From Piezodorus guildinii (Eukaryota > Arthropoda > Insecta > Hemiptera > Pentatomidae), in NCBI GenBank assembly GCA_023052935.1, contig CM041298.1, positions 62,366,217-62,430,216 of the forward strand: a DNA stretch of 64,000 nt, read 5' to 3'. Numbering within the stretch: the first letter of the stretch is position 1; each line of letters starts with the position of its first letter. The notes beneath the pieces are model-generated. The model did no database searches. It saw only the letters and a program-made list of their open reading frames with translations, and had not been told where the DNA came from. The translations under genes and the position numbers were made by a program. Below, one piece after another: positions 1 to 64,000 of this stretch.

Positions 1-271
1 TTTACACTCACCATTCTCAAACACACATCATCCTGAACGACCAATCAACGTTAGATGCGAGCGTTAATCAACAGTTTTCAACCGGTGATTTGAACAGGCC
101 TGTCAACCTACTCTCATACGTTGCAAACATTTTTCGAAATCGTAATTGATCTAAAATTATTTTATCGTCGTGCGTCTATGAATGGATAGAATAATGAATA
201 AAAGTTACAGAAATAGCCTAATTCAACTTCTTGGTAATTATCACTAAATATATTTATATTTATACTTTTTT
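1..271. other. AT-rich DNA, nothing recognised
   Basis: No open reading frame, RNA gene or repeat shared with the rest of the window was recognised up to the T-rich tail of the first Jockey fragment. Confidence 0.5.
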
Positions 272-833
272 TATTTCTTTTTTTTTTAAATGTTTTATTG
301 ATATTTACAACTGTACATACAATACATACAACTAGTAAATGGGCTACTTTACACTTATGGGCGTGATAATGTCTTGTGAAGAAACTACCCAGTGGTAGCA
401 CTTCAATGTCTATTTAATTAAAGTAGGTCTCGAGGCTATCGTCTTTTCAATCGCGTCGGAGGGCTGTCAGGAATAGATGGGAATGATAAGTTGCGTACAA
501 GAGGATTCGTGTGGGTTGGGAGTTTGGAATGAAAAGAGGCATATCTGTTTCGGGCTAGTTCTGTGACAAATGGGATATTTAGGTCATTATGGATGATTTA
601 ATTCGTAACGAAATAAGGAGCATTTAGGATTTTGCGAAGGATTTTGGATTGTAAGGATTGAATGCGAGTGGAATTAGATGGTTTAGTAGAGCTCCAAAGC
701 TCGATTCCATATGGCCAGATGGGTCTGATGATGGTAATATAAATGAGATTTTTGTAATAAATTGCAAGTTTTGAACGTTTGTCTAGTAAGTGTTGTAGTA
801 ATCGGTATCTACGGGCAGTTTCTTGTCTTTCTT
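272..833 (-). mobile_element. 5'-truncated Jockey (J1) 3' end
   Basis: A T-rich run followed by the same 3'UTR and end of the RT ORF as the long J1 element at 24.3-29.0 kb, for example the blocks reading gtgaagaaactacccagtgg and cgattccatatggccagatg (J1 has atgt there). Read on the minus strand it encodes the last part of the Jockey ORF2 (segments like IWPYGIELWSSTKPSNS and the closing RRL(K/R)R motif) with substitutions and stops. The 5' end is lost at about 833. It is a dead-on-arrival LINE copy. A target duplication could not be fixed because both flanks are T/A-rich. Confidence 0.85.
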
Positions 834-1284
834 GTTGGGGATTTTTATTTATTTAAATTTTATTCTATTACTATTTTATTTATTTATTGCCCTCATGCTT
901 CCCGTAGCAGTTGACATTATTTTATCGAATTACTAAAATACGCATAACCTTTGTGTGAGTGGAAAGCCTAGCTAAGAGACCTTGAGTCTAACTAAAATTT
1001 TATACCTAAGTAATGAAAAAAAAAAAAACTTGTATTGGACGGCAAAATAAGTACATAGAGTTTTTTATCAGTGATTTCAATAAATAATTCCTGATTCTCG
1101 TTACTATTTTAATCTATTATATATGACTCATTTTGAACGATTAAATGTTGCCATCTTCCAGGTATTTTTTAAATTCCGTCCTCCTAGAACAGTTGAAGAA
1201 CGAACAGTGGGCTTTTGCATCTTTCAAGTCAAATTTCCGGTTCTGACCCGAGGAAATCACCTACGGTCGGTTCTTTCTCTCAAG
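834..1284. other. AT-rich DNA, nothing recognised
   Basis: Contains A and T homopolymers, including an A13 run near 1016-1028, but no coding or repeat signal that I can support. Confidence 0.4.
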
Positions 1285-1550
1285 CCGTCATCGCCTTACA
1301 CATTGCAAATATTGTCAACCGTCTGTTATGCGGAATTTACTCTTCGGGAAAAAAAATCACCAAATGACGAGCAAGCAAAATACCACTACAAAGGAATCGC
1401 GATTGAAAATGGCACATAAATAAACTTAACTAGTCATTTTTATAGAATATGCAAACATTATTGACCTAGAAAACATGATTATATAAACACAGAAAATATT
1501 ATATTGAAAAACTCTACAAACTTATTTTCACAGCCTAATATATTACAGTT
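1285..1550 (+). repeat. Dispersed repeat B, copy 1
   Basis: About 270 bp that aligns by eye, with gaps, to 12095-12375 in the same orientation. Shared blocks include accgtctgt..gcggg/gaat, agcaaaataccact, gaatc.tgattgaaa and ttataaacac.ga. It has no obvious coding capacity, terminal repeats or pol III boxes. Class unknown. Confidence 0.6.
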
Positions 1551-2164
1551 TATTTTTCACTAAAACCGACTTACTAGATGGAGCACTTCATGCCAAGAAT
1601 ATTACAAATTTTTCTTAATTTATCAAAAATGAAAACGAAATACATTCAACACTTTAGAAATTTATATAACCTAGATCATATTCTCATTAAGATAATTTTT
1701 CAAACCTTTTAAATTCCTTTCTCTAAATACTTCATACTGACTCAGATTCGTAAATGCATTAGGCCAATAAGAAATTGGACGGCGTACAATAATCCTGCAC
1801 AAAGCTCTATTGCAAGACATAAACCCGAAAAAAATAATGATTTGTTTTTATAACGTTGAAATTATTAAGACGATCTAACTTAATTAAGACACTTCCATAA
1901 CTATAGCTATCATCCTGTTGAAAATTTTGTCTATTTGGCTTTAAAATTAGCACGAAACGTCGTGAAACGTTAAAAAGAAGAATTATATTTGTGTTTTTCA
2001 TTAATCTACCACTTCTCAAACCAACTCATGCCAGTATTCATATTCTGATTCGTTAATTATATTTAGGGCGAGTCGTTGTTTAGGGAGCGGCTTGGTCTTT
2101 TGGATAGATCACTAATATACAGTTCTCCGGGTTCTGGGCTATAACAGAATATCATTTGTTTTAC
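1551..2164. other. AT-rich DNA, no firm feature
   Basis: Minus-strand frames between 1640 and 2020 are open over short stretches and vaguely recall LINE C-termini, but no conserved motif is present, so no call is made. Confidence 0.3.
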
Positions 2165-2330
2165 TATTTCAGCATTGAGACGATCCTAGGGTACAGAGAC
2201 CCAGAAGTGGGTAACAAAAAATGGGGAAAAACCTGGCGGCTGAGCGTGATCTTGGGCGAATAATCTCTTTGCACGGCAGTTCGCCTAAAAACAGTACGAA
2301 TCTCTATATGTTCTGAGCCCAAGAACAACC
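2165..2330 (+). repeat. Dispersed repeat D, copy 1
   Basis: About 165 bp related to 42057-42235 (plus) and 21008-21180 (minus). The best-kept block is gtgggtaacaaaaaatgggg followed by aaaaacctggcggctgag, then agtacgaatctc. It is GC-richer than its surroundings. Not recognised as a known family; a SINE body is possible but I see no complete A and B boxes. Confidence 0.6.
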
Positions 2331-3517
2331 TGCAACGATAATCAGTTATATGATTGATCTCTATATGATTGCTATGGAGTGGGGAGTGAATCGCCACTAG
2401 TGGCCACTCTCGAAGACACACTGAGAGTGACTTACGGAGCTGTACCGCTAATTTATTTGAATAACTTAATCTTTTTCTTGGTATCTTTTTTTAATAATAG
2501 TTTTTTCTGCAGCCACACACATTTAATCATTTACTTTATATTTCCTACTGTTATTATGTGCGTGTAGTTATAGTTATAATAGTTTCATATTGCTTATTCA
2601 ACTTCAAAGCATGTGATTTCTTCTCCTTTGCAAATTGTGAATGTTTCTTTTAATCAACAAACTGTATATTCTTCACAAGTGCCTATTTCTTCTTGATGTT
2701 TACCTGCTTAGCATGGATTACCCGTAAGTAGTTTTGTTTCTTTATCTCTTTATGTTAACCATTAAAACGGCTTATAGCCTGGCACCCAACACGATAATTG
2801 ATATCGAAGTTTTCTTACATACTCTCTACCCGAAATACCTGCTTGATTTAATTAATTGCCGAAATTAACCTTCATGGGTTGCAGAGGTTATCAATTAAAT
2901 TAAAATTTGTTTATTTTTGTTAATCATTGTTAAATGGGATTATTATGCTTATTGGCAAGGATGTTAATAATGAATTATCACGGACTATTCTCACGATATT
3001 TAAACATCCTAACTAATGCTACCATCATACAAATTGCTACACAGTTTTATTTACAATTTCTCCTGCCAAATGGCACTTACAGAATGGGTTCGCCCTCGCC
3101 GTTGAGATACCTAAAGCATTTAGCATGCGAAGCTCTCGTATTCTGATCTCCCTTCTTTTATCTGTTATGGGTCTTTATCACGCTATATAGACTTCTCGGA
3201 TTGAAAAATATATCTCGGAAATCTAAACGTTTAAGCGTTGATGCCTGCAGATTAAATAACTACGGGATACGCCCCTTGTGAAGAAAAAAAAAAGAAAAAA
3301 GTCCATTCTTTTCAGTTTTCTTTTGATATTTAATCCTTCTTTTAATTCTTTCGGAAGATTAATTGTTTTGAAATCATCATTAAAATAAACAACGATGCAG
3401 AAAGTTTAAGTTTTAAGTTACAAATCTTAAAAAAAGTTTTATTTATTTATATTCTTTTCTAGGATCTTTATAACACAAAATATAGTAATCATAGATTGAC
3501 AAAATTAAAAAAAAAAT
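2331..3517. other. AT-rich DNA, nothing recognised
   Basis: No ORF with recognisable motifs, no repeat shared with the rest of the window. Short open frames here have no coding signature. Confidence 0.4.
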
Positions 3518-4564
3518 TCTGGTGTGGGGAACACACTACTTTCACTTACCTCCATTTTTAAAATCAATGAAAGAATTTTCAAATACAGTTAGAGATAAAA
3601 ATGAGAGAAACCATTAAAGAATTAATTAAATGGAATTTCTATAGAAACATGTGTTTTATTAAAAAAAACTATTATATTATTATCTAAAATAATCACTAAG
3701 TTTTATCGGCTTTTTATCACTCTCTACTAACTTTTAGAAGCTTGTGTATGAGATAATATTTTTTCTAAAATCTATAGCTTTCCAACGGTATATCATACAT
3801 GTATATTACTGATCTTATGTTCAAAAACAAAAAATTGCATAAAAAAAATATTTTTTCAGTTTTCTCCTTTCGTTGCTTTTCAAATTTGCTCAACTTGCAT
3901 ATTTAGCTGTTATTTATATATGCTAACTAGATAATAGGATTATTTTCATAAAATATACAAAATTAAAGGTACTTTAGAGCAAGAAAATTAAATATTGTTT
4001 TTTCAATTTTCTCCATTAGTTGTTTTTTAAATTCACACAAATTACATATTTACCTGTTTTTCATCAGTGGCGACAACAAAACATAGTTATTTTTATAGAA
4101 TATACAAAATTAAAGGTACTTTAGAAGAAGAATATTTAAAATATCGGCATTTAAGCCCTGTCAAACCATTTTCATCTGAATTAAACCTACACGATATTAT
4201 AGCCTATTAAAATTTAGATCGATATAGCGAGTTTAAACAAAATCGTCCGAACCGTTTTCGAGAAAATCGAAAAAAGGTGCAAAATGCACAGTTTAAAGTG
4301 GCTCTTCTGGTAAGCTGATTTTGATGAAAAAGATTTTGTAACGTCTCGAGTGTGTAGTTGTCTTAATTATGAAATTTCAGTTTCATTGGACTTACCGTTT
4401 CCCCTCGGGAGTTACCACACACATAAACACACACAGACCTTTTTGCGGGACTTTGTTATTTATACACAGGGGACCCTAAAACGTGTATTTCCGTTGAAAA
4501 CTGGAATTCGGAAATTTTCACGATCGCAATACTTTCCCTTACTATCTATAGTAAGTGAAAGTAA
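3518..4564 (+). mobile_element. HEL (Helentron/HINE-like) copy 1, full length
   Basis: HEL is defined here as starting TCTGGTGCGGGCAACACACG and ending GTAAGTGAAAGTAA. This copy starts TCTGGTGTGGGG and ends with those same 14 nt. Subterminal inverted repeats TTTCACTTAC (near 3548) and GTAAGTGAAA (4551-4560) are present. A palindrome-like block CTTACTATCTATAGTAAG (perfect CTTACTATATATAGTAAG in other copies) precedes the 3' end, and an imperfect (AC)n tract lies at about 4417-4437. No ORF. These features match the described layout of non-autonomous Helentrons (HINE/DINE-1); the class assignment is inference. Confidence 0.75.
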
Positions 4565-4783
4565 AAACATTATGCGGACAACAAACGATTTTCAACTATC
4601 TCGTTTGTTAAAATTAATTTAAGAACTATTAAATAAAGTTAGAATTAAAAAAGAGGTTTAAAGAACATAAGGTTTTTGCTCATTTCTCATTTAGTTCGTA
4701 ATCAAATTATTTCAACTTATAAATCTATTCGTTTTTTATCAACCCTAACCATACGATGTGATTTTTTTTTTTTGGAATCTACA

Positions 4784-4809
4784 AAATTATACGTACGTAC
4801 GTATAATTT
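4784..4809. other. 26-bp perfect palindrome
   Basis: A self-complementary sequence centred on acgtacgtacgt, reading aaattatacgtac and its exact reverse complement. It lies in AT-rich DNA between HEL copies. Cruciform potential only; no function known. Confidence 0.8.
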
Positions 4810-4984
4810 AATGTATAATATAAACGTACGTATCAGATGACTTGGAAAACACCCTCTGGTCCGATAATTCCCCATGTAGATTAAAAAGCGAGGTATGGGT
4901 GACCAAAAAAGTAAGAAAAATCAATTAAACATTTTCTTTTTACTATAAACATTTATAGTTCTGAAGGACCATTTAGAAAAATTC

Positions 4985-5165
4985 AAAACTTCGGCATTTT
5001 AGTCCAGTTATACTATTTCAATCAAAAGGAATGTAATTGGTAATAGATTCCATTAAAATTTACATTGATATAGCGAGTTTAATCAAAATCATTAGAGTCG
5101 TTTTTGAGAAAATGGTAAAAGAGAACAAAAGGCATGGTATAAAATAACTCTCCTGGTTACAAAAA
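4985..5165 (+). mobile_element. HEL fragment, plus-sense arm of inverted pair
   Basis: Internal HEL sequence (ttcggcattttagtccagtt, tagcgagtttaatcaaaatc, ggcatggtataaaataac) truncated at both ends. It abuts a minus-sense copy at 5166, so the shared segment forms a head-to-head inverted repeat centred near 5165. Confidence 0.7.
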
Positions 5166-5810
5166 CATTTTCATCAAAATCGGCTAACCAGAAGAGCCTC
5201 TTTATACCATGCAAATTGCACCTTTTTATGATTTTTATGAATAACGGTTCCGACGATATTTATTAACCTCGCTATATCGATGTAAAATTAAATAGGCTTT
5301 AATATCATGTAGGTTTCATTCTGATTAAAATAGTCTGACGGGCTGATATTTTAAATTTTAAATAAGTTCCTTTAATTTTGTAGATTCCGTAATTATCTTG
5401 TTGCCACTGATGAAAACCAGGTAAATATATAATGTGAATGAATTCGATACCCAACTAAAGGAAAAAACTGAAATAGTATTTTTTTTAATGGAATTTATTG
5501 TTTTTCAACATAAGAACAGTAGCATACAGGTGTAATATACCGCTGGAAAGCTAAATATTCTAGAAAAAAAATATTATCTAATACACAAGCATGTAAAAGT
5601 TAATAAAGAGTGATGAAATGCCGATAAAACTAACTGAATATTTTATATGATAATATAATTATTTTTTTAATAATACACATGTTTCTATAGAAATTCAATT
5701 TAATTAATTCTTTAATAGTTCACTAATTTTTGTCTATAACTGTATTTGAAAATTCTTTAATCGATTTTCAAAACGGAGGTAAGTGAAAACCGAGTGTTGC
5801 CCGCACTAGA
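5166..5810 (-). mobile_element. HEL fragment, minus-sense arm of inverted pair
   Basis: Runs from the aaccagaagagcctctttat block to the HEL 5' terminus, reading ggaggtaagtgaaaaccgag then ttgcccgcactaga. The HEL 3' terminal third is missing. Adjacent to an opposite-sense fragment. Confidence 0.75.
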
Positions 5811-6372
5811 TTTTTAATAATTAAGTCTCAATGTATATATTAAATTCAAATTAATAGAAATGTTTTAATGATTTTTTTATACTTATTTTTAATATTAATA
5901 TTTCTTAAGGAGAAGTAATTAAAATTAATACACAGAAATTATTTCACTCCTTGGAAGATGATCAAAGGGAATAAAGTAAGGTAATAATATTTAAGAAAAA
6001 AAAATTAAAATGAAACGGAATCTTTAATAAGCTTCTTCCAACAATTTCGAAGACAAAGACATTTTTTTTCTAATATAAAGTGAATTCCCGGTTATCTTAT
6101 TAAACATTCGGACAATACGCTGAGCCTGAAACCTATTAAGGGAATTTCAACTGTTCATTTAAAATCATCCAGAGGAAAGCAGCTTTATTTCAAAACCATT
6201 TAACTTTCCAAAGAAAATGAATTTATTATTTTAATAGAGAGAAATACCATTGTCTTCGTTTTGAAATAATTAAATATGAAATATCTAAATATTTTCTTTC
6301 GAAGGGAGAAAAGATTTGTCTCATGACGAATTCACAAATCCGCCATCCACGAATCATTTTAAAACGTTATAT
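5811..6372. other. AT-rich DNA, nothing recognised
   Basis: No motif-bearing ORF or shared repeat recognised. Confidence 0.4.
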
Positions 6373-7065
6373 TTTTACTTCCACTTACTTTAGTATGAAA
6401 AATATGGTAAGAGAAAGTATTGCGATCCTGTATTTTTTTTTATTTCGTCTTTTTATTGTAAATATACATCTCAGGGGGCCCCTTAGTTTAAATATTGGGA
6501 AACTTTTTTTTTTTTTTTTTTTTTTATTGAGAAATATTACAGTTTGTTACATAATGAACAGTAGTAATAGAGATGTAGTACACATTCATACAATATATAC
6601 AGAATAATGATGATAAAGTCAAATTACATAAAATCGGAAATAAATAAATTCAAATATATACAAGAAAATAACAATTAAAAAAAAACAAAAATACAACAAC
6701 CTGTAGTAGAGATAAATACAAGTTGGGAAATAAATAAAAATCATACAAGCAAACTTAACTATATGCAATCTGCTAAAGGGACCCTAGACTCCGCTGCTCC
6801 CTCCACAAGTGGGGTGAGAAGCCGAATCCAAGAGATCCCAGCGCCTCTCACGCTGGGATCTCGAGATCTCGGCGCTTCACTAGTGTAAGCCAGTGGAGGC
6901 CGAGCTAGGGCGGAATAGCCACAAACATGGGAAATAATTAAAAAAAATTGGGACTCAGTATCATACAGGTTTCATTCTAATGGAAAGACTCTTACAGGCC
7001 TTAAATCTAAATGTTTTAAAATTTCTTCCTTTATTTTAAGTGTCTTTATTTTAGTATATTAAAAA
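6373..7065 (-). mobile_element. Degenerate HEL relic split by a Jockey 3' end
   Basis: The left part (6373-6495) keeps cttccacttactttagta, gtaagagaaagtattgcgat and a block like agggggccccttag. The right part (6945-7065) keeps tatcatacaggtttcattct and a block like caggccttaaat. The two parts are separated by the J2 insertion at 6503-6927. Internal HEL sequence is also deleted. Old copy. Confidence 0.55.
6503..6927 (-). mobile_element. 5'-truncated Jockey (J2) 3'UTR copy
   Basis: Starts with a T22-like run (poly-A of a minus-strand element) and continues with the J2 3'UTR, also seen at 13190-13540 and 50557-55310. Shared blocks include tcatacaatatatacaga, tccacaagtggggtgag and agatcccagcgcc. 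A 7-bp direct repeat TGGGAAA flanks it (6496-6502 and 6928-6934), a plausible but short target duplication. Only UTR is left. It contains a perfect 12-bp hairpin, gagatcccagcg / cgctgggatctc, at 6832-6862. Confidence 0.75.
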
Positions 7066-7199
7066 AAAAAAAAGAAAAAAAAACTACACACCTTCTTATT
7101 AAAATTGATAAAAAAAAATGAGTAAATATAAAAGTTGAAGAAATTTTATTATTATCCTCACTTTTTTTCTTATACGAAAATTTATAAAAGGTAAATAAA

Positions 7200-7625
7200 T
7201 GAAAAAAATTATTATTACCATGGGACTAAAGTCCTTTAGCAATAAAATAAAAATACATTTTTGATGACCGGAATATTGTGGTCACAGCTTTAAACAACTA
7301 ATTGCTAAAGTGAAATAATTAATTGAGGTTGTAAAATATGTACATATTTATGAATCAGACTCTTATAATAAGAAAAAAAAGCTACTTCATTAGTGATAAT
7401 TGAAATAATACAAACACAACCAAATTAGTTATTTTCTAGCATCTACAGATCGAGGTTATAGTCTGTTTGGCTGAGAAAGGAGAAGGTAGTTTTTAAAAAG
7501 GAGCGATTTGAAGGAGGAAGCAGTTTTTGCATGACGGATCTCAGGAGGGATAGAATTCAAATTAGAGGACGGGATCTGGTAGAACGGGACTGAAAATCAG
7601 AGTAATGGAGAGTGATGAAAATCGG
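7200..7625 (-). mobile_element. CR1-like LINE 3' end, diverged
   Basis: On the minus strand, about 7455-7600 reads NSIPPEIRHAKTASSFKSLL, the C-terminal signature also seen in the CR1-like ORF2 at 51.2 kb (NSLPIHIRHAASLSSFKSQL). The 3'UTR block near 7221-7255 (gggactaaagtcctttagca) matches the 3' end of that element (gggactaggtcccctaagaa). No long ORF. An older and different subfamily from the 50.8-kb copy. Confidence 0.65.
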
Positions 7626-7705
7626 ATATAAATAAGTGATAGCTTTAGGTAATAATTAACTATTTTTCAGCTCTAACTTTACTTTCAAGCTCTTAAAATT
7701 TACAG

Positions 7706-7750
7706 TCATCGGTGGTGAGTGAAAGTTGTTTGCTGCGCACACCATATCAT
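7706..7750 (-). mobile_element. HEL 5'-end relic
   Basis: About 40 bp aligns to the HEL 5' terminus: ggtggtgagtgaaagttgtt then tgctgcgcacaccat, against ggaggtaagtgaaagtcgtg and ttgcccgcacca in intact copies. The rest is not recognisable. Confidence 0.45.
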
Positions 7751-8849
7751 TCCTTTCCATAAGAAATATGTAGTAATCGATAGTACGACGAAAGTGAACA
7801 AATAATTTAGTTAACTAGATAATTAGTTAGTTAACAAATTGTACTAGTAAGCGCGACGAGTAGTTTCTTACAATTCCACCACACCGTAATTCTCTATACA
7901 AGGTATAGGGTAGGATCTGCTTTTTGTTAACACCTACTTCGGCTTTGAAGGCTATAAGGGGGTTTCCCGAGCCAAGGGAGAGGGGCGAGGGATTAATACC
8001 GAGTTAAATATCCTCGAGGACCGAGACGCGAACTCGTAAATGTTTTAAATCTATGTTTCTGGTCATCTATGGTGGCTGCACAACGCGCGTTCATCCAAAT
8101 CACCCGTCCCGCTCTCCCCATTATAGTATAGAGTCATCACTCCCTGTGGCGATATTTGTGAGTGACCTCCAGTAGGTTTACGGGTTTCACTTACCCGTGG
8201 AAGGTTGTGAGTGAATCACCATTTCTTAATATGCTTTAAAATGTCCTCTTAGGACTGGGATTCGAACTCTCAACATATATACACTCTAGACGTGAGAGCA
8301 GTGAGAGCAACATATATGTGTGAATCTATCAGTCTTATTTTCTAGGGTTCAAACCTTGCCGAGACAGATAATTAATACACTTAAATCAGCCGTAGATAAA
8401 CTCTCCTGGAGCCCACCCAGCCTCTATGAAGTTTAAGTGATTCCCTCAAGTACAGGAGTTGCCCTTAAAAATAATACGACCATAAAACTGAACTTAACAT
8501 TACTGGACTAAGAATCTTTTATTTTCTTCTTTTCTCAATAACCTATAAAGTAACTCCGAAATTCCTTGACCATTCCCCGTTTCTTGGAAGAAGCTTGTTT
8601 TCCTTTCTCGAAATAGAAGCACTTAATACCCATCCAAAACTTGACCCTTTCTCAAACCAAATAATCCTTTAAGTAGGTACTGAATATTTTCATATTCTTA
8701 AAATGATCTTAAAACGACTTCGCACTATATTGACATATATCCAGCCACAAAAACTTGTAGAGCCACGAGTCATCCAGCGGTTAAAACTTAGGTAAAGCCA
8801 TGTTTCAGTGTTAAGAGTTATATTTCTACATACAAACAGAACAAATACG
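7751..8849. other. Unassigned DNA with a GC-richer patch
   Basis: From 7880 to 8260 the sequence is clearly less AT-rich than its surroundings (cgcgcgttcatccaaatcac, cccgtcccgctctcccc). Isolated B-box-like strings (gggattcgaactct at 8258, gggttcaaacc at 8346) occur without a matching A box or cloverleaf. No protein motif found. Confidence 0.3.
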
Positions 8850-9075
8850 ACTTTATTTCTTCCTGGATTTAATTTTTTCTTGTTATCATTGAACCTAAAT
8901 ACTTGAATTACTCTACGTGTTCAAAAGTATGCCCTGATATATTAATATCCCCAAGATCGCCAACGTTTCTGCTACTAATCATATATTTCGTCTTATCGGT
9001 ATTTAATTCGAGTCCTATTTCTTTACCGGTATTTATTAACACACTTGTATTTAGTTATATGGTTTCAACATTTAT
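8850..9075 (-). mobile_element. RTE-like reverse transcriptase relic
   Basis: Minus strand reads GLELNTDKTKYMISSR, then INISGHTFEHVE, a stop, and FKYLGSMIT. This is the RTE/BovB-type spacing of the L.N..KTKYM and FKYLGS motifs after the RT catalytic box. Stop codons interrupt it. Sequence down to about 8520 may be its decayed downstream part. Confidence 0.65.
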
Positions 9076-9235
9076 CTATTAAGCAAATAAAAGTGAAGTC
9101 TTCGATATAAATAATACATAAATGTATGCATATCTAAGTTCAATTTCCTGCCATTATTTCGAAAGCTATTTGTTAAATAAAGATAAGTATTTGGAAGAAC
9201 GGGATTGTAATAAGTATTTTGAATTTGAATTTTTG

Positions 9236-9335
9236 GCGCCAAAAGTCGGGTGGAAGACACCTCGGATAAATATCCTAACCTATATTTCTAAAGACGTGGG
9301 GGCTAGAGAATTTAGCGCCAAAAGTCGGGTGGAAG
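9236..9335 (+). repeat. Short direct repeat, 21 bp identical, 79-bp offset
   Basis: GCGCCAAAAGTCGGGTGGAA followed by G occurs at 9236-9256 and again at 9315-9335, with weaker similarity around both. It could be two units of a decayed tandem repeat or a footprint of a deletion between repeats. Not linked to any element I recognise. Confidence 0.7.
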
Positions 9336-9424
9336 GCATCTAAGCTCAACATTAGCACCCTGAATAATTATAAACATGGCCACTGATAAGAAAAGTGACA
9401 CTTCGGAATAATTTCCAAAAACTT

Positions 9425-9865
9425 AAAGGTTAGAATTTATAAAACTATTATTCTTCCGACGGTTCTTTACGGATGTGAAACGTGGCCGCATACTTTGAAG
9501 GATGAACAACTGCTTAGGGTTTTCGAAAATAGGGTACTGCGTAAAATATTTGGTCTGAAGAGAGATGAGGCCACTGGGGATTTAGAAGGTTGCAGAACGC
9601 GGAATTGTGGAACTTGTATCCTGTGAATATAATTGAGTTGATAGCATCGCGGAGACTCAAATGGGCGAGATAAGTTGTTGGCTCGATGAGAAACGGATTC
9701 CGAGAAAGTTGGTTTTCGCTGACCCGACTGGTAGACGTCCGAAAGGTAGGCCGAAGCGTCGATGGGAGGATTGCGTTAAGTCTAATCTCGGGGGCGTGGG
9801 CTTGAACGGTGAACATTGGACGAGTTTGTGAGTTTGGTGGTATCGGCATCGAACCTTCGGGTTCG
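9425..9865 (+). mobile_element. RTE-like LINE C-terminal end
   Basis: Plus strand reads IYKTIILPTVLYGCETWPHT, then LKDEQLLRVFENRVLRKIFG, LKRDEATGD and IIELIASRRLKWA. This is the classic C-terminal region of RTE-clade ORF2. After a frame change it ends in a region encoding a DPTGRRPKGRPKRRWEDC-like tail. It is 5' truncated near 9425, frameshifted, and followed by a dinucleotide tract at 9893, as is common for RTE tails. Confidence 0.8.
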
Positions 9866-9888
9866 GTATGCCTGTTATTATTATACAC

Positions 9889-9892
<4 letters not shown>

Positions 9893-9953
<61 letters not shown>
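9893..9953 (+). repeat. Compound microsatellite (TA)n(GA)n
   Basis: An uninterrupted TA run of about 19 units followed by about 12 GA units, directly downstream of the RTE fragment. Probably grown from its 3' tail. Confidence 0.9.
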
Positions 9954-9955
<2 letters not shown>

Positions 9956-10423
9956 GAAAATCATCGTTTCTATATATATATATAAAACAAAAAAAAGAAA
10001 GATACAATAATGTTAAATAAGAGAAGAAACTTATACACATATACTATACTAATTATGGCAGAACGCTTCTAAAACAGCCATAAAAGATGACCCATTTCGT
10101 TCCATATTTCAAAATATGGTCATTAATATCAGAAGAAAAAAAATGCCGAGAATATTCTGGCAAATTAGAGGCAATGTTTTTTCTATTATACCACGTTTGA
10201 GTCAGGGGAGGAAAAATAATGTAATGGTGGAAGAAAATATTAGGAATTATGAAGCAGAGTGGGAGAGGAGAAACATGAAAAATGCGGTCATTAGCAAGAG
10301 CAGTTGTCTCAGGATATGTCCATCAGTCAACAAATAGCAAATACTTTTTCAGACAACAGAAAATGTTTTTCTCATTTATTTTTTAAAACTATATATAGCC
10401 TAATATATACATAACAAACTTCT
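9954..10423. other. AT-rich DNA, nothing recognised
   Basis: Open frames here are short and carry no recognisable motif. Confidence 0.4.
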
Positions 10424-10520
10424 CGCTCTTGTTTCGCATAGGTGTGAATTGAATGTGGTGTCATTAATGTTTAAAACAGTTCAGTTTGACGAATTAACAG
10501 TTTATATCCTGCTCTACAGT
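10424..10520 (+). repeat. Dispersed repeat E, copy 1
   Basis: Aligns by eye to 49975-50090: tgtttcgcataggtgtgaat, atg.ggtgtca, and cagtttgac against ctgtttgac. It may be part of a decayed Helitron or other element. It ends where a Jockey relic begins. Confidence 0.5.
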
Positions 10521-11025
10521 GTCCTATTCCGCTTGTCCCGGTTCAACAGATCCGCTTTTTAGGACTCCTACTTGACAAACGTCTAATATGGAATCCGCAT
10601 ACAAAATTGAAAAGACAAGAAAATACTCGCCGATTTCGGTCACTTCAACACTTACAAGTCAGACGCTCAAATCTTTCACTATCGTACAAAAGACTCATTT
10701 ATATGACAATCATAAGGACTATATGGACGAAGGAGTTGAGCTTTGGGGCTCTACTAAACCATAAAACACTTCCCTTATCCAATCCTTACAATCCAAAATC
10801 CTTAATGCTCTTTACTTTGTCACGAATAAAATCGTCCACAAAGACCTTAATGTTCGATATGTTGCTGATTTGGCCCGTACCAGGTATCACTCCGTTCATG
10901 AAAAAATTCATTCCCACACTAATCCATTAGTTTCAATCTTTGCTTCCTCTTCGATTCATGATAATCCACCAAGGTGTCTGAAAAGAAGATTGTTTAGACT
11001 CACTACTAAAGAGAGCTGCTAATTG
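10521..11025 (+). pseudogene. Jockey (J1-related) RT C-terminal relic
   Basis: Plus-strand translation gives IPLVPVQQIRFLGLLLDKRL, IWNPHTKLKRQE and RLIYMTIIRTIW, then after frame changes KPSNSS-like, VTNKIVHKDLNV and NPPRCLKRR. This is collinear with the C-terminal third of J1 ORF2. It is 5' truncated, has several frameshifts and a 20-30 bp deletion, and lacks a preserved poly-A tail. Non-functional. Confidence 0.8.
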
Positions 11026-11685
11026 GAACGGTTTTTAGTATTATTCAGAGCATTTTTCCCTGAAGGCTTATAGGTGAAATACATTGCAATCAAGATTTCT
11101 ATAGATGGGGAAATGAAATTTTCGGTTATCTAGGAATAAAAAAATCTTTTCTGAAATGTTAGTGGTAATCTAAATGTATCATATACGGTGGAAATTGCAA
11201 GATTTTATAAAAGTTAACATGCGATAGAAGATGAAGAAAGAAAATAAACTTTATTTACATATTTACAAATTGACAAAATATTTATAAGTGATTTCGGATA
11301 AGACATCCTTACAATCAGCAATTTTTTTGGTTCATTTGGTAGTTATAATTTAATTAACTAATCTATAATATGAGGTAAAATTACATTGTGATTATATACG
11401 GCTGTAGGAAAAATTATACAAAAACCTACAAATAAAAAAGGATTACATAATTGATAATATAAAATTAGAAATTAAAACAAACTAGCTTAAGTTAGCAACA
11501 CATGCTTAGTTATTTTATGAGTGTAGCGTTTTAGAGATGTTTTATTATTGTTACCGATTTCCTTTATTAATGGATTTTCGGAGACTGGTGTTTTATTGAA
11601 GTATGGACAAAATGTTAATTGTTGGAAGCTGCAAGTCCTGGAGCATGGATGATATTTGCGATAGAAGAGATTGTACAAGTTAACA
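11026..11685. other. AT-rich DNA, nothing recognised
   Basis: The segment from about 11240 resembles a LINE 3'UTR in composition (aataaactttatttacatat), but no family link was found in the window. Confidence 0.3.
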
Positions 11686-11746
11686 GAATGTTGTAATATT
11701 GTGGAGAGTGAGATTAGGATTATTAAGTGTTGCCCTCGCACAGTAT
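11686..11746 (-). repeat. Dispersed repeat C, copy 1
   Basis: The reverse complement (atactgtgcgagggcaacac, then ctctccacaatattac) matches 21738-21806 in the opposite orientation. About 60 bp. Class unknown. Confidence 0.65.
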
Positions 11747-11954
11747 TATTATGTTTCCAACAAAACTGAATATAATTCTATAATTTTTTAAACTCTACTT
11801 TATTTAGTAGTTATTTAATTGATTCTTGCAACCTAAATGAAGGAAAATCGCTAGATTTTTTTTTCTAGATTAGAAAAACGTTTTGCTTTATTTTGGATTG
11901 TTTATTTGTTTTATCAAACACAATTTTCTTGATTCGACACAGCAAGCACATGCA

Positions 11955-11992
11955 TGATGCCTGAAAATGGCCTTAGAGGCTGAAACGTTGTA
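11955..11992 (+). other. Degenerate hammerhead-like motif
   Basis: CTGAAAA (11961-11967), a short TGGCC/GGCT stem, then GAAAC (11982-11986). It resembles the cores at 32894 and 58078, but the essential G of CUGANGA is A here. No flanking inverted arms were seen. Likely a remnant of a related element. Confidence 0.3.
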
Positions 11993-12094
11993 AGATGTAA
12001 AAGTAAATAAAAAATAAATCAATAAACTTTTTTTGTGAAACGGCTAAATGTATATCTTACAAATATTTATCCAGTAGAAAATGACAATGCTTTG

Positions 12095-12375
12095 ACCTAA
12101 GGCATCATCGCTATACATAACGCAAATTTTGTTAACCGTCTGTGCAGCGGGTTTTTCTTTCGGAATTAAAAAGTCGTTACATGACGAAAATGAATTTTTT
12201 TTTCTCTTTAATTTTGATCAAGCAAAATACCACTTTAAGATGAGGAATCTTGATTGAAACTGATTCATAAAACACCTTGACTAATATTATTCTTAAATAT
12301 GATTTTATAAACACGGATAGGATTAAATTGGAAAACTATATTAACTTATTTTACAACACAATACATTTAAGTTTT
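12095..12375 (+). repeat. Dispersed repeat B, copy 2
   Basis: Second copy of the repeat at 1285-1550, same orientation, differing by small indels (for example a T9 run near 12195). It ends about 95 bp before the J2 insertion. Confidence 0.6.
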
Positions 12376-12468
12376 CACTCCTAGAGCAAGATATTAAATT
12401 GCAGAATATCTAAGAAGTTCTGAAGTTGTGGGAACGAGGTATATAAAGGCAAGAAAATAGATTTCTTC

Positions 12469-12482
12469 ACTTTTATCATATC
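12469..12482. repeat. Left target duplication of J2 insertion
   Basis: ACTTTTATCATATC, repeated exactly at 19231-19244 straight after the J2 poly-A. It defines the outer insertion of the nest. Confidence 0.9.
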
Positions 12483-12484
12483 GA

Positions 12485-13185
12485 TATTCCTAATCATCCT
12501 GACACCTTTCTGGCAACATTTGCAGATGACACCGCCATCCTATCATCCAATTCCGATCCTGAAATAGCATCCTTAATCCTGCAAATACACCTTTGTCTTA
12601 TCGAGGACTGGTGTAATGATTGGCGTATTAAGGTCAATGAAAGCAAATGCACCCACGTCACCTTCACCCTTCGACGCAAATCCTGTCCAATGGTTCATTT
12701 CAATTCCATACCGCTTCCTTCCTCAGACACAGTCCGGTATCTTGGCTTACTACTAGACAAAAGATTGACTTAAACGAAAAGAACTCAACAGACGATTCGG
12801 ACAGTTATACAGACTACTAAACAGAAAATCTAAGCTTACAGTTGACAACAAATTATTACTTTACAAGACAATACTGAAACCAATGTGGACCTACGGACTT
12901 GAACTATGGGGGACAGCAAAACGTTCTAACATCAAACGCATTCAATCCTTTCAATCCAAAGTCCTCCGAAGAATAGTAAATGCTCCTTATTATGTCTCCA
13001 ACTATACCTTACACCACGACCTTAATGTTCCATTTATTTCAGACCTGATTCCATCTAAATTTTCCAAATTCCACCAGAATCTCATTCATCATCCTAATCC
13101 TCTAGCACAATCCCTATCCAGCTCCACTCATCCATACAACCCTCCTAGAAGGTTGAAACGGCAGTGGCCCCGAGACATATTGTAA
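12485..13185 (+). pseudogene. J2 reverse transcriptase C-terminal part, broken
   Basis: This encodes the end of a Jockey-clade ORF2. The first part carries the catalytic FADD box (about codon 14), the segments WCNDWRIKVNESK and VTFTLRRKS, and the YLGLLLDKRLT motif. A deletion of roughly 16 bp after KRLT (near 12770) shifts the frame. The rest reads LNRRFGQLYRLLNRKSKLTV, KPMWTYGLELWGTAKRSN and ends NPPRRLKRQWPRDIL. The upstream endonuclease and fingers are missing because of 5' truncation at insertion. It cannot make an active enzyme. Confidence 0.88.
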
Positions 13186-13539
13186 ACAAGATTCTCCTCT
13201 AATGTGCGGTGTGATTTTGGCTGTGGCGCCCTCACTTAGCTTCCGCTGGCTCTCACCAGTGATGCGGCTGAGAGGGAGGCGCTGGGATCCTTTAGACTCT
13301 GCTTGTCCTTCCACAAGTGGGGGGACCAGCCCCGTCTGGGGTTCCCGAGCTGAATGTAAATATTGTACATAAGTATGAATGTGACATGTTTTGTTTATTT
13401 ATTTGTTAACTTCATTTATTTGTATTTATTTTGTCTATAAATTTTGTTATTGTATACGTTTATTTATTTTGATTTTATTTTATGTAATTTGACTTTCCGT
13501 TTGTTTATATTGTAAATATTGTATGAATGAGATCCTGTA

Positions 13540-13553
13540 GCACTATTATAATT
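13540..13553. repeat. Left target duplication of I-like element
   Basis: GCACTATTATAATT, repeated exactly at 19163-19176. The last two T bases could instead belong to the poly-T tail, so the duplication is 12-14 bp. Confidence 0.9.
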
Positions 13554-13852
13554 TTTTTTTTTTTTTTTTTTTTTTTCCAAATGACCGTCAAGACTTGAAT
13601 CCAAATCCTATATGGTCAGTACTTGTTTGCTATAATTTAATAGAAACATAGGTTACGGAACCAAGTATAATAGAAAAAGATCAATAAATTAATTAAATAG
13701 AGTATAAAATAAGATTATGTAAATGAGACAGGAAGGTGACTCAAAATAACTAGAAGAAATGAAATAATATTAAAATTAAATTAAGCTCTGTGAAGTGCCT
13801 CATTTTAATTTTTTTTTTTAATTTTAATTTTTTTTTTTTATTTATTTTTTTT

Positions 13853-16800
13853 TTAGATTTTACATTGAGCGTTAATGAAAAATTTCTTGATGATCATGAA
13901 CTTTTCTTTGTCCAACTTATGTAAAAACATTGCTTCTGTTTCTGGGGGAACCACTACTTCCCTTTGCTTTCTATATTTTTTGCATTGAAATAGAATATGG
14001 CGCGGGTCTTCAGGGACTTTGCATGTTAGGCAATTGCCATCTTTTTCTATTTTCATCAAACTGAGAAATTTTTTTGTGCAGCCATGGTTAGTCCGTAGTC
14101 TTACTAATTGTGAAATTTCTTTTCTATCAAGTTGTCGGTTATTGGAGAACCATGGTATAAGGCTAATGGTTGGCTGGGTTTGATAGTAATCTTTGCCTTT
14201 AAATTGTGACTCCCAGTCATATTTCTCCTGCCATTCCTGGACTGCTTCTTTCTGTAGACATTTTAAAAGGTCTTGGAGAGGTACTTTGGCATTTTCTATC
14301 GTAATTTGTTTTTCCCCGGCGGCTCTATCTGCCGCTTCATTTCCTGACAGTCCTATATGACTTGGTATCCATTGGAAGCTATAACTGTTGCTGCCGGTTT
14401 GTATATTCCGGATAATGTCTAGAGCTATATAGGTTGTTAATTTGTTTTTATAAACATTTTCCAATAGTTTGCACGAGGATGCCGAGTCTGTGAATATGAC
14501 TATATTGGTGTTAGAGTATTCACGTTGACTGTAACAAACTGCTTTGAGAATGGCATACAGTTCAGCACTAAGAATACTGAATTTCGAAGGTAGAGCAACC
14601 GAAATTGTGTAATCCTTGACTGTATCAATAACAGCTATTGCAGTTTGGTGGGAGGATTTGGAGGCATCCGTGAAGATATGAACATGGTTTGGGTAATCGT
14701 GTACTATTGTGTTTAAAGCCAATTGTTTCAATACGGTTGGGTTATATGACGATTTCCTTCCGTGTGTGGTAGGTAATTTAGGATTGCTATTGATTTGCAG
14801 CATTTTAATCGGAAGCGGCGTATTGCAATCTAAGGGACGTTTAGCTGTTTTTGTTGCCTGAAGTAGGTGTTGCATTTCTGTAATCAGACTTTTCATGTGG
14901 GGGCAATAAATGTTATTAGAGGTTATTGCTTTTCTTACTGGGGGCCTTTGATCGGAAAAACTTTTTATGATGTACTTCTTGGTAAGCCAGGCTCTCCTCA
15001 AGGGTAGCGGCATCTCTCCTGCTTCATTCAGCAGTGCATTTAACGGAGTAGTTTTAAATGCCCCAATGCATATTTTTATTGCACAATTCTGAACAGTATT
15101 TAATTTTTTAATAAGAGGAGATTTCGTTTCGTTGTAAATCAAGCAGCAGTAGTCAAAAATGGATCGGACAATAGATTTATAAAGCATGAGCATATTATGG
15201 GGGTGGGAACCCCAGTAAACCCCTGCTAAGAGTTTTAATAAATCGACATTTTTTTGAGCTTGATTCTTTATATTCGTCAAGTGCGTTTTGAAATGAAGCT
15301 TACGATCAAAAGTCATTCCCAGGAATTTTATTTGTTCTTGCGCAACGAGGTTATAGTTAGGAGTGATGATGTTAAAGCTTGTTAAGTCGAATTTTCGTTT
15401 TCTTGTAAATGGTATCAATTTGCTTTTTCTAGGATTGATTTCTAATCCGATTTTTTTGAACCCTTCCATTAAGCTTTCATAAGCACTTTTTAGTAGCTGT
15501 ATTCCTTTCTCTGGGGTTTCTACTATGGCGAAAATAAGGAAATCGTCTGCAAATTGTATGATTTCGCAGTCATCTGGTGGGTTATTAGTGATGTGCTCAG
15601 TGTATAAATTAAATAGTATGGGACTGAGGACGTCTCCTTGGGGTAAACCATTATATGAATCAAATGTCACTGGGCCTTCATCGGTTTGAATCAGGTAGGT
15701 GCGCACTGAAAGGTAACTAGATATCCAGTTGGTTATGAGTGATGTAACACCATGTTCTTTCAATTTGTCTATGAGTATTGCCGGTTTGACATTGTCGTAT
15801 GCTCTTTCTACGTCTATTGTTACTGCAAGTAGAATCTTTTTTTGGTTGAAGGCTTTGTAGATGTTGTTTGTTAAGTACCAAATTGAGTCAGTAGTGGATC
15901 TATTTTTGCGAAAACCAAAACAGTATGGGCTAAGTATTTCTTTTTGTTCTAGAAACCATTCTAACCTGTGTTTGACTATCAGGTTGAAAACTTTGGCTAG
16001 ACAAGGTATTAGTGCTATGGGTCTGTAAGATGATATAAGGGAAGGATCCTTACCTGGTTTAGAAATTGGTACAATCTGAATTATTCTCCATTCATTCGGG
16101 ACTTGGGACTTGTACCATACTTGGTTTAAAGTCTTTATTAATTGGTCTTTCCAGAGCGGTGGTAGGAGCTGAATCATGGTATAGTTGATTTCGTCTACAC
16201 CTGGGGCAGTACCTTTCTTTCCTTTCAATACTGCTTCTAGTTCAGTCAATTGTAGAGGCATAGTCAGAGGATCATTGTTGCTACATGAGATGGGTTGTTC
16301 AAAAGAAACTCTATGTCTTGGTTCAAATATGTTGCAGAACTGTTGGAGGAACATTACAGCAGTTTCTAACTTTGAGGATACTACGTTTTCTTTTTTGGCT
16401 GATTTTCCTTTTAATGCTGTTACTTTGTTCCACATGTTGCTAATATGCTGGGGATTTATGGTTTCAACGTACTTTTTCCACGATTCTTTTTTTGCTTTCT
16501 TAATTAGAGTTTTCATTTTATTTATTTTTTTCCGCATTAGATTGTAGTTTTCGACGGTCATATTGTGTTTATAATCCTTTATGGCTCGTAATTTTTCATT
16601 GTTAGCGATGCTTAACGCGTTATTCCACCAACTTTTTGGATGAAAATTCGGTTTATAGAGATTCTTTGTTCGTGGGATAGCAGATTCTCCAGCTTGGTTA
16701 AGTAGATTGCATATACTGGTAACTGAAAGATTTTTTTCGCGGTTGTTACCCCATAATTGGTTTAAGGTAGCTATATAGAGATCTTTATCCATTTTCTTAA

Positions 16801-17536
16801 AATTTCTTCTAGCGTAAAATTTCCTTCGGTCAATGATAGCATCACTCAATTCTATTATGATTTGAAAATGGTCACTGCCAAGGTTTTCGGAAGATACGAT
16901 CCATGATAATTTATGACCTATATCAGGTGTTGAGAAGGTGAGGTCTAGTATAGATGGTTTTACTCTTGGTGTGGTGATTCTCGTCGAAACGTCAGGTTTG
17001 TTCAATAGTAGGAAGGAAGACTGTAGCAATTCATGAATCAGAACATCTCCTCTTTGTGAATCCGTTTCATTAACCCCAAAGTATGACGAGTGAGCATTAA
17101 AATCTCCTCCAATGATAATGCCGCATTCCGGAAAACTTTCAGAAATAGAGAATAAATTTTTAAAATTTGAGGAACTAGGCTTGCTGCTAGGAGAGATATA
17201 AACCGAAATTAAAATTAATTGTGGTTTTATATTCGTAATTTTAATGCCTAGCGCTTCGATTGGACCGATATTTCGAAGTTCAACTTTTTCAAATTTAAAA
17301 TTACTGTGAAGAAATATTCCAACGCCACCATATCGATCTCTCCTATTTTTTTGTAATATATAATAATTTTTGGCCTTATATTCTCTATTTCGATTAAACC
17401 AGGTTTCTTGAAGTAAAGCTACATGTACTTTGTGAACGTTTAATTGGTTAATGAGTTCTTGAAATTTATTATTTACGCTACGACAATTATGTTGTAAGAT
17501 TTTAAGATTAAAACAATGTAAATTATTTAGATCCAT
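13853..17536 (-). CDS. I-like ORF2: endonuclease, reverse transcriptase, RNase H
   Basis: A 1227-residue polyprotein that nicks target DNA and copies the element RNA by target-primed reverse transcription. Order of domains: APE-type endonuclease (residues about 1-230; LQHNCRSVNNK, QETWF, GGDFNAH near 143, GSDHF near 225); RT (about 430-740; SSYRPIALIPCLAKVF, TIDVERAYDNV, GLPQGDVLSPILFNLY, FADD near 660, FLGMTFD); RNase H (about 948-1075; FTDAS, SAELYAILKA, FTDSAS, WIPSHIGLSGNEAADRAA, giving the D-E-D-D set); and a C-terminal CCHC-like finger (CLTC...H....C near 1167). All catalytic boxes are present and no stop or frameshift interrupts it. The start ATG is the first in frame, 132 bp after the ORF1 stop. 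Length is normal for the family. Confidence 0.95.
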   Translation of the reverse strand: MDLNNLHCFNLKILQHNCRSVNNKFQELINQLNVHKVHVALLQETWFNRNREYKAKNYYILQKNRRDRYGGVGIFLHSNFKFEKVELRNIGPIEALGIKITNIKPQLILISVYISPSSKPSSSNFKNLFSISESFPECGIIIGGDFNAHSSYFGVNETDSQRGDVLIHELLQSSFLLLNKPDVSTRITTPRVKPSILDLTFSTPDIGHKLSWIVSSENLGSDHFQIIIELSDAIIDRRKFYARRNFKKMDKDLYIATLNQLWGNNREKNLSVTSICNLLNQAGESAIPRTKNLYKPNFHPKSWWNNALSIANNEKLRAIKDYKHNMTVENYNLMRKKINKMKTLIKKAKKESWKKYVETINPQHISNMWNKVTALKGKSAKKENVVSSKLETAVMFLQQFCNIFEPRHRVSFEQPISCSNNDPLTMPLQLTELEAVLKGKKGTAPGVDEINYTMIQLLPPLWKDQLIKTLNQVWYKSQVPNEWRIIQIVPISKPGKDPSLISSYRPIALIPCLAKVFNLIVKHRLEWFLEQKEILSPYCFGFRKNRSTTDSIWYLTNNIYKAFNQKKILLAVTIDVERAYDNVKPAILIDKLKEHGVTSLITNWISSYLSVRTYLIQTDEGPVTFDSYNGLPQGDVLSPILFNLYTEHITNNPPDDCEIIQFADDFLIFAIVETPEKGIQLLKSAYESLMEGFKKIGLEINPRKSKLIPFTRKRKFDLTSFNIITPNYNLVAQEQIKFLGMTFDRKLHFKTHLTNIKNQAQKNVDLLKLLAGVYWGSHPHNMLMLYKSIVRSIFDYCCLIYNETKSPLIKKLNTVQNCAIKICIGAFKTTPLNALLNEAGEMPLPLRRAWLTKKYIIKSFSDQRPPVRKAITSNNIYCPHMKSLITEMQHLLQATKTAKRPLDCNTPLPIKMLQINSNPKLPTTHGRKSSYNPTVLKQLALNTIVHDYPNHVHIFTDASKSSHQTAIAVIDTVKDYTISVALPSKFSILSAELYAILKAVCYSQREYSNTNIVIFTDSASSCKLLENVYKNKLTTYIALDIIRNIQTGSNSYSFQWIPSHIGLSGNEAADRAAGEKQITIENAKVPLQDLLKCLQKEAVQEWQEKYDWESQFKGKDYYQTQPTISLIPWFSNNRQLDRKEISQLVRLRTNHGCTKKFLSLMKIEKDGNCLTCKVPEDPRHILFQCKKYRKQREVVVPPETEAMFLHKLDKEKFMIIKKFFINAQCKI

Positions 17537-17668
17537 TGAATAGAAAAATGAGATTAATAATAGAAAGTAAATATAAATATAATATAAATACTAGAAAGAT
17601 AATAGAAAGTAAATATAAAAATAATATAATATAATAGAAAGATAAATTCCAAAAAGTATTGTATCAGA

Positions 17669-18940
17669 TTAATCCGTGGCCATGTTATTATTTTCAGGTT
17701 TATTGTTTATAGTAATATTGGAAATGATTTCTTGGTTTTCATGAACGAAATTGTAAAAAGTTTGACCAATGATATTCACCGTATCTTTTTCATTATCTAT
17801 TGACTTAATTTTGTTAATAAGCGCATTTAACATATTCACATATTTAGAGTCGCTTGTCGATTTGTGAGGATTTTCATGTATGTAAGCTTTTTTAGTTTGA
17901 TTATTCTCGTGTTGTAAGTCCGTAGAGTGAAATGTGTCGTTTGTAAATTCGGTTTTTCGTTTTTTCTCATTGTGCGTTTGTGGCCTGGCTTGATAGAACT
18001 TTTTCCTGGGATTTCTATAATTCAAGATATTGAATTCGTTTGTATTATCATCGATTTCAGGAAAATCTAAAAGAGAAAATCGATTGTTTGTATAAGTAGG
18101 GAAGAGTTCAGAGGCCTGTTTATAGCTTAATGGTTTTTCCGCCATTATTTGTTTAATTTTTTCTTGCCTTTTCTTTTCTGAACAATTTATGTCATTTGTT
18201 TTATGGGATAATTTACAATGAACACATTTTATTTGGTTGGTGCAGTCACTATTAGTGTGCTCGTAATCGCCACAATTTTGACACCTTTGTTTACCTCGGC
18301 ATTTTTCCTTGAGGTGTCCATAACGGAGACACTTTTCACAGAATCTCGGTTTAGAAATATAAGGCACGACTTTTCGAAGAGCTAAATATAAAGCAACGCT
18401 GTCAGGAAGTTTCTGGGAGTGAAAAGTAATTTGAATGGTTCCGGTTGGCATCTTATTTATTTCCCCGGAATCATTTTTTATAGTTCTATTAAATCGTCTA
18501 ACCTTTAAAACTTTTTCATTCGAATTAAGATTTTTTAAAATTTCATCTTCGGTTATAGAAGTGTGAACATCTCTTATTATTCCGAACTTTAATACGTATT
18601 GTAAAGGTATAAATGCTTTGAGGTTATTGCTAGTGATAAAAGGATTTTCTAGGAACCGGTTGGCGATGTCATACGTTCGAAAGTCGATTTCAATTTGATT
18701 TTTGTTTTTTCTTTTGACACTGTTTACCTGAGTGTTACTTAAGCCTAAGAATTTCCCTAATTTCATATCATGGAAAAAAATTGGATTAGTGTCGTCTTTT
18801 TTTTCAACAATCACTATGTATGGTCCTTTGAAATAATGTAAATATTTTATATTTTGAAAAATTAAAGAGTTATTATGATTAAATTCGTTGGTAGCTGTAA
18901 TAGGAGGTGGTTTGTCCCCCCCATCACTATCGGGCCCCAT
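17669..18940 (-). CDS. I-like ORF1: Gag-like nucleic-acid-binding protein
   Basis: A 423-residue protein upstream of ORF2 in the same element. It binds element RNA and forms the RNP particle. Three zinc knuckles lie near residues 200-255: CEKCLRYGHLKEKC and CQNCGDYEHTNSDC (both CX2CX4HX4C), then a looser third, CVHCKLSHKTNDINC (CX2CX3HX6C). The region before them (about 30-180) is the RRM-like/Gag core expected in I and Jockey ORF1, with no motif I can assert. The C-terminal part is polar and Asn/Lys-rich (RNPRKKFYQARPQTHNEKKR). It is uninterrupted. The ATG at 18940 follows a 5'UTR of about 220 bp, and no longer in-frame start is visible. Confidence 0.92.
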   Translation of the reverse strand: MGPDSDGGDKPPPITATNEFNHNNSLIFQNIKYLHYFKGPYIVIVEKKDDTNPIFFHDMKLGKFLGLSNTQVNSVKRKNKNQIEIDFRTYDIANRFLENPFITSNNLKAFIPLQYVLKFGIIRDVHTSITEDEILKNLNSNEKVLKVRRFNRTIKNDSGEINKMPTGTIQITFHSQKLPDSVALYLALRKVVPYISKPRFCEKCLRYGHLKEKCRGKQRCQNCGDYEHTNSDCTNQIKCVHCKLSHKTNDINCSEKKRQEKIKQIMAEKPLSYKQASELFPTYTNNRFSLLDFPEIDDNTNEFNILNYRNPRKKFYQARPQTHNEKKRKTEFTNDTFHSTDLQHENNQTKKAYIHENPHKSTSDSKYVNMLNALINKIKSIDNEKDTVNIIGQTFYNFVHENQEIISNITINNKPENNNMATD

Positions 18941-19162
18941 AGTGGGACCTTACTACTGGTTATTGTCAATTATTCAACTTATCGAATAATTTCCGTTTAA
19001 TTAAGTAATATATAATCAAACAGAGCCAATATGTGGAGTGAAATTTTTAGTTAGTAACAAAGAAAAGTAAAAGTAAATATAAAGTAAGGTTCTTATCTGA
19101 CAAAGTACTGCTAATCCCTCGGAGCGGAGCTGTCCTCTCTCTAGGATTACTCAGAGCAAACT

Positions 19163-19176
19163 GCACTATTATAATT
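19163..19176. repeat. Right target duplication of I-like element
   Basis: Exact repeat of 13540-13553. Beyond it the J2 3'UTR resumes (attgtctattatgacaaatt). Confidence 0.9.
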
Positions 19177-19230
19177 GTCTATTATGACAAATTGTAATAT
19201 ATACGAATAAAAAAAATAAAAAAAAAAAAA

Positions 19231-19244
19231 ACTTTTATCATATC
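19231..19244. repeat. Right target duplication of J2 insertion
   Basis: Exact repeat of 12469-12482, right after the J2 A-rich tail. Confidence 0.9.
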
Positions 19245-19697
19245 AAGAAAATTGAGTTATGAGTTTCTGATTTTTTTTTTAATTTCTCTACATTGTTTTC
19301 CTTAATTGTGACTTTTTTCTATTAGTTATTTTTTTTATTTCAATTTTTATTTGCTTATCTCATTTCATTACACTCTTCCATAGTTTATTATTTAATTTTA
19401 TTGGATTAAAGCTTTCTTTAAATATATTGAACACTTCATTTTTAATGAATTTTATGAATAGCTTATCTATAAGTCTTATGTTTCTATAAATGTAGTTTTT
19501 TGCTGTGTCAATTATTAGTGCTTTTGGGTACTATCAGTTGATGTTAAGTATACTTTTACTACTCGTTTCTTATTTTCTCGATTTATTATTTATTTTATTA
19601 TCTTTAAAAATTATTTCTATGTCAAGATATGCTTGTTTGTTAATTTTTCTTTAGAAAAATACAATTCTATCTAAACAAAGGATTACTATATGTATAT
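19245..19697. other. AT-rich DNA, nothing recognised
   Basis: T-rich host DNA without ORF motifs or shared repeats. Confidence 0.4.
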
Positions 19698-19933
19698 ATC
19701 AATTTATTTTTTTTTTTTTTTTATCAAGGGAAAAAGACCCAGAGGAAGGCCGCGCATCTCCTGGGAGGATAGTGTAAAGGAAGCATGCAGGAAACGAGGA
19801 ATAAATTGGGACAGGAGAGCAGAGTTGGTACAGGAGAGAGACAACTGGACCAGGCTCTATATGCAGGACCCTCACACCGAACAGCGGTAGAAGGGGGAAT
19901 GATTATGATGATGATGATGATCAATTTATTTTT
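19698..19933 (+). mobile_element. 208-bp RTE-like stub with 14-bp target duplication
   Basis: ATCAATTTATTTTT occurs at 19698-19711 and 19920-19933. Between them lies a 5'-truncated LINE end, coding GKRPRGRPRISWEDSVKEAC, then KRGINWDRRAELVQERDNWT and a stop. It closes with a (ATG)n tail, the microsatellite tail expected for RTE-clade LINEs. The peptide is open because the copy is so short; it has no catalytic domain. Confidence 0.88.
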
Positions 19934-19954
19934 AATTTCATGTACCTATATACA

Positions 19955-20005
19955 ATATATATAGTAACGAAAGTATTGCGATCGTGAACGATTTTGATAG
20001 TAGGG
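19955..20005 (-). mobile_element. HEL 3'-end fragment
   Basis: About 45 bp: tatatatagtaacgaaagta then ttgcgatcgtgaacgatttt, as in the HEL 3' terminus. The rest is absent. Confidence 0.6.
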
Positions 20006-20689
20006 TTTATTAGAAAAATATAAATAAAAAGAAGAGAAAGTTAAAATTAATAATTATATTCATAATTATATTTTCTCTAATATAATAATAATTTAGATTA
20101 GTTTATTTTAATTTATCTTTATCACCAGTCAGACCCATTTAATAGAGTTCAATATGAAGCTTGGAGCTGTAATATTTTCAGTAATAATATATTAAATTAT
20201 ATTACAGTTTTTATTTATATTCACTGATAAAAAAAAAAAAAAAAACAATAAACGATAATAGCAGAGAATGTCTCGGTCTCTATGTACTTATGAAATATAT
20301 TATTTAATAAAATAATGAAAGTTTCGATAGAGGAGAAGAAAAATATAAAGAAGGATTAGTTTTATCGTTGAGGTAGAGAGGTTTGAGACTATCACTAAGA
20401 CACAGTAGACAGCATTAGACTCTTTAGGATGCGGTGGCACGTAGGAGGGCCTGACAACAGTACATATTTACACCACTGATACCGCGCTATATACTCCGCC
20501 TCTAACGCCTTCTTCTGATTAGAATCCAACTTATGCTAAAGGCTTCTAAAGATTCTGTAAGGAATAAAGGTCTAAAATACACTAAATCAGATGCAACAAT
20601 AATAATAACGAATTCATAAAGAGTTTATCGCATCGGGATTATGAGTTCATACTATTGAAAAGTCCACTAAGCAAGATAATATGATGTTT
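20006..20689. other. AT-rich DNA, nothing recognised
   Basis: A less AT-rich block at about 20370-20540 (gatgcggtggcacgtaggag, ataccgcgctatatactccg) has no motif-bearing frame. Confidence 0.35.
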
Positions 20690-20830
20690 ACTTTATAACG
20701 TTTGTTCATTGTTATTTCAAATCAACAGAAGCTAGAAACATAAATCGGTAAAAAAAACAAAAAATTGGGTACACTTTATTTGTTTGTTATGTTAAACGGT
20801 TCAAATTTGATTCATTCTTTTTTACAATTG
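20690..20830 (+). repeat. Dispersed repeat E, partial
   Basis: Weak similarity to 50110-50250: tttataacgtttgttc, tttatttgtttg.tat.tta, aaatttgatt. Spacing is kept but identity is low. Confidence 0.4.
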
Positions 20831-20928
20831 TATACCTCAAATAAAGTTTATAAGCTTTATACATTCTAAACGTTTAACTCAGTTTGCCTGGGAGTCCCAT
20901 TTAGTTTACATTGGAACATATCTTTTCA

Positions 20929-20999
20929 TAAAAAAAAAAAATTAAAAACAAACAAAAAAAAAACTTTTCCTCTACAATCCCCCCCCCCAAAAAAAACCC
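20929..20999. repeat. Low-complexity A-rich/C-run tract
   Basis: A runs with a C10 run at about 20980-20989. Simple sequence. Confidence 0.8.
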
Positions 21000-21007
21000 T
21001 GTAATTC

Positions 21008-21180
21008 TACAACCCATGAGATTCGTACTGTTTCTAGGCCAACGGCTGTTCAATGAGGTAATTAGGACTTGATCAGGCTCAGCCGCCAGTTATTTTCCCC
21101 CATATTAGGTACCCACTTTAAAGAGGCTGGGTCTGCCCCCCAGGAGTGTCTCCATACCCTAGGATGGTCCCCAGGCAAAA
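21008..21180 (-). repeat. Dispersed repeat D, copy 2
   Basis: Inverted relative to 2165 and 42057: cagccgccagttattttccc and attaggtacccactttaaag are the reverse complement of the ggcggctg and gtgggtacc blocks. It is flanked by the A/C-rich tract at 20929-20999. Confidence 0.6.
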
Positions 21181-21534
21181 AGATAAGGTAACAGAAATAT
21201 AAGGTAAAATATTGTTTTTAATATCAAATGTTGTTAAAATTAAAAGGATATATTACCTTAAACCAGTAGATAATGACAAGGCTAGTTCAGCCTATAGTAT
21301 ATATTTTTTAAATGTTGTAAAATGTTTTATAACAATGTGAAACTAATTTTGATTATCTTTTAATTTTAAAATAAATGATGTTGATAGGAACCTTGAAATA
21401 ACAAAGACCGAAACGTAGGGAGAGCTGTAAATCAGTGTAAAATGGATCGTTTTATTCAAAAAGAACATAGAAATAGATTTATTCATTCAAATATATTTAA
21501 ATTATAATAAATAATATTTTGCCACGGCCTATAT

Positions 21535-21600
21535 TTGAACCCACGACCCGGAGAACAGTAGACTAGTGCTCTATCCACTAGATCAAGCCTCTCCCTAATT
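21535..21600 (-). repeat. tRNA-like SINE head (pol III boxes)
   Basis: Minus strand reads TGATCTAGTGGATAGAGCAC (A-box-like), then GGTCGTGGGTTCAAAT (B-box-like) at normal tRNA spacing. The acceptor and T stems do not pair well, so a working tRNA is unlikely. A tRNA-derived SINE or tRNA pseudogene fits; the downstream body is AT-rich and was not matched elsewhere. Confidence 0.5.
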
Positions 21601-21737
21601 ATTGGCAATGATTTAAAAGTAGACATAATTAATAACAATGTTATTCTATGGATTTATAACAATTTTGCATTAATTTTAACAATTTATGATCGATTTGGTG
21701 ATACTATTTTTTTGTTTAGTAATTTATTGAAGAATAT

Positions 21738-21806
21738 AACCTATAAGATACTGTGCGAGGGCAACACTGAATAACCTTCCTAGCCTCCCTCTCCACAATA
21801 TTACAA
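21738..21806 (+). repeat. Dispersed repeat C, copy 2
   Basis: atactgtgcgagggcaacac and ctctccacaatattacaaat match the reverse complement of 11686-11746. Confidence 0.65.
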
Positions 21807-22080
21807 ATAACGTATATTCATAAATTTATGGGCTTATAACAACATCTTGTACAATATACTCTATTGCTTATTAACTTTTCTAAACCTTCGCGCTTATAAG
21901 TCAAGATTACTACGCATAAGTTCATCTTGAAACATAGAGTAACTATATGACTTTATTTATTTAAGGATATTAAAATTTCTTATCTGCCACTGCTAGATTC
22001 AAAAATGGTGTTAAGCACTTCTAATCTTTATCTTCTAATGCAGTTATAGTATAGCATTTATAAACCGTTTCTCGACTTAC

Positions 22081-22288
22081 CATGAACATCTATGCACCCG
22101 ATCTGCTTCTTCATTACGCTGGTGTTGATCTGGCACATGTAGCAGCCACGATCCGACTCCTTCACCTGCCTGATGTGGAGCCTCCAAGTCCTGTCACTGT
22201 CGTGGGATACGCTCACTCTACTGTTGTGAGTCACCACACGGTTGTGCATGGTCAGAACTGTTTGATCTTCGGCGCGAATCCAACCCAC
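22081..22288 (-). CDS. Ig-domain exon of a DIP/lachesin-like cell-surface protein
   Basis: The only host-gene exon I can support. Minus strand: a polypyrimidine tract and CAG acceptor end at 22289. The exon runs 22288 to 22081 (208 nt, entered at phase 0, leaving phase 1), then a consensus GTAAGT donor at 22080. It encodes VGWIRAEDQTVLTMHNRVVT, then RVSVSHDSDRTWRLHIRQVK, ESDRGCYMCQINTS and QIGCIDVH. This is the second half of a V-type Ig domain, with the invariant W (third residue), the D-x-G-x-Y-x-C core and the MCQINT signature of insect Dpr-interacting proteins and lachesin-type neuronal IgSF proteins. These are GPI-anchored or secreted adhesion proteins. Which paralogue is not decidable from one exon. 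No other exon of it was found in the window. Confidence 0.88.
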
Positions 22289-22394
22289 CTGAAAAAAAAA
22301 AAAAAAAATTGAAATTTAATGTAATTTCAATGTAATAAAAGCTAATATTCAAAAACACGAAATTTATCGTCCTAAAACACCTTACCTGCCCACC

Positions 22395-22661
22395 TCAAAA
22401 ACACGAATACCAATATATTCGTGTTAAAAAATATGAATACCAATATGTTGGTATTCAAAAAACGAATGCCAATATGTTCGTAGTCAAAAATACGAATACC
22501 AATTTATTCGTATTCAAAAATACGAATACCAATTTATTCGTATTCAAAAATACGAATACCAATTTATTCGTATTAAAAAATACGAATATCACCAATAAAT
22601 TCGTATTGAAAAGAAGAACTAATACCAATATATTCATATTAAAAAGAAAAACTAATACCAA
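22395..22661. repeat. Palindromic 30-bp minisatellite, left part
   Basis: Tandem units of about 30 bp. Each unit is itself an imperfect inverted repeat built as ATACGAAT..spacer..ATTCGTAT. Three central units (22486-22575) are nearly identical; outer ones are diverged. The array resumes at 23499 beyond a CR1-like insertion. The open frames seen in it are by-products of the period being a multiple of three. Not a CRISPR: this is a eukaryotic genome and there are no unique spacers. Confidence 0.85.
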
Positions 22662-23498
22662 TATATAGAAATAGAAATATAAATAGAAAACAACCTTTAT
22701 TCTGGAACAATGTCCCTTCAGAATAACATTAATGAAAAAAATAATAATTTATGCCTGGCCTAAAACAATATATAACGACATTTAAATAACAAAAGAAATA
22801 AGAAAAAAATAAAAGGTCATTGTGACATCTCTATGTACATGTTCTAGAAATAAATAAATTAGAATCAACCTAAAATATATCTTTTACATCTCATTAAAAC
22901 ATATAAACAAATCCCCTCACATATATAGGCATAATAAAAATTAAAATTAGCTTACATCGGACTGAAGAGAATGGAAGTAATGAAAGAGGAGGGATTTAAA
23001 TGATAATAAGGAAGGAGCATGTCGGATGTTTGAAGGGAGAGTATTCCATAAGACAGTGCAAAAGGCATGCAGTCCTTAAAAGGAGCAATCATGTTTTTTG
23101 GTTCAGTGGAAAGGAGTTTGGAGGTCGGACAGACGGGATCTTGTTTCCTAGTGATGGGTTGAGAATTTAAATACCAGAAGGCTGTAGACATAAAATGTGT
23201 GGTGGGATTTAATGATTTTGATAAAGGAATGATCCAAGGAAATATTGTCTTCGAAAGGTTGGGTATAACCACTTTAACTCGTTGTAGAGGTGGGATACAT
23301 GAGACCGTCTCGAGGTACCCAACACAAATCTTAAAAAGCAATTCATAATCCTTCTCAATCTGTCCTCGAGCACCTTCGGGAGGCCGCCATATGCCACACA
23401 ACCATAGTCAAAGTGGGGGAAAAATAAGTGATGAAACTAGGAGTTTACGGGTAGATAGTGGTAAGAGGTGGCGGGATCAGTGGAATAATTGATACACG
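22662..23498 (-). mobile_element. CR1-like LINE 3' fragment inside the minisatellite
   Basis: The 3' tail is made of atag/aaat units, then ctttattctggaacaatgtc (matching the CR1-like 3'UTR at 50.87 kb). Coding remnants on the minus strand include YGGLPKVLEDRLRRIMNCFL, RFVLGTSRRSHVSHLYNELK and RRQYFLGSFLYQ, collinear with the C-terminus of the ORF2 at 51.2 kb. It is 5' truncated and frameshifted. Confidence 0.82.
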
Positions 23499-23686
23499 TA
23501 TTAAAAAGAAATACGAATACCAATATACACGTATTAAAAAGAAAAACTAATGCCAATATATCCGTAATAAAAAAATATGAATACCAATTTATCTTTATTC
23601 AAAAATACGAATACTAATATATTCATGTTTAAAAATAAGAATATTAATATATTCGTATTCAAATACACGAACACCAATATATTTGT
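23499..23686. repeat. Palindromic minisatellite, right part
   Basis: Diverged units of the same ATACGAAT..ATTCGTAT type as 22395-22661 (for example aatattaatatattcgtatt). It ends abruptly at a Jockey fragment. Confidence 0.75.
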
Positions 23687-23853
23687 AGGTCCCGAGGCCA
23701 CCTTCTTTTCAGTCTCCTTGGAGGGTTATCAGGGATATCTAAGGATGATAAATTACGGACAAGTGGGTTTGTATGGGCTGGGAGTTTAGAATTAAAAGAG
23801 GAGTATCAATCACGGGCTATGTCTGCAACAAATGGGATTTTAGGTTGGTTTAA
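23687..23853 (-). mobile_element. Internal Jockey (J1) fragment
   Basis: gtcccgaggccaccttcttt to tgcaacaaatgggattttag, collinear with J1 24445-24600 (the very end of ORF2). Both ends are truncated and no poly-A remains. Confidence 0.8.
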
Positions 23854-24164
23854 TATTTAAAAATGTTTTTAAATATTTCTAAACATTTATTGATTATTTT
23901 GTTCAAAATACATTTTACATTTTAAGAAAAACATACCACACGGATAAAATAATTTTATTTTTCTGAAAATATAATTTGCATAACACATTATGCATATAGA
24001 ACCATGTTTTTTTATTAGCATTAAATTAATAAATTTTGAAAACGAAATTTCTTAAATTAATTCATTACAGAGAATAGAAATTTATGAGAGGTGGCCTACG
24101 TAAATACATAGATATTCGTATTTAGAGGAGTTTTAAAATTTAGCAACAGAACAGGATGTTTCGT
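23854..24164. other. AT-rich DNA, nothing recognised
   Basis: No ORF motifs or shared repeats. Confidence 0.4.
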
Positions 24165-24224
24165 TAGGGGCATAGAGTATATATCTCTTACTATATATTT
24201 CATATATAGGCAAGCGAAAGTAAG
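24165..24224 (+). mobile_element. HEL 3'-end fragment
   Basis: cttactatatatttcatata then ggcaagcgaaagtaagaa, like the variant 3' end of the HEL copy at 40626-41513. Confidence 0.5.
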
Positions 24225-24432
24225 AATTTATAATCATATAAATGAAAGTGAATTTACTATACTCGGACTGAGTTTTCTCCCGAAAAAAGTTTTTTTTTTT
24301 TTTTTTTATTCATATTTTATTGAATTTTACAACTGTATTAACATAAATACAATAAGTAAAACTGTTGAATTAGAATAAAGGGCGTAAAAGGCTTGTGAAG
24401 AAACTACCCAGTGGTAGAACTTCGATGTTTAT

Positions 24433-27110
24433 TTAAGTAAGTAGATCCCGAGGCCATCTTCTTTTCAATCGCCTAGGAGGGTTGTCAGGAATATGTGAGG
24501 TTGATAGGTTGCGGACAAGAGGGTTTATATGGGCTGGGAGTTTGGAATTAAAAGTGGTATATCTGGTACGAGAAAGGTCTGTAACAAATGGGATATTAAG
24601 GTCGTTATGGATTATTTTATTTGTGACGAAATAAGGAGCATTTAGGATTTTTCGAAGGATTTTGGATTGTAAGGATTGGATACGGGAGGAATTAGATGGC
24701 TTCGTAGAGCCCCAAAGCTCGATTCCATATGTCCAGATGGGTCTGATGACGGTAATATAAATGAGCTTTTTGTAATGAATTGGAAGTTTTGAACGTTTGT
24801 CGAGTAAGTGTTGTAGTAATCGGTATCTACGGGCAGTCTCTTGTCGTTTTAGTCTCGTGTGAGGATTCCATGTAAGACGTTTATCAAGATGGAGTCCTAG
24901 GTATCGGATTTGTTCAACAGGAATGAGTGGGGTATTGTTAAAGGATACTGTGGGGCAGGAGGTCATCGTTTTGCGACGAAGGGTAAAGGTAATTTGGTGG
25001 GATTTATTAGGATTTATTTTAATCCTCCAGTTCTGACACCATTTCTCAATGGCTGTGATGTGGGACTGAAGGGTTTGGGATGCTGCGGTTGGATCATTAT
25101 GGACGGATAACACACAAGTGTCATCCGCGTAAGTTGTGAGGACAGTGCTAAGATGGAGTGGAATATCAGCTGTATATACCGTATAAAGGATGGGACCTAG
25201 GATACTACCCTGAGGTACACCTGCAGACTGAGAAAATGTGGAAGAATAGGAAAGATTATGATTTACTTTGAACGTTCTATCAGTAAGGTAGGAACGGATT
25301 ATCAGGAAGTATGTAGCGGGAAGGAATTGACGGAGTTTATAAAGGAGTCCTGGGTGCTAGACTCGGTCGAACGCTTGTTCTACGTCAAGAAAAGCACCCG
25401 TGCAATACATTCCACGCTCCAATGTGGAGGATATAACATCCACCACACGGTGACATTGCTGAATTGTAGAATGGGATGTCCGAAATCCAAACTGATGGTC
25501 AGGTATTACGTGATTCATTTCTAGGATCGGATACAGGCGTTTCAAAATGAGTTTTTCTAGGATCTTTCCCATGATGGGTAAAAGGGAGATCGGACGGTAT
25601 GAGGATGGATGTTCAGGAGGCTTTTGGGGTTTTGGGATCATTTTGATTATTGGCAGTTTCCATGGTTCAGGGAAATAGGTGGTTCGGAGAGTAGCGTTGA
25701 ATATATAAGTGAGGTAGTGGATTGCTTTTCGAGGTAGCTGTTTTAGGATATAGGATGTGATGAGATCATGACCAGGTGCCTTTTTAATACGTAATTGATG
25801 GATAACGTTAATTATTTCAGAAGGATGAAAGGCTTTAGGAGGAGGGGACATTTGGAGTGGAATAGTTAAATATGGGTTGGATTAAGGATTTCAGGATGTG
25901 GATTAAATATTTTGGAAAGGTGTTCACCAAATATTTGTGTCTTTTCTTCATCTGATCGAGACCAGGTAGAAGATTCGGTAAGGAGTGGGTGATTAAAGGT
26001 TTTGAATTTGAGCAAATTTTTGGTAGTTGTCCATAAAGATTTGTCAGTCGGTCTTAGGTTTTCTGTGAAGTCCCGAAATGTTTGTATTTTGAATTTTCTA
26101 ATTTCAGTTTTGAGTTTGTTAGTTAGATGAGTATAGTGTGTTTTGTCGGACGGGTATCTGGACCTATGCCACTTAGCCCTTGCTCGCCGTTTCTCTGCTA
26201 ATAAGTTTCGAATGTGATATGGTAAGTTAGTGTCGCGGGCGTAATTATTTTTGGGATGTGATGAGTTGTTATTAATTGCAGTACCTATTGTTCTTGTTAG
26301 TTTTTCGATAGCAAAGTTAATTTGTTGTTCTGTTTTTAGTGGAATCGTTAAGTCAAGTTCGTTTTCTAGTTCTGAGCGAAAGTTGTCCCAGTCAACATGT
26401 CCTGTAATTAAAGAAAGAGGGAAGGATTTAGGAATAGGGTCTGAATGAAGAAGCAGCAGAACTGGGCTATGGTCTGAGGAGAGGTCTTCTAAGGATTTTA
26501 CTGTAGATTGAAAGGTGGGAATTTGGGATGTGACGAATATATCAAGAATATCTGGGCGCTTTTTAAGGGAAGTAGGCCAGTAAGTAGGATCTTTGGGTGA
26601 TAAGACGGAATAGCTGTTGGAAGTGGTGACTTGGGAGAGAATCCTGCCACGAGTGTTGGATGTTCGGCATCCCCACCGTTGATCTTTGGCGTTGAAATCT
26701 CCCCCGGCAATGAAGCGCGGACCAAAGGACTGAAATAAGGAATTAAATTGGCGAGAGGAGAGGGATTTGCCAGGAGGGCAATATACAGCTGAGATGGTTA
26801 TATTAAATGGACGGCAGGATAAGGTAATAGAAGTCGATTGGATGGCGTCAGTTGGAGTAGAAGGAATCAGGGAGTGAGTTAAGGAATTGTGAATAAGGAT
26901 ACAAGAGCCAGCGTGGGATGTTTTGTCAGGGTGATCTGATCTGTGTGTGATGTAGTCACGTATGTAAAAGTGTGAATGAGGTGTGAAATGGGTGTCAGTC
27001 ACAAGGGCAGTGTCTATGTTATTGTCGTGAATAAATAAGTCAAGCTCGTCTCGGTGATTAAGCAGTCCATTAGCGTTCCATAATAGAATAGCCAGGGTCT
27101 TCCTACTCAT
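24433..27110 (-). pseudogene. J1 ORF2: endonuclease and reverse transcriptase, two lesions
   Basis: Jockey-clade ORF2 of about 890 residues if read through its lesions. The endonuclease spans 27110-25866 (LLWNANGL, GGDFNAKDQRWG, SSDHSPVLL). A one-base frameshift at about 25866-25880 leads into RT (KKAPGHDLITSYIL, SSYRPISLLPIMGKILEKLI, FGFRTSHST, FLDVEQAFDRV). There a TAG replaces the expected Trp codon of DRVWHPGL (25357). The same frame then continues with GVPQGSILGPILYTVY, YADD, INPNKS and YLGLHLDKRLTWNPH, and ends NPPRRLKRRWPRDLLT. No RNase H, as expected for Jockey. The ATG overlaps the ORF1 stop (ATGA). It would be inactive as it stands. Confidence 0.9.
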
Positions 27111-28782
27111 CGTGGGATATTGATGGGGATTTCTGAAAGGAGTCTAGTAAGGAGAGTAATAAGGGGCTTGATGGTATTTTGGAGATCTAGGAGAAAGGAT
27201 GAAAGAATAGGAATAATATCAGATGAATGTTGGTAGGAATAGGAGTAGGAGGGGGTGTCTTTGGGCAGAGGATTCATAGGTCTTGGAGGAGGTTGAACCC
27301 TTCTCTGAGGTTGTTGACAAGGGATCATATTGGAGCTTCTAGTGAGTGGTTTTCAGGAGCTGATGATATAGATGGAAGAGGCTGGTTGGGAATGGTCTGA
27401 GGAGGTATCAGTGGTGGTAACTTCACTCTTAGGGATGAGTTTTGAGGATCACTTTTAGGGACTTTGAACACTGGATGGGAATTCTGAGATTGAGGATGCG
27501 GTTTTTGGGGTTGTGGATGGATAGTCTGGGGAGGACCATAGGAAGTCTGGGAATGATGATGGGGTGGCTGAGACTGTTTTGAGGTTTGAGGCGATTGAGG
27601 TCGTGGTGTATGGTGAGAAGCTATTGCAGAAATGGTTGTGGTCTTGGAGTTGAAACTCGAAGTGTGTTGATTCTCATCGATGACGGTAGGGTGCTGGAAC
27701 ACAGGTGTACTCTTGATGGACCGGCCTGGTTTTTCGTTAACTGGCTCTGAGTTTCTTTGAGTAAAAGCTGCTGCATATAAACCTTTTTGTCTTAGCAGGT
27801 TTTTATATACAATGCATCCTTTATAGTTAGCAGGATGTGCTTCACTACACAAAGCACATTTTGCAGGGGTGTCTCTAGATTTTTGGCAGGTGCTGGAAGC
27901 GTGAGATCCTGCACATTTGACACATCTGGGAGGATGGTGGCAATAGGTTTTCGTGTGTCCTAGAGTTTGGCAGTTTGCGCATTGTACAATTTCAGGTCTC
28001 ATCTTGGGCTCCTCAAATCTAATGCAGGAGTATACTAGTCTATTGACTTTGAAGATTTCATGATTACCAGGTGCTGGTTCAAGGTCTACAAAGAATAAGG
28101 GCAGAGGATACTTTTGAACAGGATGAGTGATGCATGATATGTGTCTAACATTAAATCCTAATTCGTCTAGGTCTTTCTTGATGGCCTCTGTGGGGGTGGT
28201 GCTGTGAAGACCTCGTAAAACCACTCTATAAGGTTTCTCTTCTTTCAGCTGATAACAGTGAAAGTCGTACTTTTTCTGTGTTAAGTGGTAAACTAATTTT
28301 TTATAAATGTCTTTATTTGGAGTGTTAATCATGATGTCTTGTAATCTTGAAAAACATTGAAAATTTTGTTGTCCAATCAGAGCTGAGATTTCCTGGCCAA
28401 ACTTCATGAAGTCACGAATGTTACTGACATATATAGGTGGCGGCTCGGGTTCGTTTGATTCTCGGGGTGCTAAAGGAGCATTAGACGAATTATTGGTGGC
28501 TGCAATGTTATTGCTGGAAGGTAGGTCGTGAGAAGTAGTTTGAGATGGAGTTGTGTTGGCTGAGTTTGAACTCTGATTTTCGTTTTCGGTTGGAAGTGTT
28601 TGTTTAGACTTGGCTTTCTTTTTTTTTTTCTTGTTGGGTGAGTTCCCTGCGGAACCCGGTAGTACATTCCTATCACGTTTCTGGAGCGTTCGACGTTTTA
28701 AATACTGCGAATCCGTTTCGCTAACTTCACTAAAGGCTGTGTCATCGTCCGTATCCATGATTGAATTTTTGTCAGTGGACAT
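27107..28782 (-). pseudogene. J1 ORF1: Jockey Gag, one frameshift near the end
   Basis: Starts at the ATG at 28782 and runs 485 residues to a stop at 27325. The next frame (27328-27107, ending IPINIPR and a stop) is almost certainly its true C-terminus, since it ends in the ATGA overlap with ORF2; a single indel near 27330-27350 explains the break. Three zinc knuckles lie near residues 262-310: CANCQTLGHTKTYC, CVKCAGSHASSTC and CALCSEAHPANYKGC. A basic Lys run lies near residue 50 (NKKKKKKAKSK), and the tail is Pro/Gln/His-rich. Role by family: RNA-binding particle protein that chaperones the element RNA. Confidence 0.88.
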
Positions 28783-29069
28783 AATGATATAAAATTAAAA
28801 AAGAAAAAAATAATTAAATTAAAAAATAATACATGGATCAAAAAATAAATGGATTGATAATATTTAACTAATATCGTATTTACAATGATTTACATAGGTA
28901 TTTAAATTTAAAAAAAATAAAAAACATTTTTAAAATATTTTTATACAAAATTAAATAAAGAAATTAAAAGAAAAAATGTCTTATATAAAATGAAAAAAGA
29001 AAATAATATTTGAAAAAAAGAAAAAAATTGGAAAAAAAAAATAATAAAAAAAAAAAAAAAATAAAAAAT

Positions 29070-29141
29070 AAACGTCTCGTGAGCTACGAACTCAGTTCTA
29101 TTTGAGCGAAGTCAGGAGCGCTACCTCCGAGCCACTGGTGA
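29070..29141 (-). repeat. tRNA-like SINE head, cut by the hAT insertion
   Basis: Minus strand reads AGTGGCTCGGAGGTAGCGCT (A-box-like) and, 35 nt on, GAGTTCGTAGCTC (B-box-like). This is the layout of a tRNA-derived SINE promoter. The hAT element inserted 5' of the A box, at the TCTGACAA site. The downstream body runs into A/T-rich DNA before J1. Confidence 0.45.
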
Positions 29142-29149
29142 TCTGACAA
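29142..29149. repeat. Left hAT target duplication
   Basis: TCTGACAA, repeated exactly at 31426-31433. Eight base pairs is diagnostic of hAT transposition. Confidence 0.95.
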
Positions 29150-31425
29150 CAGAGATGGGCAAAATCGCATTCGGATATACGAATATGAATGCATTCGGGA
29201 AGATCGAGTTTTGAAAATACGAATACGAATGCAATCGTATTTCAAAAAAGAATACGAATGCATTCGTATTTCGAAAAAATATACGAATACGAATATACTC
29301 ACAGATGTAGACAGATATACGCCCGAATTTCACAGGTATGCAAAGGGATACGGTCATATTCCACTGGTGTGGGCCGTATTCCACTGGTCTAAAAACGTAT
29401 ACGGACCTGTGTACAAGTCAATATGTACGCATTTGCAGGCGTGAATTCGAATGCGGTCAATAATATCTTATATTAAAAGACATAAAATTTAATATTTATG
29501 ATTTTTTTTTTAATAGTGGTCAATTTGAAATAAATAGTTAATGTTAAAAAAATAACTTTATTTCGTCGGAAGTATATATTTTAGATTAAATAAAATAACA
29601 TAATTATTAAATACAATCATAACTAAGGTGATACTTTTTATATTATTTAACATTTTCTGTAAAATCTGTAGCTTTATAACGGTCTATTATGCTTTTCTTA
29701 TATGCGAATCGAAAAATAATAACCTGGAAAAAGTTTATTTTTACATTTTTTATATTAAAGTTTCTTTAATATTTATCCATTTATTCTTAACACTAGCAAC
29801 AAGAAGTGGTGAGATAATTAAAATAAACAAAATTAACAATACATAAGGTATTTTTTTATTTCATTAGAATAAACTTAAATCTATAGATTTAAAAGTGAAT
29901 ATGTAACAATTAATGATATAAATATTAATAATTGTTTCATATTCATTTTTATTCGCGCTTTACTTCACTTCATTATAACCAATTATTTTTGTTATTATTA
30001 TTTTTTTTTTTTATACCACTTTAATGTTTTAGGATATACTACATTCATTTTCATAGGAAATAGAAACAGGTTCATGAATTATTTTCTAAAAATGCCTCTA
30101 CGGCAAAGGGTATTATTCCTAGTTTAGTTAGTATATTCCTAGTCCATTTAGATTTTTTTACACTCTATTATGAAAATTGATTAGTTGGTTTTAATTAATT
30201 TAGGGATTTCCTTCTGCTTTTGAGTCTTGCAATACTTCCTAAGAAGTTTGTCACATATTTAGTCTCTTTTAATAGGCTCAAAATCCCAGGGCAGGTATCA
30301 TGGTAAAATTCCCGATGGTAAAGTTCCCGATGTCCCGTGGTTCTAAGGCGGCTTTATATTACTTCTTATCTTCAAACAAAGTTAACATTAAAAAAAGGAT
30401 TATACTGAATTTCGATTAAAGCATTTATTTTATATCAAATTACTAATAAGAATAAATTAATAATAATATAGTATATACGATAAAAACTAAAGTTTTTTGC
30501 GGTTATCATCACTCTCAATTACAGCTTTGAATGTTACATAAGTACTTTTATTAGCGCTTTACTTCACTTCATTATAAAGAATTAATTTTATTATTATTAT
30601 AACTTTCAATGTTTTGGAATAATAGCAAACTTCTAAACTTAGAAAATAGAAACATAATCATGAAAAGTCAATGAGTCATTCCATACCTGGATTACCTAAA
30701 CACTTCACTGTAAATGCTTAAAATTCAACATTTTACCTATTTCTGAATGGGTGGTGTTTATTTTCACATAGTTGGTTTGAAAAGTTAAAATATTTACTGA
30801 ACTTTACTTTCAATATAAATTTTAAGCTCAAAAAAAAATATATCAAAGGGATAATATTTCTTTTCTTTTATAATATAATTTATAATGTTATTTATAATAT
30901 AACTGCATTAATGTTTTTCATTTTCCACAAATTAATAAATTTTAAGAAATATTTGTTAAATTATTTCATTATAGAGAAGAGAACTGTATGAGAGTTGATA
31001 TATGTAAATAAATAGATATTCGTATTTAAAGAAGTTATTTCAACAATATTTGAATAATATTTAAAAAAAAAATCATAAATATTAAATTTTATGTCTTTTA
31101 ATATAAGATATTATTGACCGCATTCGAATTCACGCCTGCAAATGCGTACATATTGACTTGTACACAGGTCCGTATACGTTTTTAGACCAGTGGAATACGG
31201 CCCACACCAGTGGAATAAGACCGTATCCCTTTGCATACCTATGAAATTCGGGCGTATACCTGTCTACATCTGTGAGTATATTCGTATTCGTATATTTTTT
31301 TCGAAATACGAATGCATTCGTATTCTTTTTTGAAATACGATTGCATTCGTATTCGTATTTTCAAAACTCGATCTTCCCGAATGCATTCGTATTCGTATAT
31401 CCGAATGCGATTTTGCCCATCTCTG
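29150..31425. mobile_element. Non-autonomous hAT element with about 364-bp inverted repeats
   Basis: A 2276-bp element starting CAGAGATGGGCAAAATCGCA and ending with its reverse complement. The inverted repeats are 29150-29513 and 31061-31425; I count only about five differences. It is flanked by a perfect 8-bp duplication. The hAT-type CAGAGATGGGC terminus and 8-bp duplication assign the superfamily. Subterminal DNA holds several inverted ATACGAAT/ATTCGTAT pairs. The 1.55-kb centre is AT-rich, has no transposase motif, and carries a diverged internal duplication (about 29945-30070 and 30545-30665, both with gcgctttacttcacttcatt). It must be mobilised in trans. Confidence 0.95.
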
Positions 31426-31433
31426 TCTGACAA

Positions 31434-32256
31434 GAACTAGTCCTAGTGAGTGATAGCCTATGACAGCCTGTACAGGCAGCAGCCTGCTTACCACGAGGCG
31501 CACCTTTAGGCTATTAACACCACTCCAAAAGTTAACTAATAATCACTCACCTCACTGAATTACAGTATAAACTTGATTACTGTCGTAAAAAGACGATGTT
31601 TATAAACGTTGGCAATAATCCGTGAGTTAATACCACAGTTATAAAGATGCTAGTGCAGAGCGATAACTAAGCGTGACATTAGTTTCGGCCATGACACTGG
31701 TACTCCCCGAAAAAGTGCGTTTGAAACCACTGTGGAACGTCACATAAAAATCTTCACTTAATTCCTCACCGAGGCAGGTAATAAATCGTTGATTAACCTG
31801 TATAATAAGTTGCCTTAATTTAACCTTAATTAGAAACAGAGCGGGTAGCTTCGTTAGAGACATAGAGTGGAGGGGATAAACCTAAGCGAGATTTAAGTAG
31901 TTTCCTATGGCGGTTATGGGAAGGGAACAGTTTAGGATATTGGAAGCGAGGTGCGGACCTGGCCCGAGTCCAAAGCATTACCTGGGTCCCCTCCCACTCT
32001 CCAACTTTATGACCCTTCCCTCATAAACAGTTTTTACCTCACTAGGCTTTTATATTCTCACTCCCCCATCAAAAAGGAGTCCCCTTTGAATGTTAATTCC
32101 TGTTTTCCAGTTGTAAAACGTATATGGCAGTTATTTTACGTCGCTGCTCCTCAGTGCTTTTTCTGACCTAATATAGAACATGATATTTTTCAGATTTACG
32201 CATACAACTATCCTTACAAAGCAATATAAGGGATAAACTAATGAGAGATGGATCTC

Positions 32257-32260
<4 letters not shown>
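31434..32260. other. Unassigned DNA
   Basis: Contains a less AT-rich patch near 31890-32010 (ggtgcggacctggcccgagt). No exon-like frame with recognisable motifs on either strand. Confidence 0.35.

Positions 32261-32261
<1 letters not shown>

Positions 32262-32310
<49 letters not shown>
32262..32310. repeat. (TA)n microsatellite
   Basis: About 24 TA units, next to the Helitron relic. Confidence 0.95.
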
Positions 32311-32312
<2 letters not shown>

Positions 32313-33130
32313 AGCAGTTGCCCGCGTCTTCGTCTGCGCCAATTTCAGTTATTATGATCGTGATTAAGAAGTTTTTAAAAGAATATATTTAAAATTACTT
32401 CTACGTAAATTATACTTTTATTTTTATTTTCTTGTGGCAGAAGAACAAACTGATTTTCTCCTCAACCCGATCTTGATAACATCACCGTGTAAAAAGCAGT
32501 CTTGGCGTAAATGGATTCCTACGTGTTTAAATGTTTGTCCCTGTGATTTAAATATTACGGTAAAAAATAACAACGGAAAATTGAATTATTTTAAAATTAA
32601 AATGTAAATCATTGGGATGCGAGGTTAATTTCCTCCGGTTTTTGTACATTTGCCACTGATTCTTCACTTCTATTGGTCGTACCGTGATGATTTATACCCT
32701 AAAGCCTTCCTCGATAAATAAACTATCCAACACAAAAAGAATTTTTGGAAGGAATTAGTCCGGGTAGCGGTCATTAAATGAAACAACTAAATAGTTTCAA
32801 CTATTTTATTGTTTGCCAACGTTTCGACCCCCTTTGTGTGTCTCTCACTGGAAACTCAATTCACCTGGGGTTTCCATTCACCCATCATGCGCCCTGATGA
32901 TGACCCACAAAGGGGGTCGAAACGTTGGCAAACAATAAAATAGTTGAAGCTATTTAGTTGTTTCATTTAATTGACCGCCACCCGGACTAATTCCTTCCAG
33001 TAATTCTCAACGGTCAACTAATTACATCCACAATGATAAAAAGAATTTTTTCATTTCGGACTAGTAGTTTCTGAGATTAGCATTCAAACCAACAAACAAA
33101 CTTTCAGCTTTATAGAATAGTATTAGGATG
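32311..33130 (-). mobile_element. Helitron-type element relic, interrupted
   Basis: Minus-strand translation of 32440-32640 contains RIPMIYILILK, a stop, FNFPLLFFTVIFKSQGQTFK and HVGIHLRQDCF. This is the PIF1/Helitron helicase C-terminus, in which the I(N)KSQGQTF box is motif V/VI. The 3' side (gcccgcgtcttcgtctgcgc at 32321) and the other side (gactagtagtttctgagatt, 33059) look like parts of the same element. The region is split by the insertion at 32747-33037. Stops and lost motifs make it dead. Confidence 0.7.
32734..33050. mobile_element. PLE-like inverted-repeat insertion with hammerhead-like core
   Basis: AAAAAGAATTTTT occurs at 32734-32746 and 33038-33050 as a 13-bp target duplication. 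Between them are 291 bp: an arm of about 92 bp from GGAAGGAATTAGTCCGGGTA, a centre, the inverted arm (three differences), and a one-sided tail of about 38 bp (33000-33037). On the plus strand CTGATGA (32894-32900), a GACCC/GGGTC stem and GAAAC (32919-32923) form a hammerhead-type core. Penelope-like elements are known for inverted terminal repeats with a short extension and for hammerhead motifs, so a small PLE derivative is the best guess. No coding sequence. Confidence 0.7.
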
Positions 33131-33162
33131 CATATATATAATATTTCTCAAGATCATATCTT

Positions 33163-33733
33163 TAACAATCCATCAACTCCCTATACTCAATGACTCCTGC
33201 AATCTAAATCGTCAGTCCACTCCCTCCAAACAATATGGCGCCATTCTGACCTTTAAATTACTACACATTGAACAACAACTTCTGATCATTCCTTTCTTGT
33301 CCGCTCTACTACTCTCTTGAATTCATTACCTACTAATATCCGCCATGCTTCTCCTCTATCATCAATCAAGTTCCAGCTGTTCGAGTACCTGCTATCATCT
33401 CAAACATACGCTCAAGAAGCCTGATATTTCCCATGAAATATCGATTAAAAAAGGAAATTCATTATATATTTTACGTAGTTAATGGATCAATTATTATGAA
33501 TCAGTTTCAATGTCTAGGTTTGTTCAACACATTAATATATCAGAAGTTATTTATTTATTTTACTCTTTCATTGTTTAATTTAATCTAATCTTTTCTTCTT
33601 ATATCATTATGGATAGAAGAATTAATTATAATCCTTTGTTCTGTGGTAAGACACCTTGTATATCTTAATTGTGCATATCAATTGTTCTTATGGGACCCTG
33701 TCCTAGAATAATTTTTTTTGCTATTCTATTATA
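33163..33733 (+). pseudogene. CR1-like LINE C-terminus and 3'UTR, diverged
   Basis: Plus strand reads SVHSLQTIWRHSDL, a stop and then SDHSFLVRSTTLLNSLPTNI, RHASPLSSIKFQLFEYLLSS. This is collinear with the C-terminus of the CR1-like ORF2 at 51.2 kb (IHSLETRSRHSDL, RSFIVRSTTLWNSLPIHIRH). The 3'UTR ends near 33733 with gggaccctgtcctagaataa and a ttctatta tail, as in the 50.8-kb element. Three stops. Inactive. Confidence 0.82.
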
Positions 33734-34734
33734 TATATGTATGTGTGCGTATTCAATGTCAACACGGTCCTTGGGCTCCACGAACTTATTAACAACGCGA
33801 CGGATTTTGATACGGTTTTCACTATAATTTATGTCATTCAGGTTTATAAGTACAATTGCTATGTTTTTAACCGGCTGCTTTTCTAAGGCAGCGGTAGCTT
33901 CAAAAAACTAGCTTACTTACTATATTTAGTCAATATATAAACTATATTTAATGATACCATGGATCTCCTTTCCAAAGGTATCGTGTTTACCAATCCAATA
34001 GGTGGCATGCAGGGTAAGATTAAAGTAAACAAGATTCAATTAATACATTACTATAATTATTAATTTACACATATCATTATATTCACATATTGCCTAAAAC
34101 TCTGATTGAGAATACTGAGGGATTTTTCACTACCTTTGCCATACAATATTACAAATAACAATATACCTTTGAAACACTTAACCGGCTGGCGAAGGTGAAA
34201 TCAGTCTTAGGTCCCCTTTCTTGGCATCATCCTCCAGCTGCTCTCAGAACCCCGACGGCCACCTCCTCTTCTAGTAGATGGAACCCGACTCCTCTAGAGG
34301 ATAAAACTTGACTACCTCTTCGGTTCTTCTCTCTCATTCTCGTCACCTCGGGTGGGCCGAGATGGGATGTGCCCCGGTTGGCGGTATAGCCTTTGTGCTA
34401 TTATTCTTATCTTTTCACCAATCTTAATATTCTTGTTGGCCGCCGATGGGAGGAAACTACCAGAGGTTTCTGGTACCGCTGGGGGGCCCATACCGATGGG
34501 AAATCTAGGGGGCAAGATAAACACCTTTTGATGTTTTGCCGATAAAGGTTCGTTATCATTAATTGTTTAATATTAAAATTATTTAATTATGAACTCGCCT
34601 CAGTATCCTCAATACATTACACAATATACTATCAGTCTTTCTTTAGGCGAGGATTAAAATATTTAAGTAATTTTAAACGATTCAAACTTAGACGAAGAAA
34701 ATATTCGAACCAAACATAAATTTCATATTTGAGT
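33734..34734. other. Unassigned DNA with a GC-rich island at 34200-34530
   Basis: The island (about 330 bp) is strikingly GC-richer than its surroundings. The minus strand is open for 70 codons (MGPPAVPETSGSFLPSA, RPTRGDENEREEPKR), but I do not recognise a family. It could be a mobile-element ORF piece or an untranslated exon. Confidence 0.3.
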
Positions 34735-35253
34735 ATAATTGGCTCACCGGGGGTGCTACTTTGTACCATGCATTTTGCAATTTATTTGAGATTTTCTCAA
34801 AAAAGGCACCAACGATATTAATGTAACTCGCTGTATTAATCTAAATTTTAATGGGCTTTAATATGACATAGATTATATATCAATTGAAACAGCATGAAGG
34901 GGCTTAAATGCCGATAATTTAAATTTTATTCATCTAAAGTACCTTCAATTTTTTAGATTAAAAAAAAATATAATAATAATGCTATTTTTGTGTTTTTGGG
35001 GATAAGAAAAGTAATAAATATGCATTATAAACCGTTGGAAAGCTGCTGATTTTGGACAAATAAAATTATCTTATACACAATATTGTAAAAGTTAACTCAA
35101 GGTGATGAAAAGCCGATAAAACTAAGTTATTAAAAAATTGTTGTAGATAATAATCAATTATTTAACCTTTTTTTATCTATAATTGTATTTAAAAATGCTT
35201 AAATTAATTTCAACAACGGATGTATGGGAAAGTCGTGTGTTGCACGCACCAGA
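34735..35253 (-). mobile_element. HEL copy, 3' end missing
   Basis: From gtgctactttgtaccatgca to the HEL 5' terminus (agtcgtgtgttgcacgcacc). Fairly diverged (for example the ggaggtaagtg block is ggatgtatggg). Confidence 0.75.
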
Positions 35254-35355
35254 TTTATACTTTTACTTAATTTAATATATTTACTGTTTTGTATGTATCG
35301 TGTGAATGTTAAGTATCGCTCAGTATAGAATTGTTTCTGAGAAAAAAAAATTAAT

Positions 35356-35357
35356 AT

Positions 35358-35438
<81 letters not shown>
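35356..35438. repeat. (TA)n microsatellite
   Basis: About 40 TA units between two HEL copies. Confidence 0.95.
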
Positions 35439-35441
<3 letters not shown>

Positions 35442-35603
35442 AAATCACGTAAATTTCTGAATTCTAGTTTTTACCAGGAATATTTAAATGTATATTCTCT
35501 GAGGTTCTCTGATTTCATATGACCAAGTAGCACAAAATAGTCTGTGTGTGTTAAGGTTAGTTCGAAAACGAAATTGTTTTAGTGTTTTACTCAAATTTCA
35601 TTT

Positions 35604-36501
35604 TTACTTTCACTTACTATATATAGTAGGGGAAAGTATTGCGATCGTGAAAATTTTCGAAATCCAGTTTTCAACGGAAATACACATTTTAGGGTCCCCT
35701 GAGTCCAAATAACCAAGTCCCGCAAAAAGGTCTGTGTGTGTGTGTGTGTGGTAACTCCCGGGCGGAAACGGTAAGTCCTAAAAAACTTAAATTTAATATT
35801 TAGGACAAATATACACTCGAGACGTTACAAATCCTTTTTCATCAAAATGAGCTTATCAGAAGAGCCACTTTATCCTATGCATTTTGCACCTTTTTTCGAT
35901 TTTCTCAAAAACGGTTCCGACGATTTTGTTTGATTAAACTCGCTAAATCGATGTAAAATTTAATGGGCTTTAATATCCTGTAGGTTTTATTCTGATTAAA
36001 ATGGTTTGACAAGGCTTAAATGTCGATATTTAAAATTGTCTTCCCCTAAAGTACCTTTAATTTTGTAGATTCAATAAAAATAACTATATCATCTTGTTAC
36101 CACTGATAAAAACAGGTAAATATGTAAGTTGTGCGAATTTAAAAAATAACTAAAGGAGAAAACTGAAAAAAAAATGTTAGTGCAATTTTTTGTTTTTGAA
36201 CATAAGAGCAGTAATATACATGTATGATATACCGTTGGAAAGCTAAAGATTTTAGAAAAAATATTATCTCATACACAAGCATTTAAAAGTTAATAGAAAG
36301 TGATGAAAAGAAGATAAAACTTACTGATTATTTTAGATAATAGTATAATAATTTTTTTAATAAATTACATGTTTCTATAGAAATTAAATTAAATTAATTC
36401 TTTAATAGTTTCACGTATTTTTATCTCTAACAGTATTTGAATATTCTTTCAATGATTTTAAAAATGGAGGTAAGTGAAAGTCGTATGTTGCCCGCACCAG
36501 A
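35604..36501 (-). mobile_element. HEL copy, full length
   Basis: Both termini are present: ttactttcacttactatata at the left and gtcgtatgttgcccgcacca at the right. It has a (TG)n tract at about 35731-35750. The HEL 5' half (higher coordinates) is nearly identical to the copy at 56440-57329, including private variants (aaatgttagtgcaatttttt, gaaaagaagataaaacttac). Confidence 0.85.
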
Positions 36502-37194
36502 TTTTTAAGACATATGATTGTCTTTAATATTTTGTCGATTGTAGTTTATTCATTTATTTCATATGACTCTTTAGAATTTGAATTAAGATTATTTTTTCAT
36601 TATTTAATACGTAATCCAATCCAAATACCTAAGAAAAGAAAAACTGACTGGTAAGTAATAGAATCATACTCTTTAAAATTTATTGAAAACATAAGAAAAT
36701 AATAAATAAAGAAGCGGGGTTAACAAAATCCCGACGAGACCCGAAGTATATCCTACAACGAAATTTCTCTTAAACAGGAAACTTCTTGAAAAGACGAACT
36801 CTCTGTTTATTGTTCCTCTTACTAAACAAAGGAAAGTAAATCTGATTTCAAACTTTATCTATCCTCGAGATGCGGTAGCTTATTGTTGGAAGGTTTGACC
36901 CCAACTGCTTTTGGTGAGGCGATGGTGTAGCGAGATAAGGTGTGGGTTGTATTCTGGTGCAGTAGCTTACGGCACTGCAACATCAAAAGACTAATTTAAA
37001 AAGTGTCCTCTTGTCACGTAGCTCTCCCAGAGGGGAGACTTGTTTATTACGATTTCGCTCTTTTCCCTTCTTCTAGAACCGTTTTCGAGATATTTTTCAT
37101 GGAAGGTTTGCTTGAACGTATCTTTTGGCATATTGCTGATGTTCAAGATTGTTTTTTAAGTAAAATTTCTTTAGACGAGAATTAGGGGTAACTA
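36502..37194. other. Unassigned DNA
   Basis: The 36830-37180 part is less AT-rich. An open frame at 37003-37185 lacks any family signature. Nothing else recognised. Confidence 0.35.
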
Positions 37195-38093
37195 TTGGGT
37201 TGATGCAAAATTAATGCAGGTTTCCTCTATTGCAATATCTTAATTCCAATTGTGTAAACAAAGCTATTCCTAACATTGATCATTATTATACCAAAACAAA
37301 CCTTATCTAATACCCTCTCTTTCACCATGAATTTGTTTAGTAAAATCGTTTTGTTCAGTGTGTTCAAAGGTCTTGAATCGAAAATGTCAAAGTGCGATTT
37401 TCGTCAAATTTATTTTTACGAATTTAAATTAGGGCGCAGCGCTGCGCAAACGGCTCGTAATATTAATGAAGTGTGGGGTCAGGGGGCTATTAATGAGTGC
37501 ACGGTGCAGCGTTGGTTCCAGAAGTTTCGCAGAGGGGATTTCGATCTCGAAGACAAGGAAGGTCGGGGCCGTCATCTTGCTCTGGACAACGACCAGCTGA
37601 GGTCAAAAGTGGAAGAAGACCCAACCAAAACCACACGAGAAATGGCGGCGGAACTCGGAACTCAAAAATTGCAACGTCTTTGCCCAGCATTGATGAATCG
37701 GAAGGGGCCGATCCTGCTCCACGATAACGCCAGACCACACGTTGCACAACCAACGCTTCGACGACTGCACGAGTTGGGCTACGAAGTTCTCCAACATCCG
37801 CCTTATTCACCTGACCTCTCTCCTACAGACTTCCACTTTTTCAGGCATCTGGACAACTTTTTGAGGGAGAAAAATTTTCAAAACCAGGACGACATTGAAA
37901 ATTCTTTTCGTGATTTCATTGAGTCCAGGGATTCGGATTTTTTTTCTGGTGGAATAAGAAAGCTTGTTGAACGTTGGCAAAAGTGCATTGATTCAGATGG
38001 AAATTATTTTGATTAAATATATATGGTTAAAGTAAAGATATGGCGTATTTACAATACCTACTAAAAACCTGCATTAATTTTGCATCAACCCAA
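37195..38093 (+). mobile_element. Internally deleted mariner, perfect 29-bp TIRs
   Basis: An 899-bp element. TIRs are 37195-37223 and 38065-38093, starting TTGGGTTGATGCAAAATTAA, identical 29 of 29. The left flank ends in TA. The right flank begins TC, so the TA duplication is broken on that side. The transposase frame inside is intact across an internal deletion. TIR and protein resemble the cecropia-type mariners (the Hsmar1/SETMAR group). Confidence 0.93.
37384..38016 (+). CDS. Mariner transposase with in-frame internal deletion
   Basis: 210 residues from the ATG that starts MSKCDFRQIYFYEF (37384); an upstream in-frame ATG at 37276 is not homologous and is disfavoured. The N-terminal helix-turn-helix DNA-binding half is present (GRSAAQTARNINE, TVQRWFQKFRRGD, TKTTREMAAELG). 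It is joined at about 37655-37665 directly to the C-terminal catalytic part (NRKGPILLHDNARPHVA, YSPDLSPTDFHFF, RWQKCIDSDGNYFD). About 135 residues, including the first catalytic Asp of the D,D34D triad, are missing against the usual 340-350. It should bind TIRs but not cut. The frame stays open across the junction. Confidence 0.9.
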   Translation: MSKCDFRQIYFYEFKLGRSAAQTARNINEVWGQGAINECTVQRWFQKFRRGDFDLEDKEGRGRHLALDNDQLRSKVEEDPTKTTREMAAELGTQKLQRLCPALMNRKGPILLHDNARPHVAQPTLRRLHELGYEVLQHPPYSPDLSPTDFHFFRHLDNFLREKNFQNQDDIENSFRDFIESRDSDFFSGGIRKLVERWQKCIDSDGNYFD

Positions 38094-38369
38094 TCAATGC
38101 TTTGGATTACATTAATGCAACGAAAACGCTAGTTGTTGTTGTTTTGGTTTTAAGGGCAAAAAACTGCGAGTGGTTATTATTGCCCAAAACATCATCAGAA
38201 GACGATTAACTTACCTATGATGAAGAAAAAAAATTATAATAAATAAAAAAATAAATAATAATAAATAAAAAAATATAAAATAAACAAATAATAAAAAATG
38301 AAATAAAAAAATAAAAATTGTGAGTAAAATATCAACAATTGCGTAAAATAGCCTAAATGTGTTAAATGA
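38094..38369. other. AT-rich simple sequence
   Basis: 38220-38320 is aataaata-type low complexity. It may be the decayed tail region of the adjacent minus-strand LINE fragment. Confidence 0.5.
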
Positions 38370-39290
38370 GGTGATATAAACGAATGTTCTTCACCAATTG
38401 AATGACACCGTCGACGGCCCGATCACTATCGCTCAATGCCTCCGACCCTTTACGTGGTACACAACATTTTACAAATTCCCTACTATAATGAGGACACTCT
38501 TCAAAAATATGACATACTGTGAGAGTCACTTTAGACAGTTTTCATCGAGGTGGATCCCTTCGTGCCATGAGGTGCTCATGAGTGAGACGGCAGTGTTCTA
38601 TCCTCAGGCGGGCCCAGCAGATGATGGTCGGTTTGACATTTTTCAATTTCTTTTTTTTTTAAGAGCGGTCCAAGACTGTTGCCATTCATCTATGATCTTC
38701 GCGTTTATTGGCTGAAACAGCTCAGATGATGAAATAAAAGAGGGCGTTATTTCTTCTAGTGAATGTGCCTCTGTTGCTGCACTGTCGACTTCCTCATTCA
38801 CTGATATTCCGGAATGACTGGGAATCCAAAATAATTTTTTTTTTTTTTTTTTTTATAGTCCTCCAACTGTTTGATTGCGAAGTGGACCTCCTGTACAATA
38901 GGGTTTGCTGAGAGTGGATTGAAAATGGTTCTGATAGCACTGAGCGAGTAAGAACAAATGATTACTGACTTTCCTAATGTTGTTCTAGCTAGATGAACTC
39001 CTTTTAGAATAGCTGTCAATGCGGCAGTAAAAACACTACAAGTACTATCAAGTTTGTACTTGTGAGTTTGGTCGCCGTCTAATACAGCGCACGACGTCGA
39101 TTCAATTGTTTTGGAACCATCGGTATAAATGATTTTGTTATACTGATATTTATGAAGTTCTGCAAGGAAAGTTTGAGATATTTCTTGTGGGGAACACTTT
39201 TTTTTCTTTAGAAACATTTAACATTTCATAATTGACGTGAGGAGGTGACACTGTCCATGATACGCCAGTTCTTTGGGTTGCAACCGGTCC
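38370..39290 (-). pseudogene. Second I-like LINE: RNase H and C-terminus, broken
   Basis: Minus strand reads PPHVNYEMLNVSKKKK, IIYTDGSKTIESTSCAVLDG and STCSVFTAALTAILKGVHLA. After an expanded A run (the T21 at 38838-38858, which shifts the frame) it reads FWIPSHSGISVNEEVDSAAT, then a C-terminal finger-like VCHIFEECPHY. These are the D..(A instead of E)..S..D positions of a decayed RNase H, a family distinct from the intact element at 13.6-19.2 kb. 5' truncated near 39290. Inactive. Confidence 0.78.
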
Positions 39291-39365
39291 TTTTCACATT
39301 ATCCTAATAATAATTGTTTCCTCACATTCCTAGATTATGTTGTGTGACCTTCTATATGTTGATCC

Positions 39366-40073
39366 TCTGACAGGACTTAAATTCCGATATTTTAAATTTT
39401 CTTCTTTTAAAGTACCTTTGATTTTGTAGATTTAAAAAAAATAGGCACATCATCTTATTACCACTGATAATTAACAGCTAAATATGCACGTTGAGCGAAT
39501 TTGATAAAAAACTAAAGGAGAAAACTGAACAAATATTTTTTTTATGAATTTTTTTGTGTTTTTGAACACAACAATAGTAATATAGATGTATAATATACCG
39601 TTGGATAGCTAAAGATTTTAGAAAAATATTATCTGATTCACGGAATTGTAAAGGGTATTAGGGATTGATAAAAATCCGATAAAACTACTGTTGTTTGGGT
39701 TCCCGAAACGGAAAATTCATGTTGACTGCGCTGCAACCTGACGGCTTGTCAATTAAGCACAACGCGCCAATTTTGTTTTTGAACATAAGAACAGTAATAA
39801 GAACGTATAATATACCGTTTGAAAGAGAAATTCTTTAGAAAATATATTATTTTATACACAAGCTTGTAAAATTGAATAAAGAGTGATGAAAAGCCAATAA
39901 AACTAACTGATTATTTTAGATAATAATGTAACAGGGTTTTTAATAAAACACATGCTTCTGTATTAATTAATTATCTAATGGTTTCACTCATTTTTATCTC
40001 TAACTGTATTTGGACATTCTTTAATCGAATTAAAAACGGAGGTAAGTGAAAGTCGTGTGTTGCCCGCGCCAGA
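39366..40073 (-). mobile_element. HEL copy with internal duplication, 3' end missing
   Basis: From gacaggacttaaattccgat to tgttgcccgcgccaga. It carries a private insert (ttgtttgggttcccgaaacg to cacaacgcgcc, about 39692-39770) followed by a second pass over the HEL segment ttttgaacataagaacagta..gataaaactaactg. The same insert occurs in the copy at 42677-43852. Confidence 0.8.
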
Positions 40074-40625
40074 TTTTTTTTAAAACAGATTCTTCTAGAA
40101 AGGATCCTGGGCGATGGACATATCTTGTTCATCACCTATTTATTCACACTTGAAGAGACCGGATTTTTCTTTATCCTTCGACTTTGTAAGAAAATATTTT
40201 ACTATAAAAAGTATAATTATGGAATGTTGGCTTTCTTCAAGGAGGGAGAGAAAGCGAAGGGTGAAAAAGACGTAATATAGGACAGATGAGGGTTGGCAAA
40301 AACAAGAGTGGAGGCCCCGGAGCTGGGAAGTTGTTAGGGTTCCTGGCTAGGCATCAATAAGCCATAAGCTGCCCACAATGCCCGCCTCTTCACAAAAACA
40401 TTTACCGCCCAATTACCCCTCCTTCCTCCGAAGACTTCTCCGGGGCCTCCCTCCTATCAAAATTTCCTCAGTATCGTTTTATGGTCGATCGGGATGAATT
40501 GGAGCAGAATCTTCGAGAGGTATCTCGACCTGCGAAATTTTGAGGTGGAAAATTCTACCGATTAGTAAACCATTTGAGCTCAAATATTCCAGGGAACAAA
40601 ATGTGTAACAATTTTATTCTACAAA
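40074..40625. other. Unassigned DNA
   Basis: 40230-40480 is less AT-rich (gagtggaggccccggagctg), with no recognisable ORF. It may be single-copy host DNA. Confidence 0.35.
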
Positions 40626-41513
40626 TCTGGTGCGCGCAACAAACGACTTTCAATCACCTCCGTTGTTAAAATAAATTTAATAATTTTTAAATCCATTAAA
40701 TAATCCAAATAAATTGCTTAAGAATTAATTATATTGAATTTCAATTGAAACATGTTTTTTAATAAATAATCTATTATATTTTTATCAACAAAAATCAGTT
40801 AGTTTCATCGCCTTTTTATCACTTTCCAATAACTTTTACGATTCCGTGTATTAGACAATATTTTTTCTAAAATCTTTAGATATCCAACGATGTATTATAC
40901 ATCTATACCACTATTCTTGAGTTCAAAAACACAAAAATGGCATTACAAAATATGTTTGCACTGTTCTCCTTTAGTTGTTTATCAAATTAGCTCAACCTGC
41001 ATATTTAGCTGTTATTTATCAATGCTAATAAGATGATCTGCCTAATTTTTTTAAATCCAATAAATAAAAAGTACTTTAGAGGAAGACAATTTAAAATATC
41101 GGCATTAAAGCCCTGTCAGACTATTTCAATCAGAATTAAACCTACATCATATTAGAGCCCATTAAATATTATATCGATATAGGGAGTTTAATAAAAATCG
41201 TTTATGCCGTTGGTATGGCAAAATGCATGGTATAAATTAGCTCTTCTGGTCAGCTGATTTTGATGAAAAAGTTTTTGTAACATCTCGGGTGTATATTTGT
41301 CTGAAATATAAAATTTCAGTTTCACAGGACGTTTCGTTTTTGGCCAGGAGTTACCCAACACACACACATACACACACACACACACAAACCTTTTTGTCAT
41401 TTTGACTCAGGGGACCCTAAAACGTATTTCCGGTGAAAACTGTAATTCGAAAATTTTCGCGATTGCAATACTTTCCCTCGCAATATATTTCATATATAGG
41501 TAAGTGAAACTAA
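40626..41513 (+). mobile_element. HEL copy, full length
   Basis: Starts TCTGGTGCGCGCAACAAACG and ends ggtaagtgaaactaa, with an (AC)n tract at 41360-41387. The 3' palindrome is a variant (caatatatttcatatatagg). Confidence 0.82.
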
Positions 41514-41646
41514 AATTTGAAATTCATGATAACGTACTTTCAGTATGATTAAAGAAAAAGAGGCGAATATATTCAATTTAATAGATGATTTAATAATAAT
41601 TTAAAAAATGTCAACTCTTCCCAATCAGTACTTAGTATGTTTTTTC

Positions 41647-42056
41647 CCTTCACTTACCTATAAATGAGATATATTGTCACGAAAAGTATTGCGATCGTGA
41701 AAATTTTCGAATTCCAGTTTTCGACGAAAATACATGTTTTGGGTCCCTGAGTCCAAATGACCAAGTTCCACAAAAAGGTCTGTGTGTGTGTGTATGTGGT
41801 AAGGCTAGCACGAAAACGAAAAGTCATACATAAGTGATATTTTATATTTACGTCAACTATAAGCCCGAGGTATTATAGCAAATTTTTCATCAAAATCAGC
41901 AGACCAGGAGTGGAACTTAGTATAATGCATTTTTCACCTTTTTACTGTTATCACAAAAACAGCTCCAATGATTTTGATTAAACTCAGTTTATAAATGTGA
42001 AATCTAATGGGCTTTAATATGAAATTAGTCTCATTTCAATTGAAATAATCTCTCAG
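41647..42056 (-). mobile_element. HEL copy, 3' part only
   Basis: Begins cttcacttacctataaatga, has ttgcgatcgtgaaaattttc and a short (TG)n, and stops where repeat D begins at 42057. It lies head to head with the copy ending at 41513. Confidence 0.75.
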
Positions 42057-42235
42057 GGCTATTCTAGAGTATAGACACCCTCTTGGGGCAGACCTAGTCT
42101 CTAAAAGTGAGTACCCAAAAAGTGGGGAAAAACCAGGCGGCTGTGAGTGATCTCTGCTTAATAACTTTATATTACATCCGTTGGCCAAGAGAAAGTACGA
42201 ATTTCTGTATGTACTGAGCCCAAGACCATTCATGG
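42057..42235 (+). repeat. Dispersed repeat D, copy 3
   Basis: gtgagtacccaaaaagtggg, gaaaaaccaggcggctgtga and agtacgaatttc match 2165-2330. It replaces the rest of the HEL copy, as if inserted in it or joined by a deletion. Confidence 0.6.
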
Positions 42236-42284
42236 GTTTTAGTGATAGAGGATTACTTTTTTATTTATTATTATTATTTTTTTT

Positions 42285-42625
42285 ATTGCAATTTTTCTGG
42301 GCTTTGCCAGACTATTTACCTACTCGGACCATTGTCAAGGGCTAGACAAAAAATACTTAACTATATTTAAGAATCTTCTGATGATACTGGCTTTACCAAG
42401 GTGAACTGCTTTCTGGCCTGCCAGAATACTTTTGGACAGCTTTAAGTTTTTAATTGCTAGAATAGTGCAGTCTGGAATGAGATCGTTTCATGAAATAATT
42501 ATCGGGTATACCTTGATATGCTCCAGCCTATAGAGCTGAAGCAGTTTCTGGCACAGATCTTGATATTTTCGTATTTTCTCTGCAATAGTTTTGTCATCAT
42601 TTGGGACAGCAATATCAATAACAGT
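42285..42625 (-). pseudogene. LINE C-terminal remnant of another type
   Basis: Minus strand reads [20 protein letters not shown], then [20 protein letters not shown] and, after one stop, AIKNLKLSKSILAGQKAVHL. The VIDIAVP..EK..KYQDL pattern is common in the C-terminal region of LINE-derived proteins in arthropods and other animals, possibly restriction-like-endonuclease types. The T-rich stretch at 42260-42295 would be its tail. Clade not assigned. Confidence 0.5.
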
Positions 42626-42676
42626 CGCATTTCACATTTTTATCTATTTATTTATTAATCTATATTATTATTATTA

Positions 42677-43852
42677 TTACTTTCATTTACTATATATAGT
42701 AAGGGGAAGTATTGCGATCGTGAAAATTTTCGAATTCCAGTTTTCAACGGAAATACAAGTTTTAGAGTCCCCTGAGTCCAAATAACCAAGTCCCGCAAGA
42801 ATATCAGTGTGTGTGTGTGTGTCTGTGGTAGCTTCCGGGTGGAAACGGTAAGTCCTATGAAAATGAAATTTCATATTTAAGACATTTATACGCCCGAGAC
42901 GTGACAAAACATTTTTCATCAAAATGAGCTTACCAGAAGAGGCACTTTATACCATGTATTTTGCACCTTTTTTCGATTTTCTCAAAAACGGTTCCGACGA
43001 TTTTGATTAAACTCGCTATATCGATGTATAATTTAATGGGCTTTAATATCATGTAGGTTTTATTCTAATTAAAATGGTCTAATAGGGCCCAACTGCCGTT
43101 TTTTTAAATTTTCTTACCCTAAAGTACCTTTAATTTTGTAGATTTAATAAAAATAACTATATTATCTTATTAACGCTGATAAAAAACAGGTAAATATATA
43201 AATTGAATAAGTTCGATACCCAACTAAAGGAGAAAACAGGAAAAATATTTATTTAATGCAATTTTTCGTTTTTGAACATAAGAGCAGTAATATACATGCA
43301 TGATATACCGTTGGAAAGCTAAAGATTTTAGAAAAAATATTATCTCATACACAAGCTTCTAAAAGTTAATAGAGAGTGATAAAAAGCCGATAAAACTAAC
43401 TGATTGTTTTAGATAATAATATAATAGATTTTTTAATGAAACACATGTTTCTATAGAAATTTAATTTAATTAATTCTTTAAACTACTGTTGTTTGGTTTC
43501 CCGAAACGGAAAATTCATGTTGACTGCGCTGCAACACAACAACGCGCCAATTTTGTTTTTGAACATAAGAACAGTAATGAGGATGTATAATATACCGTAT
43601 GAAAGAGAAATTCTTTAGAAAATATATTATCTTATACACAAGCTTGTAAAATTGAATAAAGAGTGATGAAAAGCCAATAACTAACTGATTATTTTAGATA
43701 ATAATGTAAACGAGTTTTTAATAAAACACATGTTTCTGTATTATTTAATTCTCTAATGGTTTCACGCATTTTTATCCCTAACTTTATTTGAAAAATCTTT
43801 CATTGATTTTAAAAATGGAGGTAAGTGAAAGTCGTGTGTTGCCCGCACCAGA
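42677..43852 (-). mobile_element. HEL copy, full length, with internal duplication
   Basis: 1176 bp, both termini present (ttactttcatttactatata, and tgttgcccgcaccaga). (TG)n at about 42808-42822. It carries the same ctactgttgtttggtttccc insert as 39366-40073 (about 43482-43545) and a duplicated downstream segment, so both belong to one subfamily. Confidence 0.85.
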
Positions 43853-43903
43853 TTTTTTTTTTATTGTTATGGAAATATGATATTGTTTCGCACTAAAAGT
43901 TTT

Positions 43904-43909
<6 letters not shown>

Positions 43910-43957
<48 letters not shown>
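43910..43957. repeat. (TA)n microsatellite
   Basis: About 23 TA units. Confidence 0.95.
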
Positions 43958-43959
<2 letters not shown>

Positions 43960-44045
43960 ATATATATATTTATTTAATTTGTAATTTATAGTTGCTACTT
44001 TGTGAATTATTTTTTCTAATAATTAGTTTATTTAAAATTTACAAT

Positions 44046-44418
44046 CGGAGCTGATTGGAAGCTATGGGTTGCTACCATCAGAGGTGGCAAGACTCGAAAA
44101 AAACAAAAACATTTGATATCTTGAGCCGAGGACTTACGAAGGGTTGCCCTTAGGACATCTTATTTCTGAATCCTTTTTATCCAATTGACCGGAAAACTCG
44201 AGGAAGGTTTGTCCATCTTTCCGTCCCTTTTCCTCCTAAGCTGATCTCTTCTGAATTACTAACCTTTCAGTTTTCGATTAGTGATCAAATTATATCTACG
44301 CTTATATCTACGCTTAATAAAGTAATAAATTGGGCTCGTGTTTTAATTTACCAAACAGTTAAAGCAGTTTGGGTAAAAGAGCCATTAAAGCTATTAGTTG
44401 TGAGATAAATAGAAAAAA
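44046..44418. other. Unassigned DNA with a faint HEL 5'-end relic
   Basis: 44046-44082 (cggagctgattggaagctat, gggttgctaccatcaga) weakly resembles the HEL 5' terminus in minus sense. The rest has no recognisable feature. Confidence 0.3.
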
Positions 44419-44461
44419 TCTGGTGCGGGCAACACATGACTTTCACTTATCTTGACTGTTA

Positions 44462-45347
44462 AATTTTTTTTAAATTATATTTTATTGAAATTTACAACTG
44501 TATAAGAATACATCAAGTAAATGTGCTGATTAAAGATAGTGTACATGAAAAACCTGAAGAGAAACTGCCCATTGGCAGCACTCTAGTAATTAATCTAAAC
44601 AAGAAGGTCTCGAGACCATCTTCTTTTCAGACGCCTCGGAGGATTGTCGGGAATTGAAGAGGAAGCAAGGATTAGTGGGTAGAAACTAGTGGGTTAGAGT
44701 GGGATTGGAGTTTGTCATGGAAGGATTGATACCTGGTTCGGGCCAAATCAGCTACAAAGGGAATATTAAGGTCTTTATGTATAAGCTTATTCGTGACAAA
44801 ATAAGGAGCGTTTAGGATTTTTCGAAGGATTTTGGATTGTAAGGATTGGATACAGGAAGAATTTGATGGTTTAGTGGAGCCCCATAGCTCAACTCCGTAA
44901 GTCCAGATAGGTCTTATGATGGTCATGTTGATGAGTATTTTGTAGTTAAGTGAAAGTTTAGAGCGTTTGTCTAGTAATTGTTGAAGTAACAGAATGCGGC
45001 GAGCAGTTTCTTGTCGTTTCAGTCTAGTGTGCGGATCTGTTCAACTGGAACGAGCGGAATGTTATTAAAGGATACTGTAGGGCAGGATGTCATAGGTTTA
45101 CGACGTAGGGTGAAGGTAATTTGGTGGGATTTGTTGGAATTTATTTTAATTCTCCAATTCTGACATTATACCTCAAGGTCTCTGATGTGGGATTGGAGAT
45201 TTTGAGAGGCAAGAGTGGGATCATTAATGACTGATAATACACAAGTGTCATCTGCATAAGTAGAAAGGAAAGTATTAGGATGTGATGGGATATCATCTGT
45301 ATAAACTGTATAAAGAATGGGTCCTAGGATACTGCCTTGAGGAAATT
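44462..45347 (-). mobile_element. Jockey (J1) 3' end in a HEL copy
   Basis: T run, the 3'UTR, then the minus-strand RT C-terminus (TIIRPIWTYGVELWGSTKPS, LQSKILRKILNAPYFVTNKL) and further upstream pieces (tcctaggatactgccttgag, the GSILGP region). An internal deletion lies near 45030. 5' truncated at about 45347. Confidence 0.85.
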
Positions 45348-45600
45348 CAATTTAAAAACTATGAAATATACTTCAATTTGAAAATTATTTAAAGTTGATT
45401 TTAGTAAAACGTGTTTTATTTCATTTTCATTGGAAACATATGATTTCTATTAAATAATATAATTATATTAAATTGTTAATCAGTAATAAACTCCTCCTCA
45501 TTCGTCACTTTATAATACGTTTTACAAATCTGTGTACCAGATAATATTTTTTTTAAAAACTTTCTCTTTCCAACGGTATATTATACGTCTATATTAATGT

Positions 45601-45733
45601 GTTTTTTTGTTTTGTTTTTTATTTATTGGAATTTACAACTGTATAATGGAATACAAGTAAATTTGAAGAGAAATATATAAAGGCATGAAACACATGTAGA
45701 GAAGCTTCTCAGTGGAAGCACTCTTAAATATTA
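45601..45733 (-). mobile_element. Short Jockey (J1) 3'UTR insertion in the same HEL copy
   Basis: T-rich run, then attggaatttacaactgtat and agcttctcagtggaagcact, the J1 3'UTR. Flanks read ATATTAATG (before) and ATATTACTG (after), a likely 9-bp target duplication with one change; the HEL consensus there is atattactg. Confidence 0.75.
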
Positions 45734-46304
45734 CTGTTCTTAATATAAAAAAACAACAAAAAATAAGTTAAAAATAGTTTATCTCTTTATCTGATCATAA
45801 AGTTAGTCTAATTTATATATTTAGCCGTCCTTTATCAATGTCATAAGGATGATATGGTTAATCTTTTGGAATGTACAAAATTAAAGGTAGTGTAGAGGAA
45901 GAAAATTTAAAATACCGGCATTTAAGCCCTGTCAGACTATTTCAATCGGAAAAAAACTTACATGATATTAAAGTCCGTCCAATTTTACATCGATACAGCG
46001 AGTTTTATCGAAATCGTAAATAGGTGCAACTTGTATGGTATTAAGTGGATCTTCTGCTTAGCTGATTTTGGTGAAAAAGTTGCTGTATCATCTCGGGCGC
46101 ATAGTTGTCTTAAATATGAAATTTCAGTTTTATAAGGCTTTTCATTTTTGCGCTAGAATTACCACACAGACCTTTTTTGTGGGAATTTTTCACTTGGACT
46201 CAGGGGAAACTTAAGACGTGTATTTCCGTTGAAAACTGGAATTCGAAAATTTTCACGATCGCAATGCTTTACCATATATTCCACATATTGGTATGTGAAA
46301 ATAA

Positions 46305-47139
46305 AATAATTTAGCTTCTGTAATAGTAATTTAATTGGTTCAGAGTATTTTATAATCTCATTGAAATTAATTAGTAATCAATGAAATAGCTGCTGCTTTG
46401 AGCATTCTGAATCAGTAAAATAATTCAAAAGAACTTTTGAATACAATTAAATGAATGTTTAATTGCTAAGCCTCGTTAAGCGCGCCATTAGGTATTTTCA
46501 AAGTTCGAGTATCGGCTTTCACCGATGCAATTTGAATATCAAACACTTACCTCGGTAACTTCCGAGTTATGGATGCGGAAAATTTTATTTCTGGGTTATC
46601 CCCTCCGAATGAAACATCCAAGAGAGAAGGTATTATGAGCCCTGTAGAAGGGAATTAGACTCGAGGAGGAGATGAAAAACGTCTTTTGAAAAGGAAAATA
46701 AACCGCAGTTCCTCTCTCTCTTCCAGCCTCGGCGAGAATGTGATATGAATTGAAAAAGAGCTAAAGGGATTTAATCGCCCACCCGGGTCTGAAAGGGAGG
46801 GGAGCGACCAACTCCCGACCGTCCCGAATTCCATTTTCAGTATTTTTCAATTGGGGGAAAGAGAAAAAGATAAAAACCCACATATTTATCAAGAATGTGG
46901 CTGAGAGAAAAGAGAATATACTCTTCCACACTTTTATTTGTTGGAATGAATCAACAATGACATGCATCTCTCTATGTGGATTTATTAGAGTAAAAATCAT
47001 GTTGTTCTATCGATTGAAAAATTTATTTTGTAAAACAGAGCCAAAAATATCGCTGTGAAACGACTCATAACAAAGTTATTAACATTAATACTGAAGATTA
47101 AATAGTTGACCGAAAGTTGAATATACATGATGACATAAT
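46305..47139. other. Unassigned DNA
   Basis: 46480-46830 is less AT-rich. Frames on both strands lack motifs. Confidence 0.35.
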
Positions 47140-47215
47140 TCGGGTAGGGGTCATAAAAGATAGGAAACAGTAAAAAAATGTTTATTAACCAATGTCGGGT
47201 CTTCATCTGGGCTAA
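47140..47215. repeat. Possible single arm of a PLE-like inverted repeat
   Basis: tcgggtaggggtcataaaag and aaccaatgtcgggtcttcat echo the arm of the insertion at 32747 (ccgggtagcggtcattaaat, gccaacgtttcgaccc). No second arm was found. Confidence 0.3.
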
Positions 47216-47261
47216 ACAATACAAGTCATATTTTTATACTATACTGATATAATTGAAAATT

Positions 47262-48510
47262 TAATTAATATAAATATCTGGGTATTATCCTTACACCCAC
47301 ACTATTCTTAAAAAAAACATCTACATCAGAAGTTATCAAAAACAAAAATGGCAATCAACTCCATATGGAAAAAATTTCAATTAAACAATAGTTTACCCTA
47401 TAAATCAAAACTTGAAGTATTTAATGCCGTCTTTAAATCATTCATAGGATGTGGAGCTCAGGCATGGGGAAGTAAGGAATATATAGAAACTGAAAAACTT
47501 ATACATTATTTTATTAAAAAATTATCTAGCCTGCCACAAGCCACACCGTCATAACTTCTGCACATCGAAACAAAATAGTCCCAATGTTCGTGGAAACTTT
47601 AAAAATTCAAAATAACTACATTCTAAAAGTTAAAAATTTACCATATAATAAACTGCCACATTTCATAAATGAGGAAGTCATCAAACAAAATATTTTCTGG
47701 ATTAAAGATGTAAGAGAACTGGCTGAAAAACATAATATTTTAATAGACATTCAACTTAAAAACAAATATAACTGGCCTATAATCTTACAGCAATTTAGAC
47801 AATCACTAATCGGTATTTATAGATCAAAATTTTTACAAAGGGCTATAGTCTCAGAGAAAACGTTTGTGTATAAAAACTTAGATTATGATAATGGGACGCA
47901 ATATTTGTTTGATACCAATTTAAGTTTTAATGGGGCGAAATGGATATTTAAAGTTAGATGTGAATTAGTATACCTCAACTATAATAGATTTTGGTCAAAT
48001 AAGAATGTGATGTGTTCGCTTTGTAATAGAAAAGAAGTAGAAAATACCTTTCATTTCCACGCCACATGTCCCATTTTATCTGAAATTAGAATAAGGTGTT
48101 TCGGAAAGAATTATTTAAACACCGATGAAGTAATAAACTATCTTAATGGACAGAACTGGATGGATGTGTATAAATATTTTAAAATAGCATGGCCCTACAG
48201 ATATAAACTTATAAAAGAGTTTAACTATATTAAAAAATTGTAATGTATTTATATATATGTAATTGTTTATTATTATTGTTATTGTTTTGTTGTTTTGAGT
48301 CTGATAATGAAATAGTTGAATCAGTGAGTGAGATTATTTTACTGTTATTATGTAGTACATTGTATATGAATATAGTTACTGTTATATAAATTGTAAAATT
48401 GAACAGGTCGGCTCCGGACTAAACGGTCTAAAAGACCATAGTTCTATTAATGTTTTTTTATATGTTATATTTTTGTTGTAATATACTGAAAGAAAAAAAT
48501 AAAAAAACAG
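47262..48510 (+). pseudogene. Unassigned LINE: RT thumb and C-terminal finger
   Basis: Starts inside RT at YLGIILTPTLF (47270), continues WKKFQLNNSLPYKSKLEVFN and GCGAQAWGSKEY, meets a stop near 47552, and reopens at 47584-48243 (219 codons) with WIFKVRCELVYLN, then a C-terminal CSLCNRKEVENTFHFHATCP finger (CX2C..H..C). The order RT end, connector, CCHC-like finger is usual for LINE ORF2. A 3'UTR ends in A-rich sequence (48490-48507) and a TCTA repeat. 5' truncated. The long open C-terminal part suggests only moderate age. Confidence 0.75.
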
Positions 48511-48539
48511 TTATTTATCTTATCTATCTATCTATCTAT

Positions 48540-48770
48540 ATCATTGAAAATGACTGGGTGTATGATTCATCTGCTGTGGTTACCAAGAAAAATCGGTTTA
48601 AAAGGTAGTGAGCTAGTAGATGTTGTAGCTAAAAGAGCTATTAACGAAGGCCAGTTGATCAACACCACCCAATCCAGTGAAGTGATATCTCGAATAAAAG
48701 AAAGGACGTGGCAGGTATGGTAACATATCTGGACGGCAACGAGGGACAATGAGTAGATTTTGAAATAACC
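48540..48770 (+). pseudogene. RNase H C-terminal relic of an I-like LINE
   Basis: Plus strand reads LLWLPRKIGLKGSELVDVVA, KRAINEGQLI and SRIKERTWQVW. This matches the W-(I/V)-P-S-H-x-G-(I/L)-x-G-N-E-x-A-D block of LINE RNase H, with S-H changed to R-K and N-E to S-E. The catalytic Asp position is kept as LVDVVAKRA. A small fragment. Confidence 0.65.
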
Positions 48771-48839
48771 TATGTATAATTTTTTTTTTTCTCTTCATAT
48801 CTATATTAACGCCTGTCAGAATGTATCTGACAATCAGCA

Positions 48840-49940
48840 AATGTGCTGTAAAAATTCAGATCAGGCATGGTAGGCATGAAGAAGGAAAATGCCCAGCAGC
48901 ACCCACAATTTAGCAGAGGAGGTCCCTCATCCAGCTTCTCTTTAGCCTTCTTCTGACTGGCATTTCAGTTATTGAGATGTCGTTAATCAGTCTATTGACG
49001 TGTCCGTTAAGTTTACTGTGAAAACGATTATAGAGTGTTTGTATATGTTGGTCAACTGTTGGTTGTTGTAAGTCCGTATGTAGGGTTCTGTTGTTTACAT
49101 ACCAATGAGCCGTTGTTATGAGTCTTAAAATTTTGGATTGAAATTATTGCATTTTTTGTATGTGAGTCTTTTTTGCTGAACCAAACATCTGTGAAGCGTA
49201 AGTCCATATTGGCTTAAGAAGGTATGTGTATGTATTCAGTTTCTGTCTAATTTTTAATTTTGAAGATTTAGATAAAAGTGAGTATCGTACTTTCAGTCGA
49301 TGGTTAAGAGTCTGTCTTTTCATCTTGACATGTTGGCTCCAAGTCATCCTTCGATCGAGTGTCAGTCCTAGGTAATGTACAGAGTTGGTCTGAGGAATTT
49401 GGTTGTTGTCGATAAAAATTGGTGGGCAAGTGTTTTGTCGTAGTGTGAACGTTACGTATTTTGATTGGTCGTGATTTAAACGAATTTTCCAATGAGTGTA
49501 CCAATTTTGTAGTATCATTAAGTGATTTTGTAGAGTCAGTAAAGGCCAGTATAGGATCGTCGTTTGATATTAAAATTGCAGTATCGTCCGCGTAAGTAGC
49601 AGTCAATGTGGTGGGGTGAGTTGGTATGTCATGTGTGTATACAATGTATAGGAGAGGAGCAAGTATCGATCCTTGCGGTACTCCTGCCAAGACTGGTCGG
49701 ATTGAAGAAGTTTCTGAGCCCTGCCGAACAGAGAAAAACCTATCAGAGAGAAAAGGGTGTATAATAAGATAGTACGTGTAAGGTAGTACGTTCTTAAGTT
49801 TAAAGAGAAGCCCCTCGTGCCAGACTTTACCAAACGCTTGGGCAACATCCAAAAATACCCCAGTTGCGTATTGTTTTTTTTCTATTGCTCCTGCAATGAA
49901 GTCAGTAACTCTGTGTAATTGGTGTTTCGTTGAATGTGAC
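48840..49940 (-). pseudogene. Jockey-like LINE (third family) RT part, frameshifted
   Basis: Minus strand: VFLDVAQAFGKVWHEGLLFK, LAGVPQGSILAPLLYIVYTH and TATYADDTAIL (49852-49550). After a frameshift near 49520 it reads NWYTHWKIRLNHDQSKYVTF, YLGLTLDRRMTWSQH and LKPIWTYASQMFGSAKKTH. RT motifs A to E are in order. The N-terminal endonuclease is missing. The 3' side reads into a C-terminal segment at about 48860-49140. Confidence 0.82.
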
Positions 49941-49974
49941 TATTTATAGCTTAATTAAGATTTTTATTATTAAC

Positions 49975-50260
49975 TAGTGGGCTCGTCCCTGTTTCGCAAG
50001 CGTGAAATTTGAATGAGGTGTCAATGTTTGAAAAATCTCTGTTTGACCGATTTGATGTCTATCGCTTTGGGAGAGTCGATTTATCGTGGCGAAAAGTGCA
50101 AGAAGGTATGCATATTTTATAACGTTTGTTCGTTATTATATTTAATCATCTAAAGAAAAGAAAATATATGAACTAATTACGTTTATTTGTTTGCTATCTT
50201 AAAGTTAAGCGCATATAAAGGTAAATTTGATTTTACCGTATTATGAAAACTTCATTGATT
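49975..50260 (+). repeat. Dispersed repeat E, longest copy
   Basis: tgtttcgcaagcgtgaaatt, gaatgaggtgtcaatgtttg, then tataacgtttgttcgttatt and acgtttatttgtttgctatc. The first half matches 10424-10520 and the second half 20690-20830. Confidence 0.5.
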
Positions 50261-50546
50261 GAAAACTTCATGTATATAAAAACGGAATTAAGAATAGTTC
50301 TTTTCGGTTTATTAACATTTTATATTTCAACTGAATTATTTAAATTACACTTTATAAGTTAAATTTAGTTTCCATTAAAATCCTAATTTAAAATAATTAG
50401 TAACAATCCGGTTAATAGATTTACAAAAAATACCTTACAATTTATTTTAACAACTTAGTTACAATTCAGTGGATAATATTGTTTCTAAATCTTGCGTAAT
50501 AAACGAAAGAATACAACTTGCACAATCATGTACATCTGACTATAAA
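50261..50546. other. AT-rich DNA, nothing recognised
   Basis: No motif-bearing ORF or shared repeat. Confidence 0.4.
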
Positions 50547-50702
50547 CTTACTATTTTTTTTTTTCAAATCGAATATTTATTTATTGAGAATTATAACTAT
50601 CTGTTTCAGAATGATTAATAGTTATGCTGATATGAGACCACATTCATACAATATATACAGAAAATAATGATAATGTCAAATTACATAAAATAGAAAAATA
50701 AA

Positions 50703-50744
<42 letters not shown>

Positions 50745-51177
50745 AAAATAATAATAATAAAAAAAAAACAACCTATAATTGAGATAAATACAAAGTTGGC
50801 AAATAAATAAAGATCATGCAAACAATGGTAACTATATAGAATAGAATAGAATAGAATAGAAAAAAATTTTATTCTGGGACTAGGTCCCCTAAGAATAACA
50901 GTTATGTACAATTTAAATATATAATATGTCTGGCCAACAGACAATAAAAACATGATTAATTATTATTTACAATGATTATTAAAATTATAATTATTTACAA
51001 TGAGAAGTTATATACATAAAAAATAACAAAGAATTAATAAAAATATATATCTTCTAAATTTTATCTTATGAGAAAATAAAAATTGTATTTAAACAAAATC
51101 AAATTAAAATTTGGGCGGTAAACAGTAATCTTCATTCATTCAATGCAGATTTCTAGATAGAATTGACATCACATTTG

Positions 51178-53979
51178 CTAATCGTCTATTTGGGATGACA
51201 GAAGGTATAGGAAAAGTTGGGATTTGAATGAGGATAAAGAGGCAGCATGACGGATATGGATTGGTAGAGAATTCCAGAGTGTGGTAGAGCGAACAATGAA
51301 GGAACGATCAAAGGTTTTGGTTCTGTGGGTAGGAAGGTACAGGTCAGAATGTCGCGATCGAGTTTCAAGTGAGTGGATTGAGGATTTAAATTGAAGGAGA
51401 CTGTAGATGTAGGAAGGATGCTGGGAGTTAATAGTTTGGTAGAGGTATGATCCAAGGAAATATTGTCTGCGGGTTGAGGGAAGGAGCCACTTTAATTCAC
51501 CGTATAAGTGGGTAACATGAGACCTCCTTGATGTACCGAAGACAAATCTTAAGAAAATGTTCATAATACGCTTTAGTCTGTCTTCAAGCACAGCCGGGAG
51601 GCCGTCATACACCGCACAACAATAGTCAAAGTGGGGGAAAATAAGTGAGGATACGAGGAGCTTACGAGTGGATTGGGGGAGGAGATGACGGGATCGATGG
51701 AAAAATTTAAGAGTACTGATTGTTCTTCGGGAGATTTGGGCAATATGAGGTTTCCAGGAGAGGGATTGGTCGATGGTGATACCTAGGTTTTTGACAGTGG
51801 AACTGAACGTAATTGGGTAATTATTAAGGATTAGACTCGGAAAGTTGGTATGACATTTGATAAGGGAATTGGAACCTATTACAATTGCTTGCGTCTTCAT
51901 GGCATTTAGCTTGAGGTTATTCAGATATCCCCAGGCACTGATTCTATCCAGGTCCTCCTGAATCTTCGAAAATGCTAATAATGTCTCGGAGGAGGAGAAG
52001 GATAGGTAGATCTGGAAATCATCAGCGTACAAATGGTGGGAGCAATGATGGATAGAGTTAGGAAGGTCATTAATATAGGCATTAAAAAGGAGAGGAGATA
52101 TACTTGAACCCTGGGCCACACCTGCCGAAAGGGCCAGAAAGGAAGAAAGAGGATGATTAGGAATGGTGACAGCTTGGGTTCTACCAGTGAGAAATGAGTG
52201 AAACCAACGAATGGTGTTGTTGGAAAAGGATAGGGATCGTAGTTTGGAGAAAAGGATGGAGTGGTCCACGGAGTCAAAAGCTTTTGAAAAGTCTAGAAGT
52301 ATTAGTACGGTCAGTTTCTTTTCATCCATAGCAGTATGTATGTCGCTGGTGATTTTTAGGAGAGCGGATTGTGTGGAAAAACCAGGTCGGAAACCGGATT
52401 GGAGAGGATCAAGAAGTTTAGACTTTTCAAGGAAATTAGATAATTGAGATTGAACTATTCTTTCTAAGGGCTTGGAAAGGTTAGATAGGATAGAAATTGG
52501 GCGATAGTATTTAGGGGATGTAGGATTAGAGGTTTTATTGATAGGGTGGACTATTGCTTTTTTCCAAGTTGATGGAAATATAGAATTTTGGAGGGAAAAA
52601 TTATATATGAATAGGAGAACTGGTAGGATTTCGGGAAGGCATAATTTTAGTAGTTTGACGGGTATTCCGTCAAATCCTATAGAGTTGGTATGGGATTTCG
52701 TTATAGAGGAGATAAGGTCAGTTGGTGTGATATCGGAAAAATAAAAATCATCTGGATTAAATGATGTAACTGAAGAAAAGTCGGAAGGATGTGGAAAATG
52801 ATTATCAGAGGAGGAGGATGAAAAGTATATATTTAATTCATCTGGGGAGGCTTGATAGGATGTTGAGGAAGATGATTTGCAAAGAGACAGTTGGCGAAGG
52901 AGTTGCCATTTTGATTTTGAATCGGGAGCAGAGGAGAGAGTTTCGTGAAAGTAATTAGATTTTGCTTGTCTGATTGTTGCCTGAGTCAGATTGCGGAGTG
53001 CCCTGAACGCTTGATAGTCTTCCGTTAGTCTAGTACGTCTGAAGCGTCTACGGGCAGCATCACGCCTCTTCTGTAAGTCTTTTATTGCTGGACTCATCCA
53101 AGGAGCAGGGCGGCTACGGAAGGTGCAGGTTTTGAGGGGAGCATGTTTATCGAGGATGCTGATGAGGTTAGAAGTGAGGATATCGACCATTGAATCTATA
53201 GAGGTACATGAATATATATCGTCCCACTTTAGGACTTCAAGATCGGATTGGATAATTTCACGGGTAAGAGAGTTGATATTACGGAAAGTTGTTGTTTTAG
53301 GAAGGATTGCTGGAGTTTGGATATTGTATGATATGTGTATTAGGTCATGACAGGATAAGAATGGGACTGGTATTTGAGATGAAGAGAGAAGGCTATGTGC
53401 CGAATCAATTACATGGAGGTCTAGCCAGGTATCTGAACAACGAGTATGATGGGTGGATGAGAAAGGTACAATGAAAAGATTAAGGGAAAAGAAGAGATTT
53501 TCGAGGTACAGTTTGTCATTGGAGTTGGAAAGGAAATTGGTGTTGAGGTCACCGGAGATTATAATATTGTTATAGAGAGGAACGTAACTGTAGAGGGTGG
53601 TTTCAAAAGGAGCATCGAACGGAACTAAAGGAGGGCGATACACTACTGCAAATAAGAGAGGATGATTGTTACAAATGATTTCAAGGATAATAAATTCAAT
53701 ATGAGGATGATCGGATGGGGTTGAGACATCTAGGATACGGGATTTTAGGCTATTATGTACATAGAGACCGACGCCTCCGCCCGTGCGGCCTAATCGGTCA
53801 TGACGTAAGAAGGAGTGGTCGGGTAAGAAAATAGAAGAGGAGGGAATGTAGGGTTTTAGCCAAGTTTCTGATACTGCAATGATATGGTAAAAGTTCTGGG
53901 TAAAGTATTGAAGGAATTCATCATAATGAGCGGGCAAAGATTGGGAGTTGACGTGGCAGATATTTAGGATATTAGTCAT
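51178..53979 (-). CDS. CR1-like ORF2: endonuclease and reverse transcriptase, intact
   Basis: 933 residues, uninterrupted. APE-type endonuclease at about 1-230 (CHVNSQSL, AVSETWLKP, GGGVGLYVHNS, SGDLNTNFL; the usual SDH box reads SCHDLIH). RT at about 430-760 (SPKYYRPISILSNLSKPLER, LQSGFRPGFSTQSALL, DFSKAFDSVDHSIL, GVAQGSSISPLLFNAYINDL, YADD near 651, VKNLGITIDQSLSW). The C-terminal tail (RFVFGTSRRSHVTHLYGELK, RSTTLWNSLPIHIRHA) is typical of CR1/L2-type LINEs. No RNase H. It performs target-primed reverse transcription in the nucleus. The ATG at 53979 is the first in frame. It looks capable of activity. Confidence 0.93.
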   Translation of the reverse strand: MTNILNICHVNSQSLPAHYDEFLQYFTQNFYHIIAVSETWLKPYIPSSSIFLPDHSFLRHDRLGRTGGGVGLYVHNSLKSRILDVSTPSDHPHIEFIILEIICNNHPLLFAVVYRPPLVPFDAPFETTLYSYVPLYNNIIISGDLNTNFLSNSNDKLYLENLFFSLNLFIVPFSSTHHTRCSDTWLDLHVIDSAHSLLSSSQIPVPFLSCHDLIHISYNIQTPAILPKTTTFRNINSLTREIIQSDLEVLKWDDIYSCTSIDSMVDILTSNLISILDKHAPLKTCTFRSRPAPWMSPAIKDLQKRRDAARRRFRRTRLTEDYQAFRALRNLTQATIRQAKSNYFHETLSSAPDSKSKWQLLRQLSLCKSSSSTSYQASPDELNIYFSSSSSDNHFPHPSDFSSVTSFNPDDFYFSDITPTDLISSITKSHTNSIGFDGIPVKLLKLCLPEILPVLLFIYNFSLQNSIFPSTWKKAIVHPINKTSNPTSPKYYRPISILSNLSKPLERIVQSQLSNFLEKSKLLDPLQSGFRPGFSTQSALLKITSDIHTAMDEKKLTVLILLDFSKAFDSVDHSILFSKLRSLSFSNNTIRWFHSFLTGRTQAVTIPNHPLSSFLALSAGVAQGSSISPLLFNAYINDLPNSIHHCSHHLYADDFQIYLSFSSSETLLAFSKIQEDLDRISAWGYLNNLKLNAMKTQAIVIGSNSLIKCHTNFPSLILNNYPITFSSTVKNLGITIDQSLSWKPHIAQISRRTISTLKFFHRSRHLLPQSTRKLLVSSLIFPHFDYCCAVYDGLPAVLEDRLKRIMNIFLRFVFGTSRRSHVTHLYGELKWLLPSTRRQYFLGSYLYQTINSQHPSYIYSLLQFKSSIHSLETRSRHSDLYLPTHRTKTFDRSFIVRSTTLWNSLPIHIRHAASLSSFKSQLFLYLLSSQIDD

Positions 53980-54256
53980 AGGAACGGGATGGGGAAAAAC
54001 ACTGATGGTAGGAAGACGACGTAGCTAAATGTTGGTTAAATTTGAATATTAGAAGAAAAAAATTACAAAATAAAACAATCAAAAGTGTTGAGTAAATAAT
54101 ACTTGAAAAATGAAATAAATAATGACTATTGTAGAAAAGAAAAATTGTATAAAAATAAAAATGTACCGTAACACTAAACATTAAACTCAGTAAGTTACAT
54201 ATAGAGTCCGTGGTGTGAATCCGTTTGTTGCCAGAAGGTAGACGGTAGTCGGGACG

Positions 54257-55042
54257 TCAGCCGAAGACCTCTAGGTCCTGCGCTCGGTCGATGAAGACCA
54301 CCGGATGTCCGTCGTCCTTACGACAGTGAACTCTGCCGGCAGAAAACCAAACATATTTCAGTTTTCCTGGCGATCTCTTCTGTCGGGCGAGCCAGTAAAG
54401 ATGTCGGTTTCCTGGAGACATTTCTTCACTCAGGTATATACGGTGGCAATCATTGGATTCCCACCCGATGTCAAGCGTGGTGAAATCTCTTTTGACCTTT
54501 CTTTGTTTCACCAGCTCGTCCCTCGTGATTTGCCTGACGAAACGGACAACGACAGAAGGAGTTCTTTCGTCACCCGGCTTCGATCTGCGTCGTACCACCG
54601 TGTCCAGGTCCTCGGGAGAAATCTTCATGCCTAAGCCCGCTGCTACACTGGTCACCAGAGCCGCAGGGGTTTCGCCCGGGCGGACCGGGATACCTCAAAT
54701 TTCAAGAGACCTACGAAGTAGGCCCTGCTCGGCCTTATTAAGACGGACCTCGAGCTCACCTACTTTATTTTTTAACGTCTTATTTTCTAGAGAGAGCTCT
54801 TCAATATATTTTGCCTGGCCTTCTAGATGGCTTTCAATTTTGGAGAGCCTCTCATTTAATTCAAAACTGAGTTCTCCATATTTTTCTAGGGCACCGCGCA
54901 TATTTTTAATTTCCTCGTTGACCTGGGATCCTTGACTGGTCACTGCTGCCATTACATCGGCCAAGGTTGGTATACCTGTTTTTTGTTCATTGATCTTGGA
55001 AGGTGATGAGGGTTTATCACTTGTTTTTTTTTTCTGGGTCAC
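54257..55042 (-). pseudogene. CR1-like ORF1: coiled-coil, FP-like protein with one stop
   Basis: A 262-codon frame from the ATG at 55042 to the stop after LEVFG (54257), interrupted only by one in-frame TGA near 54697 (reading LLRRSLEI, stop, GIPVRPGETPA). At that place Arg (CGA) is expected, so a CpG transition explains it. Residues about 45-105 are a heptad-rich coiled coil (LSLENKTLKNKVGELEVRLN). The second half (SVVVRFVRQITRDELVKQRK, HRIYLSEEMSPGNRHLYWLA) recalls the FP25K-like domain found in many insect LINE ORF1 proteins; that comparison is from memory. By family, an RNA-binding chaperone of the element. Confidence 0.82.
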
Positions 55043-55883
55043 ATTTAGGGCACAGCCATGATTTTTTATTAACTCTCAGAGTTTCTATTTCTTTTTCTTT
55101 CAAATTACAGCACTTGCCGTGAAATATATATATATACAATATATACAACTGCTAAGGGGACCCCAGATTGGGCTTTTCCCTCCACTTGTGGAGGAAAAAA
55201 GCGGAATCCAAAAGATCCCAGCGCCCCTCTCTCAGCCGCATCACTGGTCTTAGCCAGTCGAGGCTGAGTTAGGGCGCAATAGCCAAAAACATACATTACA
55301 TGAGTGGAGGATCTGACCAGTGTCAGAACTCCAGTCTAAATATTTACAGAACGTCGCGGGGCCACTGCCGTTTCAATCTTCCTGGAGGATTGTAGGAGCG
55401 GATGGAGCTGGAGAGGGATTGAGCTAGAGGATTAGGATGATAAAGAAGGTTCTGATGGAATTTGGATGGCACCAGGTCTAAAATAAATGAAATTTTAAGG
55501 TCGTGGTGTAAGGTACAGTTAGAAACATAATAGGGAGCATTAAATATTGTTCGTAGGACTTTGGATTGGATGCGTTTGATATTAGAATGTTTAGCTGTCC
55601 CCCACAGTTCAAGTCCGTAGGTCCATATAGGTTTCAGTACTGTCTTGTATACTCGTAATTTGTTGTCAACTGTAAGATGAGATTTTCTGTTTAATAGTCT
55701 GTATAAATGGCCGAATGGGCGGTTGAGTGCTTTTCTTTAAGTCTTTTATGTGGGTTCCATGTTAGTCTTTTGTCTAGTAAAAAGCCCAGATACCGGACTG
55801 TGTCTGAGGAAGGAAGCGGTAACGGATTGTATTTAACTGTTGGGCAGAAGGGTGAAGGTGACGTGTGTGCAACCTTACTATTT

Positions 55884-56439
55884 ACTAATAAAATAAGTTT
55901 ATAAGTTTATCGGCTTACATATACTTTATTATAACTTTTACGATTCCTTTTATTACGTATTAATATTTCGGAATTCTTGCACTTTCTGATGATATATCAT
56001 ACGTCTATGTTCCTAATTATTTCATTGAATTATTTTTTTACGACTAGGTTACACAAAATGTATTTTTCCCGTTTAATGGAAAGCTACATTGCCATGTATT
56101 TTACTAGTAAACCTTCAGGAAACAATGCACTTAATGATGGTAAAACCATTTCGAAAGCCGTCTTATGGCTTAGAAGGAGTTAGCGGAAACCAAAACCGCG
56201 TCATCATTTTATGTATAGTGAGATAATGTCCTAACGTAGTGACGAAGGTAGTTTTGTTTAATTAGTATGCAAAAAGTTACCCTCAGTTTGTGGGCGATTG
56301 CAGTGGTTAAATAATATCTACATTTAATCAATGCACATAAAAAGAAAATTAATATAAACAGAAAATATGTCAATTCAAATTTAAATGGACTCTCTGTCAT
56401 ATATAGGTATATTATATTTATTTTTTTCGTCCTCAACTA
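55884..56439. other. AT-rich DNA, nothing recognised
   Basis: No motif-bearing ORF or shared repeat. Confidence 0.4.
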
Positions 56440-57329
56440 TTACTTTCACTTACTATATATAGTAAGGTAAAGTATTGGGATCGAGAAAATTTTCAAAATC
56501 CAGCTTTCAGCGGAAATACACATTTTAGGGTCCCCTGAGTCCAAATAACCAAGTCCTGCAAAAAGGTCTGTGTGTGTGAGTGGTAACTCCCAGATGGAAA
56601 CAGTAAGTCCTATGAAAGTGAAATTTCATATTTAAGACAAATATACGCCCGAGACGTTACAAAACTTTTTTCATCAAAGTGAGCTTACCAGAAGAGCCAC
56701 TTTATACCATGCGTTTTGCTCCTTTTTTCGATTTTCCCAAAAACGGTTCCGACGATTTAGATTAAACTTGCTATATCGATGTAAAATGTAAAGGGCTTTA
56801 ATATCATAAAGGTTTTATTTGGATAAAAATGGTCTGACAGGGCTTAAATGCCGATATTTTAAATTTTCTTTCTCTAAAGTACCTTTAATTATGTTGATTC
56901 TATAAAAATAACTATATCATCTTGTTACCACTGATAAAAACAGGTAAATATGTAAGTTGTGCGAATTTAAAAAATAACTAAAGGAGAAAACTGAAAAAAA
57001 AATGTTAGTGCAATTTTTTGTTTTTGAACATAAGAGCAGTAATATACATGTATGATATACCGTTGGAAAGCTAAAGATTTTAGAAAAAATATTATCTCAT
57101 ACACAAGCATTTAAAAGTTAATAGAAAGTGATGAAAAGAAGATAAAACTTACTGATTATTTTAGATAATAGTATAAAAATTTTTTTAATAAATTACATGT
57201 TTCTATAGAAATTAAATTAAATTAATTCTTTAATAGTTTCACGTATTTTTATCTCTAACTGTATTTGAAAATTCTTTCATTGATTTTAAAAATGGAGGTA
57301 AGTGAAAATCGTGTGTTGCTCGCATCAGA
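56440..57329 (-). mobile_element. HEL copy, full length
   Basis: Both termini are present (ttactttcacttactatata, gtgtgttgctcgcatcaga). Very close to 35604-36501, so the two are recent sister copies. Confidence 0.85.
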
Positions 57330-57339
57330 TTTTTTTAAA

Positions 57340-58203
57340 GTAATTATGTTTTTAGATTATTCTATTATGAAGAGTTCTTAATATAAATTAGGTATTTTGG
57401 AAATGATCTCTTCTTTTTGATAATTATTCATTTATTTCTCATACATAATTTAATTACCGTTTCGGGGCTAACAATTCCTCATCTTCAGAATTTACAGTCC
57501 AAACTATTAACAATTAAAAATTAAATTAATTTAAAACATTAAACAAAACACAAATATCACAATTAATCGATTCATCATCACAATACACAATTTTAATAAT
57601 ATTATATCTATACTTACATAAATACATCTTCCAATATTGTCCAAAATCTTTTATAAGTTAAAATTTCTTATTTACTTAAATAATGGACAGGTTTTTAAAT
57701 ATCTCTTGGTTATTAAAAATTTAACATTTTCTTTAATAATTTAATATTTTATTAACCATTTTATACATAGGCTAGGAGTAGACTGGAGTTTAAACCTTAC
57801 TCCCAATCCACCACAAATTTATACCAATGCATGTATACGTATATTTTTTAAATATCAAAATATTAAATTCAAAACATACTTATGGTTGGAGTATTATTTA
57901 TTTTAATTTGTTAATTATATCAGCATAGTTATAGCTTATTTTCTTTTAATCCAATTTATAATTAACTGAATTATTTAAATTTTTTGTAATGTAAATTGAT
58001 TCCAATATTTCTCTATTTTTTCCTTTTTGTTCTGTATTTAGTATTTTTGTTTTTGAAATGTATTTGGACTGTGAATTCTGAAGATGAGGCATTGTTAGCC
58101 TCGAAACGTTAATTAAATTATGTATGAGAAATAAATTAATAATTATCTTATATTCTTATGTAAAAGAACAGATCGTTTCCAAAATACCTAATTTGTAATT
58201 ATG
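57340..58203. mobile_element. Second inverted-repeat insertion with hammerhead-like cores
   Basis: GTAATTATG occurs at 57340-57348 and 58195-58203. The 846 bp between start with a one-sided tail of about 36 bp, then an arm (aaattaggtattttggaaat from about 57384). The inverse arm lies at about 58050-58194, arms being roughly 130-145 bp with one indel. Both arms hold a CTGAAGA..GAGGC/GCCTC..GAAAC core: plus strand at 58078-58107, minus strand at 57488-57459 (stem slightly changed). The centre (about 57520-58050) is AT-rich and non-coding. The layout parallels 32734-33050. Confidence 0.6.
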
Positions 58204-58289
58204 CTTGTTTTATGTACTTCAGGCAGACATAGACACGTTATATTTATAGTATTCTTAAGGGACTTTATTTTCATTACTACTTTGATATC

Positions 58290-58560
58290 AAATAAAATCA
58301 AAATCAAAATATAGTCCATTGTTATGCACAGTCATCACCTATCAGCATGCGAGGTGATGACATTATTTTAAAGTTTTCATAGACCGCACTTTTAACTTTC
58401 TCTAATTAACAATTTTTTTTCCTTGAAGAAAATGAGCCATTGACCGAAACAAGGAGTAATCTGATGGTCCGAGGTCAGGACTATATGATGGATAAGGCAG
58501 GACTTCTCGTACCCACGCAGTCAATTTAACTTTCTGAGTTGTTGCTGGAGTAACACTTCT
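58290..58560 (-). pseudogene. Mariner transposase C-terminal relic
   Basis: Minus strand reads KVKLTAWVREVLPYPSYSPD, LGPSDYSLFRSMAHFLQGKK, then stops. The YSPDLGPSDYSLFRS block is the mariner third-Asp region (D,D34D), a different mariner from the one at 37.2 kb. No TIRs were recognised. Decayed. Confidence 0.8.
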
Positions 58561-59087
58561 TTTTGGTTAAAACTATGAGTGTTCGCCTAACAGGTACGCT
58601 CAATTTAATCAATGTGCTACAAGCGACCATCTTTTTGAAATATAAAATATATGGTAAGAAGAGAAGCCTAAGTACAGCAGAGGCGAGCACACTCCACTCC
58701 ATTTCCTTCTTTATTCTGAGTACGCTGTTATAAGGATGAATTAGAGGAAAAAAGGGTGGCCCTGGGCTGGATGACGAGGCGGGGAGAATGTAGAGATGAA
58801 TTGAGAGGAGCAATATACCAAAAAGTAATTATGTAGCCCACCTAAATTGTAAACCATAAACTTTCCCAATGGTTTAAATTACACCAATATTTAATCCCGT
58901 CAGTTTTTTCACTCATTCAATACAGTCCACTAGTTCTTGCTACCTCTTGGTCCAGTCCTAATCATTCTTCATAATGATCGTTAGAGGACAAGGAGTATAA
59001 CACTCTGACAACAAAGAATTACCACAGTGTAATACACATCCTATTTACTTAATAATTAATTACGCTCATTCCACATTTGCATTATTT
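58561..59087. other. Unassigned DNA
   Basis: Nothing recognised beyond possible upstream sequence of the mariner relic. Confidence 0.35.
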
Positions 59088-59963
59088 TTACATTCACTTA
59101 CTATATATAGTAAGGGAAAGTATTGCGATCGTGAAAATTTTCGAATTATCCAGTTTTCAACGGAAATAAACATTTTAGGGTCCCCTGAGTCCAAATAACC
59201 AATTCCCACAAAAAGGTCTGTGTGTGTGGTAACTCCCGGGCGGAAACGGAAAGTCCTAAAAAACTGAAATTTCATATTTAAGCCAACTATAGAAATGTTA
59301 CAAAACCTTTTTTTATCAAAATGAGCTTACCAGAAGAGCCACATTATACCATGCATTTTGCACCCTTTTTCGATTTTCTCGAAAACGGTTCCAACGATTT
59401 TGATTACACTCGCTATATCGATGTAAAATTTAATAGGCTTAAACGTCATGTAGGTTTCATTCTGATTAAAATAGTCTAACAGGGCTTAAATGCCGATATT
59501 TTAAATTTTCTTCTTCTAAATTACCTTTAATTTTGTTGATTCTATAAAAATAACTATATTATCTTGTTAACACTGGTGAAAAACGGGTAAATATGTAATT
59601 TGTGCGAGGTTAAAAAACAACTAAAGGAGAAAACTGAAAAAACAATTTTTTAATGCAATTTTTTGCTTTTGAACAAAAGAGCAGTAATATACATGTATTA
59701 TATACTGCTGGAAAGCTAAAGATTTTAGAAAAAAATTTAGCTTATACTCAGCTTTTAAAAGCTAATAGAGAGTGATGAAAGGAAGATAAAACTAACTGAT
59801 TATTTTAGGTAATAATATAATAGATTTGTTAATAAAACACATTTTTCTATAGAAATTCAGTTTAATTAGTTCTTTTATAGTTGCACTCATTTTAATCTAT
59901 AACTGTATTTGAAAATTCATTAATAACGGAGGTAAGTGAATGTCGTGTGTTGCCCGCACCATA
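59088..59963 (-). mobile_element. HEL copy, full length
   Basis: Left end ttacattcacttactatata, right end gtgtgttgcccgcaccata. (TG)n is short (59217-59229). Moderately diverged from 35604 and 56440. Confidence 0.82.
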
Positions 59964-60970
59964 TTTTTTAATCTTTTATTAGCAACTATCTCATTTTAAA
60001 ACTGAATCATTTTCTATGTTTCTACCTTTCAGCAACAGGTTTCCCCTATGATGTTCTCTCAAGAAAGTTGTTCAAAATCTCATCAATTTACATACCGCAT
60101 TTTAGCATGGATTTGGTCCATTTTCGGTATTTATTTTAATTTAAATATCAGCATCACATGTGTTTAATTTTAATGTTTTGTTGATAACATTTAAATTATA
60201 ATGCCATATAAATAGGTAATATTTTTAGCCTTGTATTTATTTGTAAAGGAAGTCCATATACTGCAAAAAGCATTTCCATAAGGGTTGCTAATTAATGCTC
60301 CTACTAAAACGACGCGAAACTTTGATGAAGTCCCCTTCTGTTTCCAGAATGGAGTAGCTATTTGATTGGAGTTGAATCCACTTGTGCTGCGAATGGTTAG
60401 TTTCAAGGATGCCTGGTTTAATTTGGTGTTTGACGGTATAGAGCTTTGAATAGTTGAACTGGAATATTTTATAATTAGTGCAGTGAAAGATCGTTAATTA
60501 TATTTTACGGAACTACATTAACAAGGTTCATTTAAGACTTGTACTTATGAAAGAAAATTAGTTAACAATATTCAGGGGTATGAAAGAAACAATGAAGCAA
60601 TGACATTTTTCTACATAAAGGGTATAGCCGGGTCAGATTGGGAAATCTACCCCTGTGGCTTTTTTTTATTTATAAAAAAGTGTTAGCGGTTCTGCTCCTC
60701 TAAAACGGGTCCACTGATGTATATGGAAATTCTGTATGTATATTTAGTAGGTATGATAATAGCTCCTAAAGTATATTTTATACCGCTAGATGATTAAAAT
60801 GTCCCTATCCACATTTTTTTTTTTTTAATTTAATTTAATATTTATAGCCCCAAAATTTCACCCTTCTTTCCCTTACCTTTGCATTTTTTTTTCAATCACG
60901 ATTTTAGTATTTTGGTATGAACAATTCCCAAATAATGTAACTGTTTTTTTTTTTTTTTTAATACTAACAA
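59964..60970. other. AT-rich DNA, nothing recognised
   Basis: T homopolymers at about 60660 and 60940. No ORF motif or shared repeat. Confidence 0.4.
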
Positions 60971-61030
60971 TCTGATGCTGGCAAGACACGACATTCACTT
61001 ACTTCGGCTGTTAAAATCAATATTAGAACT
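60971..61030 (+). mobile_element. HEL 5'-end fragment
   Basis: tctgatgctggcaagacacg and cattcacttacttcggctgt correspond to the HEL 5' terminus with a small insertion. The remainder is absent. Confidence 0.55.
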
Positions 61031-62758
61031 TTTGAAAAAAAAATCAAAGTTTAAAAAAGTTCAAAGTGTAGAGGATACTTCACCCTTACTATTTAATAAC
61101 ATAGTATATTTTAACTCATTAACACCATTGTAAATATCTGTGTTTATGTAAATGATTTATAAGAATAAACAAGCCATCCAAGGTAATTTGACCTAGGGCC
61201 AAGACGCTAGTCTGGTAGAAAAACTTTCACCGTTAATTATTGTCATGGGTGACTTACATCCCCAAGAGTCAGCTCAGCTCTTCAGATCACCAACCTGCCT
61301 CTACCAGATGGTATCTCCCTAGGTCAGAGGATCTCTGCCTTTGTATCAATATGTGGTCTATCTTTATATAGCATCCATCAAATACCTTCTCCCCTTCGTC
61401 CTTTCTCTCCCCCTTATAGGATATGGTGCATGGCTTCTATCTAAGTGCACCTATGAGGGATATCATCCGCTGCTGTTGTGCTTCTACCGCAGGGGGCATT
61501 TCTGTCCTAACCAAATCCCTCTGCTAATTGATAGTTGCGGATTCGCCACCTACCTAGCAGAGTAACCTCATACCTGGTGCTGCGGTACATGCTTCTACCA
61601 CGGCGAGCACCATCACCATTTTACTCTCTTTCTTGCCTGAACACGCAATTGCTGAGGCCTTCTGATAACCATTCTTGTCCATCATATTAACCATACCTCG
61701 ACAAAAGTAATTAAATAAAAGTTTATTATTAATAGTTACATGTATTGTAGTGACTAGCATAACAGCTATACACAAGGTTCCAACCTGAGAGTGGCCCTAA
61801 GATTTTATATTTGGAGTAATAATCCTTAATTATACCGTCCTTCGGAGAGGACTTAAAAAGATGGTTCCGAACCGGTGTGATGTCAGGTACTCGTTAAATA
61901 TCTCTATCCTAATCAAACTTGGATAGGCAAAATTTAGGACTCCTATTGTAGCATCGTCCCAGGAAACATATGATTTAAATGAAACAATATAAACTGTTTT
62001 TTACAAATGCTTTTTATCAATAAGTACAACAGTTTTAACTATTAGTGTGTCATAGTACAGTAGATAACTCCAGAAAGACACAAGAGACCCATTTGCGCCG
62101 TCTTACAAACAAAGCAACAAACATGCTTAATAGTAGAGCAGAAAGAACAAACGAACAAATCAAATAAGATTAGGAAAATGTGCGTCTGAGCATGTCGCTA
62201 TTGTGGGCATTTCAATCATAAGCTGCAGTAGTTGAACAAAAACGACAATGACATTCGAATCGACACAGACACGCCGATTCGTAGTTAACACATTGAACTG
62301 AGAAAATGAATAGGTGGTGATTTATTATCTTTATCGATGCTAATCGTCTACAGATCTGTTATGTCCTACAAGCTTAACATACATCCGTCATTTTTTATTT
62401 AACTACCAAAATATTCACTAGTAATAATTAATATGGCAAAAAAAAAAGTTTGCCCTGTCAGCTAGTTAAACTAATAGTTGGAGGAGCACTATTAAATTAA
62501 TGCCTAAAATATAGTGGTATAAAATCATCATCAAGTTATTATTACATCGTGTTAATTTAAAGTGAAATACAATCAAGTTCTTTGGGATAAACTTGGAAGG
62601 AGAAGTGGAGCTTACGCAAAGTTCACGTTAGGGTTGCTATAACAAGCAACTAATTGTTGGGAGAGGCGAGCTATTCACCAGTTGCTAACAACACTAACTT
62701 GATCTGACTTCCTTAGTATGCCTCCTATCCCCTAATACACTCTATCATCCACCCCTTA
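61031..62758. other. Unassigned, partly less AT-rich DNA
   Basis: 61190-61800 is GC-richer than average, with mixed short frames. I recognise no protein or LTR signal. It may be single-copy host DNA and is worth testing for exons. Confidence 0.3.
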
Positions 62759-62798
62759 CTAATAATAGACCTTCATTCACATGAAGGTCTATTATTAG
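62759..62798. other. Perfect 18-bp hairpin, 4-nt loop
   Basis: CTAATAATAGACCTTCAT, loop TCAC, then the exact reverse complement. It is isolated, with no following T run and no adjacent element. Confidence 0.9.
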
Positions 62799-63254
62799 AA
62801 TGTATTATTTCTTCTTATCTTAAAACGTTTTTTTTTTTTAACACCTACTAATTTACTTATAGAATATCTATAAAAATGACTGCTGAGGTATTTAAAACAT
62901 TATATTGATATTTATCCCAATGATTGTTACTTTTACTCACCTATTCGTTTATTCATTTGACGTCACTCATACGCCACTGTGGATACTCAGAAAATTATTA
63001 AGTGATAGTCCTTAATTTTGCCTATTTAGGCTTCATTAGGATTGAATCTTTAATGAGTATCTGACATTGCACAGCCTAGGAACCACCATTTTACGTCTCT
63101 TCACCTGGTTTGACCCTGCGATATTGGACAGAGAAAGCTGGTTAACTTAAAACCCAGCCACTACGGACTGCTCTATTCTTTTTCCAGGCCTCCGGTTATA
63201 TAACGGTATACTATTACTAAAAGCAACGCCATTTCTAACATTCATAGACAAATA
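62799..63254. other. AT-rich DNA, nothing recognised
   Basis: No ORF motif or shared repeat. Confidence 0.4.
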
Positions 63255-63737
63255 ATTTGGTGCACAGATCAGACTCCGATGTCAAAATCAATTTAAGAAT
63301 TATTTAAATACATTTATTTATTTATACAAGTAACCTTTAAGATTTGAGACCAAATCCTGCATGGTAAATATTTTAATTTATTTTAAAATAATTTATTAAA
63401 GAATTAATTAAGTTAGAAACATGTGTTTTATTAAATAATCCATTATATTTTTATCTACAACTATCAGTTAGTTTCATCAAAATTGCACTAAAACAAATTT
63501 TTGCACTTTTTTCCGTTAGATGTTTATCAAATTCGTCCAACATGCATATTTAGCTTTAATTCATCAATGTCATTAAGATGATATGATTAATATTTTGGAA
63601 TGTACAAAATTAATCATCGGCTTTTAAACCCCGTCACACTATTTCAATTAGAATGAAACCTACATGATATTAAGCCGATTAATGTTTACATCGATATAGA
63701 GAGTTTAATCGAAATCGTCAGAGTCGTTTTTGAGAAA
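63255..63737 (+). mobile_element. HEL relic, internally disrupted
   Basis: Weak 5' end (tttggtgcacagatcagact, cgatgtcaaaatcaattt), then from 63390 clear HEL sequence (aagaattaattaagttagaa, ttagctttaattcatcaatg, tatagagagtttaatcgaaa). Breaks off at 63737. The HEL 3' end is missing. Confidence 0.65.
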
Positions 63738-64000
63738 AAGACAATTGACGATATAATAATAATTTGATGTTGATCTTATAAGACTATATTTTAGGCATTT
63801 ATTTAATACTGTTTCTCTAACTATTACTCGGTTTTTGACTGTTTTTTGTTTTTTTTAAGCAGCGGTATAGTATTGCTAGCAGTAACCAGTAGCCACAGTA
63901 GAGGTTGAACTCCACCATTAAACTAATCCCTTATTGTTTAATAATAAATATAGAAATATATGACTATGTTCCCTAAGAATGTACGCATAGTAGTATTATG
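63738..64000. other. AT-rich DNA, nothing recognised
   Basis: No feature supported up to the window edge. Confidence 0.4.

Follow-up and report, generated by a model that had tools for sequence, protein, structure and literature searches.

A 291-bp insertion at positions 32747-33037 of the window, the whole 64,000-nucleotide stretch of Piezodorus guildinii DNA that was analysed, very probably originates from a Penelope-like element (PLE). It looks like a non-coding, 5'-truncated PLE insertion with an inverted pseudo-LTR (pLTR), which is a known kind of element. Judged by its sequence, the right side is most likely the sense pseudo-LTR end, carrying a predicted minimal hammerhead-type core, and the left side a shorter antisense cDNA of the same RNA region. 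This assignment is based on the anatomy: the arms are inverted, a tail of 30-40 nt is present on one side only, the target-site duplications are of unequal length (13 and 12 bp), and a second insertion repeats the plan and the core. PLEs are a separate class of retroelements, and their insertion mechanism is still being worked out.

Anatomy of insertion 1

The features of the first insertion and of its duplications are listed below in the numbering of the window.

32734-32746, unstranded: left copy of the target-site duplication, AAAAAGAATTTTT, 13 bp
32747-32838, minus strand: left arm, putative partial antisense pseudo-LTR, hammerhead 5' core not intact (from the alignment)
32839-32890, unstranded: centre and junction between the arms, with a short TGGAAAC...GTTTCCA inverted repeat (from sequence, fold and alignment)
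32891-32929, plus strand: minimal hammerhead-like motif 1 (from the descriptor scan; no Rfam hammerhead match)
32891-32893 and 32927-32929, plus strand: stem I of motif 1, GCC / GGC
32894-32900, plus strand: CTGATGA of motif 1, followed by an extra T at 32901
32902-32906 and 32914-32918, plus strand: stem II of motif 1, GACCC / GGGTC
32919-32923 and 32924-32926, plus strand: GAAAC and GTT of motif 1; predicted cut after 32926
32906-32998, plus strand: right arm, putative sense pseudo-LTR end, reaching +99 from the ATG at 32900 (from the alignment)
32999-33037, plus strand: one-sided 39-nt tail, reaching +138 from the ATG and without a counterpart on the left (from the alignment)
33038-33050, unstranded: right copy of the target-site duplication, 13 bp, identical to the left copy

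An earlier, sequence-only reading of this DNA had described a 291-bp insertion with a 13-bp duplication, 92-bp inverted arms and a tail of about 38 bp on one side, and all of this was borne out. The two copies of the duplication agree at 13 of 13 positions, the arms align head to head with 90 identities, 2 mismatches and 1 gap, and the tail measures 39 nt. The arm alignment can be extended by 4 nt inward on each side; closer to the centre, gaps of about 19 nt and several changes separate the left arm from the right. The outer end of the left arm corresponds to sense-strand position +99. Read in the sense direction, the left arm has GTGAGAGAC at the place of the core, so that an intact core is absent there. 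The whole insertion folds as a hairpin at -177.1 kcal/mol, with a z-score of -22.9 against shuffles, because it is an inverted repeat. A BLAST search against the window returned the insertion itself, its own arms and short weak matches, and thus no second copy within the window. Twelve of the 13 positions of the duplication are A or T, a richness equalled by 9% of the k-mers in the window, which has an AT content of 66.6%.

The surrounding DNA holds other elements. On the minus strand of the left flank (32300-32746) there is a frame, broken by stops, with IFKSQGQTFKHVGIHL, which we take to be a PIF1/Helitron-helicase motif. The placement of the insertion in a Helitron relic by the sequence-only reading therefore keeps this motif, read by eye, in its favour, but Pfam scans of the left flank gave no PIF1/Helitron helicase domain. 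The right flank, at about 33194-33410, matches 51183-51399 with 75% identity, and the latter segment is part of an ORF that has a reverse transcriptase domain as well as a weak endonuclease match. A 2.3-kb stretch at 29149-31426 is bounded by inverted repeats of 366 alignment columns that are 98.6% identical and is probably a young DNA transposon. At 37194-38094 there is a mariner-type element with 30-bp perfect inverted ends, the ORF of which has a Mos1 HTH domain and a DDE_3 match below the curated cut-off. Finally, a protein search with a 1245-aa non-LTR ORF found 45 proteins, the best named ones being from a mosquito and a moth with 29-30% identity. Fungi and a snail supplied further matches, and the result suggests no more than an arthropod-like host.

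A second insertion with the same plan

About 25 kb away from the first, an insertion of 843 bp (57352-58194) follows the same plan. Its features, and those of a third motif, are as follows.

57340-57351, unstranded: left target-site duplication, GTAATTATGTTT, 11 of 12 positions matching the right copy (from the alignment)
57352-57384, minus strand: one-sided tail of 33 nt on the left arm (from the alignment)
57385-57503, minus strand: left inverted arm, hammerhead-like core decayed (from the alignment with the right arm)
57504-58062, plus strand: region enclosed by the arms (three plus-strand frames scanned, no Pfam domain)
58063-58194, plus strand: right arm, reaching +111 from the ATG at 58084 (from the alignment)
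58074-58114, plus strand: minimal hammerhead-like motif 2, in the right arm (from the descriptor scan; no Rfam hammerhead match)
58078-58084, plus strand: CTGAAGA of motif 2, followed by an extra T at 58085, GAAAC, and GTT at 58108-58110
within motif 2, plus strand: stem I AATT / AATT and stem II GAGGC / GCCTC
58195-58206, unstranded: right target-site duplication, GTAATTATGCTT, 12 bp (from the alignment)
11961-11989, plus strand: decayed motif 3, resembling the other two, CTGAAAATGGCC..GGCTGAAACGTT, with G8 changed to A (from a one-mismatch core scan)

In insertion 2, the alignment of the two arms contains 112 identities, 7 mismatches and 13 gap positions, the latter made up of one 10-nt and one 3-nt gap. 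Its duplication begins exactly where the right arm ends and stops 33 nt beyond the left arm, which gives a tail of 33 nt on the antisense side; in insertion 1 the tail is on the sense side. An equally good 12-mer duplication was found in 0.1% of 4000 shuffles. The duplication is A or T at 10 of 12 positions, as are 24% of the k-mers in the window, and the AT-richness of both duplications is weak evidence by itself. Between the right arms of the two insertions there is no detectable similarity (local score 25). For insertion 2, extending the arms upstream gave nothing above chance (75 of 300 shuffles were as good) and was dropped. An inverted partner of the third motif was sought and none was found.

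Insertion 2 is flanked on the left by the end of a repeat of roughly 280 bp with several further copies in the window (57052-57335 and about 36224, 3511, 5535, 59697, 43587, 39807 and 40623). These copies are up to 97% identical, and a T-rich run stands at the end of most copies shown.

The hammerhead-like core

The layout of motif 1 is GCC-CTGATGA-T-GACCC-acaaagg-GGGTC-GAAAC-GTT-GGC and that of motif 2 AATT-CTGAAGA-T-GAGGC-attgtta-GCCTC-GAAAC-GTT-AATT. The core is unchanged between them, and stems I and II are wholly different in sequence yet still paired. Both motifs have what defines a minimal PLE hammerhead, namely CUGANGA, stem II, GAAA, UH and stem I without helix III, plus one extra U. 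This U separates CUGANGA from stem II in all three motifs of the window, including the decayed one, and is a departure from the canonical hammerhead. Stem III is absent from motifs 1 and 2, in which GAAAC abuts GTT. Reviews ascribe minimal type I hammerheads without helix III to Penelope-like elements (PMC6155905; PMC7761336), and the second of them reports thousands of such stem-III-less forms in many animal genomes, with cleavage as dimers being possible (PMC7761336). The likeness of the window motifs to the minimal type I PLE hammerheads of Cervera and De la Pena (2014) and Lunse, Weinberg and Breaker (2017), as citing papers describe these, lies in CUGANGA, stem II, GAAA and the lack of helix III; the extra U before stem II sets the window motifs apart.

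The sequence-only reading had recognised a core of the form CUGANGA-stem II-GAAA. The elements CTGATGA, GACCC/GGGTC and GAAAC are indeed there, but the U at 32901, before stem II, had not been taken into account. Other details have to be corrected. CTGATGA does not start the second arm but begins at 32894, just inside the loop. Stem I, which had been called not obvious, is present as the GCC/GGC pair, and stem III, for which a segment of the opposite arm had been put forward, is absent: GAAAC runs directly into GUU, the opposite arm does not supply the stem, and minimal forms of this kind do without it.

A descriptor that asked for 3 bp or more in stem II, preceded by one nucleotide at most, picked out two places on both strands of the 64 kb, 32894 and 58078, each with a stem II of 5 bp. 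With a stricter descriptor (CTGANGA, a stem II no shorter than 4 bp, GAAACGTH and a stem I no shorter than 3 bp) the same two places were found on both strands of the 64 kb and none in 120 second-order Markov windows, and the core-only descriptor is expected 0.067 times per window. A further place at 26474-26517, from a loose scan that allowed one core mismatch and gave four results, was dropped (stem I of 1 bp, GAAAGGTG).

The core also contains an ATG, within CTGANGATG (at 32900, and at 58084 in insertion 2), that starts at A9, directly after G8. Counted from the A of this ATG, the predicted cut follows the base 26 nt downstream in both motifs. The reading frame of the ATG runs for 12 codons in insertion 1 and for 4 codons in insertion 2 before it meets a stop, and therefore the ATG is not the start codon of a long frame in either copy.

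Folding as monomer and dimer had been proposed as a check by the sequence-only reading. The monomer of the whole insertion 1 is the hairpin described above, and forcing the hammerhead in it gives -130.3 instead of -177.1 kcal/mol, a cost of 47 kcal/mol that arises because the left arm sequesters the 3' half of the hammerhead. For an RNA without the left arm, starting at 32843, 32860 or 32880, the cost is 2.2 kcal/mol. When two hammerhead segments were cofolded, no hammerhead dimer was predicted. These energies suggest that the hammerhead, if active, would be a property of the RNA of the parent element and that the arm hairpin would mask it in a transcript of the whole insertion.

Rfam searches and viral controls

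The sequence-only reading had made a covariance search a check on its hammerhead and counted the lack of a hit against itself, and here the outcome went against it. Rfam at the gathering cut-off found no hammerhead in the whole window, and at E up to 10 (32500-33300, 58040-58140 and 32880-32945) it found no hammerhead for motif 1 or motif 2. The weight of these negatives can be judged from controls. For the gathering cut-off, 16 of at least 80 viral loci (at least 120 stretches listed) were used, which hold 19 canonical cores, 10 of them with a stem III of at least 3 bp and a stem I of at least 4 bp. The 12 matches in these 16 loci were all tRNA, and 0 of the 19 canonical cores were reported as a hammerhead. 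In the viral contig L044, three textbook motifs match Hammerhead_1 at E up to 10 with 30.2, 27.2 and 25.1 bits; the gathering score is 34. Since textbook control hammerheads were missed at the gathering cut-off, the negative obtained there is uninformative, and for such motifs the practical lesson is that only the permissive setting informs. The permissive setting (E up to 10) did find the controls of L044, and the negatives that it gave for the window are therefore real and speak against a canonical hammerhead.

The Rfam type I hammerhead model includes stem III, and a form without this stem may therefore score low. Both the missing stem III and the extra U cost score, and a minimal form might give a negative of this kind. 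With textbook hammerheads as the controls, the Rfam negatives weigh against a ribozyme rather than for it. A miRNA-like match to mir-2300, with 48 bits against a threshold of 90, is expectable from a long hairpin and was set aside.

Relatives outside the window were sought in three scans of viral contigs, and none were found there. The first scan gave 0 stretches. The second gave 18, of which L002 and L011 showed 6 bp or more in stem II, and the third gave 21, none with a stem I above 2 bp. L002 is regarded as a coincidence, with a stem I of 1 bp and surroundings that by eye look like phage coding sequence. L011 (IMGVR_UViG_3300037423_001962) can be drawn on the minus strand, at about 3735-3670, as a three-stem hammerhead with a stem II of 5 bp, a stem III of 8 bp ending in GTC, a stem I of about 5 bp and an extra U after CTGATGA as in the window motifs; Rfam reported no hammerhead for it at E up to 1 or 10, and its minimum-energy fold is without stem I. 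The three textbook hammerheads of L044 are of type I and lie within about 700 bp (2403-3095), each followed by a similar AT-rich string that ends in ATTATTATGA.

Comparison with Penelope-like elements

Several features of PLEs recur in both insertions: inverted parts of a pseudo-LTR, tails on one side only (39 and 33 nt), and duplications of variable length, 13 and 12 bp, at AT-rich DNA. Counted from the ATG, the arms end at +99 in insertion 1 and at +111 in insertion 2, and the tails at +138 and, in the copy with a 13-nt gap, at +131.

The closest comparison is with the Poseidon PLE of Anolis carolinensis, PAc (PMC11167929). The start codon of this element comes after C3 and G8, with the cut site 26 bp downstream (PMC11167929). 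Reverse transcription in vitro has an internal start at 111-118, and the tail of 30-40 bp is the stretch between two start sites of reverse transcription (PMC11167929). Both strands of the target DNA are cleaved and extended, with the same start site on both, and ribozyme mutants insert normally in vitro (PMC11167929). What the window insertions share with PAc is stems I and II of the hammerhead, the start codon after G8, the predicted cut 26 past the ATG, a presumed internal start of reverse transcription near +111, a tail of 30-40 nt and AT-rich targets, the 111-118 region not being assigned to either of the two start sites (PMC11167929). They differ in that PAc has an ORF from this ATG and the insertions stop after 12 or 4 codons, and in that the proximal end of insertion 1 is at +99 as compared to 111-118 in PAc (PMC11167929).

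A similar architecture is known from Pen2a of Adineta vaga. The Pen2a paper describes PLEs that end in an inverted pLTR, may carry a 31-bp tail on one pLTR and have duplications of 8-10 bp, and also an inverted pair in which one pLTR is 37 bp shorter (PMC3846280). Pen2a and the window insertions have in common the head-to-head inverted pLTR parts, an optional tail, of about 31 bp in Pen2a, on one of these parts, and short duplications, but the duplications are 8-10 bp in the former and 12-13 bp in the latter, and no coding region was recognised in the insertions (PMC3846280). The word hammerhead has 0 occurrences in that paper (PMC3846280).

PLE enzymes were looked for in the window. Pfam scans of six frames over 31400-36200, around insertion 1, gave no match and no PLE domain, and scans of the three plus-strand frames over 55800-61600, around insertion 2, gave no match either. 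Of the 28 ORFs of at least 110 aa in the window, 10 were scanned: a reverse transcriptase domain was found in 4 of these 10 and a GIY-YIG domain in none. Truncated PLE copies need not retain these two domains. As for the proposal of the sequence-only reading, a Penelope-like element with a hammerhead, the anatomy and the second insertion speak for it, but its description of the ribozyme was partly wrong and there is no Rfam match.

Origin of the inverted arms

For the inverted arms we tentatively propose, at slightly less than an even chance, that two-sided target-primed reverse transcription produced both insertions, each 3' end independently picking a proximal or a distal start. In this mechanism a PLE endonuclease would introduce a staggered break at an AT-rich site, with 3' overhangs of 13 nt for insertion 1 (12-13 nt across both insertions). 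Both 3' DNA ends would prime reverse transcription inside the element RNA. One of them would start at the proximal site (+99) and give no tail, and the other at the distal site (+138), which would give the tail. Joining of the two cDNAs head to head would then form the inverted arms. The identity of the enzyme, the priming from two sides and the activity of the ribozyme are what we infer. As the tail lies on the sense side of insertion 1 and on the antisense side of insertion 2, the choice of start site looks independent of the side, with two cases only. Both arms of both insertions run across the predicted hammerhead cut site, which indicates that the RNA templates were not cleaved there. A stem-loop that both insertions seemed to share around the proximal start site was dropped as not above chance (fold z-scores of -1.76 and -0.59 for insertion 1 and 0.01 and -0.68 for insertion 2; shuffle p of 0.11 and 0.49). 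In the literature searched, two-sided priming was not found as the source of inverted pseudo-LTRs, which is no proof of its being unpublished.

An alternative that we consider rather unlikely, but that deserves attention, is a PLE insertion in which the inverted arm arises through self-priming, a single cDNA or antisense-transcript copy being folded back and copied. It is favoured in the Pen2a paper, as palindromes are common at inverted junctions (PMC3846280), and the short TGGAAAC/GTTTCCA inverted repeat at the centre of insertion 1 fits with it. A fold-back is, however, expected to copy the tail as well, and in both insertions one side is tail-less, which would require the copying to stop before the tail each time; the position of the tail on the sense side of one insertion and the antisense side of the other also speaks against it. 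The arms of insertion 1 are moreover not identical at the centre, although a later deletion could cause that.

It is improbable that the insertions form a non-autonomous mobile family of their own, with inverted pLTR ends alone and the PLE enzyme acting in trans. Unrelated sequences caught between solo pLTRs with duplications, described in the Pen2a paper, imply that pLTR ends suffice in cis (PMC3846280). Insertion 1 has, however, no second copy in the window, and the hammerhead, perhaps along with the template region, would be concealed in the hairpin.

More improbable still is a miniature DNA transposon (MITE or foldback element) with long inverted repeats, in which the hammerhead-like string occurs by chance. 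The long, near-perfect inverted repeats, the short non-coding body and the lack of an Rfam hammerhead match would suit such an element. The one-sided tail, the unequal duplications of 13 and 12 bp and, in particular, the same core with replaced yet paired stems in two insertions would not. Least probable, and to be given hardly any weight, is a metazoan non-LTR retrozyme, one of the small non-autonomous retroelements that carry type I hammerheads and spread via circular RNA. These share with insertion 1 a hammerhead-type core inside a short non-coding element and coexist with PLEs (PMC7229834), but they are tandem repeats (PMC7229834) and mostly have stem III in invertebrates, most of whose type I hammerheads are able to fold a stable helix III (PMC7761336). 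Insertion 1, in contrast, is a single insertion with inverted copies and no other copy in the window, and the window motifs lack stem III.

Implications for PLE insertion

If two-sided target-primed reverse transcription is true, it explains both the inverted pseudo-LTR and the presence of a tail on one side only. The crossing of the predicted cut site by both arms bears on the role of the PLE hammerhead, since the templates would have been unprocessed at that site. With two unlike insertions that have their tails on opposite sides, the combination of an inverted pseudo-LTR and an optional tail would turn from a descriptive oddity into a testable prediction: genome-wide, the presence of a tail on the two sides should be independent, and the outer ends should fall at two positions relative to the hammerhead.
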